From positions 402,245-466,244 of the forward strand of contig NZ_JABRPL010000003.1 of the NCBI RefSeq assembly GCF_013249015.1: a stretch of DNA of 64,000 nt. The letters are read 5' to 3'. Position numbers and translations under genes: made by a program. The notes beneath the pieces are model-generated. The model made no database searches and had not been told where the DNA came from. It was given only the letters and a program-made list of their open reading frames with translations. Of this stretch, positions 1-64,000 are shown piece after piece. The DNA comes from Rathayibacter agropyri (lineage in GTDB: Bacteria > Actinomycetota > Actinomycetes > Actinomycetales > Microbacteriaceae). The number at the start of each line of letters is the position of its first letter. Position 1 is the stretch's first letter.

Positions 1-1
1 G

Positions 2-982
2 GAGGGTCGGGACGTCGTGCGGCGCCTCGTCGCGGAGTGCGACGTCGTGCTTGAGAACTTCCGGCCCGGCACGCTCGAGCGCTGGGGAATCGGGCCCGAT
101 GTGCTCGACGCGGCGAAGCCGGGCATCGTGATCGGACGCATCTCGGCATTCGGTCAAACCGGTCCGCTCTCGGCCCGACCCGGGTTCGCGGCGGTGGCGG
201 AGGCGATGGGTGGGTTTCGGGAACTCGTCGGCGACCCGGACCGGCCGCCCGTGCGCGTTGGCGTCTCGATCGGCGACTCCATCGCGGGTCTGTACGCCGG
301 GTACGGCGTGATGATGGCGCTCTTCCAGCGCGAGCGGCGGCGGGCCGCCGGTCAGGGTCCGGCTCCGCTGGTCGAGCGGATCATCGACGTCGCGCTGAAC
401 GAGGCGATGTTGTCGATGACGGAGTCGCTGATCCCCGACTACGAGGCGCACGGCATCGTCCGCGAGCGTGTCGGCGGGCGGATGGAGGGCATCGCCCCGT
501 CGAACGCCTACACCTGCTCAGACGGGTCGAGCATCGTCGTCGCGGGCAACGCCGATGCGATCTTCCAGCGTCTGATGACGATCATCGGGCGAAGCGACCT
601 GGGCCAGGACCCGGGGCTTGCCACGAACGAGCTGCGGTGGCGGCGGCGCGATGAGCTGGATGCGGCGATCGGAGCGTGGACGGGCCGCCTGACCTCGTCC
701 GAGGCGCTCGCGGTCCTCGACGAGAACGGCGTCCCGTCCGGGCCGATCTATACCGCCGCCGACATCAGCACGAACGAGCAGTACGCCGCACGCGACATGA
801 TCCAACGCTTCGACGTGGAGGACGGCGGCGGGACGATCCCGGCGGTCGGCTTCCCCGGGATTGTGCCGGTGCTTGGCGGGCGCTCTCTGCCCATCCGGAC
901 TCTCGCGCCCGCCCTGGGCCAGGACACCGAGGAGGTGCTGGCGATGCTCCAGCGCACCGGCACCGAGGACGGCGACCGGTGA
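2..982 (+). CDS. Family III CoA-transferase (CaiB/BaiF), 5' partial
   Basis: C-terminal part, about 326 residues, of a class III CoA-transferase, which moves CoA from an acyl-CoA to a free carboxylate. The frame is open to the window edge and the first visible residues (EGRDVVRRLVAECDVV, then LENFRPGTLERWG) correspond to an internal part of this roughly 400-residue family, so the true start lies upstream and the GTG at 17 is internal. LENFRPGTLERWG and GQTGPLSARPGF are typical family motifs. The stop overlaps the start of the HMG-CoA-lyase-like gene by 4 bases (GTGA), so the two are probably translated together in acyl-CoA or branched-chain acid degradation. The natural substrate cannot be read from the sequence. 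Confidence 0.93.
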   Translation, partial: EGRDVVRRLVAECDVVLENFRPGTLERWGIGPDVLDAAKPGIVIGRISAFGQTGPLSARPGFAAVAEAMGGFRELVGDPDRPPVRVGVSIGDSIAGLYAGYGVMMALFQRERRRAAGQGPAPLVERIIDVALNEAMLSMTESLIPDYEAHGIVRERVGGRMEGIAPSNAYTCSDGSSIVVAGNADAIFQRLMTIIGRSDLGQDPGLATNELRWRRRDELDAAIGAWTGRLTSSEALAVLDENGVPSGPIYTAADISTNEQYAARDMIQRFDVEDGGGTIPAVGFPGIVPVLGGRSLPIRTLAPALGQDTEEVLAMLQRTGTEDGDR

Positions 983-1905
983 CCGCGCTCGCCGCCGCGC
1001 GCCTGCGCGATGTGACCCTCCGCGACGGCCTCCAGCTGACCGGCAAGCTGCTCTCGACCGAGCGGAAGGTCGACCTCGCCCGCGCCCTGCTCGCCGCGGG
1101 CGTGCCCGAGCTCGAGATCGGCTCGCTGGCGCGCGGCGACCTCGTGCCGCCGATGGCCGACACGCTCGACGTGATCGCGGCGCTGACCCCGGAAGAACTT
1201 GAGCGCTGCTGGGTGTGGGTCGCGACTCCGCGCCACGTCGAGCGCGCCGCGGCCGCGGGCGCCCGACGGTTCCAGTACTGCTTCTCGGCGTCCGACTCCC
1301 ACAACAGGGCCAACATCGGTCGCTCGACCGAGGCGAGCCTGGACGCGATGCCGGACGCAGTCGCGCTCGCCCACGGCGTCGGCGGACGACTTCAACTGTG
1401 CATCGCCACGTCGTTCACCTGCCCGTTCGAGGGAGCAGTCGATCCCGACCGCGTGATCGCGATCGCCCAGGACCCCCGGGCGGAGGGAGCGGAGGACGTG
1501 GTCGTCTGCGACACGCTCGGCCAGGCCCACCCGGGCCAGGTCGCCTCGCTCATCGGCCGGGTCGCGGCGGAGACGCCCGTGCGTGAGATCGTCTTCCACG
1601 GCCACGACACCTGGGGCTCCGGCGTGGCAAACGCGATCGCCGCCGTGCAGGCGGGAGCGAGCGTCGTGGACGGTGCCCTCGGTGGCATGGGCGGCTGCCC
1701 GTTCGCCCCGGGCGCCAGCGGCAACACGGCGACCGAGGACCTCCTGTTCGCGCTGCGTCCGGACTGGCTCACCCCGTCCGGATTCGCCGCGCTCGTCGGC
1801 GAGTCGGAGGCGCTGCTCACGGACCTCGGCGAGCCGAACCGCTCCCGGGCCCGCGAGGGCGCCCGCTCGAACGCGCCCGCGTTCCCCTGGGCTGTGGGGG
1901 CCTGA
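979..1905 (+). CDS. Hydroxymethylglutaryl-CoA lyase-like enzyme
   Basis: TIM-barrel HMGL-like protein of 308 residues. This family cleaves 3-hydroxy-3-methylglutaryl-CoA or related beta-hydroxyacyl-CoA to acetyl-CoA and a keto acid. The N-terminal RDVTLRDGLQ carries the metal-binding Asp and substrate Arg, HGHDTWG is the metal-binding HxH region, and GGCPFAPGASGN holds the catalytic Cys (C240). The GTG at 979 is chosen because it forms a GTGA overlap with the CoA-transferase stop and places RDVTLRDG about ten residues in. Longer upstream readings lie inside the neighbouring gene. Pairing with a CaiB-type transferase suggests a CoA-dependent catabolic route; citramalyl-CoA or HMG-CoA are both possible substrates. 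Confidence 0.93.
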   Translation: MTALAAARLRDVTLRDGLQLTGKLLSTERKVDLARALLAAGVPELEIGSLARGDLVPPMADTLDVIAALTPEELERCWVWVATPRHVERAAAAGARRFQYCFSASDSHNRANIGRSTEASLDAMPDAVALAHGVGGRLQLCIATSFTCPFEGAVDPDRVIAIAQDPRAEGAEDVVVCDTLGQAHPGQVASLIGRVAAETPVREIVFHGHDTWGSGVANAIAAVQAGASVVDGALGGMGGCPFAPGASGNTATEDLLFALRPDWLTPSGFAALVGESEALLTDLGEPNRSRAREGARSNAPAFPWAVGA

Positions 1906-1943
1906 ACGGCGGCTGCGCAGCAGAGGGTGACGAGGACCTGCAC

Positions 1944-2165
1944 TCAGTTCGATGCCGCGCCGTCGCGCTTCTCGCGCTTGAGCCGGCGCTTGACGGCGCG
2001 CTCCGTGAGCACCGAGAGGTAGTCCTGCACGGGCCGGTCCACGAGATCGGCGAGTTCCTCGCGCACGAGGGGGGCCACCTGCTCCTCGCTCTGCTCGGGG
2101 AACTTTTTGCGCACGGCCGCAGTCACGTCGCGCACCACCTGGTCGGCATCGAAGTCAGTCGTCAT
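1944..2165 (-). CDS. Small three-helix-bundle dimerisation-domain protein
   Basis: A 73-residue, all-helical protein resembling the three-helix-bundle dimerisation domain proteins common in actinobacteria: a VRDVTAAVRKKFPEQ helix, an acidic central helix, then a PVQDYLSVLTERAVKRRL helix. The ATG at 2165 is preferred to the longer reading from 2249, whose extra residues look like untranslated leader. It converges on the HMG-CoA-lyase-like gene with only 38 bases between them. The function of these proteins is not established; no catalytic residues or membrane segments are visible. Confidence 0.7.
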   Translation of the reverse strand: MTTDFDADQVVRDVTAAVRKKFPEQSEEQVAPLVREELADLVDRPVQDYLSVLTERAVKRRLKREKRDGAASN

Positions 2166-2273
2166 GCCGACATGATCCTCCCTGTCGGTGAACGGAAGAT
2201 GACCCCCCCTTCGGGTCCGGGCGGGAATCGGTGCTTGACCGCTCCGCACCGGAGGGTGCAGCAGGCGGGGCGA

Positions 2274-2540
2274 TCACAGGAAGTCGATGTCGCACAGCAT
2301 CCCGTCATCCGGATCAGCGCCCTCGGCGCGCGGGATAGACGGCAGCGGGTCATCCTGCTCCTCGAGAACGACTGCGGTCGTCGCCGCGATCGTCACCTCC
2401 ACCGGCCCGCCATCTGCCGTACGCAGGGCCAGGAATGCGGGAGCGGCGCGCATCGCCTCGAGAACAGCCTTCTTCATCTCGGCCATCCGCACGCCCGACG
2501 CGAGCCGGTACGTCCTCTCGTGCACCGTGATCTGCAGCAC
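2274..2540 (-). CDS. Hypothetical 88-residue protein
   Basis: An unrecognised small protein with a basic N-terminal half (ITVHERTYRLASG) and an acidic tail ending DDGMLCDIDFL. The GTG at 2540 is taken as the start because a strong ribosome-binding site (GAGGAGG) lies about five bases upstream on the minus strand; the longer ORF from 2588 would put that site inside the coding sequence. It lies upstream of, and in the same direction as, the three-helix-bundle gene with a gap of about 108 bases. No signal peptide or membrane segment is visible. Confidence 0.6.
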   Translation of the reverse strand: MLQITVHERTYRLASGVRMAEMKKAVLEAMRAAPAFLALRTADGGPVEVTIAATTAVVLEEQDDPLPSIPRAEGADPDDGMLCDIDFL

Positions 2541-2660
2541 TGCCGCCTCCTCTGCGATACCTCGCACGGCTGACGCTACGGACCACATGGCGTGCAGGGG
2601 ATCCGTTGACCGCGACGGTCAGGAGGAGTTACGCGAGGAACGCGGAGAGGTACCCGCTGT

Positions 2661-3965
2661 GTGTGTGCTGATTATGCTGCACGAGTGACTTCAGGGGGAT
2701 TGACAGATGTCCACACGTTCGAGGGCTGGTTGCCGGAGTGCCAAGACCAGCTCGGATTCTGGATCCGGGGGTGGGCGGAGTTCGGGGTGCGGGGCGAGCC
2801 CCTCCATCCGGTCGTCGAGGCATTCCGGCGTCTGATCGACGGTGATCCTGTTCTGCGGATGCACGCGCACCAGATGATCGAGCAGGTGCCGTCCGGTGGT
2901 CAGTACGAGCGGCGGCGGCTCGAGAGCGTCGAACAGATGCTGGAACTGATCAACGCCCTCCTGCACGTCGCCCCCGAGTTCAGTTCCGACATCATGGTGA
3001 TGGCTCCCTTCGTCGGAATCCTCGACTGGACCATCGCGACTCCCGCCGGGTTCGCCTTCTACCGGGACCCGCGGGTGAACACCGCGCTCCGCGACATCCT
3101 GACGGCGTGGTCGGCTTTCCTCTCGGGCCCGGACTCCCGCTCGGTGCTGACGGACGGGGAGTCCGGCTGGCTCAGCCCAGAGGCTCGGGAGGCGGTCGGT
3201 CTCGATCAGTACGTCGTCGACGCGGACGACGAGCACGGCGGCTTCGCGTCGTGGAACGACTTCTTTACCCGCCGGTTCCGGGACGGTCAGCGGCCGGTCG
3301 CCGGTGCGGACGACTCCGCAGTGATCGTCAGCCCCTGCGAGGCGACGCCCTACCGGATCGCGAGCAGGGTGCAGCGGCGCGACGAGTTCTGGGTCAAGAG
3401 CGAGCTGTACTCCCTCGAGGATCTGCTGGCCGGCGACGAGGCCGTCGAGGGCTTCGTCGGCGGCACGGTCTTCCAGGCTTTCCTGAGCCCTCTTAACTAC
3501 CACCGCTGGCACGCGCCCGTCGCGGGGACCGTCGTGCGCGCCTTCGTCGTGCCCGGAACCTACTTCTCCGCGGCCGACTGCCACGGCGCGGGCGCGGCGG
3601 ACCTCACCGTCTCGCAGAGCTACCTCGCCCACGTCGCGACGCGGGCGATCCTCCTCATCGACGCGGATGATCCGGCGATCGGGCTCGTCGCGGTCGTGTT
3701 CGTCGGAATGTTCGACGTCTCCTCCTGCCTCCTCGCGGAGCCACTTGTTCCCGGCGTTCACGTCGACAAGGGCGACGAGGTCGGGTTTTTCCAGTACGGA
3801 GGGTCGTCGGTCTGCGTCGTGTTCGAGCCTGGAGCGGTCGAGAACTTCGCGATCGAGGCCATCCCGCAGGCCGCTGAGGAGACCCCGACTCTGCTCCTCG
3901 TCCGCTCCCGCTTGGCGACCGCGCGTCGACAACTCGTGCCGGAGGCGAATTCCCAGTGCCCCTAG
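2661..3965 (+). CDS. Phosphatidylserine decarboxylase-related pyruvoyl decarboxylase (PsiD-like)
   Basis: A 434-residue protein with an N-terminal phosphatidylserine-decarboxylase-associated region (about 20-200) and a C-terminal decarboxylase core. This architecture is found in soluble members related to fungal L-tryptophan decarboxylase PsiD rather than in membrane Psd. Core motifs are SWNDFFTRRFRDGQRP, the FLSPLNYHRWHAPVAG His region and GGSS at 380-383, where self-cleavage before S382 would create the pyruvoyl cofactor. There is no N-terminal membrane anchor. The start is uncertain: GTG 2661 has GGAGAGG upstream, while GTG 2685 follows TATGCT and could be a leaderless start. The substrate could be an aromatic amino acid or phosphatidylserine; the absence of a Pss gene nearby argues mildly against a phospholipid role. 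Confidence 0.85.
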   Translation: MCADYAARVTSGGLTDVHTFEGWLPECQDQLGFWIRGWAEFGVRGEPLHPVVEAFRRLIDGDPVLRMHAHQMIEQVPSGGQYERRRLESVEQMLELINALLHVAPEFSSDIMVMAPFVGILDWTIATPAGFAFYRDPRVNTALRDILTAWSAFLSGPDSRSVLTDGESGWLSPEAREAVGLDQYVVDADDEHGGFASWNDFFTRRFRDGQRPVAGADDSAVIVSPCEATPYRIASRVQRRDEFWVKSELYSLEDLLAGDEAVEGFVGGTVFQAFLSPLNYHRWHAPVAGTVVRAFVVPGTYFSAADCHGAGAADLTVSQSYLAHVATRAILLIDADDPAIGLVAVVFVGMFDVSSCLLAEPLVPGVHVDKGDEVGFFQYGGSSVCVVFEPGAVENFAIEAIPQAAEETPTLLLVRSRLATARRQLVPEANSQCP

Positions 3966-3987
3966 TCCGGGGGGACTGGCGGGTCTA

Positions 3988-4001
3988 CGCTGGCGCCAGC
4001 G
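3988..4001. repeat. 14-bp perfect palindrome in intergenic space
   Basis: CGCTGGCGCCAGCG lies 22 bases after the decarboxylase stop and about 50 bases before the next start. It could be an operator or part of a transcript end; no T-tract follows. Confidence 0.35.
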
Positions 4002-4050
4002 CGACGGTTAGTTGCGCAGCCTGCATCGAGGATCCTCTGGAGAACGCACG

Positions 4051-4326
4051 ATGGGCATCGACGGGGAGCAACCGGCTAGGCCGGATCTCACACCGGCCGA
4101 ACGGGCCGCAAGCATCGACATCCTGATGAAGCTCGGCGAGTCGCTGCGGAGACCGGGTGGTGTCAATCCTGCCCTGGCAGCGGTCGTGGCGACGCGCGCG
4201 CGAGGCCTGCTGCAGGAACTCCTGCCGCAGACCGGGCTGCGCGGTTTTGCCTCCCAGGGTCGGATGACGGCGATCGACGGGCCACCCGTGCCGGCCAGCC
4301 GCTCGCAGCGCCTGCCGCACCTCTAG
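4051..4326 (+). CDS. Hypothetical 91-residue protein
   Basis: An unrecognised protein beginning [20 protein letters not shown], predicted mostly helical with an Arg/Leu-rich middle ([17 protein letters not shown]). The ATG at 4051 is preceded by CTCTGGAGA, an acceptable ribosome-binding site, whereas the longer reading from 4012 has none. No signal peptide, membrane segment or catalytic motif is visible. It ends 18 bases before the first 87-bp palindromic element. Confidence 0.5.
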
Positions 4327-4344
4327 GTCCCCGTCGCCTCTTCT

Positions 4345-4431
4345 GTTCACAACTCAGGATGGATGCCGTCCTGACCGCCGGAATCCGCGGATCCCCGGCG
4401 TCCGATCACGCATCCATCCTGAGTTATGAAC
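4345..4431. repeat. 87-bp palindromic element, copy 1 (MITE-like)
   Basis: The terminal inverted repeats are GTTCACAACTCAGGATGGAT at the left and ATCCATCCTGAGTTATGAAC at the right, matching with one mismatch. The second copy at 7120-7206 has the same 87-bp length, nearly the same ends and a shared centre containing ATCCGCGGA. The element encodes no protein. It is either a small non-autonomous mobile element or a structured intergenic repeat. Confidence 0.85.
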
Positions 4432-4553
4432 AGGATCGGGGGCACGGCCGCCCCAACGCCGTCCACAGTGCGCCGATACCCTGGACCGCGACCGCCCCCT
4501 CCCGAGCCAGACGCCGTCCTCCCGCTCGCCACCACTTCGGACGGAACCCCACC

Positions 4554-5813
4554 ATGCCGCACCAGCCCGCGCCCGCCGATCAGGCCCCGCACTCACTCTG
4601 GCGGGGCCTGCGCCAGACGCTGCAGAAGGACACCATCGGCGGCGCCCTCCTGCTCGCGTCGACCCTCCTCGCGCTGATCATCGCGAACAGCCCGGCGTCC
4701 GGCCTCTACGCCGCCGCGCGCGACGTCCGGATCGGCCCTGAGGCGCTGCATCTCAATCTCAGTGTTGGCTCCTGGGCCGCCGACGGGCTGCTGGCGATCT
4801 TCTTCTTCGTCGTCGGGCTGGAGCTGAAGGAGGAGTTCGTCGTCGGCAAGCTGCGCAACGCCCGCACCGCCGTGGTGCCGATCGTGGCCGCGGTCGGCGG
4901 AGTTGCCGTGCCCGCGCTGATCTTCACCGCCGTCAACCTGCCCCGTGGAGGAGCAGCGCTGGGTGGCTGGGCGATCCCTGCGGCTACCGACATCGCCTTC
5001 GCGGTCGCCGTCATCGCCGTGGTCGGGAAGTTCCTCCCGCCGGCCCTGCGGACCTTTCTCTTAACGCTCGCCGTGGTCGACGATCTGATCGCGATCACGA
5101 TCATCGCCGTCTTCTACACGGCAGGCATCGACGTCCTCATGCTCGCCCTGGCGCTGATCCCGCTCGCGGTCTTCGCGGTCTGCGTGCAGCGCGGCGTGCG
5201 CGCGTGGTGGGTGCTGATCCCGCTCGCAGTCGCGACCTGGGCGCTCGTGCACGCCTCCGGGATTCACGCAACGGTCGCCGGCGTGCTGCTCGGCTTCACG
5301 GTGCCGGTTCTCGCCACGACTCGGGCGCGGGTGCAGGTGAGCACCGACGGCGAGCCGCTGTACGACGGGCTCGCCGCGCACTTCGCGGATCGTTGGAGCG
5401 TGCTCTCCTCGACGGTCGCGGTGCCGGTCTTCGCGTTCTTCTCGGCCGGAGTGACGGTCGGCGGCGTCACCGGTCTGCTCGACTCGCTCCAGGATTCCAT
5501 CGCGCTGGGCATCATCGCCGGTCTCGTGCTCGGCAAGCCGCTCGGCATCGTGGGCAGCACCTTCCTGCTGACCCGGATCCGGGGGATCGGCCTCGATGCG
5601 TCGCTGCGCTGGGCGGATGTGATCGGCATGGCGTTCGTCGCCGGTATCGGCTTCACGGTCTCGCTGCTGGTCGGCGAACTCTCCTACGGGGCGGGCAGCG
5701 ACTCCGACGCCCACGTCAAGGTCGGCGTGCTGGCAGGCTCGCTCGTCGCCGCGCTAATCGGCGGTGCGATCCTGTCGATCCGCAACCGGCACTACCGGCG
5801 ACTGCGGGGATGA
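4554..5813 (+). CDS. nhaA: Na+/H+ antiporter NhaA
   Basis: A 419-residue integral membrane antiporter that exports Na+ in exchange for protons. It has about eleven to twelve hydrophobic segments, the [12 protein letters not shown] motif, ATDIAFA, and the paired ion-binding aspartates in [10 protein letters not shown] (D176, D177). The ATG at 4554 gives the normal family N-terminus ([18 protein letters not shown]); the longer reading from 4359 would run through the palindromic element. It is followed after 80 bases by the ArsC-type gene, and the pair plus a lipoprotein gene lies between the two 87-bp elements. Confidence 0.97.
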
Positions 5814-5893
5814 CGCCGGGCACCGATCGTTCGACGAGGCCCGTTACTCTCGGCAATGCTCCACCCGAGCATCCGAATCCCCGAGGAGCCCCC

Positions 5894-6289
5894 ATGGCTG
5901 ATCCGACCGTCCTCTTCGTCTGCATTCACAACGCTGGTCGCTCGCAGATGGCCGCGGGGTACCTCCGCGAGCTCTCCGGCGGCGCCGTCCAGGTGCGCTC
6001 CGGCGGCTCCGAGCCCGGAGACTCGATCAACCCGGTCGCGGTGCGGGCGATGGCGGAGGAGGGCATCGACATCTCGCAGGCCGTGCCGCAGCTGATGACC
6101 ACCGAGCAGGTCCAGGAGTCCGACGTCGTCATCACGATGGGGTGCGGTGACGTCTGCCCGGTGTTCCCCGGCAAGCGCTACGAGGACTGGGACCTCGCCG
6201 ACCCGCGCGGCAAGGATCTCGACGAGGTGCGGCCGATTCGCGACGACATCAAGCGCCGCGTGCAGGCCCTCGTTGCCGAGTTGCTCTGA
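5894..6289 (+). CDS. arsC: ArsC-type arsenate reductase / low-molecular-weight phosphatase family
   Basis: A 131-residue cytoplasmic protein of the low-molecular-weight tyrosine-phosphatase fold. The catalytic CX5R loop is C10-IHNAG-R16, followed by SQMAAG as in arsenate reductases; C84 and C88 (TMGCGDVCP) are placed like the relay cysteines of thioredoxin-coupled ArsC, and D103-P104 is the general-acid DP motif. The ATG at 5894 follows GAGGAG. It would reduce arsenate to arsenite. No arsenite pump or ArsR lies next to it, so a mycothiol-linked transferase or a general phosphatase role stays possible. Confidence 0.88.
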   Translation: MADPTVLFVCIHNAGRSQMAAGYLRELSGGAVQVRSGGSEPGDSINPVAVRAMAEEGIDISQAVPQLMTTEQVQESDVVITMGCGDVCPVFPGKRYEDWDLADPRGKDLDEVRPIRDDIKRRVQALVAELL

Positions 6290-6340
6290 GCCGAGAGGAC
6301 GCGGCTCCCGCCCGGGCCGCCGCTCCAGTAGGTTGCGGAA

Positions 6341-6856
6341 ATGAGGTGGCGAGCGCACGCGGCGGTCGTGCTCGTTCTCACGCTCGTGGGGTGCACGCCG
6401 GTGCCCAGTGGTCCGCCGGCGTCGTCCGAGGCGTCCCCGTCCTCGCAGCCGTCCGAGGGGCAGGTCGTCGGAGGCTACGGCGACCTGCACGTCGCGCCCG
6501 ACGGGGGGATGCTCTTCTGCGTGTCCCCCGTCGACCCGGGCTTCACCGGGAGCTGGCGGGAGTGCGGGGACGGCATCCGCACCGAGGGCGTGGATCCCGC
6601 GGTGATCGACGCCACCCTTGGCGACACCGGCACGGCCGACCCGGGTGGTCACCGCTGGGTCGGTGCGGCGGAGGGCCGGCGCACCCTCGACGACGGCACC
6701 CACGTCTACACGGTGTTCCTCGCAGGCACGCGCACGGACGACTCCTTCACCATCACCTCCGTTGGTACTGGCGAGTACATGATTCCGCTCGAGTACCAGG
6801 AGCTGCGGCCCGGGACGCCGGGCGGCTTCCTCGTGCGGGTCGTCCCGATCGACTGA
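6341..6856 (+). CDS. Putative lipoprotein, 171 aa
   Basis: The N-terminus has a short basic start, a hydrophobic core and a lipobox (TLVGC, Cys18), followed by a Ser/Pro-rich linker, so it should be lipidated and held on the outer face of the membrane. The mature domain has two Cys (LFCVSP and WRECGD) that could form a disulphide and a beta-rich C-terminus. The family is not recognised. Its 3' end faces a broken epimerase gene on the opposite strand. Confidence 0.75.
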   Translation: MRWRAHAAVVLVLTLVGCTPVPSGPPASSEASPSSQPSEGQVVGGYGDLHVAPDGGMLFCVSPVDPGFTGSWRECGDGIRTEGVDPAVIDATLGDTGTADPGGHRWVGAAEGRRTLDDGTHVYTVFLAGTRTDDSFTITSVGTGEYMIPLEYQELRPGTPGGFLVRVVPID

Positions 6857-7115
6857 CTCTCAGCGGGCGCGGCCGGTAGGTGCTGATCAGCGCGTCGAAG
6901 AGGTCGTTCATCCGCTCGTCGACTGTGCGGCGCGACGGATCGGCGTCGTACCACTCGATGATCTCCCGGGCGCCATCGCTGAAGCGGACCGAGGGGGAGT
7001 ACGCCGGGACGACGCCGCGGATTTTCGCGGTGTCGAAGACCATCGAGTGCGCCTTGTCGCCAATCATGCCGGCGCCGAAGCTCGCTCCGCCCAGGTCTGT
7101 GCCGACGCGACGATC
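6753..7115 (-). pseudogene. Truncated NAD-dependent sugar epimerase/SDR, C-terminal remnant
   Basis: The reading frame GTDLGGASFGAGMIGDKAHS, continuing VVPAYSPSVRFSDGAREIIEW and ending DALISTYR, matches the C-terminal quarter of extended-SDR nucleotide-sugar epimerases, where GDKxHSxVFD and RFxxGxRxxxxWxDAD are typical. The whole N-terminal Rossmann domain (GxxGxxG, YxxxK) is missing. The recognisable homology stops only about five bases from the boundary of the 87-bp element at 7120-7206, and an in-frame TGA lies at 7122-7124. The remnant's 3' end runs antisense into the lipoprotein gene. It is non-functional by structure. Confidence 0.8.
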
Positions 7116-7119
7116 TCCC

Positions 7120-7206
7120 GTTCATAACTCAGGAAGGACTTCGTCCGGAGGCGCCGAGATCCGCGGAAAACGGGTCGGGCGGAGGCATCCTTCCTGAGTT
7201 ATGAAC
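7120..7206. repeat. 87-bp palindromic element, copy 2 (MITE-like)
   Basis: The ends are GTTCATAACTCAGGAAGGA and TCCTTCCTGAGTTATGAAC, a perfect 19-bp inverted repeat. Length and ends match copy 1 at 4345-4431, and the interior again has CGTCC and ATCCGCGGA. It sits at the break-point of the truncated epimerase. Confidence 0.85.
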
Positions 7207-7233
7207 GCGACGGACCCGTCGTAGCATCATGCA

Positions 7234-7707
7234 GTGCCCGACGAACCCCGCCTGATCGAAACGACGGCCGCCGATCCTGCCGCGACCACCCTCTTCGCCC
7301 TGCAGGAGGCCGACCTCCTGGCCCGCTACGGCGATGACGACACCGGCCCGCGGCCCCCGCTCGACGCGCCGACCCTCCTGCTCGAGTCGGGCGGCGCCCT
7401 GGTCGGCTGCGTGGCCCTCGCCGTCGAAGACGGGGTGGGCGAGATCAAGCGGATGTTCGTGGTCGAGGCCGCACGCGGGCGGGGGCTGAGCCGGGTCCTG
7501 CTCGCCGGAGTGGAGCGGCTGACCGAGCGCGCGGGCATCGAGATGCTGCGCCTGGTGACCGGCACCGAGCAGCCCGAAGCGATGTCCCTCTACGCGAGCG
7601 CCGGCTACGCGCTCATCCCCGGCTACGGCTACTGGGGCGAGCAGCCCAACGTCCGCTGCTACGCGAAGCGCCTCCGCTCGTCCGGTCGGCTCTCGTCGCC
7701 AGAGTGA
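7234..7707 (+). CDS. GNAT family N-acetyltransferase
   Basis: A 157-residue acetyltransferase. The acetyl-CoA-binding region is IKRMFVVEAARGRGLSRVLL, containing the R/QxxGxG/A loop, followed by LRLVTGTEQPEAMSLYASAG and a closing GYGYWGEQP strand. It starts at a GTG about 27 bases beyond the palindromic element. The substrate (amino acid, amine or antibiotic) cannot be inferred. It converges on the EEP gene with about 10 bases between stop codons. Confidence 0.9.
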   Translation: MPDEPRLIETTAADPAATTLFALQEADLLARYGDDDTGPRPPLDAPTLLLESGGALVGCVALAVEDGVGEIKRMFVVEAARGRGLSRVLLAGVERLTERAGIEMLRLVTGTEQPEAMSLYASAGYALIPGYGYWGEQPNVRCYAKRLRSSGRLSSPE

Positions 7708-7717
7708 GAGGCCGACC

Positions 7718-8677
7718 TCAGCGCCCGCGCAGCAGCACCTCGACCCCGAGGTGATCGCTGCCGTTCGCGGGGAGGACGCTGCCGGCGGCGTCGAACCCGC
7801 GAACGAGGACGTGATCGAGCCGGACGACGGGAGCGTCCGCCGGCCAGGTCGGGCGCAGGTCGGCCGCCTCGTTGACCCGGGTGCGCAGAGGGGCGACCAG
7901 CGGATCGAGGGAGCCGCCGTTGAGGTCACCGGCGACGAGGATCCGATGGGAGTCGTCGTCGGCGAGCTCGGACCCCAGAGCGGCAAGCATCCCCTCCCGG
8001 TCGTCGTCGCCGCCCGCCCGCAGTGAGGCCGCGTGGACGACGTAGAGGCGGACGGTCCCGAGGTCCGTGCCGACATCCACGCGCAGCGCCCGGTTCCAGT
8101 CCAGGCCGAGTGCGAGCGGGGAGCCGTCGCTGAGTGGTCGGGTACTCCACACGCCGACGGACCCGACCCGGTAGACGTGCGGATAGTGCTCGGCGAGGGT
8201 GTCGGAGACCGCGTCGGCGGCCCGTGGAGTAAGTTCCTGCAACGCAATCACGGTCGGGTTCCGGGCGGCGAGAGAGCGTGCCGTGGCCGCGGGATCCTCG
8301 TTCTCGGAGTGCAGGTTCTCGGTGATGATCGACAATTCCGCCGCCGCAGGATCGAGCTGCGCGGTCAAGGCCGGCACAAAGATCACTGTCCAGGTCAGCG
8401 CCAACATGAGCGCGGCCACCATAATGCGTCGTGAGCGGGCGGCCAGGCCCAGCACCGCTGTCGGGAGCAGTAGTGCCGCCGACCACGGCAGGAGGGTCCC
8501 GAGGATGGAGCCGGTTGCTCCGAGGGCGGCGAGCGGCTGGGGGAGGATCAGCAGACTGCTCGTTGCTAGCAGCACAACCACGACGAGGACGATGAGCGCG
8601 GTGCGCGCCGGCGATCCGCGTCGCTTCTGGGCGGGGCGAGCGGCGGCGGGGAGGCGGATCGCGGTCGTGGGCATCAT
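7718..8677 (-). CDS. Membrane-anchored endonuclease/exonuclease/phosphatase (EEP) family protein
   Basis: A 319-residue protein with three N-terminal hydrophobic segments (about 27-48, 56-80, 85-108) followed by an extracytoplasmic EEP domain. Visible catalytic motifs are ITENLHSE, ALQELTPRA (metal-binding Glu), LVAGDLNGG (Asp/Asn) and RLDHVLVRG with SDHLGVEV (catalytic His). These enzymes are Mg2+-dependent phosphodiesterases acting on nucleic acids or phospholipid headgroups. The arrangement of membrane segments plus catalytic domain is common in actinobacterial members. Confidence 0.9.
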   Translation of the reverse strand: MMPTTAIRLPAAARPAQKRRGSPARTALIVLVVVVLLATSSLLILPQPLAALGATGSILGTLLPWSAALLLPTAVLGLAARSRRIMVAALMLALTWTVIFVPALTAQLDPAAAELSIITENLHSENEDPAATARSLAARNPTVIALQELTPRAADAVSDTLAEHYPHVYRVGSVGVWSTRPLSDGSPLALGLDWNRALRVDVGTDLGTVRLYVVHAASLRAGGDDDREGMLAALGSELADDDSHRILVAGDLNGGSLDPLVAPLRTRVNEAADLRPTWPADAPVVRLDHVLVRGFDAAGSVLPANGSDHLGVEVLLRGR

Positions 8678-8716
8678 GGGGTGAGCATCCGGGAGACGGA
8701 TGAGGGGGAGATGAGC

Positions 8717-10063
8717 TCAGGCGGCGGCGAGCGAAATCCGGATGGTCGTGCCGCCGCCGGGGGAGTCCTCGGCGGTGATGTGTCCGCCGGCATCCGCGAC
8801 GATCTGCGCGGCGATCGCCAGGCCCAGACCCGATCCCGGGGTCCCGCGGGAAGCCGTCCCACGATGGAACCGCTCGAATACCCGCTCCCGTTCTGCGGGC
8901 GGGATGCCGACGCCGTGATCCACGACGCGGATGATCACCTGGCGATCCCCGTCGCGGTCGACCTGGAGCACGACCGGGTGGCCTGCGCCGTACTTCCCCG
9001 CGTTGTCGAGTACGACGTCCAGGAGCCGGCCGAGGCGTCCCTCCGGAACAAGCGCCAGCACGCCTTCCGCCTCTGTCTCGAGCGTCACAGCGCTGGGCCA
9101 GCGGCGCCCGGCGGCCGCAACGGCCTCGCGTGCCGCGTCGATGACATCGGTCGCGGCCAGGACGGCGCGAGGTGCCCGATCGCCGCGAGCGAGCTCGGCG
9201 AGGTCATCGACGGTGAGGGTCATCGCGTCGAGCTCCTCGAGGAGCGCGGCCTGGAGCGCCGCCCGTGTCTGGTCGCTGAGCGGGCGGTCACCGGTGAGCA
9301 GCTGGACGTTCGTGCGCAGGGTGGTGAGCGGAGTCCTCAGCTCGTGCGAGGCGTCGGCGACGAAGTCGCGCTGCGTGTCCTGCGCGGCGGCGAGCTCGCC
9401 GAGCATCGCCGAGAACGAACGCGTCAGGCGGCCGAGTTCGTCGTCGCGTCCGGTGTCGCCAAGGTCGATCGGGGCGTGCGGGTCTGCCGTCGCCCTCACC
9501 CTTCGGACGGCATCGTCCAGGCGCCGGACGGGACGCAGGCCTGCGGTCGCGGCGAGTGCGCCGAGTGCTGCCGCGAGCAGGATCCCTGTTGCGCTCGCCA
9601 CGGCGAGAGCGAGCGCGGTGCGCTGAAGCGCCGTGTCGGTCTGTCGCGTGGGCAGGCCCACCAGCACTGCCTCTCCCGCGCCCGTTGGCAGGACCAGCAC
9701 CCGCACTCCCTCCGCTGTGTACCGCTCGCGTGGCGAGGAGCCTTCGATCACGGCGAGCGCCTCTCGGCTCACGCGCAGTGGGCCGTCGCCGGGCTCCGTC
9801 GCCGCATCGACCCGTCGGACGCAGGCCGGCTCGATGACGAAGCGGCAGGTGCTCCCGTTCTCGTTCGTCCACCCCGGGTCCGCGGCGATCAGGCGTTGCA
9901 CGCGGGTCGCCTCGCGATCCAGGGCGGTGTTGAGGGAGCTGTCGAGCTGGGCGGACACGACGAACCAGGTCAGCGCCGACACGAGGATGACCGCGAGGGC
10001 CACCGCTGCGGCGACGACCGCGGCGACCCTGCGTCGCAGTGATCCGCTCCGCCTCCGCGTCAC
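8717..10063 (-). CDS. Two-component sensor histidine kinase
   Basis: A 448-residue kinase with transmembrane segments at about 13-37 and 148-172 enclosing an extracytoplasmic sensor of about 110 residues, then HAMP, HisKA with phospho-acceptor H240 (ADASHELRTPLTTLR), an N-box (VVLDNAGKYG) and G-boxes (VDHGVGIPP, GSGLGLAIA). Its GTG start overlaps the response-regulator stop by 4 bases. The sensor region holds two cysteines (STCRFV and PACVRR) that may be disulphide-bonded or redox-sensitive. The pair faces away from the molybdopterin oxidoreductase gene, an obvious candidate target, though no operator is proven. Confidence 0.96.
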   Translation of the reverse strand: MTRRRSGSLRRRVAAVVAAAVALAVILVSALTWFVVSAQLDSSLNTALDREATRVQRLIAADPGWTNENGSTCRFVIEPACVRRVDAATEPGDGPLRVSREALAVIEGSSPRERYTAEGVRVLVLPTGAGEAVLVGLPTRQTDTALQRTALALAVASATGILLAAALGALAATAGLRPVRRLDDAVRRVRATADPHAPIDLGDTGRDDELGRLTRSFSAMLGELAAAQDTQRDFVADASHELRTPLTTLRTNVQLLTGDRPLSDQTRAALQAALLEELDAMTLTVDDLAELARGDRAPRAVLAATDVIDAAREAVAAAGRRWPSAVTLETEAEGVLALVPEGRLGRLLDVVLDNAGKYGAGHPVVLQVDRDGDRQVIIRVVDHGVGIPPAERERVFERFHRGTASRGTPGSGLGLAIAAQIVADAGGHITAEDSPGGGTTIRISLAAA

Positions 10064-10728
10064 GGTTCGAGCCGGTAGCCGAGGCCGCGGACGGCGCGGA
10101 TCGCCGGGGTGCCCGTCGCGGAGGTGATCTTGCGGCGCAGGGAGCTGACGGTGACGTCCAGCGTGTTCGAGGTCGGCGCGGGACCATCCGGCCAGGCCGC
10201 CTCGGTCAGCTCATCCCTCGTGCGAATCCGGGAGGGGTCGCGGAACAGCAGCTCCGCGACGATCGTCTCGAGGCGGGTCAGTTCGGTCACGCCCCCGGGG
10301 GCGTTCAGTCGGCGCTGGTCTCCGTCGAGCACGACGTCCCGCCACGTCACAGCGGCGGAGGCGGGGGCGCTGCGGCGAATCAGGGCGCGCACGCGGGCGC
10401 GCAGCTCGTTTACGTCGAAGGGCTTCCCGAGGTAGTCGTCGGCGCCGGCATCCAGCCCCGCGACGCGCTGCGGCGCGCGATCGTGGGCGGTGAGCATCAT
10501 CACGGGCACGGAGTCGCCCGCTGCGCGCAGTGCACGGCAGACTCCGAGGCCGTCCAAGAACGGCATGGCCAGGTCCAGGACGACAGCGTCCGGGTCGTGC
10601 TCGGCGACCGCGGCGAGACCCGCACGTCCGTCGGGAGCGGTGACGACTCGGTGGCCGTCGGTCTCGAGCGCCACGCGGATGCCGAGTAGCACGCGGGGGT
10701 CGTCGTCGACGACGAGCACAACTGTCAT
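10060..10728 (-). CDS. OmpR-family response regulator
   Basis: A 222-residue regulator with a receiver domain (acidic pocket D8-D10, phospho-acceptor D52, K102) and a winged-helix DNA-binding domain (about 130-222, ending VRGLGYRLEP). The ATG at 10728 gives the expected start MTVVLVVDDDPRVLLG; upstream residues in the longer frame are leader. It is the first gene of the kinase operon and is divergent from the molybdopterin oxidoreductase gene, with about 270 bases between the starts. Confidence 0.95.
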   Translation of the reverse strand: MTVVLVVDDDPRVLLGIRVALETDGHRVVTAPDGRAGLAAVAEHDPDAVVLDLAMPFLDGLGVCRALRAAGDSVPVMMLTAHDRAPQRVAGLDAGADDYLGKPFDVNELRARVRALIRRSAPASAAVTWRDVVLDGDQRRLNAPGGVTELTRLETIVAELLFRDPSRIRTRDELTEAAWPDGPAPTSNTLDVTVSSLRRKITSATGTPAIRAVRGLGYRLEP

Positions 10729-10831
10729 GACCGGTGCGCCCCTCCCTCTCGCGCGCCGGTGGAACGACCTGCGCTGCTGCATCGTACGAGAGCGCACTGC
10801 ATGCCGCGTCCCGTCCCTCGGCGGTGGCGCG

Positions 10832-10903
10832 CCGAGACGCCCGCCCCTCGCGGAGACACCGCCCACGCCGCGGTATCTCGCCGCACCGGCCGGTGTCTCG
10901 CCT
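10832..10903. repeat. Intergenic palindromic repeat with GAGAC arms
   Basis: GAGACACCG and CGGTGTCTC form arms around a centre containing CCCACGCCGCGG; a further GCCGAGACGCC lies just to the left. Related GAGAC/GTCTC palindromes occur at 14683-14711 and 26222-26299. It lies in the leader region between the divergent response regulator and oxidoreductase. Confidence 0.5.
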
Positions 10904-10998
10904 CCAGTGACAGGGCGTTACCTTTTCGTTACGGAAAAAGCGCCTCAGTGACCAAACTAGGGGCACCCTGGGAATCGGCAGGTCCGGGGCGAACACTC

Positions 10999-12603
10999 AT
11001 GTCCATGAACCAGACAGCGGCACCCGTGCGCCGGGCCAGCGAGCACCGTGCACGATTCTTTCTGCTCGCGGCCTTCGCCGGAGTCGTGACGGGCGGCGTC
11101 CTCCTCGCCATTGCCGAACTTGTCGCCCTCGCGGTCGCCCGCACCGCGAGCCCTGTGCTCGCGCTCGGGGCTTTTATTGTCGACATCGTCCCGCGGCCTC
11201 TCAAGGAGTTTGCGATCGAGACATTCGGCGAGAACGACAAGGTCTTCCTGCTGGCGAGCGTTGGCGCCGCTGTCGTGGTGGCCGCCGCAATTGCAGGCGT
11301 GCTCCAGCTGATCCGGCCGCCACTGGGCCAGGTGCTGCTCATCATCGCCGGCGGCCTTACGCTCGCGGCCATCGTCACCCGCGCCGGAGCCACGCCGCTC
11401 GCCGCGGTGCCCACGCTGGCCGGAATCATCGTCGCCGTCATCGTCATGCATCTCCTCTTCTCGCGCCTGCGCGCCTGGCGCACTGCTCGGGCCTCGGAGG
11501 CGAGGGGAACCGCCTCTGAGGCCCGCCCCGGGGCTCTCGAGCGCCGTAGTTTCTTCCGGGTGGCCCTGATCACCGCAGTCGGCGCTGCCGTCGTCGGGAC
11601 CGGGGCCCGCCTCGTCAACGCCGCTACATCGTCGCTGACTCGCGTGCGGGAGGCGCTGCGCCTGCCGACTCCGCGCAGCACCGTCACCGTGCCGGCCGGC
11701 GCCGAGCTCGACATCGAGGGCCTCACGCCGCTCTACACGCCGAACGCCGACTTCTACCGCGTCGACACCGCTCTCACCGTGCCGAACATTGATCCGTCGA
11801 CCTGGGCACTGAAGGTCACCGGCATGGTCGACCAGGAGGTGACGCTGACCCTCCAGCAGCTCTTCGACATGGGCGTCGATGAGTATGGCGTTACCCTCAC
11901 CTGCGTTTCGAACCAGGTCGGCGGCGATCTGGTCGGCAACGCGAAGTGGCTCGGCGTGCCGATCCGCGACGTGCTCGCCCTGGCCGGGGTGCAGAGCGGA
12001 GCGGACATGGTCCTCTCCAGCAGCATCGACGGCTACACCGCGTCGACTCCGCTCGCCTCCCTCACCGACGACGGACTCGACGCGATTCTCGCGGTCGGCA
12101 TGAACGGTGAGGCGCTGCCCTTCGAGCACGGGTTCCCGGTGCGGATGGTCGTACCCGGCCTTTATGGTTACGTCTCGGCCACCAAGTGGCTGACCGAATT
12201 GAAGGTGACCACGTTCGCGGCCGACGAGGCCTATTGGACGCCGCGCGGCTACTCCGCGCAGGCCCCGATCAAGATGTCCTCGCGGATCGACACCCCCCGC
12301 ATTGACGCGGCGATCCCGTCGGGCGCGACCAAGATTGCCGGAGTCGCCTGGGCGCAGACCGTCGGCATTGCGAAGGTCGAGGTGAGCATCGACAGCGGCG
12401 ACTGGCAGGAGGCGACGCTCTCGACTCCAGTGAACGTCGATACCTGGGTGCAGTGGTACGTCGATTGGCAGGCTGAGACCGGCGCGCACTACGTCGCGGT
12501 CCGCGCAGTGGACGCCAACGGCACGGTGCAGACGGAGGAGCGCGCGCCGATCGCGCCCGACGGCTCCTCGGGCTGGCAGCGCACCCTCGTCCGCGTGAGC
12601 TGA
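10999..12603 (+). CDS. Membrane-anchored molybdopterin-dependent oxidoreductase (sulfite oxidase fold)
   Basis: A 534-residue protein with four hydrophobic N-terminal segments (about 22-155), then a basic RRSFFRVAL segment like a Tat-type anchor, and a sulfite-oxidase-type Mo-cofactor domain (about 230-430) with the molybdenum-ligand Cys302 in VTLTCVSNQVGG, followed by a Mo-co dimerisation Ig-like domain (about 440-530). The catalytic part would lie outside the membrane. Electron donor and substrate are unknown; homologues are often called YedY-like or SUOX-like. ATGs at 10999 and 11005 both fit; the longer reading from 10759 would run through the regulatory region. Confidence 0.93.
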   Translation: MSMNQTAAPVRRASEHRARFFLLAAFAGVVTGGVLLAIAELVALAVARTASPVLALGAFIVDIVPRPLKEFAIETFGENDKVFLLASVGAAVVVAAAIAGVLQLIRPPLGQVLLIIAGGLTLAAIVTRAGATPLAAVPTLAGIIVAVIVMHLLFSRLRAWRTARASEARGTASEARPGALERRSFFRVALITAVGAAVVGTGARLVNAATSSLTRVREALRLPTPRSTVTVPAGAELDIEGLTPLYTPNADFYRVDTALTVPNIDPSTWALKVTGMVDQEVTLTLQQLFDMGVDEYGVTLTCVSNQVGGDLVGNAKWLGVPIRDVLALAGVQSGADMVLSSSIDGYTASTPLASLTDDGLDAILAVGMNGEALPFEHGFPVRMVVPGLYGYVSATKWLTELKVTTFAADEAYWTPRGYSAQAPIKMSSRIDTPRIDAAIPSGATKIAGVAWAQTVGIAKVEVSIDSGDWQEATLSTPVNVDTWVQWYVDWQAETGAHYVAVRAVDANGTVQTEERAPIAPDGSSGWQRTLVRVS

Positions 12604-12627
12604 CGGCGCTCGCCCGAAAGACGAGGA

Positions 12628-13190
12628 GGAGCCGACGCTCCGCGAGGCGGTGCGAGAGTCGACGGTCCTCCGCACCGTCCGCGGCGGCTAGGTCGAGCAG
12701 CTTGAGATCGAGCGGCTGGTCGCTCTCGCTCGCCGGGGCGGCGTGCGGCTGCGCGTGCTCACGCCGCCCTGCGGCCTTGTGCTCGTCGGCGATTCGATGC
12801 TCGGGGTGCTCGGCGAACCGGTGGCGGAGTAGGACGCCGTCGTCGCGGACGCGCGCGCCCACCGTCAGGGCCTTCGCTACACCATGCAGGAGATGGTCGG
12901 GATCGTTGTGCGCGGACCCGCGACCGGTACCAACGATTCACACCGCGGTTGGCGCGACCGAGGTGCTGACCCGCGCGTTGGTCAACCTCTGCAGCCGACC
13001 GGGAGGCGCACCCGCTAGACAGATGCCGACGGAATCATGCGTCTGATGGTCGTCCCGTGGCGGCGCGCAGGCGAACTGCTCGCCGAGGTGCTCCTCGCCC
13101 TGCGTTCCTCCGCAATGGACCAGCCGCTCGTGGTCCGCGTCGTGTCTGGGGTCAGTGCGCGGCTCGCGGCGGCATGCTCGACTCCGCTCG
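12628..13190 (+). pseudogene. DUF2254 membrane protein, C-terminal decayed remnant
   Basis: Pieces of the C-terminal soluble part of DUF2254 proteins can be read in shifting frames: VLRTVRGG, stop, VEQLEIERLVALARRGGVRL, then GLVLVGDSMLGVLGEP, stop; after a frameshift TAVGATEVLTRALVNLCSRP (family: NDPxTA...cidxL), and after another VPWRRAGELLAEVLLALR with MDQPLVVRVVSG. In-frame TAG codons near 12690 and 12831 and at least two frameshifts break the frame. The N-terminal transmembrane half is absent, so the gene was truncated as well as mutated. Confidence 0.7.
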
Positions 13191-13334
13191 CATGCGGAGC
13201 CAACTCTGCCGGACCTCGGACACCGGACGGCGGGCGCCCGCAACGTTGATCGTTCGCTGCTGGCTTGGTCGGTTTCGGTTCAGCTGCTCGGCGACGCGGC
13301 GGATGGTCTCTTCTTCAGAAGATTCATGAGTCAT
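13152..13334 (-). CDS. Small hypothetical protein (about 60 aa) downstream of the GAF gene
   Basis: It starts at the ATG at 13334, only two bases after the GAF-gene stop, with AAAGAGGG about six bases upstream (inside the end of the GAF gene), which suggests translational coupling. The N-terminal part MTHESSEEETIRRVAEQLNR is a plausible acidic/helical sequence. The 3' part runs antisense to the decayed DUF2254 remnant, so the natural end may have been lost. The family is not recognised. Confidence 0.4.
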   Translation of the reverse strand: MTHESSEEETIRRVAEQLNRNRPSQQRTINVAGARRPVSEVRQSWLRMRAESSMPPRAAH

Positions 13335-13336
13335 GA

Positions 13337-14341
13337 TCATCCCTCTTTCTCTGTGCTCTGCACAATAGCCGGTGGCACTGACATTCTCGCCGCAGTTGTG
13401 GCGAGATTTCTAGGGCCAGTGGCGTACGCCATCGCGAGTGCAAACGAGCGCGCCATCGCCAGCAACGTGGCCCGCTGTACCCCCTGGATGGCGCCGGCAT
13501 TGGCGCAGTTGACGCTTAGCACCCCGAACACGACGTTCCCTACCTTCACCGGAATGGATACGAAGGTGACGTACCGCGCATTCTCCCAGTTGAGCCCGTA
13601 CACCTCGTCGCCCACCGAGTGAACCTCCGCTTCCTCATCAGAACGGTCGAGGAGCAGCCAGATCGTGTGATCCGGGTCCTCTTCCTCAATGAAGGGACGA
13701 TCCGGGCGATCGCTCCGTCCATACTCCGTCTGATGCTGGGGGTCTCCGAGGACTCGACTGCCACGTTCTCCCGTGAGCGTGTAGTACGTGGCGCGGCTTC
13801 CCGGCCCGATGGCCTTCGCAGCACACATGACGAGGATCCGCCGGAGGGTCTGAAGGTGCTCGAATCGACTCGAACCCTCCAGGAATGACACGTTCAGTGC
13901 TTCGGCGATGAACGTGTTCAGGTCTGACACGGCGTTCTCGGCTGCATCCTCGCTACCCGACAGTGCAAGATCAGCAAGCCGCTGGGCCTCTGTGGCCTCA
14001 GCTTGAGCGACGGCGGCGCGATGCGCTTCACTCGCGGAGTCGTACTTGTCAGCCACTTTGTCGAGGACGAGGGCGAACACGGCGGCTATACCGGCGATCA
14101 CCACGATGGGGGTCCACCCCGGGTCCATCGTTCCGTCCGCCTGGACGAAGAACCGAGGCGCGATGACCGCGACCACTCCTCCAAGAAGGGTTACAGTGAG
14201 CAGCGCCCACTTTGCCTTGAGGGCGGACGCCCCCGGTCCGACAATCTTCAGGACCCATGTCAGCTCGTTCAGCTGCTCCACTGCACGATGCTCTGCCACG
14301 ACCGAATCGTGGCAGAGGTCCGCGCTCTCGGCAAACCACAT
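13337..14341 (-). CDS. GAF-domain membrane protein
   Basis: A protein of about 334 residues with two N-terminal hydrophobic segments (WALLTVTLLGGVVAVIAP and PIVVIAGIAAVFALVL), a helical linker rich in Ala/Glu that may be a coiled coil, and a C-terminal GAF-like sensing domain (from about residue 140; LRRILVMCAAKAIGPGSRAT, then FVSIPVKVGNVVFGVLSVNC). No kinase, cyclase or other output domain follows. The ATG at 14341 has only a weak ribosome-binding site; starts further in at GTG codons are possible. Base composition is somewhat lower in GC than its neighbours. Confidence 0.7.
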   Translation of the reverse strand: MWFAESADLCHDSVVAEHRAVEQLNELTWVLKIVGPGASALKAKWALLTVTLLGGVVAVIAPRFFVQADGTMDPGWTPIVVIAGIAAVFALVLDKVADKYDSASEAHRAAVAQAEATEAQRLADLALSGSEDAAENAVSDLNTFIAEALNVSFLEGSSRFEHLQTLRRILVMCAAKAIGPGSRATYYTLTGERGSRVLGDPQHQTEYGRSDRPDRPFIEEEDPDHTIWLLLDRSDEEAEVHSVGDEVYGLNWENARYVTFVSIPVKVGNVVFGVLSVNCANAGAIQGVQRATLLAMARSFALAMAYATGPRNLATTAARMSVPPAIVQSTEKEG

Positions 14342-14384
14342 ACGCTTGCTTCTGCTCTCTTGCCCCAACAGTTGCGGTCGTCGG

Positions 14385-14622
14385 CGTCCGCGCTCCAGAG
14401 GGCGGAGCATCTCGCCGACTCCGCCCGTCGGCCGCGGCAGAACGCTCGCCTGCTGCAGGATCGCCGCCGCCGGGTCGTTCCACCCTCACTCGACGTCAAG
14501 GAGGTTCTGCTCGCCGCGGAGCAGACTCCCCGCGTACTCGCTCGCATCGTCCTGGTCACGGATGGGATTCATCCGGCCATGCTGCCAGGCGGCGTTGCCC
14601 TCCGGCCCGGTCCGGCGCGTTG
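14385..14622 (+). other. Possible gene remnant in a gene-free stretch
   Basis: The 447 bases between the GAF gene and the oxidoreductase gene hold no intact gene. One plus-strand frame (SALQRAEHLADSARR, then VVPPSLDVKEVLLAAEQTP) has the look of an actinobacterial sensor-kinase dimerisation region, but it lacks a start and any ATPase domain. This is a weak resemblance only. Confidence 0.25.
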
Positions 14623-14682
14623 AGATGCAGCGCTCGGGCGCTCCTCCGTCGTCCTCGCGGCCGTGCTCGCCCGCTTCGGCGC

Positions 14683-14711
14683 CGAGACGCCGTTAGCAGC
14701 GCAGCGTCTCG
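14683..14711. repeat. Short inverted repeat (CGAGACGC / GCGTCTCG)
   Basis: Perfect 8-bp arms around a 13-base centre, followed by GGTGTCTCG at 14722. It resembles the GAGAC-type palindromes at 10832-10903 and 26222-26299. Confidence 0.5.
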
Positions 14712-14788
14712 ACGAGAGAGCGGTGTCTCGATGCCGGAGCAACAACGGAGACTGGAGGGCTTCGAATCGATTCGAGTAGGCTCGCGGC

Positions 14789-15898
14789 ATGACAGACACC
14801 ACCACCGAACTGCGGGTCGGCGTCGTCGGCCTCGGCTTCGCCGGCACCACCCACCTCGACGCCTTCCAGTCCCTCCCCGGTGCACGCGTCGTCGCGCTCG
14901 CCGGTCAGGAGGAGACGCGCCTGCGCGAGCTCGGCGCCACCCGCGACGTCCCCGACCTCTACGCCGATTGGGAGGACCTCGTTGCCCGCGACGACCTCGA
15001 CGTTGTGTCCATCGGCGTCCCGAATCACCTGCACCACCCCATCGCCATCGCCGCGCTGGCCACCGGCAAGCACGTCTTCTGCGAGAAGCCGCTCGCCACC
15101 ACCGCCGAGTTGGCCGCCGAGATGGTCGAGGCCGCGCGCGCGAATGACCGCGTGCTCGAGATCGCCTACAACCACCGTCGCCGCGCCGACGTCGCCTTCC
15201 TCCGCGACTACCTCGACGACGCTCCGCTCGGCGACGTTTACCACGCTCGCGCGAGCTGGCAGCGGCGCACCGGCATCCCGGGCATCGGGTCCTGGTTCAC
15301 CAGCAAGGAACTCGCGGGCGGCGGTCCGCTGATCGACCTCGGCTCGCACGTGCTCGACATCGCGCTGCACCTGCTCGACGAGCCGCGCGTCACCAGCGTC
15401 TCGGCCGTCGCGTACGGCGAGATCGGCCGCTCCGGCCGCGGCGGACGCCCGCACGGAGTCGCCGCGACCGGCACTCACGCGTTCGAGGTGGAGGACTTCT
15501 CGAGCGCACTGCTGCGCCTCGACAACGGCCGCTCCCTCCAGCTCGACGCCTCCTGGGCCAGCTACTCGAAGGTCCACGAGGACATCGAGGTCGAGTTGCT
15601 CGGCTCGGCCGGCGGCGCGCGCCTGCACATCGCCGACTACGCCACGGAGGGGACGCTCACGCTCTACTCCGACGTCGCCGGAGCGCCGACCGTCTCGCAC
15701 CCCGACGTGAAGGTCCCGGCCGGCCACCACCGCTTGGTCATTGCCGAATTCCTGGCGGCGATCGCCTCGGGAGCCGACGCCCCCGCGGGCGCGCCCCGCT
15801 ACTTCGGCCACTACGGCGAATACGCGCTGCACCGCAGCCGGGTGGTCGACGCGATCTACCGCTCCGCCGCCGAGAAGAAGGAGGTGACGGTCGCGTGA
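14789..15898 (+). CDS. Gfo/Idh/MocA family oxidoreductase
   Basis: A 369-residue NAD(P)-dependent sugar or polyol dehydrogenase. Rossmann motif GVVGLGFAG near the N-terminus; the family motif EKPLATT in KHVFCEKPLAT; and the conserved GGPLIDLGSHVLDIALHLL with the catalytic Asp and His of the C-terminal domain. It overlaps the ThuA-like gene by 4 bases (GTGA). Paired Gfo/Idh and ThuA genes commonly serve catabolism of disaccharides through 3-keto intermediates; the specific sugar is not evident here. Confidence 0.95.
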   Translation: MTDTTTELRVGVVGLGFAGTTHLDAFQSLPGARVVALAGQEETRLRELGATRDVPDLYADWEDLVARDDLDVVSIGVPNHLHHPIAIAALATGKHVFCEKPLATTAELAAEMVEAARANDRVLEIAYNHRRRADVAFLRDYLDDAPLGDVYHARASWQRRTGIPGIGSWFTSKELAGGGPLIDLGSHVLDIALHLLDEPRVTSVSAVAYGEIGRSGRGGRPHGVAATGTHAFEVEDFSSALLRLDNGRSLQLDASWASYSKVHEDIEVELLGSAGGARLHIADYATEGTLTLYSDVAGAPTVSHPDVKVPAGHHRLVIAEFLAAIASGADAPAGAPRYFGHYGEYALHRSRVVDAIYRSAAEKKEVTVA

Positions 15899-16635
15899 GT
15901 GCCCCGATCAAGGTCCTCGTCTGGAACGAGTTCCGCCACGAGACCCGCGGCGACGAGACCGTGCTGCGCCACTACCCCGACGGCCTCCACCGTGTGATCG
16001 CCGACGGGCTCGCTCAGTCGCTCGGCTCCACCGTCTCGGTCCGTACGGCGACCCTCCCCGAGCCCGAGCACGGGCTCACCGAGGAGGCGCTGGCGACGAC
16101 GGACGTGCTGCTGTGGTGGGGCCACATCGCGCACGAGGAGGTGTCGGATGAGGTCGTGCAGCGGGTGCTGCGGCACGTGCACGAGGGGATGGGGATTCTG
16201 GTGTTGCACTCGGGCCACTACTCGTCCATCTTCAAGGCCCTGATGGGCACGACTTGTTCGCTGAAGTGGCGCAACGACCGCGACCGCGAGCTGGTCTGGA
16301 CGATCGCACCCACGCATCCGATCGCCGAGGGCGTGCCGAGCCCGCTGATCATCCCCGAGCAGGAGATGTACGGCGAGTACTTCGACATCCCGGTGCCGGA
16401 AGAGACGGTGTTCCTCTCGACCTTCACGGGCGGCGAGGTGTTTCGCTCCGGAGTGACCTACACGCGCGGCCTCGGCAAGGTGTTCTACTTCTCACCCGGC
16501 GACCAGGACTACCCCGTCTACCACCACCCCGACATCAAACGCGTGCTGGCGAACGCCGTCCGCTGGGCGCGCCCGACGCGCCCGCGCACCCCGCTCACCG
16601 CCGACCACCACCCCCGCGGCTGGTTCGAGCTATGA
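15895..16635 (+). CDS. ThuA-domain (trehalose utilisation) protein
   Basis: A 246-residue ThuA-like protein of the class-I glutamine-amidotransferase fold, with the motifs VLVWNEFRHE, LLWWGHIAHEEV, GILVLHSGHYS and YTRGLGKVFYFSPGDQDYP. Members act in sugar catabolism next to Gfo/Idh/MocA dehydrogenases. It starts at a GTG inside the end of the oxidoreductase gene. No signal peptide is present, so it is cytoplasmic. Confidence 0.93.
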   Translation: MSAPIKVLVWNEFRHETRGDETVLRHYPDGLHRVIADGLAQSLGSTVSVRTATLPEPEHGLTEEALATTDVLLWWGHIAHEEVSDEVVQRVLRHVHEGMGILVLHSGHYSSIFKALMGTTCSLKWRNDRDRELVWTIAPTHPIAEGVPSPLIIPEQEMYGEYFDIPVPEETVFLSTFTGGEVFRSGVTYTRGLGKVFYFSPGDQDYPVYHHPDIKRVLANAVRWARPTRPRTPLTADHHPRGWFEL

Positions 16636-16637
16636 CA

Positions 16638-16710
16638 CCTCCCGCGAGATGCCACTTGTGCACGCGTTTCCCGGCGTGTCGCGTACCGAAGTCGCATCTC
16701 GCGGAGGAGG
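16638..16710 (-). repeat. R-family palindromic repeat, copy 1
   Basis: The arms CGCGAGATGCCACTTGTG and CCGAAGTCGCATCTCGCG flank an asymmetric centre that reads CGCGACACGCCGGG on the minus strand. Six copies occur in the window (16638, 18732, 28344, 35409, 36843, 48594). This copy directly follows the ThuA stop and precedes a truncated gene. Confidence 0.8.
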
Positions 16711-16734
16711 TCTAGGCGCGCTCGACGGCCCCTC

Positions 16735-16874
16735 GCGCAGCCGCCACGGGTTGGCGGGTCCGAGCGCCGAGCGGCATCCGGCTCGGACTCTCGCCCCTGT
16801 CCACGTCGTTCGCCGAGCTCGAGCTCGTGGTGACGGCGATCCGCGATCTGCTGCTTGATGACGCGCAGGCGTGA
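16735..16874 (+). pseudogene. C-terminal fragment of a kynureninase-type class V aminotransferase
   Basis: The frame AATGWRVRAPSGIRLGLSPL followed by STSFAELELVVTAIRDLLLD ends at a TGA at 16872. GIRLGLSPLSTSF is characteristic of the last 50 residues of kynureninase and related PLP enzymes (R-x-GLSPL-S/T-T). Nothing upstream of about 16735 continues the protein, and the PLP-binding domain is absent. The fragment begins just beyond the R-family palindrome at 16638-16710. Confidence 0.7.
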
Positions 16875-16929
16875 GCGACGAGGCGCGCACGATGTCGGCT
16901 CCGGAGTACGCGGGAGGGCTTGCAGCACA

Positions 16930-18624
16930 ATGTCCGGTATGGAACATGACGAACGCACTCAGTCGAATCGCCGGGCATTCATCGCGACCGGCACTCTCGC
17001 TGGATTGGCGGGGGTAGCGGGGGCGGGCGGCTCGCTTCTTCCTGCGACTCCAGCAGCTGCCGCGGAGACGGAGTACTGGATCAATGTCGGTGATCGCGGC
17101 GCGAAAGGGGACGGTCGCGCCGACGACACCGCGGTCTTTCAGAAGGCCATCGATGACGCGGCCACCGGGGATCGGCGGCGAGCGGTGCTCGTGCCTCCTG
17201 GCCGTTACCTGATCACTTCGCTTGATGTGAAGACGCAGGTCCGAATCGTCGGCTTCGGAGCCGCGGCGTTCCAGTTCGCCTTGCAATCCCCGTTCAACGG
17301 TGTTCAATTCAACGGTGTTCAATTCGAGCCGTTCAACGATGCCATGAGCTCGGAACCGATGTTCCGACTGGGCGCGGGTGCCTCGCTGGAGAACCTCGCC
17401 GTGCGTGGGCAGCGATGGAACCAGTCTGCTCCGTCGCGGACGCTCGGGATCGAGGTCGCCGGTGGGTTTGAAGCGCGTCTCGGTATGGTGCAGGTGCTGA
17501 ACTTCGCGGGAACCGGTATCAGAATCAAGCAGCTCAACAACTCGCGGTGGCACGACGTCTACATCGATGGCTGCGGCACGTCCACCGATGCGGCGATGGT
17601 GATCGAGTCCGATGGTGGCGACACCAACTACAACATCTTCGACCAGCTCACGATCCAGCACTCGAAGAATGCGGCTTTGGACATCGGATGGGGGTCGTCG
17701 GCGAAGGACCTCGCAACGAACCTGACCTTTATCGGCCTGCACGTCGAATCGACTGCGGATCAGGGCAACATCGACAGGCTCAACACGGGTCCCCTGCTCC
17801 GGCTCGGCAACAGCCGACAGCTGACATTCCTGTCTTCGTACATCCTCGGACTCGCGTCACCACTGCTGGAACACGATCACAGTAGGGACGGTATCGCCCA
17901 GCCCGGGGGCGTGCAGTTCATCGGCGGACAGGTCACACAGCGCGGGACGCCGGATGGTTTCACGCCAGCGCAATCCACACTGTTCAAACTCACCAAGGGT
18001 GCGGACTTCGTGATCAGCGGTGTCCGCTTCGATGATCTTCGTGTCCCTGCTGTCACGGTGGAGAAGGACTACGGCGCGGTGATGGCGGATTGGACGAACC
18101 GATTCCGGGTCATCGCTGCCGTCGACAGCTCCGTTGTGGACAACCGAAGTCGGCGCTCGCGCGCTTTCAACGGCATGGGGCTGGTGCCGCCGGCGTCATT
18201 CGACGAGCAGGTCGTCTTCAACCGGCAGCTGCTGGCATCCGAAACCAACCACGCTGACCCGACCGAGCCGGCGACGGGTCGCTTCACCGAGCTCACCCGC
18301 CACAGCGGGACGAACGTGTCGTGGGCGGCGAGCAAGGGTGGAATCCGGGGGAACGACATCGCCGGTCACGTCACGGTCGACACCGGCAAGGACATGGCCG
18401 CCGCAGAGCCTCTCGCGACCGTCACCTTCAAGCGGCCGTTCGTCACGCCGCCGGTCGTCACCATGAGTCCGACGACCAGCACGGCTGTCGCCGCCAGACT
18501 TTATCTCGATCACGACGGCGGCACGAGCTTCACCGTGTACGCCGGTGAGTCGATCCCACGCGGAACCTCGCTGACGTTCGGCTACCACGTGATCGGGCTT
18601 GGCAACGGTGCGCCCCCGAACTGA
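16930..18624 (+). CDS. Tat-exported right-handed beta-helix (pectate-lyase-like) protein
   Basis: A 564-residue protein. The N-terminus has a Tat signal (NRRAFIATGTLAG, hydrophobic stretch, then ATPAAAAE as cleavage region). The mature part opens with INVGDRGAKGDGRADDTAVF, the signature start of pectate-lyase-3-type beta-helices, then runs of short beta-strand repeats to about 400 and a separate C-terminal beta domain (from about 430). Likely role: binding or cleaving plant or microbial polysaccharide outside the cell. An internal duplication of TTCAACGGTG-TTCAA occurs at 17293-17328. ATGs at 16930 and 16939 are both possible. It is the only intact gene between R copies 1 and 2. Confidence 0.85.
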   Translation: MSGMEHDERTQSNRRAFIATGTLAGLAGVAGAGGSLLPATPAAAAETEYWINVGDRGAKGDGRADDTAVFQKAIDDAATGDRRRAVLVPPGRYLITSLDVKTQVRIVGFGAAAFQFALQSPFNGVQFNGVQFEPFNDAMSSEPMFRLGAGASLENLAVRGQRWNQSAPSRTLGIEVAGGFEARLGMVQVLNFAGTGIRIKQLNNSRWHDVYIDGCGTSTDAAMVIESDGGDTNYNIFDQLTIQHSKNAALDIGWGSSAKDLATNLTFIGLHVESTADQGNIDRLNTGPLLRLGNSRQLTFLSSYILGLASPLLEHDHSRDGIAQPGGVQFIGGQVTQRGTPDGFTPAQSTLFKLTKGADFVISGVRFDDLRVPAVTVEKDYGAVMADWTNRFRVIAAVDSSVVDNRSRRSRAFNGMGLVPPASFDEQVVFNRQLLASETNHADPTEPATGRFTELTRHSGTNVSWAASKGGIRGNDIAGHVTVDTGKDMAAAEPLATVTFKRPFVTPPVVTMSPTTSTAVAARLYLDHDGGTSFTVYAGESIPRGTSLTFGYHVIGLGNGAPPN

Positions 18625-18731
18625 CGCTGCGGGGGAACGAGCTTCTCGCAGGTGTCCTCGATCCCGCCGCGCGGGACTCCGACGCCGTGCTGCTCCGCGA
18701 CGCCGCGCCGAGCAGAGGGCTGCCGTGTCCT
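18625..18731 (+). other. Gap between beta-helix gene and R copy 2
   Basis: One plus-strand frame reads LLAGVLDPAARDSDAVLLRD and ends in the palindrome. It has coding-like codon use but no start, so it may be the tail of a lost gene. Nothing else is visible. Confidence 0.25.
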
Positions 18732-18796
18732 TCGCGCGATGCCTGTTGAGTACGCGACACGCCGGGCGAGCTGTACCGAAGAGGCATCTCGCGGGA
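18732..18796 (+). repeat. R-family palindromic repeat, copy 2
   Basis: The arms CGCGCGATGCCTGTTGAGTA and TGTACCGAAGAGGCATCTCG with the centre GCGACACGCCGGG on the plus strand, so it is inverted relative to copy 1. It lies between convergent genes. Confidence 0.75.
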
Positions 18797-18821
18797 GGGG
18801 GAGGAAGGAGGAGGGCGCGCG

Positions 18822-19823
18822 TTAGAGGGCCGGCGGGTAGAGGAACAGGGGCACCTTGGCCGTGGGGAACGTGCGGGTGACGTAGCTGTGCTTGCCGCCG
18901 TAGTTGTACTCCTCGAGGAGGACGGTGCCGTCGTCGTTCACCTTCTGCACGTACGAGACGTGGTTGTAGGTCCACCACGCGACGCAGCCGACGAGGGGGA
19001 CGCTGCTGGTCGCCCAACCCTTCGCGGCCCAGTTGTCGGGCCACTCGTAGGCGCTGCCGCCGAGCGGAGTGATGTTGCCCCAGGTGTATTTCCACGGCGC
19101 GGAGGTGCGCCCGGCGTCGCGGTTGAGGCGCCAGGCCACGAAGTCGACGCACTCGCGGTAGTAGTAGCCGAGCGGAGACAGTCCGCCGCCGTTGTCATCG
19201 GTGGTTTCGTAGGGCCAGGGGTAGTCGTCGCCGGCGGCGCGTGTCTTCACGGTTGAGAACTGGCCGCCGTTCGCGCCGGAAAGCACCGCCGCCTGCCTGC
19301 TGGCCTCGTCGAGTTGCGCCTGGGTCGGCGCGGCGAAGGCGTCGCGCACGGCCGTCTGGCCGGTCGCCTCTGACGAGACGGTGAGGTTTTGCGAGCCGAC
19401 GAGCTCGGCCGCGGCTCGGCCGGTCGCTGTGGAGGAGGAGTTGCGGGCCCCGTAAGCGGGGATGGCGGCGGTGGCGAAGAGCCCGCCAACCACCGAGAAG
19501 GTGCCGAAGGTGAGGGCCCGGCGGCTGAGACCGCGGGAGCGGGCAGGTGCAGCAGAGGGGCGGGGCGCGGCGGCGGGCTGGGGCGCGGTGCGGTTCGACC
19601 AGGAGGCGGCAGGGACGACGGTCGGGATCTCGACGGAGACGGTCGGGGCCGTGGATCCGATGGCGGCCGTCGCCGGCGCGGTGTCAGTCTCGGCAACGTC
19701 CCCCGCCTCCTGCGCAGCGCGCCTCTCGGCGGCGAGAGCCTCCCTGCGGGTGAGGGGGGCACCGGACGCGGTGCTCGAGGTGCCGGGGCAGTCCTCAGGG
19801 GTGGGGATGCCTGGCTTCGACAC
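18822..19823 (-). CDS. CHAP-domain peptidoglycan amidase/endopeptidase
   Basis: A 333-residue protein with a long N-terminal region rich in Ala/Pro/Thr (1-100), one hydrophobic segment (about 104-123, preceded by SRRALTFG), a linker, and a C-terminal CHAP domain with catalytic Cys225 (RECVDFVAWRLN), His288 (NHVSYV) and Glu304/305. It should cleave peptidoglycan peptides or cross-bridges outside the membrane, in cell-wall growth or separation. The start is the GTG at 19823 with GAGAGGAG upstream. Its upstream region carries two unusual blocks of tandem repeats. Confidence 0.88.
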   Translation of the reverse strand: MSKPGIPTPEDCPGTSSTASGAPLTRREALAAERRAAQEAGDVAETDTAPATAAIGSTAPTVSVEIPTVVPAASWSNRTAPQPAAAPRPSAAPARSRGLSRRALTFGTFSVVGGLFATAAIPAYGARNSSSTATGRAAAELVGSQNLTVSSEATGQTAVRDAFAAPTQAQLDEASRQAAVLSGANGGQFSTVKTRAAGDDYPWPYETTDDNGGGLSPLGYYYRECVDFVAWRLNRDAGRTSAPWKYTWGNITPLGGSAYEWPDNWAAKGWATSSVPLVGCVAWWTYNHVSYVQKVNDDGTVLLEEYNYGGKHSYVTRTFPTAKVPLFLYPPAL

Positions 19824-19852
19824 GCGTGCGGTCTCCTCTCGAGGACGGTTCT

Positions 19853-19916
19853 GGGGCGTACTAACTCTGGGGCGTACTAATTCCGGGGCGTACTAACTTG
19901 CGGGCGTCTTGACTTC
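19853..19916. repeat. 16-bp tandem repeat upstream of the CHAP gene
   Basis: GGGGCGTACTAA recurs at 19853, 19869 and 19885 with an exact 16-bp period, followed by a degenerate fourth unit at 19901. On the transcribed strand the unit reads TTAGTACGCCCC. It lies 30-93 bases upstream of the CHAP start and could be a row of regulator sites. Confidence 0.85.
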
Positions 19917-19930
19917 TGGATTCCGACCAC

Positions 19931-19974
19931 TGGCCGACACGACGTCCTGGCCGATGCGACGTCCTGGCCGGCCC
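19931..19974. repeat. 17-bp tandem repeat, 2.6 copies
   Basis: TGGCCGACACGACGTCC and TGGCCGATGCGACGTCC are adjacent (19931 and 19948), followed by a partial TGGCCGGCCC. It lies immediately upstream of the 16-bp repeat block in the space between the divergent CHAP and USP genes. Confidence 0.75.
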
Positions 19975-20118
19975 AGGATTCGGACGACAAATCACTGTAG
20001 CTCGGGTCACCTCGATAACGGAACGGTCACAGCGGATCCTCACCGAAGTCTCCCGACATACTCCGAAGCGCTTCAGCCCGCGGTGCCAGGATGGGGCGCA
20101 CTCGGGAAGGAGCCCCTC

Positions 20119-20667
20119 ATGACCGCACCCACACCCTCCACCGGCAGCACCCCCGACCTCGCCGGTCCCGTGCTCGTCGGCGTCGCCGATGTCCGCCGCC
20201 CCGAGGTCCTCCGCACCGCGGCGCGGGTCGCCGCCGACTCCCGGGCGCCGCTGCTGCTTGTGTCAGTCTCGGCCGACCCCTACCTTGTCGGCGAGTACGT
20301 CGATCCGATGACCGGCGGCATCCCGCTCGGCTTCGTCGGGGCCTCGCCCGATCGCGGGAAGGAACCGACGCTCCCGCCTGGGTTGCGCGAAGCGGTCGAG
20401 CAGGAACTCGCCGGCACCGACGTGCAGTGGACCCTTCGCGCCGTCAGGGGCGAGCCGGCGCCCGCTCTCGCCGATGTCGCGGAAGAGGTCGACGCGCGGA
20501 TGATCGTGGTCGGCACGCGCGACGCGGGAGTGCTCGCGAGCATCGCCGAGTTTCTCGGCGGGAGTGTCGCTGCTCACCTCGCGCACCGTCAGCACCGTCC
20601 CGTCCTCGTCGTCCCGCGCGCCGACCGCGATCCCGAGCGTCCGGCGCCGTGGGATCTTTCGGAGTGA
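20119..20667 (+). CDS. Universal stress protein family (UspA)
   Basis: A 182-residue single-domain USP: VLVGVADVRRPEVLRTAARV at the N-terminus, ARMIVVGTRDAG and GSVAAHLAHRQHRPVLVVP at the C-terminus, the usual ATP-binding region, although the standard GxxGxxxxxxxxxG(S/T) spacing is altered. Start ATG at 20119 with GGAAGGAG upstream. It overlaps the first crcB gene by 4 bases, so it is the first gene of a USP-FluC-FluC operon. Confidence 0.9.
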   Translation: MTAPTPSTGSTPDLAGPVLVGVADVRRPEVLRTAARVAADSRAPLLLVSVSADPYLVGEYVDPMTGGIPLGFVGASPDRGKEPTLPPGLREAVEQELAGTDVQWTLRAVRGEPAPALADVAEEVDARMIVVGTRDAGVLASIAEFLGGSVAAHLAHRQHRPVLVVPRADRDPERPAPWDLSE

Positions 20668-21077
20668 CGCTGCCCCTGTTCCTCCGGCCCGGCGCAATCC
20701 TCCTGGTCGCTCTGGGCGGTGCGGTCGGCACGGCGGGCCGCTTCACGCTCGCCGTTCTGCTACCACCGGTGGGCGTGCTGCCGGTCGCGACCGTCGTCGT
20801 GAACCTGGTCGGCGCCTTCCTTCTGGGCCTGCTGCTCGAGGGTCTTGCGCGTCGCGGCCCGGACGAGGGCGGACGGCGCAGGCTGCGGCTTCTGCTCGGC
20901 ACCGGCGTGCTCGGCGGCTTCACCACCTACAGCACGTTCTCGCTCGATACCGTGGCGCTGCTCGAGGGCGGGCACCTCGCCGAGTCGCTTCTGTACACAG
21001 GCGGGACCCTCGTGCTGGGCCTCGTCGCGGCCGCTCTGGGCATCGCGGTGGCCGGCCGGCGACGCGGGGAGGCGTGA
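20664..21077 (+). CDS. crcB: Fluoride channel subunit FluC/CrcB, first of a pair
   Basis: A 137-residue protein with four hydrophobic helices and the family signature GVLGGFTTYSTFSLDTV. FluC channels export fluoride as antiparallel dimers; Gram-positive bacteria often encode two subunits side by side that form a heterodimer. The GTG at 20664 overlaps the USP stop and the gene ends one base into the next start codon. No fluoride riboswitch was recognised upstream. Confidence 0.93.
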   Translation: MTLPLFLRPGAILLVALGGAVGTAGRFTLAVLLPPVGVLPVATVVVNLVGAFLLGLLLEGLARRGPDEGGRRRLRLLLGTGVLGGFTTYSTFSLDTVALLEGGHLAESLLYTGGTLVLGLVAAALGIAVAGRRRGEA

Positions 21078-21460
21078 TGAGCGCCGGGCTGCTGCTCGCG
21101 GTCGCGCTGGCCGGCGGGATCGGCTCGGCGGCGCGGCTGGTTGTCGACGGGTTCGCGCGGTCGCTATTCCCGGTCCGTTGGCCGATCGGTACGGCACTGA
21201 TCAACGTGAGTGGATCGCTGCTGCTCGGCGTGGTCGTCGGATTAGCTCTGTCCGGCGCCGTCGATCCCCAGTGGCGGGCCGTGCTGGGCACCGGTGTGCT
21301 GGGCGGATTCACGACCTTCAGCACCGCGAGCGTCGAGACCGTGCGGCTGCTGCTCGCCCGGCGCTGGATCGCGGGTCTGGCCTACGGCCTCGGGACAGGG
21401 GCGCTCGCGTTCGTCGGTGCCGCGGCCGGGCTAGCACTGGCGGGTGTCCGGCTGTCCTGA
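21077..21460 (+). CDS. crcB: Fluoride channel subunit FluC/CrcB, second of a pair
   Basis: A 127-residue protein with four hydrophobic helices and GVLGGFTTFSTASVETVRLL, the partner of the preceding FluC. The ATG at 21077 shares a base with the first subunit's stop (TGATG). The PF-type start LLLAVALAGGIGSAARLVVD, with a conserved Arg after the first helix, is normal for the family. Opposite charge biases of the two subunits would support dual topology. Confidence 0.93.
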   Translation: MSAGLLLAVALAGGIGSAARLVVDGFARSLFPVRWPIGTALINVSGSLLLGVVVGLALSGAVDPQWRAVLGTGVLGGFTTFSTASVETVRLLLARRWIAGLAYGLGTGALAFVGAAAGLALAGVRLS

Positions 21461-21524
21461 GCGGCCCGCCGAGCCGCGTCCCGAGTCCCCGCCCCACGAG
21501 CGCTCCTCAGGCCGGGTAGCCTCC

Positions 21525-22538
21525 TCAGCCCGGGTAGATCAGTAGCGCCTCCGGATCGACCGCGAAGCCGATCTCGCGACCTGGCGCGAGGTCGAGCGCC
21601 GCCGCCTGTGCAGGATCGGCGTCGGCTCGCAGCGACCCGCTACGCACCCGCACGGTATCGCCCCGCGGCTCGACGTCGGTGATGATCGAGCGCAGCCCGC
21701 CGTGTCCGAGCCGGACACTCCAGGGTCGGACGGCCGCGAGCACCGGGGCGCCGGGGGCGATCGGCTCGGTCACTACTCCCGCGAACTCGTGGCCCTCGGT
21801 CGTGAGCAGTCCGGCCGCCGTGCGCGTCCCCGCGAGCAGGTTGAGCCCCGCCAGCTCGGCGGTGAACGCGGTGCGCGGACGGGTGAGCACCCGCTCGGTC
21901 CGCCCCTCCTCGACCACGCGGCCCTCGCGGAGGACGACCACCCGGTCGGCGAGGGTCCAGGCGTCGAGCACGTCGTGGGTGACCACGATCGCCGAGCGGT
22001 CAGCGAGGACCGTCCGCAGCATCCGCCGGAGCACCGGGGCGACGCGCACGTCCACGGCGGCGAGCGGTTCATCGAGCAGCACAAGGCGCGGCTCCCTCGC
22101 GAGAGCGCGCGCGAGCGCCACGCGCTGCGCCTGCCCACCCGAGAGGCTGCCTGGGCGCCGGTCGGCCAGCTCGAGCGCCTCCACGGCGGCCAGTTCGCGC
22201 TTGGCCCTCGCGCGCGCCGCGACCCGGCCGAGGCCCGCGCTGCGTGGTCCGAAGGCGACGTTCTCGAGGACGCTGAGGTGCGGGAAAAGCAGGGGGTCCT
22301 GCGCGAGCAACGCCACGGCGCGGCGGTGCGGAGGCGTCCAGCGGCGGTCATCGAACAGCACCGCGTCGTCCAGCAGCGCGGTCCCGGAGTCAGCGCGCAC
22401 CAGCCCGGCGATCAGCGCGAGCAGGGTCGACTTGCCCGCACCGTTCGGCCCGAGGACGGCGACGGTCTCTCCGGCCGCGACGTCGAGCGACGCTGCGAAC
22501 CCGCGCGCGGCGAGCCGCGCCTCCAGCCGCAGGCTCAC
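21525..22538 (-). CDS. modC: Molybdate ABC transporter ATP-binding protein ModC
   Basis: A 337-residue ABC ATPase: Walker [10 protein letters not shown] at 30-38, signature [15 protein letters not shown], Walker [13 protein letters not shown], switch [10 protein letters not shown], then a C-terminal TOBE (Mop-like) molybdate-sensing domain (about 275-335). Its GTG start overlaps the modB stop by 4 bases. Together with ModB and ModA it imports molybdate, consistent with the molybdopterin oxidoreductase at 10999-12603. Confidence 0.95.
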
Positions 22539-23320
22539 TCCCGGACCCCGCGTGGCGAGCGCCCGTGCGCCAGGCCGATCACAAGCACCGCGACCGCGAC
22601 CAGCACGAGTGCCAGCGCGACTGCGGCGTCCGGATCGGTCTCGCGCTGAAGGTAGATCTCCAGCGGCAGAGTGCGGGTCGTGCCCTCAAGGCTCCCCGCG
22701 AACGTCAGAGTGGCGCCGAACTCGCCGAGCGCCCGGGCGAAGGACAGGATCGCGCCCGAGACCAGACCCGGCAGGATGAGCGGCAGGGTGATCCTCCTCA
22801 GCACTGTGCCCGGCGAGGCGCCCAGGGTCGCGGCGACGGCCTCGTAGCGGGCGCCGGCGCTGCGCAACGCCCCCTCCAGCGTCAGCACCAGGAACGGCAG
22901 TGCCACGAACGTCTGCGCGAGCACCACGGCGGTGGTCGAGAACGCGATGCGCACGCCCAGCGCCTCCAGCACGCCGCCGAGCAGGCCCAGGCGTCCGAAG
23001 GTGGCGAGCAACGCGAGCCCGCCGACCACGGGCGGCAGCACGAGGGGGAGGAGGACCAGAGAGCGGAGCAGGCGCTGCCCGCGGAAGGCCGTGCGCGCGA
23101 GGACGAGCGCCATCGGCGTCCCGAGCAGTAGGCACAGGAGGGTTGCCGTCGCCGACGTGCGCAGGCTCAGCAGGAGCGCCGCGACCGAGGAGTCGGCGGT
23201 GATGAGCGGCAGGAACTGCGGCCAGTCGACGCGGGTGAGGATGGCCGCGAGCGGCAGCAGGACCAGAAGTGAGCCGACTGCCGCGACCATCACGACCCAG
23301 CGCGGGAGGCCGGATCCCAT
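22535..23320 (-). CDS. modB: Molybdate ABC transporter permease ModB
   Basis: A 261-residue permease with about six hydrophobic segments and the inner-membrane-component EAA-like loop ([22 protein letters not shown], then [16 protein letters not shown]). [10 protein letters not shown] is typical of molybdate/tungstate permeases. Its ATG shares a TGATG junction with the regulator gene upstream, and it overlaps modC, so translation is coupled throughout. Confidence 0.95.
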
Positions 23321-23724
23321 CAGCGGGGTGCGAGCGGCGTCTCGACGATCACCGTCGTCGCCTTCACCACCGCCACCGCGGGCGAACCGGGCTCGAGCCC
23401 CAGCTCACGGACCGCCTCGCTGCTCATCAACGAGACCACCCGGTGCGGCCCGCACTGCAACTCGACCTGCGCCATCACCGTGTCCATCACGATGTCCGTG
23501 ACGATACCGACGAAGCGGTTGCGGGCCGAGCGCGCCACGGGCGACGGGTCCTCCGGCAGCACGGCGTTCGCGCGGGCGAGCCTGGCGACGTCGAGCCCGT
23601 TGACGACGCGGCGTCCGGAGGCATCCTTCACGCTCGCGAGCGTTCCGTTCTCGATCCACCGTCGCAGCGTGTCGTCGCTCACCCCGAGCGCGGCGGCGGC
23701 GTCCCGAACCCGTATCTGCGGCAT
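23320..23724 (-). CDS. MerR-type HTH plus TOBE (Mop) molybdate-responsive protein
   Basis: A 134-residue protein with an N-terminal DNA-binding helix-turn-helix ([20 protein letters not shown], excisionase/MerR style, about 3-55) joined to a C-terminal TOBE/Mop domain (about 65-130; [40 protein letters not shown]). It likely senses molybdate and regulates the operon in which it lies, a role filled elsewhere by ModE. Placed between modA and modB with 146 bases to modA. Confidence 0.9.
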
Positions 23725-23870
23725 GCTCCCGATCCTACGTCCGCATCTGCCTCCCGCTCCTTCTTTCTGCGCTCCTGAGACGTTCCGCTACCGCCCAGGC
23801 GCCGCGCCGCGGGCGGTGCCTGGGTGACCGGCGCGATGTGTCGGTGGGCTTGGTGACGAGCGCACGACTC

Positions 23871-24650
23871 TCACTGTGCTCCGAAGCCGTGCGCGGCGAG
23901 CACCGCGTGTCCCGCATCCGAGCCGACGTACGCCACGAACGCGGCGGCCATATCGGAGTCACCCGCTCCTTTCAGCGCGGCGATCGCAGAGGTGTTGACT
24001 CCCTCCGACGCCTCGGAGAAAGGGATGCCGGTGACCGAGCCGCCGGAGCCGCGGATGTCGGTCGTGTAGACGAGCCCGGCGTCCGCCTCGCCCGACGACA
24101 CCTTGCCGAGCACGTCCGTCACCGACGACTCCTCGCTCACTGGCGTGATGTCGAGGCCTGCCGCTCGTTCCACCGCCGCGGCTGCCGCTCCGCACGGCAC
24201 CTGCGGCGCGCAGAGCACGGTGGCTATACCCGGCCGGGCAAGGTCGGCGAGGGAGGTGACGTGCGCGGGATTACCGGGCGGCACCGCGATCTCGAGGGTG
24301 TTCGTCGCGATGGTGACCGGGTCGCCGGCGACGAGCCCCGCGCTGGTCAGGCTCGCCATTGTGCGCTCATCGGCCGATGCGAAGACGTCGGCCGGGGCGC
24401 CGTTGAGGATCTGCGAGGCGAGGTCGGACGAGCCGGCGAACGAGAGTTCGACGTGCGCGCCCGGCTGCGCTCTCTCGAAGTCGGTGGTGAGGTCGGTGAA
24501 CGCGCCCGTCAGCGAGGCCGCGGCGAAAACAGTGATCGAGGTGCCCGAACCCGGCTCGGCGGAGGGCGAGGGAATCGCTCCGCTCGCGCACCCCGCGAGC
24601 ACGAGGACCGCCGCGAGGGGGAGCGCGGCAATGAACGGACGACAGTGCAC
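23871..24650 (-). CDS. modA: Molybdate-binding lipoprotein ModA
   Basis: A 259-residue substrate-binding lipoprotein with lipobox VLAGC (Cys21). Mature motifs FAAASLTGAF, FAGSSDLASQI, GAPADVFASAD and AGLVYTTDI are typical of ModA and supply the Ser/Tyr oxyanion ligands. The GTG start at 24650 is supported by GAGGAGG six bases upstream. It is the first gene of the modA-regulator-modB-modC operon. Confidence 0.95.
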   Translation of the reverse strand: MHCRPFIAALPLAAVLVLAGCASGAIPSPSAEPGSGTSITVFAAASLTGAFTDLTTDFERAQPGAHVELSFAGSSDLASQILNGAPADVFASADERTMASLTSAGLVAGDPVTIATNTLEIAVPPGNPAHVTSLADLARPGIATVLCAPQVPCGAAAAAVERAAGLDITPVSEESSVTDVLGKVSSGEADAGLVYTTDIRGSGGSVTGIPFSEASEGVNTSAIAALKGAGDSDMAAAFVAYVGSDAGHAVLAAHGFGAQ

Positions 24651-25157
24651 GGCGGCCTCCTCGGTAGGTCCGCAGGTGCGGAGACGCAGTGAGTGTAACG
24701 ACGGACGTGCGGAGTTATCCCGACGAGGTCACTGAGGGAACGGCCAGGGTCGCTTGCCCAGTGGAGCCGCGCGCAGCGTCGGGCTGAGAGCCTGTGCGGC
24801 GTGTGCTGCGCACCGGATCGCGCGGAGCGGTACTGCCTCAGGGCTTCGACACTCACTGATGGCACGCCCGCTCTCTCCCACGCCACCCCGACAGTGCTGG
24901 GGCAGCGGAATCTCTGCGCCGAAGGATCAGGCGACGGTGAGCATCCCGGTGAGAGGCGATCGCGCTGTCACACACGCCCGAGAGAGAGGCGACGACCACC
25001 GGGAACTTTAATAGGCAGGTGATGTCTCAGGGGGAGACAGGGGCCGGCCCTTCCTGCGGTGTGCTGGCTAGGGTCAGCGGTTCGCCGGTCGTCGCGACCA
25101 GGTCCGCGCCGGCCGAAGAGGATCGACAGCGTCGATCAAGGATCGGGGAAATCTGAC
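24651..25157. other. Gene-free divergent region, 507 bases
   Basis: The space between the divergent modA and gluconolactonase-like genes. It must hold both promoters. AACTTTAATAGGCAGG near 25004-25019 is a locally AT-rich stretch that could hold a -10 element for the plus-strand gene. No molybdenum-cofactor or TPP riboswitch core could be matched, although CTGAGAG occurs at 24784. No coding remnant was recognised. Confidence 0.4.
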
Positions 25158-26201
25158 GTGGCAACGAGGCGAGAGTTCGTCGTGGCGCTGGCGACCGCAA
25201 CCGGCACCCCCGCGTTGACCAATTCGCCCGAATGGTGGATCGCGGCGAGGCGGCGAGCGCTGCGCTGGGCAGGGCGAGGGGACTTCGGCGGCGGCCGACC
25301 AGGGCGTGGCCGCGGTGCAGTGGCCGACGGGCTGCTGGCGCCGGGCGCCCAGCTCGAGCGGGTCGCCACGGGGGCTGTCTGGAGTGAGGGGCCGGTGTGG
25401 CTGCCGCGGGAGCGAGTGGTGCGGTGGAGCGATATCCCGGGCGACCGAATCCTGGAGTGGGACGCGGTGACGGGCGAGACGCGTGTGCACCGCGAGCACG
25501 TCGAGTTCACCAACGGTCGCACTCTGGATCGGCAGGGGCGGGTCGTGCAGTGCTCGCACGGTCGTCGGGCGATCGAGCGCGAGGTCGACGGCAACGTGGA
25601 GGTGCTGGTCGAGCGGCACGGCGGGGCGCGGCTGAACTCGCCGAACGACGTCGTGGTCGCGTCCGATGGCGCGATCTGGTTTACCGATCCGCCGTACGGG
25701 ATCGTGCAGCCGCACGAGGGGCACCCCGGCGAGCGCGAATATGGCGGCTGCTACGTCTTCCGCTTTGTCGAGGCGACGGGCGAGCTGAGCGTGGCGACCT
25801 CCGCGGTCCAGGAGCCGAACGGAGTGGCCTTCTCGCCTGACGAGCGCATCCTCTACGTCTCGGACACCTCCGTCGCCCTGCGCAGGGACAGGACCGGCGA
25901 GCACTGCATCCACGCGTTCGCGGTTGACGAGCAGTGGCGGCTCGCTCCGCTCGGCGTGCTCGCGTCGATCGAGCCGGGGGTCCCGGACGGTCTGCGCGTC
26001 GATGTGGAGGGCCGGATCTGGACGTCGAGCGCTGATGGTGTGCAGGTCCTCGGCGCGGACGGCGCCAGTCTGGGTCGGATACCGGTGCCGGAAGTCGTGG
26101 GCAACCTCTGCTTCGGCGGCGAGGACGGCAACGACCTCTTCGTCGCGGCGAGCACGTCGCTGTACCGGATCCGCACGACAACGCGCGACGCCGCCTCCTG
26201 A
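25158..26201 (+). CDS. SMP-30/gluconolactonase/LRE family hydrolase
   Basis: A six-bladed beta-propeller lactonase. Key family motifs: AVWSEGPVWLP (metal-binding Glu), EFTNGRTLDRQGRVVQCSHG, LNSPNDVVVASDGAIWFTDP (metal-binding Asn), PNGVAFSPDERILYVSD and VPDGLRVDVEGRIW (catalytic/metal Asp). It would hydrolyse a sugar lactone or similar ester. The start is uncertain: the GTG at 25158 gives about 50 extra N-terminal residues of odd, Arg/Gly-rich composition not expected in the family, while a GTG near 25320 (VADGLLAPG) would give a normal start but lacks a ribosome-binding site. Confidence 0.88.
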   Translation: MATRREFVVALATATGTPALTNSPEWWIAARRRALRWAGRGDFGGGRPGRGRGAVADGLLAPGAQLERVATGAVWSEGPVWLPRERVVRWSDIPGDRILEWDAVTGETRVHREHVEFTNGRTLDRQGRVVQCSHGRRAIEREVDGNVEVLVERHGGARLNSPNDVVVASDGAIWFTDPPYGIVQPHEGHPGEREYGGCYVFRFVEATGELSVATSAVQEPNGVAFSPDERILYVSDTSVALRRDRTGEHCIHAFAVDEQWRLAPLGVLASIEPGVPDGLRVDVEGRIWTSSADGVQVLGADGASLGRIPVPEVVGNLCFGGEDGNDLFVAASTSLYRIRTTTRDAAS

Positions 26202-26530
26202 GCCGCCGCCCCCGCGCCCCGCGCGCCGAAACGCCCCGCTCTGCGCCGAAGTACCACCCACGCGGCGGCGTCTCGGAGGGAGCGGGGCGTTGCGACTCCT
26301 GATGCCATGTCGTGCTCCTGTCCTCGGTGGTGCCTGTGCTCCGACGCTAGGTCGGGCAGCGGATGCGCGGGCCCTCTTCCGCGCGCCGGCCGAGGCTGCT
26401 CTCGCAGAGGTGCGGATGGGCTCTCGACGACCGCATCGCGAAGGCGGCGAGCTACAGCAGGCACTCCGTCCGCACGCGCATCGCCGCGTTCCCTCGAACA
26501 GGGGCGGCGTCGGAGCACTACCGTTGCACC
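26202..26530. other. Gene-free stretch upstream of the DEAD-box helicase
   Basis: A 329-base interval. It contains a palindrome (ACGCCCCGCTC at 26231-26241 and GAGCGGGGCGT at 26280-26290) with an internal GGCGTCTCGG similar to the GAGAC-type repeats, and then the leader of the helicase gene. No gene is visible. Confidence 0.45.
26222..26299. repeat. Intergenic palindrome (ACGCCCCGCTC arms)
   Basis: Eleven-base complementary arms around a 38-base centre that itself contains CACCCACGCGGCGGCGTCTCGG, related to the centre of the repeat at 10832-10903. It lies just after the gluconolactonase-like stop and may act as a transcript end. Confidence 0.55.
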
Positions 26531-28321
26531 ATGGCGTCCACCGATACCCCCGATTCCGCCCCCGAGGCCGACACCCCTTCCGGCAGCGCCCCCGCGCTCA
26601 CCTTCTCCGACCTCGGACTCGGCGATCCCGTCCTCAAGGCCCTTAAGGAGGTCGGCTACGAGACGCCCTCGGCCATCCAGGCTGCGACGATCCCGTCCCT
26701 CCTCTCCGGCCGAGACGTCCTCGGCGTCGCGCAGACCGGCACCGGCAAGACGGCCGCGTTCGCGCTGCCGATCCTCTCGCGCCTCGACCTGGCGCAGAAG
26801 ACGCCACAGGCACTCGTGCTGGCGCCCACGCGCGAACTCGCCCTCCAAGTCTGCGAGGCGTTCGAGCGTTACGCGTCGAACCTTCGCGGCGTGCACGTAC
26901 TCCCCGTCTACGGGGGCCAGGGCTACGGCACTCAGCTCTCCGCGCTGCGTCGCGGTGTCCACGTCGTGGTCGGCACGCCCGGCCGGATCATGGACCACCT
27001 TGAGAAGGGCACGCTCGACCTCTCTGCGCTGAAATACCTGGTCCTCGACGAGGCCGACGAAATGCTCAAGATGGGCTTCGCCGAGGATGTCGAGACGATC
27101 CTCGCCGACACTCCGGTCGAGAAGCAGATCGCACTGTTCTCGGCGACGATGCCCGCGCAGATTCGCCGCATCTCCGGCAAGTATTTGAAGGACCCGGAGG
27201 AGATCACGGTCAAGAACAAGACCACGACCTCCGTCAACACCACCCAGCGCTACCTGATGGTCTCGTACCCGCAGAAGGTCGACGCCCTCACCCGCATCCT
27301 CGAGGTCGAGAACTTCGAGGGCATGATCGTGTTCGTCCGCACCAAGAGCGAGACCGAGACGCTCGCCGAGAAGTTGCGCGCCCGCGGCTATACCGCCGCC
27401 GCGATCAGCGGAGACGTCGCCCAGGCTCAGCGCGAGCGCACCGTCGAGCAGCTCAAGTCCGGCAAACTCGACATTCTCGTCGCCACCGATGTCGCTGCCC
27501 GCGGCCTTGACGTCGAGCGGATCAGCCACGTCGTCAATTACGACATCCCCATTGATACCGAGTCGTACGTGCACCGCATCGGCCGCACCGGTCGTGCCGG
27601 GCGCAGCGGAGCAGCGATCAGCTTTGTCACGCCGCGCGAGCGCCGCCTCCTTACAGCGATCGAGAAGGCCACTCGCCAGCCGCTCACCGAGATGCGGATG
27701 CCGAGCGTCGAAGACGTCAACGTCACCCGGCTCTCGCGCTTCGATGACGCAATCACGGCGGCGCTCGCCGACACCGAGCGCCTACAGCGCTTCCGCGACA
27801 TCATCGGCCACTACGTCGAGCACCACGACGTGGTCGAGTCGGATGTCGCTGCCGCGTTGGCGATCGTCGCGCAGGGCGACGAGCCGCTGCTGCTCTCGCC
27901 CGATGACCCCCGCTTCGCCCGGCGTGAGCGCGAGGAGCGTGATGCCCGCCCCGAGCGCGGGGATCGCGGAGACCGGGGCGAGCGTCCGGAGCGTCGCCAG
28001 CGGCCCGCGAACGGCAACCTCGCCTCGTACCGGATCGAGGTCGGTCGTCGCCAGCGGGTCGAGCCCCGCCAGATCGTCGGCGCGCTCGCAAACGAGGGTG
28101 GCCTCAACCGCGGCGACTTCGGGCACATCGACATCCGCCCGGACTTCTCGATCGTCGAGCTCCCGGCCGACCTGCCGCAGGGCGTGCTCGACCGCCTGGC
28201 CGACACGCGCATCAGCGGTCAGCTCATCGAACTCAAGCCCGACCGCCGCCCGAGCCGCGCCGGCCGCCCCACCGGCCCGAGCCGCTCCTCCGAGCGCCCG
28301 GAGCGCAAGCCCCGCTACTGA
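26531..28321 (+). CDS. deaD: DEAD-box RNA helicase (DeaD/CsdA type) with DbpA-like RNA-binding domain
   Basis: A 596-residue RNA helicase. Motif I GTGKT at 70-74, DEAD at 173-176, SAT at 204-206 and motif VI HRIGRTGRAGR beginning at H348, giving the two RecA-like domains. An Arg/Glu-rich linker follows (about 455-490), then a DbpA-type RNA-recognition domain (about 497-570; YRIEVGRRQRVEPRQIVGAL, RGDFGHIDI) and a basic tail. The role is ribosome assembly and mRNA remodelling, often under cold stress. ATG 26531 is chosen since the longer reading from 26363 lacks conserved sequence. Confidence 0.96.
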   Translation: MASTDTPDSAPEADTPSGSAPALTFSDLGLGDPVLKALKEVGYETPSAIQAATIPSLLSGRDVLGVAQTGTGKTAAFALPILSRLDLAQKTPQALVLAPTRELALQVCEAFERYASNLRGVHVLPVYGGQGYGTQLSALRRGVHVVVGTPGRIMDHLEKGTLDLSALKYLVLDEADEMLKMGFAEDVETILADTPVEKQIALFSATMPAQIRRISGKYLKDPEEITVKNKTTTSVNTTQRYLMVSYPQKVDALTRILEVENFEGMIVFVRTKSETETLAEKLRARGYTAAAISGDVAQAQRERTVEQLKSGKLDILVATDVAARGLDVERISHVVNYDIPIDTESYVHRIGRTGRAGRSGAAISFVTPRERRLLTAIEKATRQPLTEMRMPSVEDVNVTRLSRFDDAITAALADTERLQRFRDIIGHYVEHHDVVESDVAAALAIVAQGDEPLLLSPDDPRFARREREERDARPERGDRGDRGERPERRQRPANGNLASYRIEVGRRQRVEPRQIVGALANEGGLNRGDFGHIDIRPDFSIVELPADLPQGVLDRLADTRISGQLIELKPDRRPSRAGRPTGPSRSSERPERKPRY

Positions 28322-28343
28322 TCCCGTGCCCTCCCTTCCTCCG

Positions 28344-28411
28344 CCCTCGCGAGATGCCTCTCGGGTACGCCTCCACCGGTCGCGTACCCGAGAGGCATCT
28401 CGCGGAGGGGG
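28344..28411. repeat. R-family palindromic repeat, copy 3
   Basis: The most perfect copy: CGCGAGATGCCTCTCGGGTA and TACCCGAGAGGCATCTCGCG, continuing to a 23-bp perfect stem. It lies in the convergent space between deaD and metI and ends one base from the metI stop. It could terminate transcripts from both sides, though no T-tract is present. Confidence 0.85.
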
Positions 28412-29071
28412 TTAGCGGCGGAGGACGCGGCGGGCCAGGGTGTTGCCGAGGAGCTGGACGAGCTGCACGATGATGATGATGACCAGCACCGCTGCCCAGG
28501 TGACGATCGGCTCGAACTGCCGATAGCCGTACTGGATCGCGAAGCTGCCGAGCCCGCCGGCGCCGACGTAACCGGCCACTGCCGACATGTCGATGACGGC
28601 GACGAACACGAACGTGTAGCCGAGGATCAGCGGACCGAGCGCCTCCGGCAGCAGCACCGTCCGCACGATGCGGAACCGGCTCGCTCCGACCGAGCGGGCC
28701 GCCTCGATGACGCCGGGCTGCACCGTCAGCAGGTTCTGCTCGACGATCCGCCCGATGCCGAACGCCGCGCCGAGCGAGAGGGTGAACACGATCGCGTCGG
28801 TGCCGATGCCCGAGCCAATGACGAGGCGGGCGAGCGGCTGAGCCGCGGCAATAAAGATGATGAACGGGATCGGGCGGAAGATATTCACGATCACGTTAAG
28901 GAGCCCATACACGGTACGGTTCGCGTACAGAGCGCCGCCGCGGGTCAGGGCGAGCCCCAGCCCGATCAGCAGCCCGCCGAGCCCGCCGAACACCAGGCTG
29001 AGCGCCACGATGTAGAGGGTTTCGCCGGTCGCCTGGGCCAGCTTGGGCAGGAGCGGGATCAGCTCGTTCAT
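28412..29071 (-). CDS. metI: Methionine ABC transporter permease MetI
   Basis: A 219-residue permease with five to six hydrophobic segments, matching MetI in length. Typical stretches are IVNIFRPIPFIIFIAAAQPL, the EAA-like loop VIEAARSVGASRFRIVRTVL, and SAVAGYVGAGGLGSFAIQYG. The ATG at 29071 overlaps the metN stop by 4 bases. It forms the channel for D/L-methionine import with MetN and MetQ. Confidence 0.96.
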   Translation of the reverse strand: MNELIPLLPKLAQATGETLYIVALSLVFGGLGGLLIGLGLALTRGGALYANRTVYGLLNVIVNIFRPIPFIIFIAAAQPLARLVIGSGIGTDAIVFTLSLGAAFGIGRIVEQNLLTVQPGVIEAARSVGASRFRIVRTVLLPEALGPLILGYTFVFVAVIDMSAVAGYVGAGGLGSFAIQYGYRQFEPIVTWAAVLVIIIIVQLVQLLGNTLARRVLRR

Positions 29072-30093
29072 CGAGGCACCTCCGTGAGGGCGACGCGGCC
29101 GCCGAGGCGGGCGAGGAGGGGCTCTACGACGCCGTCCGGCGCATCGAGGGCGAGGGTGAGGTGGCCGAAAGTGCGCCCGCGGACATCCGTGATGCCCCCG
29201 TAGACGAGTTCGAGTGGCACTCCCGACGCCGCGATCTCGGCGAAGACATCGCCCTGTGAGGCGGAGTCGTCCGAGAACGAGAGCGTGACCAGCCGGCCGC
29301 GGTGGCGTGCATGCAGCACCGCCGCCTCCGCCACAGAGGGCAGCGAGCGGACGACGGTCGACACGAATCGCTGGGTCACCGGCTCTCGCGGCGCCGAGAA
29401 CACGTCGAAGACCGGGCCGCGCTCGACGATCCGACCCGACTCCATCACTGCGACCTTCGTCGCGAGCTGCTGCACGACGTCCATCTCATGCGTGATCGCG
29501 ACGATTGTCACGCCGAGCTCCTCATTGATCCGCCGGAGCAGTGCGAGCACCTCGCCGGTGGTGTCCGGGTCGAGGGCACTGGTGGCCTCGTCGGCGAGCA
29601 GGATCCGCGGAGAGGCCGCGAGCGCGCGGGCGATGCCGACGCGCTGCTTCTGCCCGCCAGAGAGCTGCTCCGGGTAGCTGCGCTCCCGGTCCGAGAGGCC
29701 CACGAAGCGGAGCATCTCCTCGACCCGGGAGCGTTGCTGCGCCCGCGGGACGCCCGCGACCTGGAGCGGGTAGGCGACGTTGTGCTCGACGGTCTTCGAG
29801 CCGAAGAGGTTGAACTGCTGGAAGATCATCCCGATGCCCAAGCGCAGTCTGCGCAGCTCGCGCTCGGGGAGTCCCACGGTCTCGCGGCCGTCAATCTCGA
29901 TGCTGCCGCTTGTCGCGGGTTCGAGCGCGTTGATCAGCCGGGCGAGCGTGCTCTTGCCGGCGCCGGAGTAGCCGATCACGCCGTAGACGTCGCCCGTCTC
30001 GATCTCGAGGCTCACCCCGTCCACGGCCGCGGTCGACGCTGCCCCCCGCCTCGGGTACACCTTGCGTACGTCGGTCAATCGGATGAGCGGCAC
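29068..30093 (-). CDS. metN: Methionine ABC transporter ATP-binding protein MetN
   Basis: A 341-residue ATPase: Walker A GYSGAGKST, signature LSGGQKQRVGIARAL, Walker B ILLADEATSALDP, then the C-terminal NIL/C2 domain (about 265-341) that binds methionine and causes trans-inhibition in characterised MetN. Start at the GTG at 30093 with AAAGGGCG upstream. It is separated from metQ by 185 bases that hold a large palindrome. Confidence 0.96.
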   Translation of the reverse strand: MPLIRLTDVRKVYPRRGAASTAAVDGVSLEIETGDVYGVIGYSGAGKSTLARLINALEPATSGSIEIDGRETVGLPERELRRLRLGIGMIFQQFNLFGSKTVEHNVAYPLQVAGVPRAQQRSRVEEMLRFVGLSDRERSYPEQLSGGQKQRVGIARALAASPRILLADEATSALDPDTTGEVLALLRRINEELGVTIVAITHEMDVVQQLATKVAVMESGRIVERGPVFDVFSAPREPVTQRFVSTVVRSLPSVAEAAVLHARHRGRLVTLSFSDDSASQGDVFAEIAASGVPLELVYGGITDVRGRTFGHLTLALDAPDGVVEPLLARLGGRVALTEVPR

Positions 30094-30141
30094 AGTGCGC
30101 CCTTTCTGTCGGTCGCGCCCGCCCGCCCTCCCGCCCGCCCG

Positions 30142-30248
30142 CCGCGAAATGTCGCGAGATGCGCCGAGCCGGTCGAGATGTGCTGCCGCGGCAGGGGATT
30201 TCGACCGGACTGCCTGATCTCGCGAAGTTCTTGCGACATTTCGCGAGA
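30142..30248. repeat. Long palindrome between metQ and metN
   Basis: CGCGAAATGTCGC at 30143-30155 pairs with GCGACATTTCGCG at 30232-30244; inside it GAGAT pairs with ATCTC and CCGGTCGA with TCGACCGG. The outer flanks (CCGCCCTCCCGCCC and GGGCGGGAGGGCGG) are also complementary. In the RNA this would be a long interrupted hairpin and may uncouple metQ expression from metNI. Confidence 0.8.
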
Positions 30249-30278
30249 AAGGGGAGGGGGAGGAGGGCGGGAGGGCGG

Positions 30279-31157
30279 TCAGGACGCCGCGGTGATGGCC
30301 TTCTCGGCGGACTGGAGCGAACTCTCGAGGTCCGAGGCGGGCGTCTTCAGGAAGACTGCCGTACCACCGGACTGCTCCTTGACGCCGTCGAGCACCGACT
30401 GGGTGTCCTGGTAGATCGAGACGAGCTTCGTGTACGTCTCGTTCTGGGCGTCGGCGGCGCGCGCCGCGAAGATGTTGGCGTAGAGCAGGGCGGAGGGGTC
30501 GTTCGGGTCGTCCTGTGCGATCGCATCCTCGGCCTTCAGGCCCGCGTTCGCGATGAAGTCGTTGTTGATGACTGCCGCGGCGACATCGGGGAGCGAGGTT
30601 GGCGTGAGGGACGCCTCCAGCGCGGTGACCTGGACTTTCGACGACGGCTCGACGGCATCGACGTCCGAGAGCACCGTGCCGCCATCCTTCAGCTGAACGA
30701 GCCCGGCCGACTGCAGCACGAACAGGGCGCGAGTCTGGTTGGTCGTGTCGTTCGGGATCGCGATGGTCGAGCCCGCGGGGATGTCGGCGACATTGTCGTA
30801 CTTCGAGGAGTACAGGCCGAGCGGGTAGATCGCCGTCGTGCCGATGGGCACGAGGTCAGAGCCGGAGGCGGCGTTGTACTGCGCCAGGTAGGCGATGTGC
30901 TGGAACTGGTTGAGGTCGAGCTCGCCCTCGGTCAGCGCCGGGTTGGGCTGGTTGTAGTCGCTGAAGTCGATGATGTCGACATTGATGCCGGCGTCTGCCG
31001 CGGCCTGCTCGTAGGTCGCCCAGTAGGGGTCGCTCGCTCCGACCACGCCGATCCGAACGGGAGCGTCTGCGCTCCGGGCGCTGGAGCAGCCGGCGAGGAG
31101 GAGGGCTGCGGAGGCAACTACCGCGGCGGTTGCGAGGAGTCTCGTGTGCAGGGACAT
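30279..31157 (-). CDS. metQ: Methionine-binding lipoprotein MetQ
   Basis: A 292-residue NlpA-family substrate-binding lipoprotein with lipobox LLLAGC (Cys24). Characteristic stretches: VDIIDFSDYNQPNPALTEGE, DLNQFQHIAYL, YPLGLYSSKYDNVADIPAGS and IAIPNDTTNQTRALFVLQSA. It delivers methionine to MetNI. First gene of the metQ-metN-metI unit. Its leader has a short hairpin but no S-box consensus was recognised. Confidence 0.96.
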   Translation of the reverse strand: MSLHTRLLATAAVVASAALLLAGCSSARSADAPVRIGVVGASDPYWATYEQAAADAGINVDIIDFSDYNQPNPALTEGELDLNQFQHIAYLAQYNAASGSDLVPIGTTAIYPLGLYSSKYDNVADIPAGSTIAIPNDTTNQTRALFVLQSAGLVQLKDGGTVLSDVDAVEPSSKVQVTALEASLTPTSLPDVAAAVINNDFIANAGLKAEDAIAQDDPNDPSALLYANIFAARAADAQNETYTKLVSIYQDTQSVLDGVKEQSGGTAVFLKTPASDLESSLQSAEKAITAAS

Positions 31158-31279
31158 GCTGTGGGGATCCTTCCGTGGAGAGCAGCCGAGCAGTGCGCGT
31201 CCGCCGCGCGGTGCTGGTCACCGCGAGCGCTGCGACCGGCCTCCGGTCGCTCGACGCCGCACCAGCGCGGAACCCGGGG

Positions 31280-31298
31280 ACCACCGTACGAAGGTGGT
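31280..31298. terminator. Hairpin between the 103-residue gene and metQ
   Basis: ACCACC-GTACGAA-GGTGGT on the plus strand, with the same structure on the minus strand 120-140 bases upstream of metQ. It could end the upstream minus-strand transcript or be part of a metQ leader structure. No T-tract follows. Confidence 0.4.
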
Positions 31299-31344
31299 GG
31301 GCTCAGCGCGAAACTCATGCGTAACAGGGCGACTCGGAACGCGT

Positions 31345-31656
31345 TCAGCTCGCGAGCGCGCCGTTCTCGACGGACTCGGCTTCGTGCTTCGCGATCTTGG
31401 TGGCGATGGCGTCGCGCTCGGCCCGCAGTGACGCGATCGTCGGCTTGTCCAGTCTCGGGTCGGCGAGGTCGGCGAAGGGGCTCGCGGTGCCGGTGCGTGC
31501 CGAGACCAGGGCGGCGTACGCCTTCGTCGCTGCACGAAGCTCGGCTCCTGCCCGCTCAACCTTCCGCGGTTTCGCGGACTTGTCCGACACGAGTCGAGCG
31601 TGCTTGCCGAGGGCGGCCACGAGCGCGCGATGCGCAGCGTCAATTTTCTTGCTCAT
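31345..31656 (-). CDS. Hypothetical 103-residue helical protein
   Basis: An unrecognised, highly charged helical protein (MSKKIDAAHRALVAALGKHA, then basic KPRKVERAGAELRAATKAYA and an acidic C-terminus). The ATG at 31656 is preceded by CATAAT about seven bases upstream on the minus strand, so the mRNA may be leaderless or nearly so. The far longer ORF reading through 32574 is antisense shadow. No signal or membrane segment. Confidence 0.6.
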   Translation of the reverse strand: MSKKIDAAHRALVAALGKHARLVSDKSAKPRKVERAGAELRAATKAYAALVSARTGTASPFADLADPRLDKPTIASLRAERDAIATKIAKHEAESVENGALAS

Positions 31657-31968
31657 AGGCGCATTATGTCGCAGGACCGGCACTGGCGGCCGCCCGCTGT
31701 AGCCGCTCGCCGAGTTCCTCCCTCCGCGAGCCGTGGTCGGTCTCATCGACACGCCGAGGGACCAGGCAAAAAGCGGCCGGTCGCGGAATGTCTTCGCGGC
31801 GTCGCGCGCGATGCGGCAGTAGGGACGCGCGGGACCGTTTTCGCGGATGTGAGTGGTCGTGGGGAGATCTCGCACCGGGGACACTGCCGCACGCCGTACC
31901 GTCGCGTCCGCCCGCGTTCCCGAGCAGCCGCCCGGGGCGCGCCCTCGATAGAAAGGACCGTCCAGACG
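31657..31968. other. Gene-free divergent region, 312 bases
   Basis: It separates the minus-strand 103-residue gene from the plus-strand Tat-exported protein and must hold both promoters. Apart from the CATAAT element next to 31656 and AGAAAGGA ahead of 31969, nothing specific is recognisable. Confidence 0.35.
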
Positions 31969-33039
31969 ATGCTCTTCAACCGACGCCAGCTCCTCGTCAC
32001 GGCGATCGCCAGTGCTCCCGTGCTCGTCGCGAGCGCTGCACCCGCTGCCTCCGCCGCCCCTGCGACTCCTGCTTCGCCTCCTCTCGCGGCCACGATCGTG
32101 CCCGGAGAGGTCGCCACGCTCGACATCCCGAGTGGAAACTTCGCCTCCCGCCATGCCTTCGCCTACTCGCTGTCCGAACAGGTCCAGCTCAGTCGGCCCG
32201 CCGGCTGCCGTGTCGTCGTCCGCTACGACGCTCGACTCTTCTCCGCTTCGGGCGCGGCGGTGGTCGCCCACGAGGACCGCTACGAGGTGATCTCCACCGA
32301 CATCTCCCAGAAGGAGCCACCTGAGCAGTCGACCGTCTCGTACTCCGTTCCCGACCTCTCGGACGGGACAACCGCCCCTCTCCTCACCATCGATGTGCCC
32401 CTCACCGTTCGCGACAACTATCCGCACGAGAACATCAACGATCCGCTGCCAATGGCAGTGGTGATCCTCGATGAGTCGGACGGTGAACTCGCCAGGATCG
32501 AGTGGACTCCGGAGACGCCCTCGGCATCCGGACTGGCCTGGGGCGTCGAACTGGAGGCGTCCTGGCGTTCCCACGGAAGTGCGTTCCGCTCACCCGTTTC
32601 TGTCACCTGCACCAGCGTCGGGCCGGCACCCGCACCCGCTGAGTCCGTGCTCGCGGTCGTTCTCGACTCCCGACTCAGCAGCTCGTGCACAGTCATCCGC
32701 ATCGCGCCGGCTCCCGCCGAGCAGGGGACCGGCAACGTCGTGACCGTCCCCTGGGAGGCAGCTGCTTTCGATGTCTCGGAGGAGACAACGGATGAGCGCA
32801 GGACTCTCAGCATCACGCTGCACCGGAGCATCGAAGCAGGATCCGCGATCGAGGTCACCCTCTCGACCTCGACCCCGGATCCCCTGCCCCCGGTACAGAA
32901 CGTCGTCTACCCCTCCGTCTCGTTCTCGGGACCGAGCGGTGCAGAGAACGCAGCGCGTGCGACCAGCAAGTACGAAGTGATGGACTTCACGCCTCCTGCG
33001 TCACCGCAGGGCAGTGACGTCCTACAGGGAAAGAACTAG
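31969..33039 (+). CDS. Tat-exported secreted protein of unknown function
   Basis: A 356-residue protein with a Tat-like signal (FNRRQLLVTAIASAPVLVAS, then APAASAAPATP as cleavage region). The mature part is predicted beta-rich with Ser/Thr/Pro-rich stretches and no recognised domain. Start ATG at 31969. It ends 12 bases before the DUF1906 gene, which has its own AGGAGGAG site, so the two are co-transcribed. Confidence 0.75.
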   Translation: MLFNRRQLLVTAIASAPVLVASAAPAASAAPATPASPPLAATIVPGEVATLDIPSGNFASRHAFAYSLSEQVQLSRPAGCRVVVRYDARLFSASGAAVVAHEDRYEVISTDISQKEPPEQSTVSYSVPDLSDGTTAPLLTIDVPLTVRDNYPHENINDPLPMAVVILDESDGELARIEWTPETPSASGLAWGVELEASWRSHGSAFRSPVSVTCTSVGPAPAPAESVLAVVLDSRLSSSCTVIRIAPAPAEQGTGNVVTVPWEAAAFDVSEETTDERRTLSITLHRSIEAGSAIEVTLSTSTPDPLPPVQNVVYPSVSFSGPSGAENAARATSKYEVMDFTPPASPQGSDVLQGKN

Positions 33040-33051
33040 GAGGAGCGAGCA

Positions 33052-35400
33052 ATGGCGGATAAGTGGGTTCTAGAATCTCAGAAGTGGGTCAACTCCACCT
33101 ACAAGGGTGTCGAGGGCTATTCTCCGGTGAAGGAGTCGGGTGATGCCGACCAGGCCACGCGGATCGCTCTCACCCGGGCCCTGCAGGTCGAGCTAAAACT
33201 GAAGCGCTCGGATGACTTCTCGGACGAGACGCTCTCGACGTTGACAAGCGAATACAAGGTGATCAATGACATGACGCCGAACAAGAACATCATCGCGATC
33301 GTCCAGTGTGCTCTCTGGTGCAAAGGATACTATGGCGGAACGACGTGGAAGACATTCGACGCGAAGACCTCCTCGGCGATCGCGAAGATTCGAACGGAGA
33401 TCGGGATCGACGCGGGCCCAGACCTCATGCCCAAGCTCGTAAAAAGCCTCCTCTTGAGCGATACCTACGTTTTGGCGTCCGGCGGCTCGTCACTGATGCG
33501 CCAGATCCAACAGGACCTCAACAAGCGGTATCTGGCCCGCGGCACGTTCGCCGTCGTTCCCTGTGATGGGCTGTACACGACTCAGTTCAACGAGGGGCTT
33601 GTGTACGGAATCCAGTACGAGTCGGGCCTCGCTGACGACGTCGCCAATGGCCATCTCGGTCCGAAGTCGAGAGCGGCGTTGAAGGACTACGCCGCGGGGA
33701 TGAAAATGGGTGCCGTCGACTCCTCGAAGTACTTCGTCCATCTTCTTCAGGCTTCGCTCCTCGTCAACGGCTACTGCACCGACGGACCCTACGACGGTCG
33801 ATTCACGCCAGCTATGGCTGATGCGCTGAAGTCGTTCCAGAAGATTGTGCTACTGCCTGAGACGGGGGTTGGCGATATGTCGACCTGGTGCTCGCTTGTC
33901 ATGTCCTACGGCGATCCCGATCGGACGGCCGCCCAAAAGGCGATTGCAGCCGATTGCAGCATGGACCATGTCACGAAGGCGCGCGCGAAGCTCCTGACGG
34001 ACAACGGCTATCAGATCATCGGGCGGTACCTGACGAACACCGAGGTGTCGGACTATAACGATAAGAAGATCCAGCCGGGCGAGCTGAAAACCATCACCGA
34101 CGCGGGTCTGCGCGTCTTCCCCATCTTTCAGGAGGGGGGAGAAGATGCTGATTCGTTCTCCTACGTGCGCGGGTATGCCGCCGGCCAGAAGGCGCACGCC
34201 GCGGGCCGCGGTTACGGCCTGAAAGCCGGGATGACGATCTACTTCGCGGTCGATTTCAATGCGACCGAGAAGGAGGCGAAGGGCGCTGTCGCGTCACACT
34301 TCCAGGGAGTGAAGGACGGCCTCGCAAGCGTCGGCAGCGCCTACAACGTGGGCATCTACGGTTCTCGTCGGACGTGCCGGATCATCATCGAGAAGAAGCT
34401 CGCCAGCCTCTGCTTCATCGCCGACGAGCCCAACCTCTGGAGTGGTAATTTCGCGCAGCCCTTCCCGCCAGAGTGGGCATTCGAGCAAATCAATGTCTAC
34501 ACAATCGGTTCGGGTGATGACCTGATGAATCTCGACAAGATCATCGCCAACGGTCGAGACGACGGAGCCAAGGAGTTCGACGCCCCGCAGGACTTCTTCG
34601 ACTACGCGGACTGGGTCTACTCTCAGGCCGTAGCGTTCCTTGCGGCGCACCCCGGTGCCACCCCGGGATGCCCGAACGAGCTGACGTTGCAGTTTCTCCG
34701 AGCCCCCCGCTACACGACGTGGCGATGGGGAAGCCTCGTCGGCGACGTCAATAAGGATTTCGTCTCCTTCGTTGAGGCGCAGAAGCGGGAGCGGGTCTAC
34801 CACACCATCGGTCCGGAGATCTCGACGATGATGTCCGTCGACCACATGGCGTTGGCGATGGCGGGTGCTCGGCGCTATGAACTGCCCGCCGACAGATCCA
34901 CCTCGACGGTCGGCGACTTCCTCGGCTGGACGAGTGACCTGACGCGGACGTTCGTGGACTACATCAACTCCCGCAACTCGGGCGGGACATCGGATGCCCA
35001 CGCGTTCGGCCTGGCGACAATCGCGAAGCGGGCGACGCCGTTCAATTCCGATCTCTACCAGGGGGATGTGGACGGATGTGTCCTCGGACTCCTCACGAAG
35101 GGAAAGGACGTCTCTGTCGCGGCCGCGATGCGTTCCTACTACACCGCAAGTTCCGACGGATACCGCACCAGGTTCCAGCAGTTCCTCGACGCCCGCTTTG
35201 AGGGCAACATCACGGCGGCGCGCGATGCTGCGGTGCACTGGTTCACGACCTCGGATTCCGAGGAAGCGGACCTGCGCACCGCGTTCCTCGCGCTCGACGA
35301 GAACAAGATCGTGGGGCCGTCCACGACTACCGACGCCGAGATCCGCGGACTCGCGCAAGCCTGGGCCGACACCCTTACGGCGAAGATCGCGGGTAAGTAG
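33052..35400 (+). CDS. DUF1906 glycoside-hydrolase-like protein with peptidoglycan-binding-like modules
   Basis: A 782-residue multi-domain protein. Residues about 1-290 hold two to three repeated modules like peptidoglycan-binding domain 1 (TRALQVELKLK; AIVQCALWCKGYYGG; YDGRFTPAMADALKSFQK). Residues about 300-510 are a DUF1906 (Rv2525c-like) TIM-barrel domain: ITDAGLRVFPIFQEGGEDAD, GLKAGMTIYFAVDFNATEKE, YNVGIYGSRRTC. The C-terminal 270 residues are unrecognised and helical. There is no N-terminal signal peptide, although such domains normally act on cell-wall glycans, so export may need a partner or lysis. GC content is lower than in flanking genes. Confidence 0.85.
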   Translation: MADKWVLESQKWVNSTYKGVEGYSPVKESGDADQATRIALTRALQVELKLKRSDDFSDETLSTLTSEYKVINDMTPNKNIIAIVQCALWCKGYYGGTTWKTFDAKTSSAIAKIRTEIGIDAGPDLMPKLVKSLLLSDTYVLASGGSSLMRQIQQDLNKRYLARGTFAVVPCDGLYTTQFNEGLVYGIQYESGLADDVANGHLGPKSRAALKDYAAGMKMGAVDSSKYFVHLLQASLLVNGYCTDGPYDGRFTPAMADALKSFQKIVLLPETGVGDMSTWCSLVMSYGDPDRTAAQKAIAADCSMDHVTKARAKLLTDNGYQIIGRYLTNTEVSDYNDKKIQPGELKTITDAGLRVFPIFQEGGEDADSFSYVRGYAAGQKAHAAGRGYGLKAGMTIYFAVDFNATEKEAKGAVASHFQGVKDGLASVGSAYNVGIYGSRRTCRIIIEKKLASLCFIADEPNLWSGNFAQPFPPEWAFEQINVYTIGSGDDLMNLDKIIANGRDDGAKEFDAPQDFFDYADWVYSQAVAFLAAHPGATPGCPNELTLQFLRAPRYTTWRWGSLVGDVNKDFVSFVEAQKRERVYHTIGPEISTMMSVDHMALAMAGARRYELPADRSTSTVGDFLGWTSDLTRTFVDYINSRNSGGTSDAHAFGLATIAKRATPFNSDLYQGDVDGCVLGLLTKGKDVSVAAAMRSYYTASSDGYRTRFQQFLDARFEGNITAARDAAVHWFTTSDSEEADLRTAFLALDENKIVGPSTTTDAEIRGLAQAWADTLTAKIAGK

Positions 35401-35408
35401 GAGTCAGC

Positions 35409-35487
35409 CTCCCGCTGCGAGATGCCACTTGTGACGCGCGACACGCCGACGATGGGCGTCACGAGTGGCATCTCGCGGAGGGGAGGC
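35409..35487 (+). repeat. R-family palindromic repeat, copy 4
   Basis: CGAGATGCCACTTGTGACGC pairs with GCGTCACGAGTGGCATCTCG with one mismatch; centre GCGACACGCCGACGATGG. It is nearly identical to copy 5 at 36843-36915, including the centre, and in the same orientation. The two copies enclose exactly the two genes at 35553-36841. Confidence 0.85.
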
Positions 35488-35552
35488 TACGGTTCGCTCT
35501 CACGACGGGCACAATGGCCTGGCCGGTTGAGACGGAGACAGGAGCCAGCGCG

Positions 35553-36410
35553 ATGCCGATGCAGTTTGATTTCCATCTGATCGGAGCGAACGCGCCCGAG
35601 GGAGAGCTGCCGGCAGAGCAGCTACTCGAACTGGTCGAGAGCGTGAAGGAGCTCGCAACGAAGATCGGACGTGTCGAGACCAGAGCGGAACCAGTGGGTA
35701 GAGCGCCTCGGCGAACCCTGCAGGTCGCGCGCCTATCGATCGGTTTAACGGCGGGAAGCACGACGGTCAGGGTGCGACGAGCGGGCGTCGTTGACGCTCT
35801 CGACTTCGAGAGCGAGGAGGAGCAGACGATCGACGCGGACTTCATGGCAGTCATTGAAGCGGTCGCCCGCAATGAGCGCCCTGGTTGGATCGGTGACTCG
35901 ATCGCACGTGCCGCAGCCCATGTCGTCAACGCGCTACAAGCGTCCGCTCAGCAGGTCCAGTTCGTCGTCGATGGGGTGACTCGCGCGGAGTTCAGTACTG
36001 CCGCGGTCGATCGTTCCGTCTGGCAGGCGCCGCTGCGCGCAGGTAACCAGGAGATGACCTTCGTGGGTCGGCTGTACTCGGCGAACCTCCGCACGCATCG
36101 TTTCGCGATCCAGGATGCGCTCGGCGCCCGACTGGAACTCCCTGCGGTGGACGACGACGACTCCGCCGGTGCGCTGCTCGGACGGGAGGTCGTCGCGGTC
36201 GGCATGCCCGAGTACGACGATCGCGGCCTTCTCATCGCGCTGCGGTCTGCCGCGATCACCCTCGCTCCTCCTGCCATCAAGGATGGAGGCGTCCCCGGCG
36301 CGGTGCCGCTCGAGCGGATCCTCGGGTCTTCGACCGGCGCTGATGGCGAGACCGGAATTGAGTTGACCGACGAGGAGTTCGCATCCTTCCTCCATGCGGT
36401 GCGGGGATGA
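35553..36410 (+). CDS. 285-residue unknown protein, putative partner of the PIN nuclease
   Basis: An unrecognised protein (MPMQFDFHLIGANAPEGELP...). The first 110 residues look alpha/beta with a helix that includes LLELVESVKELATKIG; residues about 170-240 include the beta-rich FVGRLYSANLRTHRFAIQDA; the tail is acidic (TDEEFASFLHAVRG). The ATG at 35553 has GGAG eight bases upstream and is preferred to the ATG at 35514. The stop overlaps the PIN gene start (ATGA), as toxin and antitoxin genes do, but it is several times longer than usual VapB antitoxins and has no visible DNA-binding motif. Confidence 0.75.
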   Translation: MPMQFDFHLIGANAPEGELPAEQLLELVESVKELATKIGRVETRAEPVGRAPRRTLQVARLSIGLTAGSTTVRVRRAGVVDALDFESEEEQTIDADFMAVIEAVARNERPGWIGDSIARAAAHVVNALQASAQQVQFVVDGVTRAEFSTAAVDRSVWQAPLRAGNQEMTFVGRLYSANLRTHRFAIQDALGARLELPAVDDDDSAGALLGREVVAVGMPEYDDRGLLIALRSAAITLAPPAIKDGGVPGAVPLERILGSSTGADGETGIELTDEEFASFLHAVRG

Positions 36411-36841
36411 TGATGAGTCCGGTCCTCGTCGACACGGATGTCTTCAGTCGCCTCTTCGTCCGCCGTTCCCGTGCTCGCGCGGAGAGTGGGGCTGTCCAGG
36501 CGTGGCGACAGGTCCTGCGTGGACGTCAGGTGGTGATCGCGTTCCAGACGCGCGCGGAGGTACTTCAGGGCGCGCTCGCCGCAGAGTGGGGATCCACGCG
36601 AATGGGGCGGTTGCGTGCCGTGCTCGACGCACGCCCGACGGTGGGCGTCGACCATGACGTGATCGACGCCCATGCGGTCCTCTTCGCGGCCTGTCGGCGG
36701 AGTGGTCACGCCCTCCAGGACAAGCGCCATACCGGAGACCGATGGGTAGCCTCGTGTGCCATCGCGAAGAACCTGCCGATCCTCGCGGGTGATCGGATTT
36801 ACCGGGACGCGCCCGCCCTCCGCGTCGTGAGCACTCCCTGA
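36407..36841 (+). CDS. PIN-domain (VapC-like) ribonuclease
   Basis: A 144-residue PIN protein. The acidic metal-binding residues are visible: D9 and D11 in VLVDTDVFSRLF, the Glu in RAEVLQGAL, the Asp in HTGDRWVASCAI and the Asp in PILAGDRIYR. It probably cleaves RNA (tRNA or mRNA) as a toxin. Translation is coupled to the preceding unknown gene by ATGA overlap. It ends two bases before R copy 5. Confidence 0.9.
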   Translation: MMMSPVLVDTDVFSRLFVRRSRARAESGAVQAWRQVLRGRQVVIAFQTRAEVLQGALAAEWGSTRMGRLRAVLDARPTVGVDHDVIDAHAVLFAACRRSGHALQDKRHTGDRWVASCAIAKNLPILAGDRIYRDAPALRVVSTP

Positions 36842-36842
36842 T

Positions 36843-36915
36843 GCTTCTGCGAGATGCCACTTGTGACGCGCGACACGCCGACGATGTTCGTCGCGAGTGG
36901 CATCTCGCGGAGGGG
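36843..36915 (+). repeat. R-family palindromic repeat, copy 5
   Basis: CGAGATGCCACTTGTGACG pairs with CGTCGCGAGTGGCATCTCG with two mismatches; the first 40 bases match copy 4 exactly (through GCGACACGCCGACGATG). It lies between the PIN gene and the end of the convergent oxidoreductase gene. Confidence 0.85.
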
Positions 36916-38088
36916 TCAGCGCGTGACCGCGGTGGCAGTCGAAGAGGAGGCGGCGCTCGTGGTGACCGCGTCGAGCACGCGCTGCACGTCGAGCGCGTCG
37001 GCAAATGTCGGCGTGGCGGCCGTGCCGGAGGCGATCGCCTCGACCAGGTCGACGACCTGGTGCGTGAACAGGTGCTCATAGCCGATGCCGTGCCCGGTCG
37101 GCCACCACGCGGCCATGTACGGATGCGCGGGCTCGGTGACCTGGATGCGGCGGAAACCCTGCGCCTCCTCGGGGTCGCGGGCGTCGTAGTACTCCAGCTC
37201 GTTCATCCGCTCGAAGTCGAAGGCGATTGAGCCGAGTTCGCCGTTGACCTCGATGCGGTTCGCGTTGCGGCGTCCGGTAGCCACGCGGGTTGCCTCGAAG
37301 ACGCCGAGGGCGCCGCCCTCGAAGGCCGCGGTGAAGGCCGCGGCGTCGTCCACGGTCACAGCGCCGCGCGGAGCGTCAGCGCCGGCGCGCCCGCCGAGAC
37401 CGACCTGCTCGCTCAGCACAGGGCGCTGGGTGGTGAAGGTCCGTAGCGTCGCGGAGACGGACGTGATGCTGCTGCCGGTCAGCCACTGGGCGGTATCGAT
37501 GCTGTGCGCGCCGATATCGCCGAGGGCACCCGAACCGGCACGCTCCTTTTGTAGGCGCCAGGTCAGCGGCGCTTCGGAGTCGGAGAGCCAGTCCTGGAGG
37601 TACTGCGCCCGGACGTGGCGGATTGCGCCGAGCCGCCCCTCCTCGATGAAGCGCTTGGCCAGTGCCAGCGCGGGCGTGCGACGGTAGCTGAAGCCGCACA
37701 TCGCGATCCGTTCGGAGGCGGCGGCTGCGGCGACCATCCGCTCCGCCTCCTCCACGGAATTGGCCAGCGGCTTTTCGCACAGCACGTGCTTGCCGGCCTC
37801 GAGGGCGGCGAGAGCGATCTCGGCGTGCGTGTCGCCGGGCGTGCAAATGTCGACGAGGTCGATGTCGTCGCGGGCGATGACGGCACGCCAATCGGTCGAG
37901 GCCTCGCTCCAGCCGAGTTGCTCGGCGCGCTCCGCCGTCGTATCGGGGTTGCTCCCCACGAGCACGGCCAGTTCGGGGCGCAGCGGGAGGGGGAAGAAGC
38001 GGGAGGCGGTCCGCCAGGCGTGCGAGTGGGTGCGGCCCATGAAGGCGGTCCCCACCATCGCGACGCGCAGTACTCGGTCGTTCGACAT
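36916..38088 (-). CDS. Gfo/Idh/MocA family oxidoreductase
   Basis: A 390-residue sugar dehydrogenase. Rossmann motif VAMVGTAFMGRTHSHAW, VDICTPGDTHAEIALAALEA, the EKPLANS catalytic motif and GALGDIGAHSIDTAQWLTG with the catalytic Asp/His. Divergent from the sugar ABC importer with 586 bases between starts, so it may metabolise the imported sugar. The substrate is unknown; myo-inositol or a keto-sugar is plausible. Confidence 0.94.
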   Translation of the reverse strand: MSNDRVLRVAMVGTAFMGRTHSHAWRTASRFFPLPLRPELAVLVGSNPDTTAERAEQLGWSEASTDWRAVIARDDIDLVDICTPGDTHAEIALAALEAGKHVLCEKPLANSVEEAERMVAAAAASERIAMCGFSYRRTPALALAKRFIEEGRLGAIRHVRAQYLQDWLSDSEAPLTWRLQKERAGSGALGDIGAHSIDTAQWLTGSSITSVSATLRTFTTQRPVLSEQVGLGGRAGADAPRGAVTVDDAAAFTAAFEGGALGVFEATRVATGRRNANRIEVNGELGSIAFDFERMNELEYYDARDPEEAQGFRRIQVTEPAHPYMAAWWPTGHGIGYEHLFTHQVVDLVEAIASGTAATPTFADALDVQRVLDAVTTSAASSSTATAVTR

Positions 38089-38674
38089 CGTCGTCCTTTC
38101 GTCGGCCGTACGACACTGCCACGGGTGCAGGGGGTCTGGCTACCTCGTTCCCGCGTCCGCATTCTCCTTCGCCGCATCAGGACGGATGGTTGCCTTCGGT
38201 TAGTTGTCGGGGGCTTTCTGGGTCGCGATGGACGTGTCGCCGGGCATCGAACGGGACGTCCTCCTCAATCGCACCTGAATCCGCCACGACACCCGCCCCT
38301 TCCCGACTCGGCGAGCCGAAACGTCCCACGTGAGTTCGCTCGGGAGCATAGAGAAGAACGGAAGTCACAAACGGCAATCCGCGACGCCTTTACACGCCAC
38401 CCCGAGCCCCCTTCGACGACGGCGACCGCCGAGCGTCGGAAAGTGACGCGCCCGGGCGGGAGGTACTCGACGGGACTCGGGGCGATGGGAGAGCGCTCTC
38501 ACGGCGACTCGATGTCTCAAACCGCACCCCCAGATGTCGCATAATCCCGCGGATCCCAGTGCTAGCGCGGGCGCAGCCGACCCCGGTGTTCGCTGCACAA
38601 GGGCCCCGATTACCTTCGAATCGGTTCAGAACTTTTGCTTGACCGGCGACGTAAGTAGAAGTAGCTTCGACCGC
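38089..38674. other. Gene-free divergent control region, 586 bases
   Basis: It separates the oxidoreductase from the sugar ABC operon. It holds the operator-like palindrome at 38489-38500, GAATCGGTTC at 38617-38626 and TTGACC at 38639-38644 followed after 17 bases by TAGCTT, a possible promoter for the ABC operon. No coding remnant was recognised. Confidence 0.45.
38489..38500. promoter_or_regulatory. LacI-type operator-like palindrome
   Basis: GAGAGCGCTCTC is a perfect 12-bp palindrome centred on CG and surrounded by GGGAGAGCGCTCTCACGG. LacI/GalR regulators of sugar genes in actinobacteria bind sites of the form TGGGAGCGCTCCCA. It lies 175 bases upstream of the ABC operon. No LacI gene is in this window. 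Confidence 0.45.
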
Positions 38675-40240
38675 ATGGTCACCGCAGACCCCCGCAGCAC
38701 TGCTGCACAGCCTCTTCCCCGCACCTCCGACGAGTCTCAGCAGCTGCTTTTGCAGATGCGCGGGATCGTCAAGGTCTTCCCCGGCGCCCGCGCCCTCGAC
38801 GGCGTCGACCTCGATGTCCGACCCGGCGAAGTGCACTGCCTCCTCGGCCAGAACGGCGCGGGGAAGTCCACCCTCATCAAGACCCTCGCCGGGGCCCACC
38901 AGCCCACCGAGGGCGAAATCCTCGTGGACGGGAACGTCGTCACGATCCCGTCCCCGACTGCCGCCCTGGCGCTGGGTATTGCGACGATGTACCAAGAGCT
39001 CGACGTCGTCGACGGCCTCTCGGTTGCCGAAAACATCTTCCTCGGGCACGAACTCTCGCGCGGCGGCTTCACCGCTCGCTCGAAGGCGTCGAAGATCACC
39101 CGCGAGCTGATGAAGCGCCTCGGCCACCCCGAGATCACGCCGCACCGCGAGGTGGGCAGCCTCTCGGCGGCAGGCAAGCAGATCGTGCAGATGGCTCGCG
39201 CCCTCTCGCACGAGGCTCGGGTCATCATCATGGACGAGCCGTCGGCGGTACTCGATTCGGAGGAGGTCGAGAACCTCTTCCACGTGGTCCGCCAGCTCAC
39301 CGAATCCGGTGTCGCGATCGTCTATATCTCGCACCGGCTCGAAGAGATCCGCGCCATCGGCGACCGGATCACCGTCATCAAGGACGGCGCGACGGTCGCC
39401 AAAAACCTCGAGGTGGTCGACACGCCGACCTCGGCGCTCATCACCCTGATGACCGGTCGCGCCGTCGAGTATGTCTTCCCCGACAGGCCAGAGGTCGCCA
39501 CTGAGGCTGAGACGCTGCTGAAGGTCGAGAATCTGGGCCTGCGTGGCTCCTTCGCCGATGTCTCGCTCGAGATCCGCGCGGGCGAGGTCGTCGGGCTCGC
39601 GGGCCTGGTCGGCTCGGGTCGCTCCGAGATCCTCGAGACGATCTATGGGGCGCGTCGCGCGAGCTCAGGGACCGTCAGTGTAGCGGGCAAGCGGTTGCGC
39701 GCCGGCTCCGTGACCTCGGCGGTCGACGCGGGGATCGGCCTGTGCCCGGAGGAGCGCAAGAGCCAGGGCCTGCTCCTGGACGAGCCGGTCTACCGCAATA
39801 TCACCCTCTCGACCTTCGACCGCTTCGCCAAGCGCGGCTTTCTCGACGAGCGCTCCGAGCGCGCGGCGGCGGCCGAGCAGGCGGTCGCACTCGACCTGAG
39901 GCCCGCCGGGGTCGACCGCGACGCCCGCACCCTCTCCGGAGGCAACCAGCAGAAGGCGCTCCTCGCCCGCTGGCTGGTGCGCGGCTGCCGCGTCCTGCTT
40001 CTGGATGAGCCGACCCGCGGGGTCGACGTTGGAGCGCGGGCAGAGATCTACACCCTGATCCGGGATCTCGCGACGAACGGCGCTGCCGTCCTCGTGGTCT
40101 CCAGCGAGATCGGCGAGGTCCTCGGGCTTTCGGACCGAGTGCTCGTGATCTCCGACGGCGCGGTGGTCCACGAGGGCCCCGCCGATTCGATCGACGAGCA
40201 CCGTGTGCTCGATCTCGTCATGGAAGGAAGTGCAGCGTGA
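38675..40240 (+). CDS. Sugar ABC transporter ATP-binding protein (RbsA/MglA type, tandem ATPase)
   Basis: A 521-residue double ATPase. The first domain has Walker A GQNGAGKST and Walker B VIIMDEPSAVLD, with the altered signature LSAAGKQIVQMARAL. The second has the degenerate Walker A GLVGSGRSE and the intact LSGGNQQKALLARWL signature with VLLLDEPTRGVD. This asymmetry is standard for the family. The ATG at 38675 is favoured; the longer ORF from 38534 starts in the control region. It overlaps the permease gene by 4 bases. Confidence 0.95.
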   Translation: MVTADPRSTAAQPLPRTSDESQQLLLQMRGIVKVFPGARALDGVDLDVRPGEVHCLLGQNGAGKSTLIKTLAGAHQPTEGEILVDGNVVTIPSPTAALALGIATMYQELDVVDGLSVAENIFLGHELSRGGFTARSKASKITRELMKRLGHPEITPHREVGSLSAAGKQIVQMARALSHEARVIIMDEPSAVLDSEEVENLFHVVRQLTESGVAIVYISHRLEEIRAIGDRITVIKDGATVAKNLEVVDTPTSALITLMTGRAVEYVFPDRPEVATEAETLLKVENLGLRGSFADVSLEIRAGEVVGLAGLVGSGRSEILETIYGARRASSGTVSVAGKRLRAGSVTSAVDAGIGLCPEERKSQGLLLDEPVYRNITLSTFDRFAKRGFLDERSERAAAAEQAVALDLRPAGVDRDARTLSGGNQQKALLARWLVRGCRVLLLDEPTRGVDVGARAEIYTLIRDLATNGAAVLVVSSEIGEVLGLSDRVLVISDGAVVHEGPADSIDEHRVLDLVMEGSAA

Positions 40241-41322
40241 GCGGACAGCTCGACACAGCGACGTCGATCGGCGGTCCGCAGGAGGACGCCGCCCGTCACG
40301 CGTCGGCCGCCACCGGAGGCGCCAGCGGTGGGACCCCGCCCCGCGCCCGCTCGGGGCTGGCCGCCCTGATGCAGGGTTCGCTCGGCCGCAACGTCGGCCT
40401 CGTGCTGGCGCTGGTCATCCTGTGCATCGTCGGATTCGCGACGGCGGGGGAGCGGTTCGCGAGTGTCGAGAATGTGCTCACGATCCTCCGGCTTGCCGCG
40501 GTCATCGGGGTGCTGAGCATCGGTATGACCTTCGTCATCACCTCGGGCGGGATCGACCTCTCGGTCGGTTCGGTGATGGGCCTGGCGACGGTCTGGGCGA
40601 GCACCGTCTCGACGCAGTTTTACGCGGCGAACACCTCGTGGCTGGTGATCGTGCTCACCGCGGTGCTGGTCGGCCTGGTCTGCGGATTGATCAACGGAGC
40701 GCTGATCGCTTACGGACGCGTCGTTGCGTTCATGGCGACGCTGGCGATGCTCGTTGCCGCCCGCGGGTTCGCGGAGCTGATCTCGAATCGGCAGACGCAG
40801 ATCGTCACGGTCACTCCGTTCCTCGACTTCTTCCGCGCGGACGTGCTGGGCATCCCGGTGCTCGTGCTGATCTTCGTGGTCGTCGCGGTCGCGGGCTGGA
40901 TTCTGCTCAATCGCACTACCTTCGGCCGGCGCACCATCGCGGTCGGCGGTAACCCGGAGGCGGCCCGCCTCGCCGGCATCAAGGTTCGCCGACACACCAT
41001 GTACATCTACGGCCTCGCGGGTCTCACGGCCGGCATCGCCGCGGTCATGATGCTCGCGCGCACCACGGCCGGCACCTCGACCCACGGCCAGCTGTACGAA
41101 CTCGATGCCATCGCGGCGGTCGTCGTCGGCGGCACTCTCCTCGCCGGAGGCCGAGGCACCATCGTCGGCACCGTCTTCGGCGTCCTTATCTTCACGACCC
41201 TCACCAACGTCTTCACGCAGAACAACATGTCGACCTCGGCCCAGGCCGTGGCGAAGGGCGCGATCATCGTCGCCGCCGTTCTGCTCCAGCAGCGCTTCGC
41301 CGCTCGCAGCCGAAAGTCCTGA
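40237..41322 (+). CDS. Sugar ABC transporter permease (RbsC type)
   Basis: A 361-residue permease with a soluble, Ala/Gly/Pro-rich N-terminal extension of about 45 residues, then eight to ten hydrophobic segments. Family motifs include GMTFVITSGGIDLSVGSVMG, GLINGALIAYGRV, TFGRRTIAVGGNPEAARLAG and AIAAVVVGGTLLAGGRGTIV. It works with the tandem ATPase and the following binding protein. Confidence 0.95.
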   Translation: MSGQLDTATSIGGPQEDAARHASAATGGASGGTPPRARSGLAALMQGSLGRNVGLVLALVILCIVGFATAGERFASVENVLTILRLAAVIGVLSIGMTFVITSGGIDLSVGSVMGLATVWASTVSTQFYAANTSWLVIVLTAVLVGLVCGLINGALIAYGRVVAFMATLAMLVAARGFAELISNRQTQIVTVTPFLDFFRADVLGIPVLVLIFVVVAVAGWILLNRTTFGRRTIAVGGNPEAARLAGIKVRRHTMYIYGLAGLTAGIAAVMMLARTTAGTSTHGQLYELDAIAAVVVGGTLLAGGRGTIVGTVFGVLIFTTLTNVFTQNNMSTSAQAVAKGAIIVAAVLLQQRFAARSRKS

Positions 41323-41422
41323 CCCCGCTCCCCTCCACAGCACCCACCCGACCACCCAGGTCACCTCCCGCAGGACACCTGTGCCCTGCGGCACCACGCA
41401 TCGATCGAAGGAGATCACCCCC

Positions 41423-42499
41423 ATGCCCGCACGCCCCTTCTCCCGCAGCCGCCTCGGCCAGACCGCACGGCTCGGCTCGGCCGGACTCGCTTTCGGCGCC
41501 GTCGCCCTCCTGCTCACCGGCTGCATCTCGAACACTCCCGTCGCCTCGGGCAACGCCGGAGGGAGCGCCGCCGCCGTCGCCGCCTCCGACAACGATGCGT
41601 CGGGCGAGAAGGTCGTCATCGGCTTCACCGCCCCCGCGGCCGACCACGGCTGGATGGGCGCCGTGAGCCGTGCGGCCATCGCGGAGGCAGAGAAGTACGA
41701 CGATGTCGAACTGCGCACCGCCGAGGGCACCAACGACGTGAACCTGCAGATCAGTCAGGTCGAGACCTTCATCAACGACGGCGTGAACGCGATTGTGCTC
41801 CTCCCCATCGACGGGGCGGCGCTCACCCAGGTCGCCACGCAGGCGATGGAGGCGGGCATCACCGTCATCAACGTCGACCGCGAGTTCTCGAGCCCCTTCG
41901 CGGCTCGCTCGACGATCCTGGGCGACAACTACGGGATGGGCGTCAGCGCCGGCACCTACATCTGCGGCGAGCTGGGCGACACGCCCGGCGCCATCATCGC
42001 CGAGATCGCGGGCATCGACTCCCTCCCGCTGACCCAGGACCGCAGCCAGGGCTTCGCGGACGCGCTCAAGGGCTGTGGCCTGAGCGTGAGCAACCGTGTT
42101 GCCGCCGACTTCACCGTCCAGGGCGGCGAGCAGGCCGCGGCCAACCTCCTCCAGGCGGCGCCGAAGATCGACGCGATCTGGAACCACGACGACGACCAGG
42201 GCGTCGGTGTCCTCGCGGCGATCGACAGCGCGAACCGCAGCGAGTTCCTCTTCGTTGGCGGCGCCGGCTCGGCGAACGTGATGCGCTCGATCGAGGCCGA
42301 CGACAGCGTCGTCAAGGCCACGGTCGTCTACCCCTCTACGCAGGCTGCGGACGGCATCAAGCTCGCCCGCCTTGTCGAGCAGAACAAGTCGATGAGCGAC
42401 ACGACCTCGCTCGGAGTCCCGCGCCAGATCCAGCTCTTTGCCCCGGTCGTCACGAAGGACAACGTCGCCGAGTACCTGCCCTCGGCCTTCGAGTCCTGA
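41423..42499 (+). CDS. Sugar ABC transporter substrate-binding lipoprotein
   Basis: A 358-residue periplasmic-binding-protein-type lipoprotein (Peripla_BP_4). Lipobox LLLTGC (Cys34); mature motifs VIGFTAPAADHGWMGAVSRA, DGVNAIVLLPIDGAALTQVA, ITVINVDREF and IWNHDDDQGVGVLAAI. The start is ATG 41423 with GAAGGAG upstream. Position after ATPase and permease matches ribose/inositol-type importers; the exact ligand is unknown. Confidence 0.94.
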   Translation: MPARPFSRSRLGQTARLGSAGLAFGAVALLLTGCISNTPVASGNAGGSAAAVAASDNDASGEKVVIGFTAPAADHGWMGAVSRAAIAEAEKYDDVELRTAEGTNDVNLQISQVETFINDGVNAIVLLPIDGAALTQVATQAMEAGITVINVDREFSSPFAARSTILGDNYGMGVSAGTYICGELGDTPGAIIAEIAGIDSLPLTQDRSQGFADALKGCGLSVSNRVAADFTVQGGEQAAANLLQAAPKIDAIWNHDDDQGVGVLAAIDSANRSEFLFVGGAGSANVMRSIEADDSVVKATVVYPSTQAADGIKLARLVEQNKSMSDTTSLGVPRQIQLFAPVVTKDNVAEYLPSAFES

Positions 42500-42735
42500 T
42501 CGACCCCACCGACCAGGGTCGGCGCGGGAACGCTCCCGCGCCGACTCCCGCTCCAGCGCCGCCGCGAGGTCGCTGACGACCCAGGCGCTGTGCCATCGAA
42601 CGACGAGAAAAGGGGAGGAACTGTACGACACCGGCCCGAGGGCCGGATAGGAGGAGACCGGATCCGCAACGTCGTGCGGACAAGAACGGACCCGGCCTCT
42701 GCGATGAACACCTCGTTGAAGGAATCACATCACGC

Positions 42736-45700
42736 ATGAATGATAAGCGACCCTCGAGAAGAAGCATCAGGCGACTTCTCGCTCTCGGCATCGCCGGGTT
42801 GGTGACGGTCTCCGGACTCACCGCCCTCGGCCTGCCCGCCTCGGCCCACGATGGAGTGGACCACGGCTCGGAGCCGGGCGCGGAGTCCGCGCTCGACTGG
42901 AGCAACTACGAGAAGGTGCTGCTGACGAAGAACGTCGGCGAACCCCTCGACCTCGCCGTCCTGCCCGATAAGTCGGTCCTCCACACGGCTCGAAACGGCG
43001 AGATTCGCCACACCGATCCGAAGACCGGCACCACGCGCGTCGTGGCCACCATCCCCGTTTACCAGAACTCCGAGGACGGGCTCCAGTCGGTGGGCATCGA
43101 CCCCGATTTCGCCGAGAACCAGTGGGTTTACGTCGTCTATGCGCCGCCCGGCACTACGCCGACCGGTGCGGCCCCTAACATGCTCCCCGAGGGCGCCGAC
43201 GACAGCTATTGGGACCAGTGGAAGGGCGCTAACCGCCTTTCGCGATTCAAGTGGACCGGATCGACGATCGACCTCTCGACCGAGCAGAAGATCATCGAGA
43301 TCGAGACCCAGCGCGGGCAGTGCTGCCACGTGGGTGCCGACTTCGACTGGGACGCCGACGGCAACCTGTACCTCTCGACCGGTGACAACACTCCGGCGAG
43401 CGCGCCAGGAGCCGCGGGCTTTGCGCCGAACAACGACGCGCCGCGGATGAACCCCGGCTTCGACTCGCGTCGCGGCGCCGGCAACACGAACGACCTCCGC
43501 GGCAAGATCCTCCGGATCGCTGTCCAGGAGGACGGGACCTACACGATTCCAGAGGGGAACCTGTTCCCCGAGGGCACCGAGAAGACCCGCCCGGAGATCT
43601 TCGTGATGGGCGTGCGTAACCCGTTCAAGATCGATGTCGATGCCGAGACGAACACCCTCTCGTGGGGTGACTACGGTCCCGATGCGACGAAGGCCGCTGC
43701 GGCCGACGGCGTGCGCGGCCCGATGGGTCTCGTGGAGTGGAATGCGACCGGTCTCGACCAGCCGCAGAACTCGGGCTGGCCCTACGTCCACGGACCGAAC
43801 GCGGCGTATAACGAGTGGAACTTCGAGACGGCGACGCCCCGCGGCTTCTTCGACCCGCAGAACCTGAAGAACAACTCGCGCTGGAACACCGGCCTTGTCG
43901 ACATCCCGGCGGCGACGTCGGCGACCGTCTACTACGGCGACAACCCGGGCGACCAACCGTTTGACGAGCTCGTGAACTTCGGTACCGGCACCGGTCAGGG
44001 CCCGATGGGCGGGCCGGTCTATCACTACGACGCGGAGAACACCTCGACGTCGAAGTTCCCGGAGTACTGGGACAAGAAGACGTTCTTCGGCGAGTTCTCG
44101 CAGGACTACATCGCGGCATTCACGCTCGATGAGGACCGCGCGGTCACGCACATCGAGGACTTCCTCCCCAATGCCGCGCTCAGCCAGGCTGCGCAGCCGA
44201 TCCACGACAACCCGATGGACATGGAGTTCGGCCCCGACGGGTCGATGTACGTGATCGAGTACGGCGACGGATTCTTCCGCGCCAACCCCGACGCGGGCCT
44301 GTACCGGATCGACTACGCCGAGGGAAACAAGGCCCCGCAGGCGCGTTTCACCGCGACTCCGCTCTCGGCGTCGCAGAGCCCTCTCGAGGTCACGTTCGAC
44401 GCGAAGGGCTCCTCCGACCCCGAGGGCGACGCGCTCACCTACGACTGGGACTTCGACGGCGACGGCACGTTCGACGCCACCGGAGTGACGGCGAAGAAGA
44501 CCTACACCGAGCTCGGACAGTTCACGGCCCGACTGCGCGTCACTGACGCCAAGGGCAAGTTCAGCCTGACCTCGCGGGTCATCTCGGTCGGCAACCAGGC
44601 GCCGCAGATTCAGATCCAGACTCCCGGCAACGGCTCGTTCTTCGAGTGGGGCGACGCGATCCCCTACACGGTGACCGGCACGGACGCGGAGGACGGCGAC
44701 CAGATCGTCAGCAGCCGCGTCAACTGGACCTACGGTCTGGGCCACGACGAGCACGCCCACCCCGAGGTCACCGGCACCGGTGCCCAGGGAGCGTTCCCCA
44801 CGTCGAAGGACTCGCCTGAGCACGGCCCCGGCGCCCTGCTCTACGGCACCGTCGTCGTGACCTACACGGACGCCGGCTTCAACGGACTGCCCCCGGCCAC
44901 GGCCGAGGCGACGCTGCGGCTGAACCCGAAGACGCAGGAGGCGGAGCACGCCGCCCGTGAGGGCGTCCTGCCCTACGCGGACACCACCGCCAGCGGCGGC
45001 AACGCGGTCAGCGGACTCGGTGCGGGATCCTTCCTGCGCTGGGACCCGGTGAACCTGGCCAACCTGACCGGCGTCGTGGTCCGCGCCACCGGTGAGGGCA
45101 CCGTGGATCTGCGCTGGAACGCCGCCGATGCGGCTCCCTTCGGAACCGCGACCATCCCCGCCGGAGCAGGCTGGAAGGACGTCCTCGTCCCCTTCGCCAA
45201 CGCTCCCCAGGGCACCGGGTCGCTCTACGTGACCTCGCCCAACGGACTGTCGCTCGACTCCCTCACCTTCCAGGGTGTCGGCGCCGGTGACAAGACGGCC
45301 CCGACCGTCACGGCGACGCTCGACCCCGCTGCTCCCACCGGAGTCGGCGGTGTCTACAACAAGCCCGTGACCCTCGGCCTCGCCGCCGCGGACAACGGTG
45401 CGATCTCGACCGTGCAGTACTCCGCCGACAACGGGACGACGTGGACCACCGTCCGCGCCACCAACGGTGCATACACGGTGCCGTTCACCACGAACGGGGC
45501 CCGGACGATCCAGTACCGCGCCACGGACACGGGCGGCACCGTGTCGACCGTCGGCACTGTGTCGTTCACGATCGACCTGGCCGCGGCGAACGCTCCGACC
45601 GTCGTGTCGACGACGACCGTCGCCCTCTCGGCTCCCCGCGTGACCTTCGGGGCACCGGGCGAGGCGACTGTCACCGTCACCGGTGAGGGTGGAACGCCGA

Positions 45701-46182
45701 GCGGAGAGGTCGTCCTCGTCGAGGGCGGCACCGAGCTCGGGCGCACGACGCTGAAGGACGGGAAGGCGACCTTCGCCCTGCCGCAGACCCTCGGCGCAGG
45801 CACGCACACCCTCCGAGTCGCCTACGGCGCGGACGGCACCTACAGGACCTCAGAGGGCACCGCCCGCCTGATCGTCTCGAAGGCCGCCTCGGTACTTACC
45901 GCGACCGTCTCGCCGAACCCGGTCAAGCCTGGCGCCAGCGCACAGGTCACGATCGGCGCCGAGACCGAAACCGGAGTGGCCGGAACGGGCCAGGTGAGCG
46001 TGATGGTGAAGCGGAACCTCTCCACCGTCGCGATGCTCACCGGGACCCTCGACGAGAACGGAAAGGTCGTCGTGACGCTGCCGAAGCTCGCGGCGGGGAG
46101 CTACAAGCTCACCGTCACCCACGCCGCCACCGCGAACACTACCGCCGCGTCCGCCCTGCTGAACCTCACTGTCCAGCAGTAG
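42736..46182 (+). CDS. Large secreted PQQ-type sugar dehydrogenase with PKD, CBM-like and Ig-like modules
   Basis: A 1148-residue exported protein. Signal peptide 1-38 (RRSIRRLLALGIAGL...LPASA). Residues about 55-535 are a glucose/sorbosone dehydrogenase-type beta-propeller: NGEIRHTDPKTGTTRVV, GLQSVGIDPDFAENQWVYV, RGQCCHVGADFDWDADGNLY, EIFVMGVRNPFKIDVD. A PKD domain follows (about 535-620), then a CBM6-like module (about 735-855), an OmpL47-like segment (about 870-950) and two Big_3-type Ig repeats to the C-terminus. It should oxidise or bind sugars outside the cell. There is no LPXTG or transmembrane anchor at the end, so it is probably released. Confidence 0.9.
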   Translation: MNDKRPSRRSIRRLLALGIAGLVTVSGLTALGLPASAHDGVDHGSEPGAESALDWSNYEKVLLTKNVGEPLDLAVLPDKSVLHTARNGEIRHTDPKTGTTRVVATIPVYQNSEDGLQSVGIDPDFAENQWVYVVYAPPGTTPTGAAPNMLPEGADDSYWDQWKGANRLSRFKWTGSTIDLSTEQKIIEIETQRGQCCHVGADFDWDADGNLYLSTGDNTPASAPGAAGFAPNNDAPRMNPGFDSRRGAGNTNDLRGKILRIAVQEDGTYTIPEGNLFPEGTEKTRPEIFVMGVRNPFKIDVDAETNTLSWGDYGPDATKAAAADGVRGPMGLVEWNATGLDQPQNSGWPYVHGPNAAYNEWNFETATPRGFFDPQNLKNNSRWNTGLVDIPAATSATVYYGDNPGDQPFDELVNFGTGTGQGPMGGPVYHYDAENTSTSKFPEYWDKKTFFGEFSQDYIAAFTLDEDRAVTHIEDFLPNAALSQAAQPIHDNPMDMEFGPDGSMYVIEYGDGFFRANPDAGLYRIDYAEGNKAPQARFTATPLSASQSPLEVTFDAKGSSDPEGDALTYDWDFDGDGTFDATGVTAKKTYTELGQFTARLRVTDAKGKFSLTSRVISVGNQAPQIQIQTPGNGSFFEWGDAIPYTVTGTDAEDGDQIVSSRVNWTYGLGHDEHAHPEVTGTGAQGAFPTSKDSPEHGPGALLYGTVVVTYTDAGFNGLPPATAEATLRLNPKTQEAEHAAREGVLPYADTTASGGNAVSGLGAGSFLRWDPVNLANLTGVVVRATGEGTVDLRWNAADAAPFGTATIPAGAGWKDVLVPFANAPQGTGSLYVTSPNGLSLDSLTFQGVGAGDKTAPTVTATLDPAAPTGVGGVYNKPVTLGLAAADNGAISTVQYSADNGTTWTTVRATNGAYTVPFTTNGARTIQYRATDTGGTVSTVGTVSFTIDLAAANAPTVVSTTTVALSAPRVTFGAPGEATVTVTGEGGTPSGEVVLVEGGTELGRTTLKDGKATFALPQTLGAGTHTLRVAYGADGTYRTSEGTARLIVSKAASVLTATVSPNPVKPGASAQVTIGAETETGVAGTGQVSVMVKRNLSTVAMLTGTLDENGKVVVTLPKLAAGSYKLTVTHAATANTTAASALLNLTVQQ

Positions 46183-46191
46183 CGCCCGCCC

Positions 46192-46218
46192 GGGGGCCGG
46201 CCGCCTCGGCCGGCCCCC
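46192..46218. terminator. Strong hairpin after the sugar dehydrogenase gene
   Basis: GGGGGCCGGCC-gcctc-GGCCGGCCCCC, a perfect 11-bp GC stem with a 5-base loop, 10 bases after the stop. It lacks a T-tract but is stable enough to end or attenuate transcription before the TIM-barrel gene. Confidence 0.7.
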
Positions 46219-46251
46219 ATCCCCCGAACCACCTGCCATTTCGAAGGAGAA

Positions 46252-47238
46252 ATGATGCACCACCACCACGCATCCATCACGGCCAAGCCGATGAGCCGGC
46301 GCTCGCTGATGACGGCCCTGGCCGCCTCGACGGTCGCTGTCGGAGCGGGAGCCTTCGCGGCACCCGCCGGGGCCGCCCCCGCGCCCTCGTCCGGCTCCAC
46401 GCGGCTGGTCCCGATCAACCGCATCGGCATCCAGCTGTACAGCGTCCGCGACAAGGTCGCCTCGATCGGCTTCCGCGCCGTCTTCGAGGAACTGGGCCGC
46501 ATCGGCTACAGCGAGATCGAGTTCGCCGGGTACACCCAGGGCCAGGTCGGCGCGATCACCCCGCAGGAGATCCGCACGCTGCTCGATGACAACGGCCTGC
46601 GCGCCGTCGGGTCGCACGTCGGCACCAACCTGCTCCGCTCGGAACTGGGCCGGCAGATCGAGATCGCGCAGATCCTCGGCACGCCGCACCTCGGCACGGG
46701 CAACGCGCCGACCAACGTCAACACCGTGGCCGGCTACCGCGCCGCGGCGGACGAGTGGAACGCCTGGGGCCAGCAGGTCTCGGCGGCGGGCATGAAGCTC
46801 TACCAGCACAACCACGCGGGAGAGTTCGCCTTCGGTTCGGACGACCCCAAGACCCGCCTCTACGACGTCTTCTACGACAACACCGACCCGCGCCACGTGT
46901 ACCTCGAGATGGACGTCTACTGGGCGTACGTCGGCAAGAAGCTCTACCCCGGCTTCGAGCCGCTCGACTACATCACGCGCAACCCGCGCCGCTACCCGAT
47001 CCTGCACCTCAAGGACGGCAAGACGAACAACGCCAACACCAACGGCTACGACATCGTCGAATTCGGTGCGGGCAACCTGCCCTACCAGGCGTTCCTCTCG
47101 GAGCTGCGCGACCGCGGCCAGCGCTTCGGCGTGTGGGAGCAGGACACCGCTCCCACCTTGGCGACGCCGCCGAGCACGGGGAACTCCCTCGAGGCCGCTT
47201 CCCGCAGCTACTCCGCGATCGCGGCACTCCGTGGCTGA
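46252..47238 (+). CDS. Tat-exported sugar-phosphate isomerase/epimerase-like TIM-barrel protein
   Basis: A 328-residue xylose-isomerase-like TIM barrel. N-terminal Tat signal (MSRRSLMTALAASTV, hydrophobic stretch, GAAPAP). Barrel motifs: NRIGIQLYSVRD, YSEIEFAGYTQ, KLYQHNHAGEFAF (metal His/Glu), VYLEMDVYWAYVG (Glu, Asp) and YPILHLKDGKT (His, Asp), so the metal site looks complete. The N-terminal MMHHHH run is natural and upstream of the twin arginines. Export of this fold is a feature of sugar-oxidation loci; it lies just after the secreted sugar dehydrogenase. Confidence 0.92.
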   Translation: MMHHHHASITAKPMSRRSLMTALAASTVAVGAGAFAAPAGAAPAPSSGSTRLVPINRIGIQLYSVRDKVASIGFRAVFEELGRIGYSEIEFAGYTQGQVGAITPQEIRTLLDDNGLRAVGSHVGTNLLRSELGRQIEIAQILGTPHLGTGNAPTNVNTVAGYRAAADEWNAWGQQVSAAGMKLYQHNHAGEFAFGSDDPKTRLYDVFYDNTDPRHVYLEMDVYWAYVGKKLYPGFEPLDYITRNPRRYPILHLKDGKTNNANTNGYDIVEFGAGNLPYQAFLSELRDRGQRFGVWEQDTAPTLATPPSTGNSLEAASRSYSAIAALRG

Positions 47239-47314
47239 GCGTCGGCGCCCCGTGCGCACCTCCAGCACCACCTCCAGCACGACTACGCGCACGAGCGCAC
47301 CGAGGAGAACCCTG

Positions 47315-48583
47315 ATGAAGTGGAAGACGCCCACGGCGGTCCTCGCGGCCGCCTCCCTCGCGATGGTCGCCGCGCCGTCGGCCTTCGCGGCCACGACGGA
47401 CTGCACCACCGAGCTCGGCAACCAGACGATCACCGGCGACCTCACCGTCGCCGCCGGTGAGACCTGCGTGCTCGGCAACGTGAGTGTCACCGGGAACGTC
47501 ATCGTCGGCGACGACGCCTGGCTGGACGCCACGTCGGCGACCATCGGCGGCGACGTCATCGGCACGGACGCCTACGGCATCTCGATCGACGGCACCAGCG
47601 TCGGCGGAGACGTCGTGTCGTTCTCGGAGGGCAGCCGCTCCGGGTTCCTCTACCTGCGCGACCTCACGGTCGGCGGCATGGTCGAGGCCGGCGGCATCGA
47701 CGTCGAGTTCAGCGACCTGTCGGTCGCGGGCGGCGTGAGCACCGCGGCGGCGAACTACGTTGACGTCGACCGGACGAGCGTGGGCGGGGACGCCGTCTTC
47801 GCCGACAGCGACTTCGGCGTGAACGTGCAGGGCGCGATCGTCGGCGGCTCGCTGACGGTGAGCGGCTCCTCGCGCGGCGTCCTGCTGGGCGCGAACGAGG
47901 ACGGCTCGTCGAGCGCGCTGGGCAACACCGTCGGTGGGGACCTCACGCTCTCGGGCAACTCCGGGAACGTGCAGCTCGCGGGTGCGACGGTCGGCGGGCG
48001 CATCGTGCTCGCGGAAAACGCGCCGGCCGTCAACTTCGGTGCAGGCAACTCTGCCGCGTCCGTCTCCGGCGACTTCACCGGCACCGCGGCGGGCGCTGCG
48101 GCCGAGGGCGACCAGTCCGTGGCCGTCATCGTCCCGGAAGCGCGCGAGGGTGAACTGACGTGGAGCCTGGAGGGCACCAGCAACCTGGTGAACCTCGGAG
48201 TCGCCGAGGAGCGGGGCGACCACTTCGCCGCCTCCGGTGAGCTCGTGCCGGTCAGGGTGACCGACTCGCGCCTCACCGGACCGGCCTGGTCGGTTTCGGG
48301 ACAGCTGAGCGACTTCCGCGCCGGCACCCAGACCGTCTCGGGCAAGTACCTCGGCTGGACCCCGGAGGTCCTGGAAAACGACGGCGGTGCCGTCGCCGGC
48401 GCTCCCGTTCCCTCCGGCTTCGACTCGGGTGACGGCCTCGCCACCGCCCGCGTCCTCGGTTCGGCCGCGGCCGAGCACCCGACCGGATCCTCGGTCCTCG
48501 GCGCCGACCTCGACCTGAAGCTCCCGCTCTCGGTTGGAACCGGCACCTACACGGCGACGCTGACGCTCACCGCGCTCGGCTAG
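47315..48583 (+). CDS. Secreted WxL-like beta-repeat protein
   Basis: A 422-residue exported protein (signal KTPTAVLAAASLAMVAAPSA, cleavage near AFA-ATT). Residues about 35-250 are repeated short strands with a VGGDV/VGGSL pattern, probably a beta-solenoid. The C-terminal 150 residues resemble WxL-type surface proteins (WSLEGTSNLVNLG, AWSVSGQLSDF, YLGWTPEV). It is followed by a DUF916-type partner, the arrangement seen for WxL systems in Firmicutes. Start ATG 47315 with GAGGAGA upstream. Confidence 0.8.
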   Translation: MKWKTPTAVLAAASLAMVAAPSAFAATTDCTTELGNQTITGDLTVAAGETCVLGNVSVTGNVIVGDDAWLDATSATIGGDVIGTDAYGISIDGTSVGGDVVSFSEGSRSGFLYLRDLTVGGMVEAGGIDVEFSDLSVAGGVSTAAANYVDVDRTSVGGDAVFADSDFGVNVQGAIVGGSLTVSGSSRGVLLGANEDGSSSALGNTVGGDLTLSGNSGNVQLAGATVGGRIVLAENAPAVNFGAGNSAASVSGDFTGTAAGAAAEGDQSVAVIVPEAREGELTWSLEGTSNLVNLGVAEERGDHFAASGELVPVRVTDSRLTGPAWSVSGQLSDFRAGTQTVSGKYLGWTPEVLENDGGAVAGAPVPSGFDSGDGLATARVLGSAAAEHPTGSSVLGADLDLKLPLSVGTGTYTATLTLTALG

Positions 48584-48593
48584 CCACTCCCAC

Positions 48594-48662
48594 CCCTCCG
48601 CGAGATGCCTCTTCGGTACGCCACGCCCGGCGTGTTGCGTACCGAAGAGTCATCTCGCGGGA
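48594..48662 (-). repeat. R-family palindromic repeat, copy 6
   Basis: CCGCGAGATGCCTCTTCGGT and ACCGAAGAGTCATCTCGCGG continue to a stem of about 24 bp with one mismatch; the minus-strand centre reads GCAACACGCCGGGCG, so it is oriented like copy 1. It lies between the WxL-like and DUF916 genes. Confidence 0.8.
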
Positions 48663-48689
48663 ACCCCACTGCGAACGGACGTTGGGCTC

Positions 48690-49754
48690 ATGCCACGCAC
48701 CTCCCGAACCACCGCCATCCTGCTGCTGGCCTCGCTCCTTGCGGCAGGGGGGCTCGCGGCGCAGGCGGGCGCCCAGGAGGCGGACGGCGCCGTCACCTGG
48801 GGGGTGCGCCCCGCCGACACCGAGCAGGGCAGTGAGCGCCCGAACTACGCCTACGCCCTCGACCCGGGCGGGCACCTGAGCGACGCCCTGATCGTGTCGA
48901 ACTACGACGACGAGCCCCAGACGTTCCGCGTCTACGCGGCCGACGGCTTCATCACCGAGGCCGGCCAGCTCGACCTGCTCCCCGCCGCGGAGCCCTCGAC
49001 CCAGCTCGGCAGTTGGATTTCGTTCGAGGCCCCCGAGATCACCGTGCCGGCGGGTGAGAGCGTGCAGGTGCCGTTCGAACTCGCTGTGCCCGCCGACGTC
49101 ACGCCCGGCGACTACGCCGCGGGCGTCGTCTCCTCGATCCTGGTGCAGGGCGAGACCGGAGTGTCGGTCGACCGGCGCCTCGGCTCGCGGATGTACCTCC
49201 GCGTGGGCGGCGACCTCGCTCCGCGCTTGGCAATCGACGACCTCACCGTCGCGTACGACGGGGGCTGGAACCCCTTCGCCCCCGGCTCCGCGACCGTTGA
49301 CTACACCGTGACCAACGCGGGCAACACCCGCATCGCGCCGGGTGCTGACTTGAGCGTCGCGGGGCTGTTCGGCCTCGCTCCGGTCGCTGCGACCGATCCG
49401 GAGCCGCTGCCCGAGCTACTGCCCGGCACGTCCGTGACCCGCAGCGTGACGGTCGCCGGCGTCTGGCCGCTCTTCGTGGCGACCGCCCAGGCCGTTCTCT
49501 CGGGCACTGTCGTCACCGCCGACTTCTCGGCTGCCCCTTCCACGGACGCGGTCCCGGAGGTACCCCTCGCGTCGGCCGAAGCCGCCGCGGTGGCGGTGCC
49601 GTGGAGTGCGCTGCTCCTCCTGGCCCTGCTGGTGGGGCTGATCGTGCTGAGCGTGGTGCGTCGGCGTCGGCGCGCTCTGCGCGAGCAGGGGCGGATCGAC
49701 GCGGCCGTTGCCGCCGCGCTTCAGGCGCCTGACCGGGTGGAGGTCGACTCCTGA
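48690..49754 (+). CDS. DUF916-type (WxL-associated) membrane-anchored surface protein
   Basis: A 354-residue protein: N-terminal signal (TTAILLLASLLAAGGLAAQA), a DUF916-like beta domain (about 35-160; WGVRPADTEQGSERPNYAYA, FRVYAADGFITEAGQLDLLP, GSWISFEAPEITVPAGESVQ), a second Ig-like domain (about 170-270), one C-terminal transmembrane helix (about 296-318) and a basic cytoplasmic tail. DUF916/WxL partners bind peptidoglycan and WxL proteins in Firmicutes; here the pair occurs in a probable actinobacterium. Confidence 0.85.
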   Translation: MPRTSRTTAILLLASLLAAGGLAAQAGAQEADGAVTWGVRPADTEQGSERPNYAYALDPGGHLSDALIVSNYDDEPQTFRVYAADGFITEAGQLDLLPAAEPSTQLGSWISFEAPEITVPAGESVQVPFELAVPADVTPGDYAAGVVSSILVQGETGVSVDRRLGSRMYLRVGGDLAPRLAIDDLTVAYDGGWNPFAPGSATVDYTVTNAGNTRIAPGADLSVAGLFGLAPVAATDPEPLPELLPGTSVTRSVTVAGVWPLFVATAQAVLSGTVVTADFSAAPSTDAVPEVPLASAEAAAVAVPWSALLLLALLVGLIVLSVVRRRRRALREQGRIDAAVAAALQAPDRVEVDS

Positions 49755-49769
49755 CCGGGTGCGGCGGGT

Positions 49770-49849
49770 TCGATCTGCAGGGGATCGTGCCGCGGACGCC
49801 CATTTCAGCCCGTCAGGACGGTGGCGACGGCCAGATCCCCTGCGAATCG
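49770..49849. repeat. Inverted repeat between convergent genes
   Basis: TCGATCTGCAGGGGATC at 49770-49786 pairs with GATCCCCTGCGAATCG at 49834-49849, with two mismatches. A degenerate third CCTGCAAATCGG follows. It lies between the ends of the DUF916 and ROK genes and may be a two-sided terminator or a further REP-like repeat. Confidence 0.6.
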
Positions 49850-49897
49850 CACGGACTCCTGCAAATCGGACGCTGGGAGGACGAGCCTGCCCCCCGC

Positions 49898-51091
49898 TCA
49901 GCGCTCGGCGCGCCGCTGGGCACGCAGACGCTCGAGGAAGGCGTCGACCGTGCCGGGGGCGAGCAAGTGACCGCGGAGCATCAGTGCGGCGCCTCGCACG
50001 CCTCCGCTGCCGCCCAGCTCGGCGGTGACCACATCGAGACGCTGCGTCGCCAGGGGAAGGGAGCGCTCGTCGATCACCGCGCGAACGGCCGAGACGATCT
50101 CGGGGCTGGCGAGGGCGACCGCTCCGCCGAGCACGATGACGGACGGATTCAGCAGGCTCACGCAGGTCGCCAGCACCTCGCCGAGCTGGAGCCCCGCGAT
50201 CCGCGCCGCCTCGACGGCCTCGGGGTCGCGCGCCCTGAGCAGGTCGATCAGTTCGCGCACGGAGTGCACGTCCCGTCCTGCCCGGGCGAGGCCCGCGGCC
50301 AGAGCGGAGCCGCCCGCGACGGCCTCGAGGTCGCCCTCCTGGCCGCCGGCGGCGAGGGGCGCGGTGCGCGGGACCTGCACGTGGCCGAGATCACCGGCCG
50401 CGCCCAGGGCGCCGCGCTGGAGCAGCCCGCTCGAGACGATGCCCGCTCCGATGCCGGTGCCGACCTTCACGAACATCAGATCGAGCGCGTGCGGGAACCG
50501 CGAGGCGCGCTCGCCCAGGGTCAGCAGGTTCACGTCGTTGTCGACGAGCACCGCGGTGTCGTAGCGGCGACGGACGGACGCGGGGATGTCGAAGCCGTCC
50601 CAGCCGGGCATGATCGGCGGTCGGATCGGTCGACCGCTGGCATGCTCGACCGGACCGGGCACGCCGACTCCGATGCCCGCGATCGCCGACGGAGCGACGC
50701 CGGCCGCCGCGAGAAGGTCGCCGCACACATCGAGAGCGTGCTCGAGCACCGGCACGGGCCCCTGAGCGATGTCGAGTTCCTCGCGCCGCTCCGCGATGAT
50801 GCGGCCGTCGAAGTCGGTCAGCGCGATCGTGGAGTGGGTCGCTCCCAGGTCGATGGCCAGGAGAGAGCGCACGGCCGGATCGAAGACCAGCCGCGCCGAG
50901 GGCCGGCCGCCAGTCGAGGGCGCACGGTCGAGGTGCGCGATCAGGCCCAGTTCGAAGAACAACTCCAGCCGCGTCATGACCGCGGTGCGGGCGAGCCCGG
51001 TCTCCTCGACCAGCTCCGCTCGGGTGCGCGGACGCCCGTCGGCGAACAACCGAAGCATGTCGCCTGTCGCGGTCCCCGCTCGCTCGGTCAC
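49898..51091 (-). CDS. ROK-family transcriptional regulator
   Basis: A 397-residue ROK repressor with an N-terminal winged helix (about 5-65; LVEETGLARTAVMTRLELFF) and a sugar-kinase-fold domain (AIDLGATHSTIALTD, GVGVPGPVEH, VLVDNDVNLL, VKVGTGIGAGIVSSGLL). The catalytic Asp of kinases is present in DNDVN. The conserved Cys-rich zinc site that normally follows GHxxV is missing (PRTAPLAAGGQEGDLEAVAG instead). The GTG at 51091 has AAGGAG upstream. It is divergent from the ebo-like operon and is its most likely regulator, sensing a sugar or sugar phosphate. Confidence 0.9.
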   Translation of the reverse strand: MTERAGTATGDMLRLFADGRPRTRAELVEETGLARTAVMTRLELFFELGLIAHLDRAPSTGGRPSARLVFDPAVRSLLAIDLGATHSTIALTDFDGRIIAERREELDIAQGPVPVLEHALDVCGDLLAAAGVAPSAIAGIGVGVPGPVEHASGRPIRPPIMPGWDGFDIPASVRRRYDTAVLVDNDVNLLTLGERASRFPHALDLMFVKVGTGIGAGIVSSGLLQRGALGAAGDLGHVQVPRTAPLAAGGQEGDLEAVAGGSALAAGLARAGRDVHSVRELIDLLRARDPEAVEAARIAGLQLGEVLATCVSLLNPSVIVLGGAVALASPEIVSAVRAVIDERSLPLATQRLDVVTAELGGSGGVRGAALMLRGHLLAPGTVDAFLERLRAQRRAER

Positions 51092-51321
51092 GCTCAGCTC
51101 CTTCTCTCGGCCACGTGGTCGGTGTCGTCGGGGGGCACCTCCGAGGAAAGCAGTCGCTGTGCGCCGATGCAATTGTGGCGCGCGGCAGGAGCGGGACGCG
51201 CGCGCTGCGATCCTGAGCAGACGGGTCGAGCCGCCGCCGCCCGCCGATGCGCCGCGGCTTCCCCTTCTCATTCGACCGCGCGCCGGAGTCCGTTCCTCGT
51301 CGCGGCCGTCACCGACCGTCC

Positions 51322-51363
51322 AGCACATCTAGATAGCACATCCAGCCCGACAGCACGTTCAGA
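51322..51363. promoter_or_regulatory. Three direct repeats upstream of the ebo-like operon
   Basis: AGCACATCTAGA at 51322, AGCACATCCAGC at 51335 and AGCACGTTCAGA at 51352 form a spaced direct repeat ending just before the AGGAGAG ribosome-binding site of the inositol-phosphate-synthase-like gene. They may be regulator sites, or a leader RNA feature since they lie very close to the start. Confidence 0.4.
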
Positions 51364-51375
51364 CAGGAGAGAACG

Positions 51376-52605
51376 ATGACCTCGTCCGACACCACCACCG
51401 CGCGGCGAGGCACGCGCATCGGCCTCTGGCTGATCGGAGCGCGGGGCAGCGTCGCCACCACCGCCACCGTCGGCCTGCACGCGATCGCCGCGGGCGCCGC
51501 GCCCAGTTCGGGCTGCGCCACCGCGACCCCCGCCTTCGAGGATGTCCCGCTCGCCGGCTTCGCCGACATCGTCATCGGCGGCCACGACCCGTCGTCCACG
51601 GGGCTGCTCGAGCGGGCGATGGGACTGGCCGCCGGTGGCATGTTCTCGACCTCGGTTGTCGCCGAGGTGACCGAGCGGATCGACGCGACCGACGCCGAGC
51701 TCCGTCCCCTCGCCTCCGACGCCGCGTCGCAGCAGGAGGAAATCGACCGCCGGGCCGCCGACATCGTCTCGTTCCGCGAGCGCCACGGCCTCGCCCGCGT
51801 CGTCGTGATCGACGTCGCCTCGACCGAGGTCCTCCCCGCCGACCGCCCCGAGTTCCACGACCTCGCCGCCCTGCGTGCCGCGCTCGCCCGTCCAGGGGAG
51901 CGGATCCTCCCGCCGAGTTCGATCGCCGCGCTCTCGGCGGTCGTCGCGGGTGCCCCCTACGCCTGCTTCACTCCGTCGACCGCGCTGGCCCTGCCCGCGC
52001 TCAAGGAGTGGGCCGCCGAGGCGGGCATCCCGATCGCGGGACAGGACGGTAAGACTGGCGAGACCCTCCTGCGCAGCGTGCTCGCGCCGATGTTCACCGC
52101 CCGCGGCCTGCGCGTGCTCTCGTGGGCGGGCGCCAACCTGCTGGGCGGCGGGGACGGGCAGACCCTTGCCGACCCGGAGGCGGTGTGCTCGAAGCTCGTC
52201 TCGAAGAACCGCGGATTGCGCAGTCTCCTCGGCGATGACGTCGTCACTCCGCTGCACATCGACAATGTGCCGGACCTCGGCGACGTGAAGACGGCGTGGG
52301 ACCACGTGCACGCTGAGGGCTTCTTGGGCTCGCGGATCACGGTACAGACGATCTGGTCGGCGTACGACTCGGCGCTCGCCGCTCCGCTGATCCTCGACCT
52401 CGCGCGCCTGCTCGCGCTCGCTGACGAGGCGGGCGTCTCGGGGCCGGTGGGCGAGCTCGGCTTCTTCTTCAAGGACCCGTGGGGGAGCGACGTGCACAGC
52501 TTCGCGGAGCAGACCGCCGAGCTCGTGGCGTGGGCCGCCCGCACCGGGGCACTCGTTGTCGAGCACCGAACACCCATGACGTCCGGGAAACGCCGCGATG
52601 GCTGA
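51376..52605 (+). CDS. Inositol-3-phosphate synthase-like protein (takes the EboD position)
   Basis: A 409-residue protein of the myo-inositol-1(3)-phosphate synthase family, which forms a cyclitol phosphate from glucose 6-phosphate using NAD. N-terminal Rossmann GLWLIGARGSVATT (residues 17-29) and the catalytic-core motif GQDGKTGET at 222-230 are present, with VKTAWDHVHAEGFLGSRITV in the C-terminal domain. It lacks the length of eukaryotic synthases and differs from the housekeeping actinobacterial Ino1. First gene of a six-gene overlapping operon; in canonical ebo clusters the matching function (EboD) is a 3-dehydroquinate-synthase-like sugar-phosphate cyclase. Confidence 0.9.
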   Translation: MTSSDTTTARRGTRIGLWLIGARGSVATTATVGLHAIAAGAAPSSGCATATPAFEDVPLAGFADIVIGGHDPSSTGLLERAMGLAAGGMFSTSVVAEVTERIDATDAELRPLASDAASQQEEIDRRAADIVSFRERHGLARVVVIDVASTEVLPADRPEFHDLAALRAALARPGERILPPSSIAALSAVVAGAPYACFTPSTALALPALKEWAAEAGIPIAGQDGKTGETLLRSVLAPMFTARGLRVLSWAGANLLGGGDGQTLADPEAVCSKLVSKNRGLRSLLGDDVVTPLHIDNVPDLGDVKTAWDHVHAEGFLGSRITVQTIWSAYDSALAAPLILDLARLLALADEAGVSGPVGELGFFFKDPWGSDVHSFAEQTAELVAWAARTGALVVEHRTPMTSGKRRDG

Positions 52606-53473
52606 GCTGCGCGATTACCTCGAGTTGGTCCGGGCGCGGGCGGCGCTGACGGTGATCGGCGACACGATCGCGGGCGGAGCGTGGGCAGGCCGCCGGATCG
52701 GGGCGCGGACCGTCGCGCTGCCGCTGGCGTCCGTGCTCCTCTACTCCGCGGGTATGGCGCTGAATGATTACGCGGATGCCGCACTCGATGCCGAGGAACG
52801 GCCGGAGCGGCCGATCCCCTCCGGGCGCATCAGCCGCGCGGCGGCGCTGGGCACCGCGGCGGGTCTGACCGTCGCCGGAGTGGCGGTCGCGGCCCTCGTC
52901 GAGGGTCGCCGCTCGCTCGCCCTCGCGCTGCCCCTCGCCGCCGGCATCTGGTCGTACGACCTGCTCGCGAAGCCGACTCCGCTCGGCCCGGTGGTGATGG
53001 CGGTCTGCCGCGGGCTCGACGTGCTGCTTGGCGCGGGAGTGTCGGGCCTCGGTGCCGCGGCACCCGCCTCCGTCGCCCTTGCGGCGCACACGCTGGGAGT
53101 CACGGTGCTCTCGCGCGGCGAGGTGCACGGCACGACGGCCGTGACCGCGGGGGCCGCCGCCGGCGGCACCGCGACGATCGCGCTCGCCACTGCGGCGGGC
53201 GTCCTCGCCCAGCGGAGGGCCGTCCCGGCCGCCGTGGTCGCCGCGGGTCTGGGGCGCTGGCTGCTCCTGGTGCTGCGGGCCCAGCTTCAGGCCGCGCGGA
53301 CACGGACGGCCGCGGCTGCGCGCACCGCCACCCGCGCAGGCATCACGGGGATGATCGCGCTCCAGGCGTCCCTCGCGGGGCTGCGGCGACCCGGGCTCGG
53401 CGCGGCGCTGCTCGCGCTCGACGCGCTCGGCTCCCTCCTGCTTCGCCGCCCGCGGACGGCGGACATCACATGA
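52598..53473 (+). CDS. eboC: UbiA-type prenyltransferase, EboC-like
   Basis: A 291-residue membrane protein with about seven to eight hydrophobic segments. The UbiA first Asp-rich motif appears as ALNDYADAALDAEERPERPI; the second is shifted (IWSYDLLAKPTPLGPVVMAV). It matches EboC, the prenyltransferase of ebo clusters, and would attach an isoprenoid to a small, probably cyclitol-like, acceptor at the membrane. It overlaps its upstream neighbour by 8 bases and the downstream gene by 4. Confidence 0.88.
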   Translation: MAELRDYLELVRARAALTVIGDTIAGGAWAGRRIGARTVALPLASVLLYSAGMALNDYADAALDAEERPERPIPSGRISRAAALGTAAGLTVAGVAVAALVEGRRSLALALPLAAGIWSYDLLAKPTPLGPVVMAVCRGLDVLLGAGVSGLGAAAPASVALAAHTLGVTVLSRGEVHGTTAVTAGAAAGGTATIALATAAGVLAQRRAVPAAVVAAGLGRWLLLVLRAQLQAARTRTAAAARTATRAGITGMIALQASLAGLRRPGLGAALLALDALGSLLLRRPRTADIT

Positions 53474-54987
53474 CCGGCCCCGTGCTCGGCTACGGTACGA
53501 GCGGCTTCGCCGACCACACTCTCGAGGACGCGCTGACCGTGATCCACGCCGCCGGCTACCGCGCCGTTGCGCTCACCCTCGGGCACCCGCACCTTGATCC
53601 GTTCGCCGTCGACTGCCGCGAGCAGGCCCTCGCGCTGCGGTCCCGGCTGGAGGCGCTGGGCCTGCGCGTCGTGATCGAGACCGGCGCCCGCTATCTGCTT
53701 GATCCCTTCGTCAAACACCGGCCCACGCTGGTCGATGAGGAGGCGGAGCCGCGGCTGCGGTTCCTGGAGCGCGCCATCGAGATCGCCGCGCTGCTGGGCG
53801 CCGACGCGGTCTCGCTCTGGTCGGGAGTCGTGCCCGTGGGCGGCGACCGGGCCGCAGCCTGGCGTCTCCTGATCGAGCGGATGCGCGGCATTGTCACCGC
53901 GGCCGAGCGCCACGGCGTGCGGCTGGCGTTCGAGCCCGAGCCCGGGATGCTGGTCGAGACGGTCGCCGATGCGCTGGTGCTGCGGCGCGAACTCGGCGAC
54001 CCGGACGTCCTCGGGCTGACGGTCGACCTCGGGCACTGCGTCGTGGTCGAGCCGGACGGCGTGGTCGGTGCTCTGCGGAGCGCCGCCGGGCTGCTCCTGA
54101 ACGTGCAGGTTGACGACATGCTCCCCGAGCGGCACGAGCACCTCGAACTCGGCACCGGCTCCCTCGACCTCGCGGCGGCGTTCGCGACGCTCGCCGAGAT
54201 CGGCTACGAGGGGATCGCGGCCGTCGAGCTGCCCCGGCATTCGCACGACGCGCCACGTCTGGCCGTCGCGAGCCTCGCTGCGATGCAGGAGGCGCGCAGC
54301 GGCGCGTCCGCGCGCATCGAGCACCCGTGGACCGCGACCGCCCGAGCCGCCATCCGGGAGCGGCCGTCGCGGATCGAGCGCTTCTTCCCCGCCGCAGGGC
54401 GCGAGGCCGGGCGGGAGCCGCTGCGGCCGGACGTCGATCCGCAGGGCCTCGTGCACGCCAGTCAGGACGACGCGGCCCGCGCCGCTCTGGTCGAGGCGGC
54501 CGCGCAGGTGCTCGCTGACGAGGAGTTGGCGGCTTTGCTCCTCCGCCTCTACCGCGGCGGAGACGGCGCCGAGCGGCGCGGCGTGCTGGCCGGCCTGAAT
54601 GCGCTGGCCGGCCTGAACGTGCTGCCCGACCCGGGGCCCGCGACAACCGCCGTCGGCCTCGAACTCACGGCCGACGCCCTGCGCGCGAACGACACCCGCC
54701 TCGTCGCCACGGCGATGGGCTCCTTCGCCCGCCGCCACCTCAATGCGCACTCCTGGCGCCACGGCGTGCTCAAGCTCGTGTTCCTCGGTATCCCGCTCGC
54801 GGCGGTCGCCGGGCTCCAGGAGCGCAGCGACGCCGAGTTGCGCGCGATGGCCGGCCGCTTCGCCGACGAGCGTCGTGCGGCCGGGCGTCCCCTCCCCGAT
54901 GATCTGGCGGTGCTCCTACCGAGCTGGTCGTCTCCCACTCGCCCCCGATCCCTGGGCCTTCCACCACCGATGAGAAAGGCGCGATGA
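53470..54987 (+). CDS. Fusion of TIM-barrel isomerase and EboA domain
   Basis: A 505-residue two-domain protein. Residues about 1-275 are an AP-endonuclease-2/xylose-isomerase-like TIM barrel: GYRAVALTLGHPHLDPF, LAFEPEPGMLVET (metal Glu), LTVDLGHCVVVEP (Asp/His) and LNVQVDDMLPERHEHLELG. Residues about 310-490 match EboA: a helical domain with RRGVLAGLNALAGLNVL, LTADALRANDTRLVATAMG and HSWRHGVLKLVFLGIPLAAV. EboA is normally a separate protein of about 200 residues. ATGA overlaps join it to the EboC-like and TatD-like genes on both sides. Confidence 0.88.
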   Translation: MTGPVLGYGTSGFADHTLEDALTVIHAAGYRAVALTLGHPHLDPFAVDCREQALALRSRLEALGLRVVIETGARYLLDPFVKHRPTLVDEEAEPRLRFLERAIEIAALLGADAVSLWSGVVPVGGDRAAAWRLLIERMRGIVTAAERHGVRLAFEPEPGMLVETVADALVLRRELGDPDVLGLTVDLGHCVVVEPDGVVGALRSAAGLLLNVQVDDMLPERHEHLELGTGSLDLAAAFATLAEIGYEGIAAVELPRHSHDAPRLAVASLAAMQEARSGASARIEHPWTATARAAIRERPSRIERFFPAAGREAGREPLRPDVDPQGLVHASQDDAARAALVEAAAQVLADEELAALLLRLYRGGDGAERRGVLAGLNALAGLNVLPDPGPATTAVGLELTADALRANDTRLVATAMGSFARRHLNAHSWRHGVLKLVFLGIPLAAVAGLQERSDAELRAMAGRFADERRAAGRPLPDDLAVLLPSWSSPTRPRSLGLPPPMRKAR

Positions 54988-55874
54988 TGCGTATCTTCGA
55001 CCCGCACATCCACATGACCTCCCGCACCACAGACGACTACCAGGCACTGTTCGACGCCGGCGTCCGGGCGGTGGTCGAACCCTCGTTCTGGCTCGGCCAG
55101 CCGCGGACGAACGTCGGCTCCTTCACCGACTACTTCGACGCCCTGATCGGCTGGGAGCGTTTCCGCGCCGCGCAGTTCGGGATCCGCCACCACTGCACCA
55201 TCGGACTGAACCCGAAAGAGGCGAACGACGCGCGCTGCCGTGAGGTGCTGCCCGAGCTCGACCGTTACCTCGCCAAGGACGGCGTCGTCGCGGTCGGCGA
55301 GACCGGCTACGACTCGCTCACCCCGGAGGAGGACCAGGTCTTCCGCCAGCAGCTTGAGCTCGCCGGCGAGCACGGGCTCCCCGCGATGGTGCACACTCCG
55401 CACCGCGACAAGGAGTCGGGAACGCGCCGCACCCTCGAGGTGGTCGCCGACTCTGGCCTCGCGTCCGAACAGGTGCTTGTCGACCACCTCAACGAGGTCA
55501 CGGTCGATGCCGTCCGGGACTCCGGTTGCTGGATGGGTTTCTCGATCTACCCCGACACCAAGATGGACGAGACCCGCCTGGTGACGCTGGTCGAGCGGAT
55601 CGGCCTGGACCGCGTGCTGGTCAACTCCGCCGCCGACTGGGGCCGTTCGGATCCGCTCACGACCGCGAAGACCGGTCGCCTCCTCCTCGTGGCCGGCTTC
55701 AGCGCGGCCGACGTGGACCGGCTGCTCTGGCAGAACCCGGTCGAGTTCTACGGGCAGAGCGGACGCCTGGACCTCTCGCCCGTCGCGGGCTTCGACGCGC
55801 AGGAGTCGGCTGGCCGCACTTTCGAGGGCAACTCGGTGCTCCGGGGCGCGCCGCGGGTGGCGGAGGTCGTCTGA
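54984..55874 (+). CDS. eboB: TatD-family metal-dependent hydrolase, EboB-like
   Basis: A 296-residue amidohydrolase-fold protein. Metal ligands are visible in FDPHIHMTSRTTDD (HxH near the N-terminus), VGETGYDSLTPEE (Glu), MVHTPHRDKESG (His), LVDHLNEVTVD (His) and VNSAADWGRSDP (Asp). It corresponds to EboB. The ATG at 54984 shares ATGA with the fusion gene stop. The likely reaction is hydrolysis of a phosphate, amide or lactone in the pathway intermediate, but the substrate is unknown. Confidence 0.9.
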   Translation: MMRIFDPHIHMTSRTTDDYQALFDAGVRAVVEPSFWLGQPRTNVGSFTDYFDALIGWERFRAAQFGIRHHCTIGLNPKEANDARCREVLPELDRYLAKDGVVAVGETGYDSLTPEEDQVFRQQLELAGEHGLPAMVHTPHRDKESGTRRTLEVVADSGLASEQVLVDHLNEVTVDAVRDSGCWMGFSIYPDTKMDETRLVTLVERIGLDRVLVNSAADWGRSDPLTTAKTGRLLLVAGFSAADVDRLLWQNPVEFYGQSGRLDLSPVAGFDAQESAGRTFEGNSVLRGAPRVAEVV

Positions 55875-57025
55875 TGCACCTCTCTTATTGCACCAACGTG
55901 CACCCCGCCGAAGACCTGGCCGGAGTCGTCCGCCAGCTCGACGTCTACGCCGGGCCTGCGCGCGTCGCGGCGGGTCTCGACCTGGTCGGCGTGGGCCTGT
56001 GGATCCCGCGGGACCTCGCCGCCCAGCTCGTCGCCAGCGCCGAGGACCGCGCCGTGCTGCGCGCCGCCCTCCAGCGCAACGGCCTCGAGGTGCGCACGCT
56101 GAACGCGTTCCCCTACGCGGCCTTCCACGCCGAGGTCGTCAAGCTCGACGTCTACCGGCCCGACTGGACCACTCCCGAGCGTCTGCAGTACACGATCGAC
56201 TGCGCGCGGATCCTCGCCGATCTGTTGCCCGCGGGCGCCGACGGCAGCATCTCGACCCTCCCGCTCGGCTGGCGCGAGGGCTGGGGAGCCGCGGACGATG
56301 CGGCGGCAACCCGGCAGCTCGCCTCGCTCGTGGAGGAGTTGCGGGACCTGCGCCGCTCGACCGGCCACGCCATCCGCCTGGCGATCGAGCCCGAGCCCGG
56401 CTGCATCCTCGACACCGTCGATGACGTCGTCGACTGGCTGCACCCGCGGATCGGCGTGGTCGACCCCGCGTACGTCGGCGTCTGCCTGGACACCTGCCAC
56501 CTCGCCGTCTCCTTCGCCGACCCGGCCTCGGCCGTCCGTCGCATTCGTGACGCGGGGCTGCGCGTGGTGAAGGTGCAGGCCTCGGCCGCGCTGCACCTCA
56601 AGGACCCGGCGGGGCGCGCGGCACTCACTCCCTTCGTCGAGAAGCGCTACCTGCACCAGACCCGCGAGAACGGAGTCGACGGCGTGCTCCGCGTGGACGA
56701 CCTGCCCGAGGCGCTCGAGACTCTCCCCGGCACGGGACCCTGGCGCGTGCACTTCCACGTGCCGCTGCACCACCGGCCCGAGCCACCGCTCTCGGCCACG
56801 ACGGCAGTGCTCGCGGAGGCGGTCTCGGCGGTCGACGCGTCCTGGCCGTACGACGAGATCCACCTCGACGTCGAGACGTACACCTGGTCGGTGCTCGCAG
56901 AGGCGCCGAGCGACCTTTCCACGGGCATCGGCGCCGAACTCGCCTGGGCGGCCGAGCACTTGCTCACCCCCGCAGCGCGCACGGCGCTACTGGCGCCCCT
57001 CCTCTCGCCGGCGGTGGCCCGGTGA
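55874..57025 (+). CDS. eboE: Xylose-isomerase-like TIM-barrel protein, EboE-like
   Basis: A 383-residue protein starting MHLSYCTNVHPAEDLAGVVR, the hallmark of EboE-type proteins. Barrel motifs: LWIPRDLAAQLV, LNAFPYAAFHAEVVKLDVYR, IRLAIEPEPGCILDTVDDVV (metal Glu), GVCLDTCHLAVSF (Asp/His), FHVPLHHRPEPPLSAT and HLDVETYTW (Glu). The start shares one base with the previous stop (TGATG). Predicted to isomerise or epimerise a sugar-derived intermediate. Confidence 0.92.
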   Translation: MHLSYCTNVHPAEDLAGVVRQLDVYAGPARVAAGLDLVGVGLWIPRDLAAQLVASAEDRAVLRAALQRNGLEVRTLNAFPYAAFHAEVVKLDVYRPDWTTPERLQYTIDCARILADLLPAGADGSISTLPLGWREGWGAADDAAATRQLASLVEELRDLRRSTGHAIRLAIEPEPGCILDTVDDVVDWLHPRIGVVDPAYVGVCLDTCHLAVSFADPASAVRRIRDAGLRVVKVQASAALHLKDPAGRAALTPFVEKRYLHQTRENGVDGVLRVDDLPEALETLPGTGPWRVHFHVPLHHRPEPPLSATTAVLAEAVSAVDASWPYDEIHLDVETYTWSVLAEAPSDLSTGIGAELAWAAEHLLTPAARTALLAPLLSPAVAR

Positions 57026-58443
57026 GGCCCGTGCTGCTGCTCGACGTGGTCGGGCTGACCTCGACGGCGCTCGCCGATATGCCCCGTCTCTCGCGGCTCG
57101 CCCGGAGCGGCGGGCGGCTGCCGCTCGACACAATCCTGCCCGCGGTCACGTGCAGCGTGCAGTCCACCATGCTCACCGGGACGATGCCCGCGCAGCACGG
57201 GATCGTCGGCAATGGCTGGTACTTCCGCGACCTCGGCGAGGTGCACCTCTGGCGCCAGCACAACCGTCTCGTCAGCGGCGAGAAGGTGTGGGAGACCGCG
57301 CGGCGCCTCAGCTCTGAGCCGTACCGCGCGGCGAACATCGGCTGGTGGTACGCGATGGGAGCGACGACCGACGTCACCGTTACTCCGCGCCCGATCTACC
57401 ATGCCGATGGCCGCAAGTCGCCGGACGCCTACATCCGCCCGCCGGCGCTGCACGATGAGCTGGTCTCCCGTTTCGGAGCGTTCCCGCTGTTCCACTACTG
57501 GGGGCCGACTGCGTCGCTCCGCTCGACACAGTGGATGGTCGACGCGACCCGGCATGTGCTGGCCGGCGACGGTGCCGGCCCGCCCGAGCTGACGACCGCC
57601 TACCTCCCGCACCTCGACTACGACCTCCAGCGCTTCGGGCCGGAGTCGCCCGAGGCGCGGCGGGCCGCCTCGGAACTCGACGTGGTGCTCGCTCCGCTGC
57701 TGGATGACGCCCAGGCGCTGGGCGCGTCGGTGATCGTGGTCGCCGAGTACGGGATCGCCGACGCGGATACTCCCGTCGACGTGAATCGGACCCTCCGGTT
57801 CGAGGGCCTGCTCGAGGTGTACGTGCAGGAGGGACGAGAGCACCTGGATCCGTGGACATCGCGAGCATTCGCGGTCGCCGACCACCAGGTTGCCCACGTC
57901 TATGTGCAGGACGCGGCCGACCTGCCGCGGGTGCGCTCGCTCCTGGAGGCGCTGGACGGCGTCGATGAGGTGCTCGACCGGGAGCAGCAGGCGCGCTACG
58001 GCCTCGACCACGAGCGCTCGGGGGAGTTCGTCGTCGTCGCCCGGCCGGGAGCGTGGTTCACCTACTACTACTGGCTTGACGACTCCCGCGCGCCCGACTT
58101 CGCCCGCGGAGTCGACATTCACCGCAAGCCCGGCTACGACCCGGCCGAGCTCTTCTTCGACCCGGCCGACCCGCTGGTGAAGGCGAAAGCGGCGGGAAAT
58201 CTCGCCAAGAAGGCGCTCGGGCTGCGGTATGCGATGAATCTGGTGCCGCTGGACGCGTCGCTGGTGCGGGGCACCCACGGAAGGCTGCCGGTCTCGGCTG
58301 CCGACACTCCGCTCGTGCTCGCCTCCGACCCGGACCTGCTGCCGGTCGGCGCCGCGTCCCTCCCGGCGACGGCTGTGCGCGACCTGGTCCTCGCCGCGCA
58401 CGGGCCGGCCCTCGCGCGCCGAGCGGAGACGCTCACGCGCTGA
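57022..58443 (+). CDS. eboF: Alkaline-phosphatase-superfamily phosphodiesterase/pyrophosphatase, EboF-like
   Basis: A 473-residue protein of the nucleotide pyrophosphatase/phosphodiesterase type. VLLLDVVGLT holds the first metal Asp, LPAVTCSVQSTMLTGTMPAQ the nucleophile Thr and the HG motif follows (QHGIVGNGWYFRD); YLPHLDYDLQRFGP gives Asp/His ligands, and VVAEYGI sits where the usual D-H-G is found. No signal peptide, so it acts in the cytoplasm. GTGA overlap with the EboE-like gene. It is the last gene of the operon and is followed by a hairpin terminator. Confidence 0.9.
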   Translation: MRPVLLLDVVGLTSTALADMPRLSRLARSGGRLPLDTILPAVTCSVQSTMLTGTMPAQHGIVGNGWYFRDLGEVHLWRQHNRLVSGEKVWETARRLSSEPYRAANIGWWYAMGATTDVTVTPRPIYHADGRKSPDAYIRPPALHDELVSRFGAFPLFHYWGPTASLRSTQWMVDATRHVLAGDGAGPPELTTAYLPHLDYDLQRFGPESPEARRAASELDVVLAPLLDDAQALGASVIVVAEYGIADADTPVDVNRTLRFEGLLEVYVQEGREHLDPWTSRAFAVADHQVAHVYVQDAADLPRVRSLLEALDGVDEVLDREQQARYGLDHERSGEFVVVARPGAWFTYYYWLDDSRAPDFARGVDIHRKPGYDPAELFFDPADPLVKAKAAGNLAKKALGLRYAMNLVPLDASLVRGTHGRLPVSAADTPLVLASDPDLLPVGAASLPATAVRDLVLAAHGPALARRAETLTR

Positions 58444-58467
58444 CTCCGCGGTCGACCCGTCGCGCGG

Positions 58468-58494
58468 GGCCCGTGCATCCGTGTAACACGGGCC
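58468..58494 (+). terminator. Hairpin terminator after the ebo-like operon
   Basis: GGCCCGTG-catccgtgtaa-CACGGGCC, a perfect 8-bp GC-rich stem 25 bases after the stop of the EboF-like gene. It is followed by TCTCGTG rather than a T-tract. Confidence 0.65.
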
Positions 58495-59131
58495 TCTCGT
58501 GACGGATCGACGGCTGCCCTGATGGTTGCGCGGATACCGCGGTCTCACTCCTCTTTCTTCTCTCCCATCAGCGCGTAGCCAAGCGAGATGAGGGGTGCAA
58601 CCATGGCGGCTTAGTAGGGCTTCGCGGCGCGACGTGATACACCCGTGACGGTTCTTCTCAGGGATTTGTTTTCGTACGCCCGGGGTAGTGGAATCTTGGT
58701 TGGGCGTGCAAGGGTTTTTTGCATAAACCGTTATTTCGTTCCGTTCGCGATCGAGTTCTTCGAGACCCCATGTCCTTCGCAATCTGCGCCATCGGTGTTC
58801 TACTTCGTGCCTTAGCTACGACATCCTGGCGGACCTTATCCCGAGACGGATTTGGCACTAGTACGGGTGTCTTCCCCGGCAGCGACCGACCGTCGCCCTG
58901 CCCCAGGCAGTCAACTGAATCTTCCCGTGGAACGCCGAAATGACGGGGAATCTGCCTACCGGCCACCACAGCGAGCTGCGGGCATGTTCGGCGGAGCCCC
59001 GACAGCAGCACCGGTCATAGTCCCTGGCCAAGGCGCGGGGATACACAATGGTGACTCCCGGGGCTTCTGATCGTGTGCTGGCGGCATGCTACGGTCTCGG
59101 AGCAGTATCAGGACCAAGAAAGGAACATTCC
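58495..59131. other. Gene-poor, lower-GC region upstream of the type VII locus
   Basis: 637 bases with no intact gene and visibly lower GC than the preceding operon (for example TTTTTTGCATAAACCGTTAT near 58713-58732). It contains an IS3-type transposase remnant at 58696-58864. The last 40 bases should carry the esxA promoter and its ribosome-binding site AAAGGA; the exact promoter is not clear. Confidence 0.5.
58696..58864 (-). pseudogene. Internally deleted IS3-family transposase OrfA remnant
   Basis: On the minus strand, RDKVRQDVVAKARSRTPMAQ followed by IAKDMG matches the N-terminal helix-turn-helix of IS3-type OrfA (typically RxDVVxVARxREAPxxQIAKDFGIS). Immediately afterwards, in another frame, LEELDRERNEITVYAKNPCT resembles the C-terminal leucine-zipper end (ExLRxxNexLxxAxAYFAKE). 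The middle is missing. No terminal repeats or OrfB were found. Confidence 0.5.
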
Positions 59132-59422
59132 ATGGCTCAGATTAGTGTTACGCCCGAAGAACTGAAGCAGCAGGCTCAGGTTTACACCCGCTCGAAGGAA
59201 GAGATCGAGCAGGCCATTCAGAAGGTGAACCAGATGAACTCGACCATTGGTGAGGAGTGGAAGGGCCAGGCGTTCCAGGCGTATCTCGAGCAGTACAACC
59301 AGCTTTCCGAGAGCGTGAAGAAGTTCGAGGAGTTGCTGGTGAACATCAACGAGCAGTTGAACAAGTACGCGGACACCATTGCTGAGCGTGACGCGCAGGA
59401 TGCGCAGAGCTTCGGCTTCTAG
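59132..59422 (+). CDS. esxA: WXG100-family type VII secretion protein EsxA
   Basis: A 96-residue helical hairpin protein with the central W43-K44-G45 turn (TIGEEWKGQAFQAYLEQY). The length and all-helical sequence fit EsxA/YukE, which is exported as a dimer through the type VII system. ATG 59132 has AAAGGA upstream. The C-terminal DAQDAQ coding DNA is repeated exactly near the end of the gene at 60810-61094. Confidence 0.96.
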   Translation: MAQISVTPEELKQQAQVYTRSKEEIEQAIQKVNQMNSTIGEEWKGQAFQAYLEQYNQLSESVKKFEELLVNINEQLNKYADTIAERDAQDAQSFGF

Positions 59423-59777
59423 CAGCTTCCCGGGCGCAGAAGACTCGGCACGGCGATCTCTCCTCGCGAGAGGGTTGTGTGCAGGTGCGTTTGCTGTCGC
59501 GGTGACGGTAAGCGCACCTGCTTTCGCGTTCGCCTCCGATGACGACGGTGAGGGGCGGTTGAATCTTGACACCACTGTTCTCGTGAACGAGTCGGTGGGC
59601 GCCGGTTCCACGGGAGACTTCGCGATTCGTGGTGACCTGTTCTCCGCGGATGTTTCTGCGAGGGCGCACAAGGAGCAAGAGGCGGCGGCTGGCCGGCTGA
59701 CGGTCGCCAACACCCTGGACTTCGCGCACGTAGAGACCAGCGTGGCCGACTATCAGCAGGTCCGGGCGGCACTGTGA
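59400..59777 (+). CDS. Small exported protein between esxA and esaB
   Basis: A 125-residue protein from ATG 59400 (upstream TTG 59379 and GTG 59388 are also possible), overlapping the end of esxA. Residues 20-45 form a signal peptide or membrane anchor (LLARGLCAGAFAVAVTVSAP then AFAFASDDD). The mature part of about 80 residues is acidic and unrecognised (LNLDTTVLVNES, DLFSADVSARAHK). It occupies the place of EsaA/EssA in staphylococcal loci but is much shorter than EsaA. GTGA overlap with the EsaB-like gene. Confidence 0.7.
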   Translation: MRRASASSSFPGAEDSARRSLLARGLCAGAFAVAVTVSAPAFAFASDDDGEGRLNLDTTVLVNESVGAGSTGDFAIRGDLFSADVSARAHKEQEAAAGRLTVANTLDFAHVETSVADYQQVRAAL

Positions 59778-60007
59778 TCGAAGTCACCCTGGAGCATGCG
59801 GGCAAGCAGGTCGACCTGTTGGTGCCCGGCGAGGTCACGTTCGATCGGCTGACGCAGCTGATCCGGGATGGCTGTGCGGCGATGGGAATGGTGCTGTCCG
59901 AGGGGTTCTCGTTGGCGCTTGATGACAAAGCCCTCGCCGTGAGCGGCTACGACGTCATCTCGTCGTTCGGGATCGGTAATGGTGGCCGTCTCCAGATTCG
60001 AGAGTGA
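59774..60007 (+). CDS. esaB: EsaB/YukD ubiquitin-like type VII secretion protein
   Basis: A 77-residue ubiquitin-fold protein (IEVTLEHAGKQVDLLVPGEV, LTQLIRDGCAAMG, FGIGNGGRLQIRE at the end) matching YukD/EsaB in size and pattern. In type VIIb systems it is a cytoplasmic regulator or assembly factor. Translation is coupled to the preceding gene by a GTGA overlap. Confidence 0.85.
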   Translation: MIEVTLEHAGKQVDLLVPGEVTFDRLTQLIRDGCAAMGMVLSEGFSLALDDKALAVSGYDVISSFGIGNGGRLQIRE

Positions 60008-60067
60008 GTGGGTAGCGAAAAATGCCGCAGACCCATTTAGTGAGCTTCGACGTAAAGGAAGACAAGT

Positions 60068-60472
60068 ATGACTGATCTGCAGTCTGATTCTGGGCTCGTG
60101 GGGAGCCGCACGTTCTTGCCGTTGGGAAGTGTGGTGATTCTGAACGGTTCGGTGAAGAAGCTAGTGATCGTCAGTCGAGGGTCGATCGTCGAGGATGCGT
60201 TCTTCGACTATGGCGCGTTCCTGTATCCGGAGGGCCTGATCCACACGAATATCGCCTATTTCAACCAGGACGACATTATGAAGACCGTGCACGAAGGGTA
60301 CCGGGACACGGACGACGAACTGGCCGTCGACATGTTGAACGATGCCCACACTCGATTCCAGCAGAAACGAAACGAATCGGTCTCCGCTTCCGTCCCGGTA
60401 GCGTCCGCTGCCAGGGCCGCAGAGGACGACCCGTTCGCCAGTGTGCGGGACGTGGGAGATGACGATGAATGA
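60068..60472 (+). CDS. DUF4176-family type VII secretion-associated protein
   Basis: A 134-residue protein with the DUF4176 core: FLPLGSVVILNGSVKKLVIV, DAFFDYGAFLYPEGLI and YFNQDDIMKTVHEGYRDTDD, then a variable acidic tail. DUF4176 proteins occur in LXG-toxin loci of type VIIb systems, often as accessory or chaperone-like factors. The stop overlaps the start of the next gene. Confidence 0.88.
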   Translation: MTDLQSDSGLVGSRTFLPLGSVVILNGSVKKLVIVSRGSIVEDAFFDYGAFLYPEGLIHTNIAYFNQDDIMKTVHEGYRDTDDELAVDMLNDAHTRFQQKRNESVSASVPVASAARAAEDDPFASVRDVGDDDE

Positions 60473-60782
60473 GGACCAGGCGTTGGCGCAGGTGCGGGAA
60501 CTCGATGAGGTCATCGCCCAGCTGGACACGGTGCGCGGCGAGGCGGAGGGGTTCCGGGTCGATGACTATAAGGATGCGGGTGGGGCGCTGTGGGCTGGGC
60601 AGAGTCGCACCAGTTTCACGGGTGCTCTCGACGGGGCGAGGTCGGATTACGCGCGCATCAGCGATCAGATCGGGCAGGCGATTGGTGACTGCAAGAGCAA
60701 GCAACGCGCGCTCGCGTTCTCGATCAATCCGCTCGAGCATCCGGTCCTTTCCGCGCAGGCGGTCGCGATAGCGCTGAACTGA
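60465..60782 (+). CDS. Small WXG-like helical partner (YwqH/DUF5082-type position)
   Basis: A 105-residue helical protein with LWAGQSRTSFTGAL in its middle (W-x-G turn) and helices before and after, as in WXG100-like proteins. It lies directly after DUF4176 and before the second small partner and the LXG toxin, the place of YwqH-like proteins that bind LXG domains and guide them to export. ATG 60465 is chosen for GTGGGAG upstream; ATG 60459 is possible. Confidence 0.75.
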   Translation: MNEDQALAQVRELDEVIAQLDTVRGEAEGFRVDDYKDAGGALWAGQSRTSFTGALDGARSDYARISDQIGQAIGDCKSKQRALAFSINPLEHPVLSAQAVAIALN

Positions 60783-60809
60783 ACGAGACGTCAGAGGAGG
60801 TAAGAGATT

Positions 60810-61094
60810 ATGGGTTCAGACACACGAGGCATAGCCGACGGGTTCCATGAGGAGACTCGGACGGTGTCTACTCTCACGTCCCGCGTGGCGGAGACGAAGG
60901 ACGCATGGGATCGGGGTGGTGACCTGAATGTTCCAGGGGTCACGGCTGTCACCGAGATCTCCGCTGACCTGTCGACGTTGGTCGCGTCGTTTGGTGCGGC
61001 GGCGCAGAAGGACACGAACGAGTTCGATCAACTCGGAGTAAATATTGAGGTGCAGGACGCGCAGGATGCGCAGGGCGGCGAGGTGTCCGAGTGA
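60810..61094 (+). CDS. Small helical partner (YwqI/DUF5344-type position)
   Basis: A 94-residue helical protein (HEETRTVSTLTSRVAETKDA, then VTEISADLSTLVASFGAAAQ) without a WXG turn. It overlaps the toxin gene by 4 bases. Pairs of such small helical proteins upstream of LXG toxins act as targeting partners. Its C-terminus (EVQDAQDAQGGEVSE) shares DAQDAQ, encoded by an identical 18-base stretch, with EsxA. Confidence 0.75.
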   Translation: MGSDTRGIADGFHEETRTVSTLTSRVAETKDAWDRGGDLNVPGVTAVTEISADLSTLVASFGAAAQKDTNEFDQLGVNIEVQDAQDAQGGEVSE

Positions 61095-62950
61095 GTGTGG
61101 TGGAGTTTTCTGCGGATTCGTGGCAGGCGTCGTCTCCGGGGTTGCAGAAGAGTCTCGCAGAGCGGAGTGAGGCGCTTGATGCGCTCCTGCAGGGGCTTCA
61201 GAGTCTGGCCGCGTCGGGGAATATCAGTGGTCAGGGTGCGGATGCGATGCGTGCGTATATTCGGGAGGTGCATGTCCCGATTGTGCAGTCCCTGTTGGTG
61301 TGTCTGTCGACGTTCCAGACCGCGATTGGCGTGTATTGGAACGGATATTCCCAGGTGGACACGGACGGGAATTTCCGGCTCGTGAACGACGAGTTCGACG
61401 CGCACCGTGTCCAGCTTGATACCGGCATCGAGCAGTTGCGCGGGTTCGCCGCCGACTTGCGGTCGATTGCTGCGAGCGCGTCGCATCTGGTGTCGTTGGA
61501 CGGCGCGGGCGCTGGCGCGGCCGATGCCGCTGCGGAGGGTTTCGAGCGGATGCGGTCGATTGTGACGTCTCAGCAGGAGACGTGGGCGGCGTATGAGGCC
61601 ACGGATCCCGGGTTCGGTCAGGTGAAGAACCTTGTGGCGGAGTTGAACCGGGTGGTCGCGAACCTGGGGAGTCTGACTGTCGGGCAGGGACGCTCGTATG
61701 TGTCGGGGAGCTTTAATCTGACGTTGCGGACGTTGGGGGAGTTGACCGGGGGGATGCTGGATTACTGTCGGGAGAATCAGCAGGCTGCGTCCGATGGGTG
61801 GGACAGCTTGTTCTCTGGGTATGTCGAGGATGTTGAAGCGGAGCAGGATCGGCAACGGAAAGAGGATGCCCTGTGGGGGGTGTTGTGGGATGGGATCCAG
61901 GTCGTTGAGGGTGTGGTGATTGTCGCGGTGGGCGTGGTGGGTACGCCGTTCAGCGCGGGTGCGACGTTGGCGTTCGCGGGGTTGGGTGGGTCGTTGATTG
62001 TGGGGGGTGTGAACAGTGCGATTGATCACGCGTCGATCGTGTCTACTGGTGAGGGGTTGAATCTGGTCGGGATGGCCAGTGATCAGGTGGGCCGATGGTA
62101 TGACGTCACGGTGATGCAGCCGGCGGTCGGGTCGGGGTCGTGGGCGGGGCAGTTCGTCGCGAGTGTCGGGTCGGGTGTCGGGCAGGTGATTAGCGGTGCG
62201 GCGCAGATGAATCTGGGTGACACGGGGCGTGGGATCGAGGCTCTCGTCTTTGACGAGGGTGTGCGTCATCAAGCGTGGCAGCAGGTGACGACGCTTGTTG
62301 ACCAGGTCCGCGAGGGTAACCCGGTTGTGATCGGACAGCTCGTTGGGAACGCCCTGCCCGGAGCGGCGGCGTTGAAGATCGCGAAAGCGAGCGGACTTGT
62401 AGGTCAGGCGAACAAATTCGCTGACTTCGGGAAACCCATCATCACGAACCCGAGCAGGACCACCAGCGCCCTGGACTGGCTCAAGAACCAGATCGGCGCG
62501 GGAGGGGTGACAGCCAGCGACGCAATGGACTCCGTGAAACAAGGGGTGAATGGTGGGGGAGATCTGGTACCTACCGCACACCAAGCCCTTATGGATCAAC
62601 TCCTCCGAGTCGGTATCAAAGTCAGCCCCGAGAAGGTCGTCACAATAATGACGACACCAGAGGGCAAGATCGTCTGGCTCGAACGAGGGACCACAAGCGA
62701 TGTGACACCAAATCCATCAGGCCTTGCTCATATTATCGAAGCACACGGAGATGAGTTCGCTCAGAAAGGGATCAGTGAATCCCAGATCCCCGATCTCCTT
62801 TCGAGAGCAATCCAAGAGAACAAAATTGTTGGTAATCAAGGGAAAGGGACGGGACGCCCAATCTACGAGGTGGAGTATAATGGCGAGACAATGAAAATTG
62901 CTATTACTACTGGAAGCAATGGTTACATCGTAGGAGCGAATATCAAATGA
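61091..62950 (+). CDS. LXG-domain polymorphic toxin exported by the type VII system
   Basis: A 619-residue toxin. Residues about 1-200 form the LXG domain (FSADSWQASSPGLQKSLAER, LQSLAASGNISGQGADAMRA, YIREVHVPIVQSL, YWNGYSQVD). The middle (about 200-430) has Gly-rich hydrophobic stretches (VVEGVVIVAVGVVGTPFSAG). The C-terminal tip (about 528-619) carries GLAHIIEAHGDEFAQKGI with H547 and H552, GRPIYEVEYNGETMKIAITT and a final GYIVGANIK, a layout like small BECR-type RNase toxins; activity is inferred, not shown. The tip is encoded by AT-richer DNA than the rest, as expected for a swapped toxin end. Confidence 0.88.
   Translation: MSVVEFSADSWQASSPGLQKSLAERSEALDALLQGLQSLAASGNISGQGADAMRAYIREVHVPIVQSLLVCLSTFQTAIGVYWNGYSQVDTDGNFRLVNDEFDAHRVQLDTGIEQLRGFAADLRSIAASASHLVSLDGAGAGAADAAAEGFERMRSIVTSQQETWAAYEATDPGFGQVKNLVAELNRVVANLGSLTVGQGRSYVSGSFNLTLRTLGELTGGMLDYCRENQQAASDGWDSLFSGYVEDVEAEQDRQRKEDALWGVLWDGIQVVEGVVIVAVGVVGTPFSAGATLAFAGLGGSLIVGGVNSAIDHASIVSTGEGLNLVGMASDQVGRWYDVTVMQPAVGSGSWAGQFVASVGSGVGQVISGAAQMNLGDTGRGIEALVFDEGVRHQAWQQVTTLVDQVREGNPVVIGQLVGNALPGAAALKIAKASGLVGQANKFADFGKPIITNPSRTTSALDWLKNQIGAGGVTASDAMDSVKQGVNGGGDLVPTAHQALMDQLLRVGIKVSPEKVVTIMTTPEGKIVWLERGTTSDVTPNPSGLAHIIEAHGDEFAQKGISESQIPDLLSRAIQENKIVGNQGKGTGRPIYEVEYNGETMKIAITTGSNGYIVGANIK
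61741..62204 (+). repeat. Duplicated toxin-body DNA, copy A
   Basis: This 464-base stretch matches 63537-64000 with about ten substitutions by eye, offset 1796 bases, without gaps. It encodes the middle of the LXG toxin (LTGGMLDYCRENQQAASDGW onward). Confidence 0.95.
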
Positions 62951-63306
62951 GCGATTTCAATATCACGCTTCCTGTGATTGCTCCGAACGAACGTCCTCAC
63001 GTGGACATTCACTACGAATGGACGCAATTCCCGCTTTGGCTTAACGGGAGATACGGGATCGACAGTATCGCCGGCCATGAGATCGGCCTCAGCTCGGAGC
63101 TCGTTCGGGATCTTTTGGCCTGGAGCGATGCAGCCGATGCTCAATTCGAAGCTGACGACCCAGCTAACAGTGCCGCTCCGGCCAATTTTCTTGAAGACGG
63201 ATTTGAATTAGCGAAACGAGTGCGTGCGGAACTTTCTGCAGAATGGATTGTGACGTCCTACGATCCCCGTGCTAAACGGAAAGTTGAACTCGTCATTGAC
63301 GACTGA
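62947..63306 (+). CDS. Putative immunity protein for the LXG toxin
   Basis: A 119-residue acidic, cytoplasmic protein (MSDFNITLPVIAPNERPHVD, LWLNGRYGIDSIAGHEIGLS, DDPANSAAPANFLEDGFELA). Start overlaps the toxin stop (ATGA), and no signal peptide is present, as expected for an antidote to a nuclease. GC is clearly lower than in upstream genes. The family is not recognised; the assignment rests on position, size and charge. Confidence 0.75.
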   Translation: MSDFNITLPVIAPNERPHVDIHYEWTQFPLWLNGRYGIDSIAGHEIGLSSELVRDLLAWSDAADAQFEADDPANSAAPANFLEDGFELAKRVRAELSAEWIVTSYDPRAKRKVELVIDD

Positions 63307-64000
63307 ACGGATGCGGTCGAGAGTACCGTCAGCGAGTTTGAGAATATGCAGGTGATTGCGAAGACCCAGCATGAGACGTGGCAGGCGTATGAGGCCACGG
63401 ATCATGGATTCGACCAGGTCAAGAATCTTTTCGCTGAGCTGAACAGTATCCTGAATAATGTCGGGAGTCTCACTGTTGGGCAAGGGCGCTCCTACATGGC
63501 GGGGAGTTTCAATGCCACTTTGCAGAGGTTGAGCGGGTTGACCGGGGGGATGCTGGATTACTGTCGGGAGAATCAGCAGGCTGCGTCCGATGGGTGGGAC
63601 AGCTTGTTCTCTGGGTATGTCGAGGATGTTGAAGCGGAGCAGGATCGGCAACGGAAAGAGGATGCCCTGTGGGGGGTGTTGTGGGATGGGATCCAGGTCG
63701 TTGAGGGTGTGGTGATTGTCGCGGTGGGCGTGGTGGGTACGCCGTTCAGCGCGGGTGCGACGTTGGCGTTCGCGGGGCTGGGTGGGTCGCTGATTGTTGG
63801 GGGTGTGAACAGTGCGATTGACCACGCGTCGATCGCGTCTACTGGTGAGGGGTTGAACCTGGTCGGGATGGCCAGTGATCAGGTGGGCCACTGGTATGAC
63901 GTCACGGTGATGCAGCCGGCGGCCGGGTCGGGGTCGTGGGCGGGGCAGTTCGTCGCGAGTGTCGGGTCGGGTGTCGGGCAGGTGATGAGCGGTGCGGCGC
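63307..64000 (+). pseudogene. Second, headless LXG toxin copy (orphan toxin module), 3' partial
   Basis: From the base after the immunity-gene stop, and in the same frame, an open reading frame runs to the window edge: TDAVESTVSEFENMQVIAKT, QHETWQAYEATDHGFDQVKN, then LTGGMLDYCRENQQAASDGW onward, colinear with residues about 145-370 of the intact toxin. The whole N-terminal LXG part is missing. An internal ATG at 63346 exists but has no clear ribosome-binding site. Protein divergence is high before 63537 and minimal after it. It is probably an orphan C-terminal cassette available for recombination into the full-length gene; the end of the module lies outside the window. Confidence 0.85.
63537..64000 (+). 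repeat. Duplicated toxin-body DNA, copy B
   Basis: Partner of 61741-62204; about 98 per cent identical by eye and cut by the window end, so the true repeat may be longer. The left boundary is sharp, at GTTGACCGGGGGGATG. Confidence 0.95.

Follow-up and report, generated by a model that had tools for sequence, protein, structure and literature searches.

Gene clusters of the ebo/edb type occur in many phyla as well as in algal plastids, and Klicki reportedly described a cluster of EboA-F in 2018. To our knowledge, no Ebo product has been established. The EboA-F cluster is also treated in the excerpted text of Yurchenko et al. 2016 (PMC5133447). In the excerpted text of a second paper, SCO3243 is named as a myo-inositol phosphate synthase and SCO3242-SCO3243 are listed among the genes of the calcium-dependent antibiotic cluster (PMC3610822). 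A search of the open-access literature, which leaves out preprints altogether and the bulk of subscription papers, gave no report of MIPS in ebo clusters or of a link between SCO3242 and ebo genes. Here we describe an ebo-type operon in the window (the whole 64,000-nucleotide stretch of Rathayibacter agropyri DNA that was analysed) in which a MIPS-like cyclase takes the place of EboD.

The window contains a six-gene ebo-type operon

Six open reading frames form a single plus-strand operon at positions 51376-58443, with successive overlaps of 8, 4, 4, 1 and 4 bases:

51376..52605, plus strand, MIPS-like cyclase of the inositol-3-phosphate synthase family, in the EboD slot (PF07994 150 bits, PF01658 100 bits)
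52598..53473, plus strand, UbiA-superfamily prenyltransferase of the SCO3242 family, EboC-like (curated profile NF045897, 297 bits, cut-off 260)
53470..54987, plus strand, fusion of a xylose-isomerase-like TIM barrel (residues ~1-280) and an EboA domain (residues ~333-481) (PF01261, NF035938)
54984..55874, plus strand, TatD-type metal hydrolase, EboB-like (PF01026 62 bits)
55874..57025, plus strand, EboE TIM-barrel protein (NF035939 417 bits, cut-off 250)
57022..58443, plus strand, EboF, alkaline-phosphatase/NPP-fold protein with an altered metal site (PF01663 208 bits)

The first-pass annotation had proposed an overlapping six-gene operon of this type, and both the coordinates of the reading frames and the profile matches bear it out. 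The GQDGKTGET motif was confirmed in the MIPS-like translation, and the ATG overlapping the EboB stop was chosen as the start of EboE. Our own profiles score EboB of the window at 492 bits and EboF at 752 bits, values raised by construction because the window is itself among the seeds; the same applies to the scores of the other seed loci, L001-L004 and L087-L091, and for MIPS also L093. Of the 114 loci examined, 77 hold the seven parts in the order seen in the window (a count that includes genes on either strand and two-piece matches), so the arrangement is not due to chance.

MIPS and EboD are mutually exclusive

MIPS profiles match the first gene and the operon lacks EboD, which upholds the claim that a MIPS sits in the EboD slot. 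Among 102 loci with any ebo gene, MIPS is present in 91, EboD in 6, neither in 5 and both in none, showing that the two cyclases are mutually exclusive in a comparison that includes only 6 EboD-type loci. The 47 plasmid records examined comprise 29 with MIPS, 15 with EboD and 3 with neither. When the neighbouring cyclase was counted across 396 evenly drawn Actinomycetota genomes, EboE was found in 18, of which 17 carry an operon-type MIPS together with an SCO3242-type prenyltransferase and one carries EboD; among the Actinomycetota sampled, the MIPS type is thus the usual ebo variant.

The exchange is larger than the cyclase-for-cyclase swap originally envisaged. MIPS does occupy the EboD slot, and it brings with it an extra TIM barrel. 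This barrel is present at 87 of the 91 MIPS loci and absent from all 6 EboD loci, so that EboD seems to have been traded for a MIPS and TIM barrel pair. A canonical EboD elsewhere in the genome was sought in Rathayibacter iranicus, the nearest relative (MIPS 95% identical), where the EboD profile gave one match, at 144 bits, the level of an ordinary AroB; the single true EboD in the same search scored 563 bits. This search covered 39 genomes (377 of the 396 sample genomes lie outside it) and its one EboD-level match, in G383, lies beside EboE in an operon without MIPS or the TIM barrel. A profile search of loci L007-L086 likewise found no EboD.

Individual loci depart from the common layout in various ways. 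Four MIPS loci have no TIM barrel, three of them ending with their contigs (L009, L062, L078) and one truly without it (L036). Among the 80 nearest MIPS loci, nine have no ebo gene at all, L038 has the TIM barrel and EboA only, and in L018 the contig breaks off early in EboC, the sole ebo part visible there. The stretch at L117 contains ebo genes and the TIM barrel but no MIPS, and a further locus in that genome (L119) is complete; L134 seems degenerate, and Halomarina L092 has MIPS and no other ebo match. In three plasmid records EboE is accompanied by neither MIPS nor EboD: two (L192, L193) carry EboB-EboE-EboF and an EboA remnant, and in the third (L191) EboE is the only ebo gene and lies within a type II polyketide cluster. 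A Gloeothece plasmid record has EboD and no EboE match, and in the EboD locus L090 an annotated sugar phosphate isomerase, not matched by the TIM profile, adjoins the cluster.

The TIM barrel and EboA are frequently but not always fused

In the fusion protein the TIM barrel (PF01261) spans residues 24-273. The EboA domain that had been claimed to follow it, at residues 310-490, is matched by NF035938 at residues 333-481 (131 bits, cut-off 50), while the full-length EboA family NF035937 was not reached (36 bits, cut-off 320). The AlphaFold model of the fusion has a mean pLDDT of 89, and Foldseek returned no match to the EboA fold at E 0.001 or better, which is not proof of a new fold. The TIM domain matches ketose 3-epimerases, though none of the curated sugar isomerase/epimerase equivalogs was reached (the highest score was 61 bits against a cut-off of 353, for TIGR03234, hydroxypyruvate isomerase). 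The fusion had been noted before, in Actinobacteria, by Yurchenko et al. (2016, PMC5133447), whose excerpted text refers to it as "data not shown".

The suggestion that EboA works physically with a sugar isomerase survives in part: contact is possible, but the partnership is not obligate, since the two are fused in 33 of 84 loci and each occurs alone. EboA is present in 3 of 6 EboD loci, which are without such a TIM barrel, and the TIM barrel occurs without EboA in the MIPS-type clusters of Gemmatirosa (Gemmatimonadota) and of three haloarchaeal plasmids, although the haloarchaeal TIM barrels score only 117-147 bits and may be non-orthologous. On the MIPS tree the fusion state changes at least six times, with five changes forced by well-supported branches. 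The frequency of fusion also led us to reject it as an essential feature of the system.

The prenyltransferase, EboB and EboF

The expected match of the EboC profile to the UbiA-like protein exists, at 149 bits, but falls below the cut-off of 250 for the EboC equivalog NF035940; the SCO3242 family is the one reached instead. The NDxxDxxxD motif is present in 93 of 93 EboC-like sequences, and the closest solved relative of EboC is digeranylgeranylglyceryl phosphate synthase 6m31 (82 bits, with the match confined to positions 2-148 of the 284 in the profile). Like EboC a member of the UbiA superfamily, 6m31, which we take to transfer a prenyl group in ether linkage to a polyol phosphate, serves as the model proposed for the EboC reaction.

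Residues H8, H10, E106, H137 and H168 of EboB are invariant in 95 of 95 sequences. Compared with what are presumably the two-metal ligands of the NPP family, EboF keeps the Thr, one Asp and one His, and the remaining positions are altered: Asp to Val in 88 of 89 sequences (one gap), His to Gln in 87 of 89 (Leu in 2) and Asp-His to Glu-Tyr in 89 of 89. These residue counts (EboF 89, EboC 93, TIM 86, EboB 95) cover the matches that passed thresholds of length and score, and no haloarchaeal sequence is in the TIM set. EboF thus does not have the NPP-type phosphodiesterase ligand set, most of which has been lost in the MIPS-type and EboD-type clusters alike. This makes the proposed processing by a phosphodiesterase doubtful, and the altered metal site is a warning against that label.

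A prenyl-cyclitol lipid as the proposed product

The mutual exclusion of MIPS and EboD (91 against 6 of 102 loci, both in 0) strengthens the earlier suggestion of a cyclitol as the starting point of the pathway. We give an even chance to the proposal that the MIPS-type ebo variant makes a prenylated inositol-derived (prenyl-cyclitol) lipid, the chemistry of which we infer throughout. MIPS would convert glucose 6-phosphate to inositol 1-phosphate, or to its inosose intermediate, and the TIM barrel, likely a metal-dependent isomerase, would act on the keto form of that cyclitol. The resulting polyhydroxylated ring would take the part of the C7 cyclitol that has been proposed for EboD, and the membrane UbiA enzyme would attach a prenyl chain to this ring, probably in ether linkage by analogy with the solved enzyme closest to it. 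Finishing or handling the product would fall to EboB, EboE and EboF, with EboA acting as a helical-repeat scaffold attachable to the isomerase. The prenyl-cyclitol lipid would be used at the membrane, plausibly as a carrier-like molecule of the kind proposed for scytonemin-monomer export.

A broader and more tentative suggestion is a prenyl-cyclitol lipid pathway common to bacteria and haloarchaea, in which the ring may come either from sedoheptulose 7-phosphate via EboD or from glucose 6-phosphate via MIPS and a keto-cyclitol isomerase. Its minimal core would be the cyclase, UbiA, TatD and EboF-like proteins, with EboA and EboE optional, and in actinobacteria it might be tied to a 3-keto-sugar import locus that perhaps supplies or salvages the ring. 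If MIPS truly fills the EboD slot, the actinobacterial ring would be inositol-derived and traceable by labelled glucose or inositol in Streptomyces, making a long-open question testable. The MIPS swap is in this sense a concrete handle on the product of the ebo/edb pathway, and the archaeal form helps to pick out the core genes.

The operon often adjoins a sugar-import locus

The following associated genes lie upstream of the operon in the window:

36916..38088, minus strand, Gfo/Idh/MocA oxidoreductase, levoglucosan-dehydrogenase-like, sugar locus (PF01408; NF052479 387 bits, below cut-off 650)
38534..42499, plus strand, sugar ABC importer of ribose/arabinose type (ATPase, permease, substrate-binding protein; inner starts uncertain), sugar locus
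42736..46182, plus strand, large protein with glucose/sorbosone-dehydrogenase (GSDH), PKD, CBM6-like and Ig-like domains, sugar locus (PF07995 103 bits)
46252..47238, plus strand, TIM-barrel protein with an N-terminal signal-like stretch, sugar locus (PF01261 44 bits)
49898..51328, minus strand, divergent ROK-family protein, candidate regulator, associated but not core (PF00480)

Two or more of eight sugar-locus markers lie next to 9 of the 16 MIPS-ebo loci sampled (a sample drawn by EboE alone), compared with 0 of 12 housekeeping-Ino1 control regions. The same level is reached at 38 of 56 long related loci, a figure that leans upward because the markers were picked after viewing the window, L003, L040 and L057 and the 56 are kin of the window, and at 0 of 6 EboD-type loci. 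Homologues of the large GSDH protein (at least 200 bits) and of the ROK protein (at least 150 bits) are found in 31 and 18 of these 56 loci, respectively, and 5 of 7 genomes viewed over 40 kb have sugar-locus markers. The EboD-type locus of Azospirillum (L087) has one marker gene. That the operon often adjoins a sugar-import/3-keto-sugar locus is a new observation, and in the open-access literature we found nothing on 3-keto sugar/ThuA/Gfo.

These counts would also fit an operon that is itself part of a 3-keto-sugar catabolic locus, where a sugar or cyclitol is taken in and processed by the importer, Gfo/Idh, GSDH, ThuA and TIM proteins and serves as the substrate of the MIPS-ebo proteins, with no export lipid being made, as might the Lentzea and Nocardioides loci that combine MIPS with such sugar-locus genes and have no ebo genes. 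We consider this somewhat unlikely, however, since fewer than two markers occur at 7 of the 16 loci sampled, at 18 of the 56 long ones and in 4 of 4 haloarchaeal records, and since there is no evident part for a UbiA prenyltransferase to play in catabolism.

The operon MIPS is distinct from housekeeping Ino1

Both MIPS Pfam domains and the catalytic Lys/Asp/Asn set are present in the operon MIPS, and 8 of 9 catalytic positions compared with Archaeoglobus fulgidus Ino1 are identical in 103 of 103 sequences, while D259 of that enzyme is replaced by Gly or Asn in all 103 (a set without L121, L122 and L125, where MIPS matches in two pieces, and without the duplicate loci L147-L164). With a 5-sequence MIPS profile, the best solved relative is A. 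fulgidus Ino1 (1u1i) at 406 bits, and 6k96, a five-membered cyclitol phosphate synthase, scores 88 bits. The capacity of MIPS relatives such as 6k96 to make other cyclitols counts against the prenyl-cyclitol proposal, as do the altered D259, the degraded metal site of EboF, the low scores of the haloarchaeal TIM barrels, the isomerase annotated beside L090, the in vitro activity of an EboC relative on quinoline acids and the genomes in which the operon MIPS is the sole one (both described below).

The family precedent of 6k96 raises the alternative that the product of the MIPS-like enzyme is some other cyclitol phosphate, which might arise by release of the inosose phosphate or from another sugar phosphate. 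The near-constant company of the TIM barrel would suit this, as would the distance from mycothiol-type housekeeping Ino1 (TIGR03450 39 bits, cut-off 638, not reached). We nevertheless hold it to be unlikely, given that the compared catalytic residues other than D259 are those of A. fulgidus Ino1 and that the profile lies much closer to this enzyme than to 6k96.

The comparison of the operon MIPS with housekeeping Ino1 in a tree placed them in separate, distant clades, showing that the operon MIPS descends separately; the tree is a quick build in which the joining of Gemmatirosa MIPS and A. fulgidus may reflect long-branch attraction. A PF01658 search of 16 genomes, which included one with an ebo-type MIPS and no ebo genes (G412) and one of EboD type with housekeeping Ino1 only (G383), found a second, housekeeping Ino1 in 10 of the 14 genomes with an operon MIPS. 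The tree and these 10 genomes led us to reject the identity of the operon MIPS with housekeeping Ino1. In the other 4 (G001, which is R. iranicus, G002, G270 and G399) it is the sole MIPS, and it may therefore also serve general inositol supply.

These four genomes would be accommodated if MIPS were co-localised merely for supply, making ordinary cell inositol (phosphatidylinositol, mycothiol) while the ebo proteins use something else. This is distinctly unlikely in view of the distant housekeeping Ino1 in the 10 genomes, the exclusion of EboD, and the joint occurrence of EboE, the SCO3242 prenyltransferase and the operon MIPS in the same 17 genomes. We know of no standard route by which MIPS leads to aromatics, and the solved structure nearest to EboC is that of an ether-lipid enzyme. 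It is thus very unlikely that the ebo proteins prenylate an aromatic metabolite for which the cyclitol enzyme supplies a remote precursor, even though the excerpted text of PMC9235831 reports in vitro farnesylation of quinoline acids by the EboC relative Ubi-297, which argues for aromatic acceptors, and although one EboE (L191) lies in a polyketide cluster and an annotated aromatic prenyltransferase adjoins one Streptomyces operon (L004).

Comparison with known systems

SCO3242 of Streptomyces coelicolor is the namesake of the prenyltransferase family of gene 2; the SCO3242-SCO3243 pair, compared here by its published description only, is given no ebo link in the excerpted text of PMC3610822. 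The neighbourhood resembles the levoglucosan/3-keto-sugar pathway in having a Gfo/Idh oxidoreductase, TIM-barrel enzymes and a sugar ABC importer beside the operon, but the Gfo/Idh protein scores 387 bits where the cut-off for levoglucosan dehydrogenase is 650. A. fulgidus Ino1 is the closest solved MIPS, with the same catalytic residues apart from D259. With the ebo/edb cluster the operon shares an EboE equivalog, an EboA domain, a TatD-type EboB, an EboC-like UbiA protein and EboF; it differs in having MIPS and an extra TIM barrel for EboD, an SCO3242-family prenyltransferase under the EboC cut-off, and EboA fused to the TIM barrel.

An ebo-type operon with an inositol phosphate synthase

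The first-pass annotation had described a six-gene ebo-type operon in the window, and curated profiles together with Pfam confirm that observation. The operon and two genes downstream of it are as follows:

51376-58443, + strand: six overlapping genes for an inositol-3-phosphate synthase family protein (MIPS), a UbiA prenyltransferase, a xylose-isomerase-like TIM barrel (TIM) fused to EboA, a TatD hydrolase, EboE and EboF (from profiles)
59048-59422: WXG100 protein
61091-62950: LXG-domain protein

EboE scores 417 bits against its curated profile (cut-off 250) and the EboA domain, residues 333-481 of the fusion, 131 bits (cut-off 50), while the MIPS, TatD, UbiA, TIM and NPP-like folds are all supported by Pfam. 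The prenyltransferase passes the cut-off of the NCBI SCO3242 family (297 bits vs 260) and falls below that of the NCBI EboC family (149 bits vs 250). Among the matches listed, the closest MIPS is that of Rathayibacter iranicus (95% identity), which makes Rathayibacter the probable genus of the window. The WXG100 and LXG genes are probably a separate secretion-related module; G+C is lower downstream of the operon (0.59 in window 60001-64000).

MIPS and a TIM barrel as an apparent replacement for EboD

MIPS and EboD never occur together in the 102 loci that have one or more ebo genes: 91 carry MIPS, 6 carry EboD and 5 carry neither. TIM accompanies MIPS in 87 of those 91 loci and appears in none of the 6 EboD loci; 3 of the 4 MIPS loci lacking it stop at a contig end; in the EboD locus of Ketogulonicigenium (L090), our TIM profile does not match the adjoining annotated sugar phosphate isomerase. 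The operon-type TIM family (232-305 bits) also lies alongside MIPS where a YcaO protein belongs to the cluster. From these patterns we read the swap as one gene (EboD) for two (MIPS and TIM). These YcaO-linked clusters, in Hymenobacter (L005, 6025-12558), Roseomonas (L006, 6007-13158) and Methylobacterium (L094, 8007-14821), are apparently another, uncharacterised MIPS-based pathway; Gfo/Idh proteins are annotated in the first two.

Distribution of the two forms

A MIPS-alignment scan of bacterial and archaeal genomes gave at least 525 confirmed relatives, and in the best 80 of these (L007-L086, all Actinomycetota by title) our own profiles found no EboD. The order MIPS-EboC-TIM-EboA-EboB-EboE-EboF, accepting either strand and matches split in two, occurs in 77 of 114 loci (the window, L001-L094 and L116-L134).

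An evenly drawn set of 396 Actinomycetota genomes is less biased than these nearest relatives. EboE exceeds its cut-off in 18 of them, at 19 places, and the SCO3242-family prenyltransferase in 17, which also score highest for MIPS: 15 of them reach at least 437 bits, and genomes G163 and G248 stop at 330-331 because their matches are split into pieces. The top MIPS score in a genome without EboE is 365 bits, and 78 genomes show some MIPS match at 1e-60. The eighteenth EboE genome, G383, has EboD at 563 bits (at most 210 in the other 38 genomes searched), in an operon without MIPS or TIM. Over 19 EboE regions, leaving out R. iranicus and including the broken G281 locus, the neighbour is MIPS in 16, EboD in 1 and neither in 2.

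The sole EboD-type operon met in this sample (L120, 6439-12113) runs D-B-E-C-F, like the Deinococcus locus L088, and has no EboA match. Locus L134 (5681-10628) looks degenerate: its EboE and EboC matches are fragmented, and neither MIPS nor TIM is matched in 18 kb. In Streptomyces sp. NBC_01244 (L191, 8971-10149), EboE lies within a type II polyketide cluster, with no further ebo match in 19 kb. In Streptomyces camelliae (L004), the MIPS-ebo operon is immediately preceded by a gene annotated as ScyD/ScyE family (7698-8900), which brings to mind the scytonemin link of cyanobacterial ebo; it matches no Pfam family and has a homologue in one other locus only (L047, 78 bits).

EboE is found on 48 plasmid records. 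In a tally of 47, omitting one fragment and judging closeness from coordinates, MIPS is close by in 29, EboD in 15 and neither in 3; we take the MIPS-type records to be Actinomycetota and one Gemmatimonadota, and the EboD-type to be Deinococcota, Pseudomonadota and Bacteroidota. The Gemmatirosa locus has MIPS, TIM, EboC, EboF, EboB and EboE, with no EboA match. On plasmid stretches of about 17 kb from Halobaculum, Natronococcus and Halocatena, MIPS and EboF adjoin EboB, EboC and a pair of TIM barrels, and neither EboE nor EboA is matched there; the whole Halobaculum plasmid gives two weak EboE matches (19-20 bits). The Natronococcus and Halocatena non-MIPS proteins, which lie outside the profile seeds, score 401-420 bits for EboB, 210-218 for EboC and 458-490 for EboF, and just 117-147 for the TIMs. 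A fourth haloarchaeal record, Halomarina, has MIPS alone.

Properties of the MIPS protein

By profile, the closest solved structure is A. fulgidus Ino1 (406 bits). D225, K227, N255, K274, K278, K306, D332 and K367 are identical in all 103 MIPS sequences, a set that spans ebo loci, haloarchaeal and YcaO-linked loci and lone MIPS loci, and the position of A. fulgidus D259 is Gly or Asn in every one. In the tree, twelve housekeeping Ino1 proteins of sampled genomes group separately as a clade (SH-aLRT 100). Ten of 14 genomes searched that carry the operon MIPS have an additional housekeeping Ino1, and four, R. iranicus included, have no other MIPS. In Micromonospora (L033, 9707-16650), an ebo-type MIPS occurs without ebo genes and looks as though it had been drawn into a different biosynthetic cluster: its neighbours are a PLP decarboxylase, an acyl-CoA dehydrogenase, an AMP-binding enzyme and a carrier-protein domain.

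A neighbouring sugar locus

The region upstream of the window operon encodes a ROK protein and an ABC importer of the ribose/arabinose type, along with a Gfo/Idh protein resembling levoglucosan dehydrogenase, a protein resembling glucose/sorbosone dehydrogenase and a further TIM barrel. At least 2 of 8 markers of this locus, picked after viewing the window and three other loci, occur in 9 of 16 MIPS-ebo loci sampled by EboE alone and in 38 of 56 long near loci, vs none of 12 housekeeping-Ino1 regions (9/16 vs 0/12, p 0.0017 in a one-sided Fisher test), none of 6 EboD-type loci and none of 4 haloarchaeal records. Among seven hand-picked genomes viewed over 40 kb, five have such markers. In Natronococcus and Halocatena, annotated analogues take their place (a BMP-type ABC importer and TIM), and a PQQ sugar dehydrogenase is annotated in the Natronococcus stretch.

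MIPS loci of Lentzea and Nocardioides (L040, 6371-17901; L057, 1899-11134) have a similar sugar locus, with MIPS amid Gfo/Idh, TIM, ThuA and GSDH and no ebo genes; L040 adds a 3-keto-disaccharide hydrolase. In the levoglucosan route (PMC7676230), LgdB1 and LgdB2, annotated sugar phosphate isomerases, work after sugar 3-oxidation, so that a 3-keto-sugar or keto-cyclitol role is plausible here. The sugar-locus link, absent from the first-pass annotation, may be the better route to the substrate.

Proposed pathway and relation to known ebo systems

The data establish gene anatomy and residue conservation, and all of the reactions are inferred. On the best reading, MIPS would yield an inositol phosphate, the TIM enzyme would isomerise a keto-cyclitol, EboC would attach a prenyl chain, and the remaining Ebo proteins would finish or move the product.

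The TIM-EboA fusion and the SCO3242 prenyltransferase family were already known. The open-access papers searched gave no report of the exchange of cyclases or how it is distributed, nor of the archaeal form, the altered EboF site or the sugar-locus link. Because EboD is missing and the prenyltransferase falls short of the EboC cut-off, the window operon is not a canonical ebo cluster; it is a distinct, MIPS-type variant of the ebo system.
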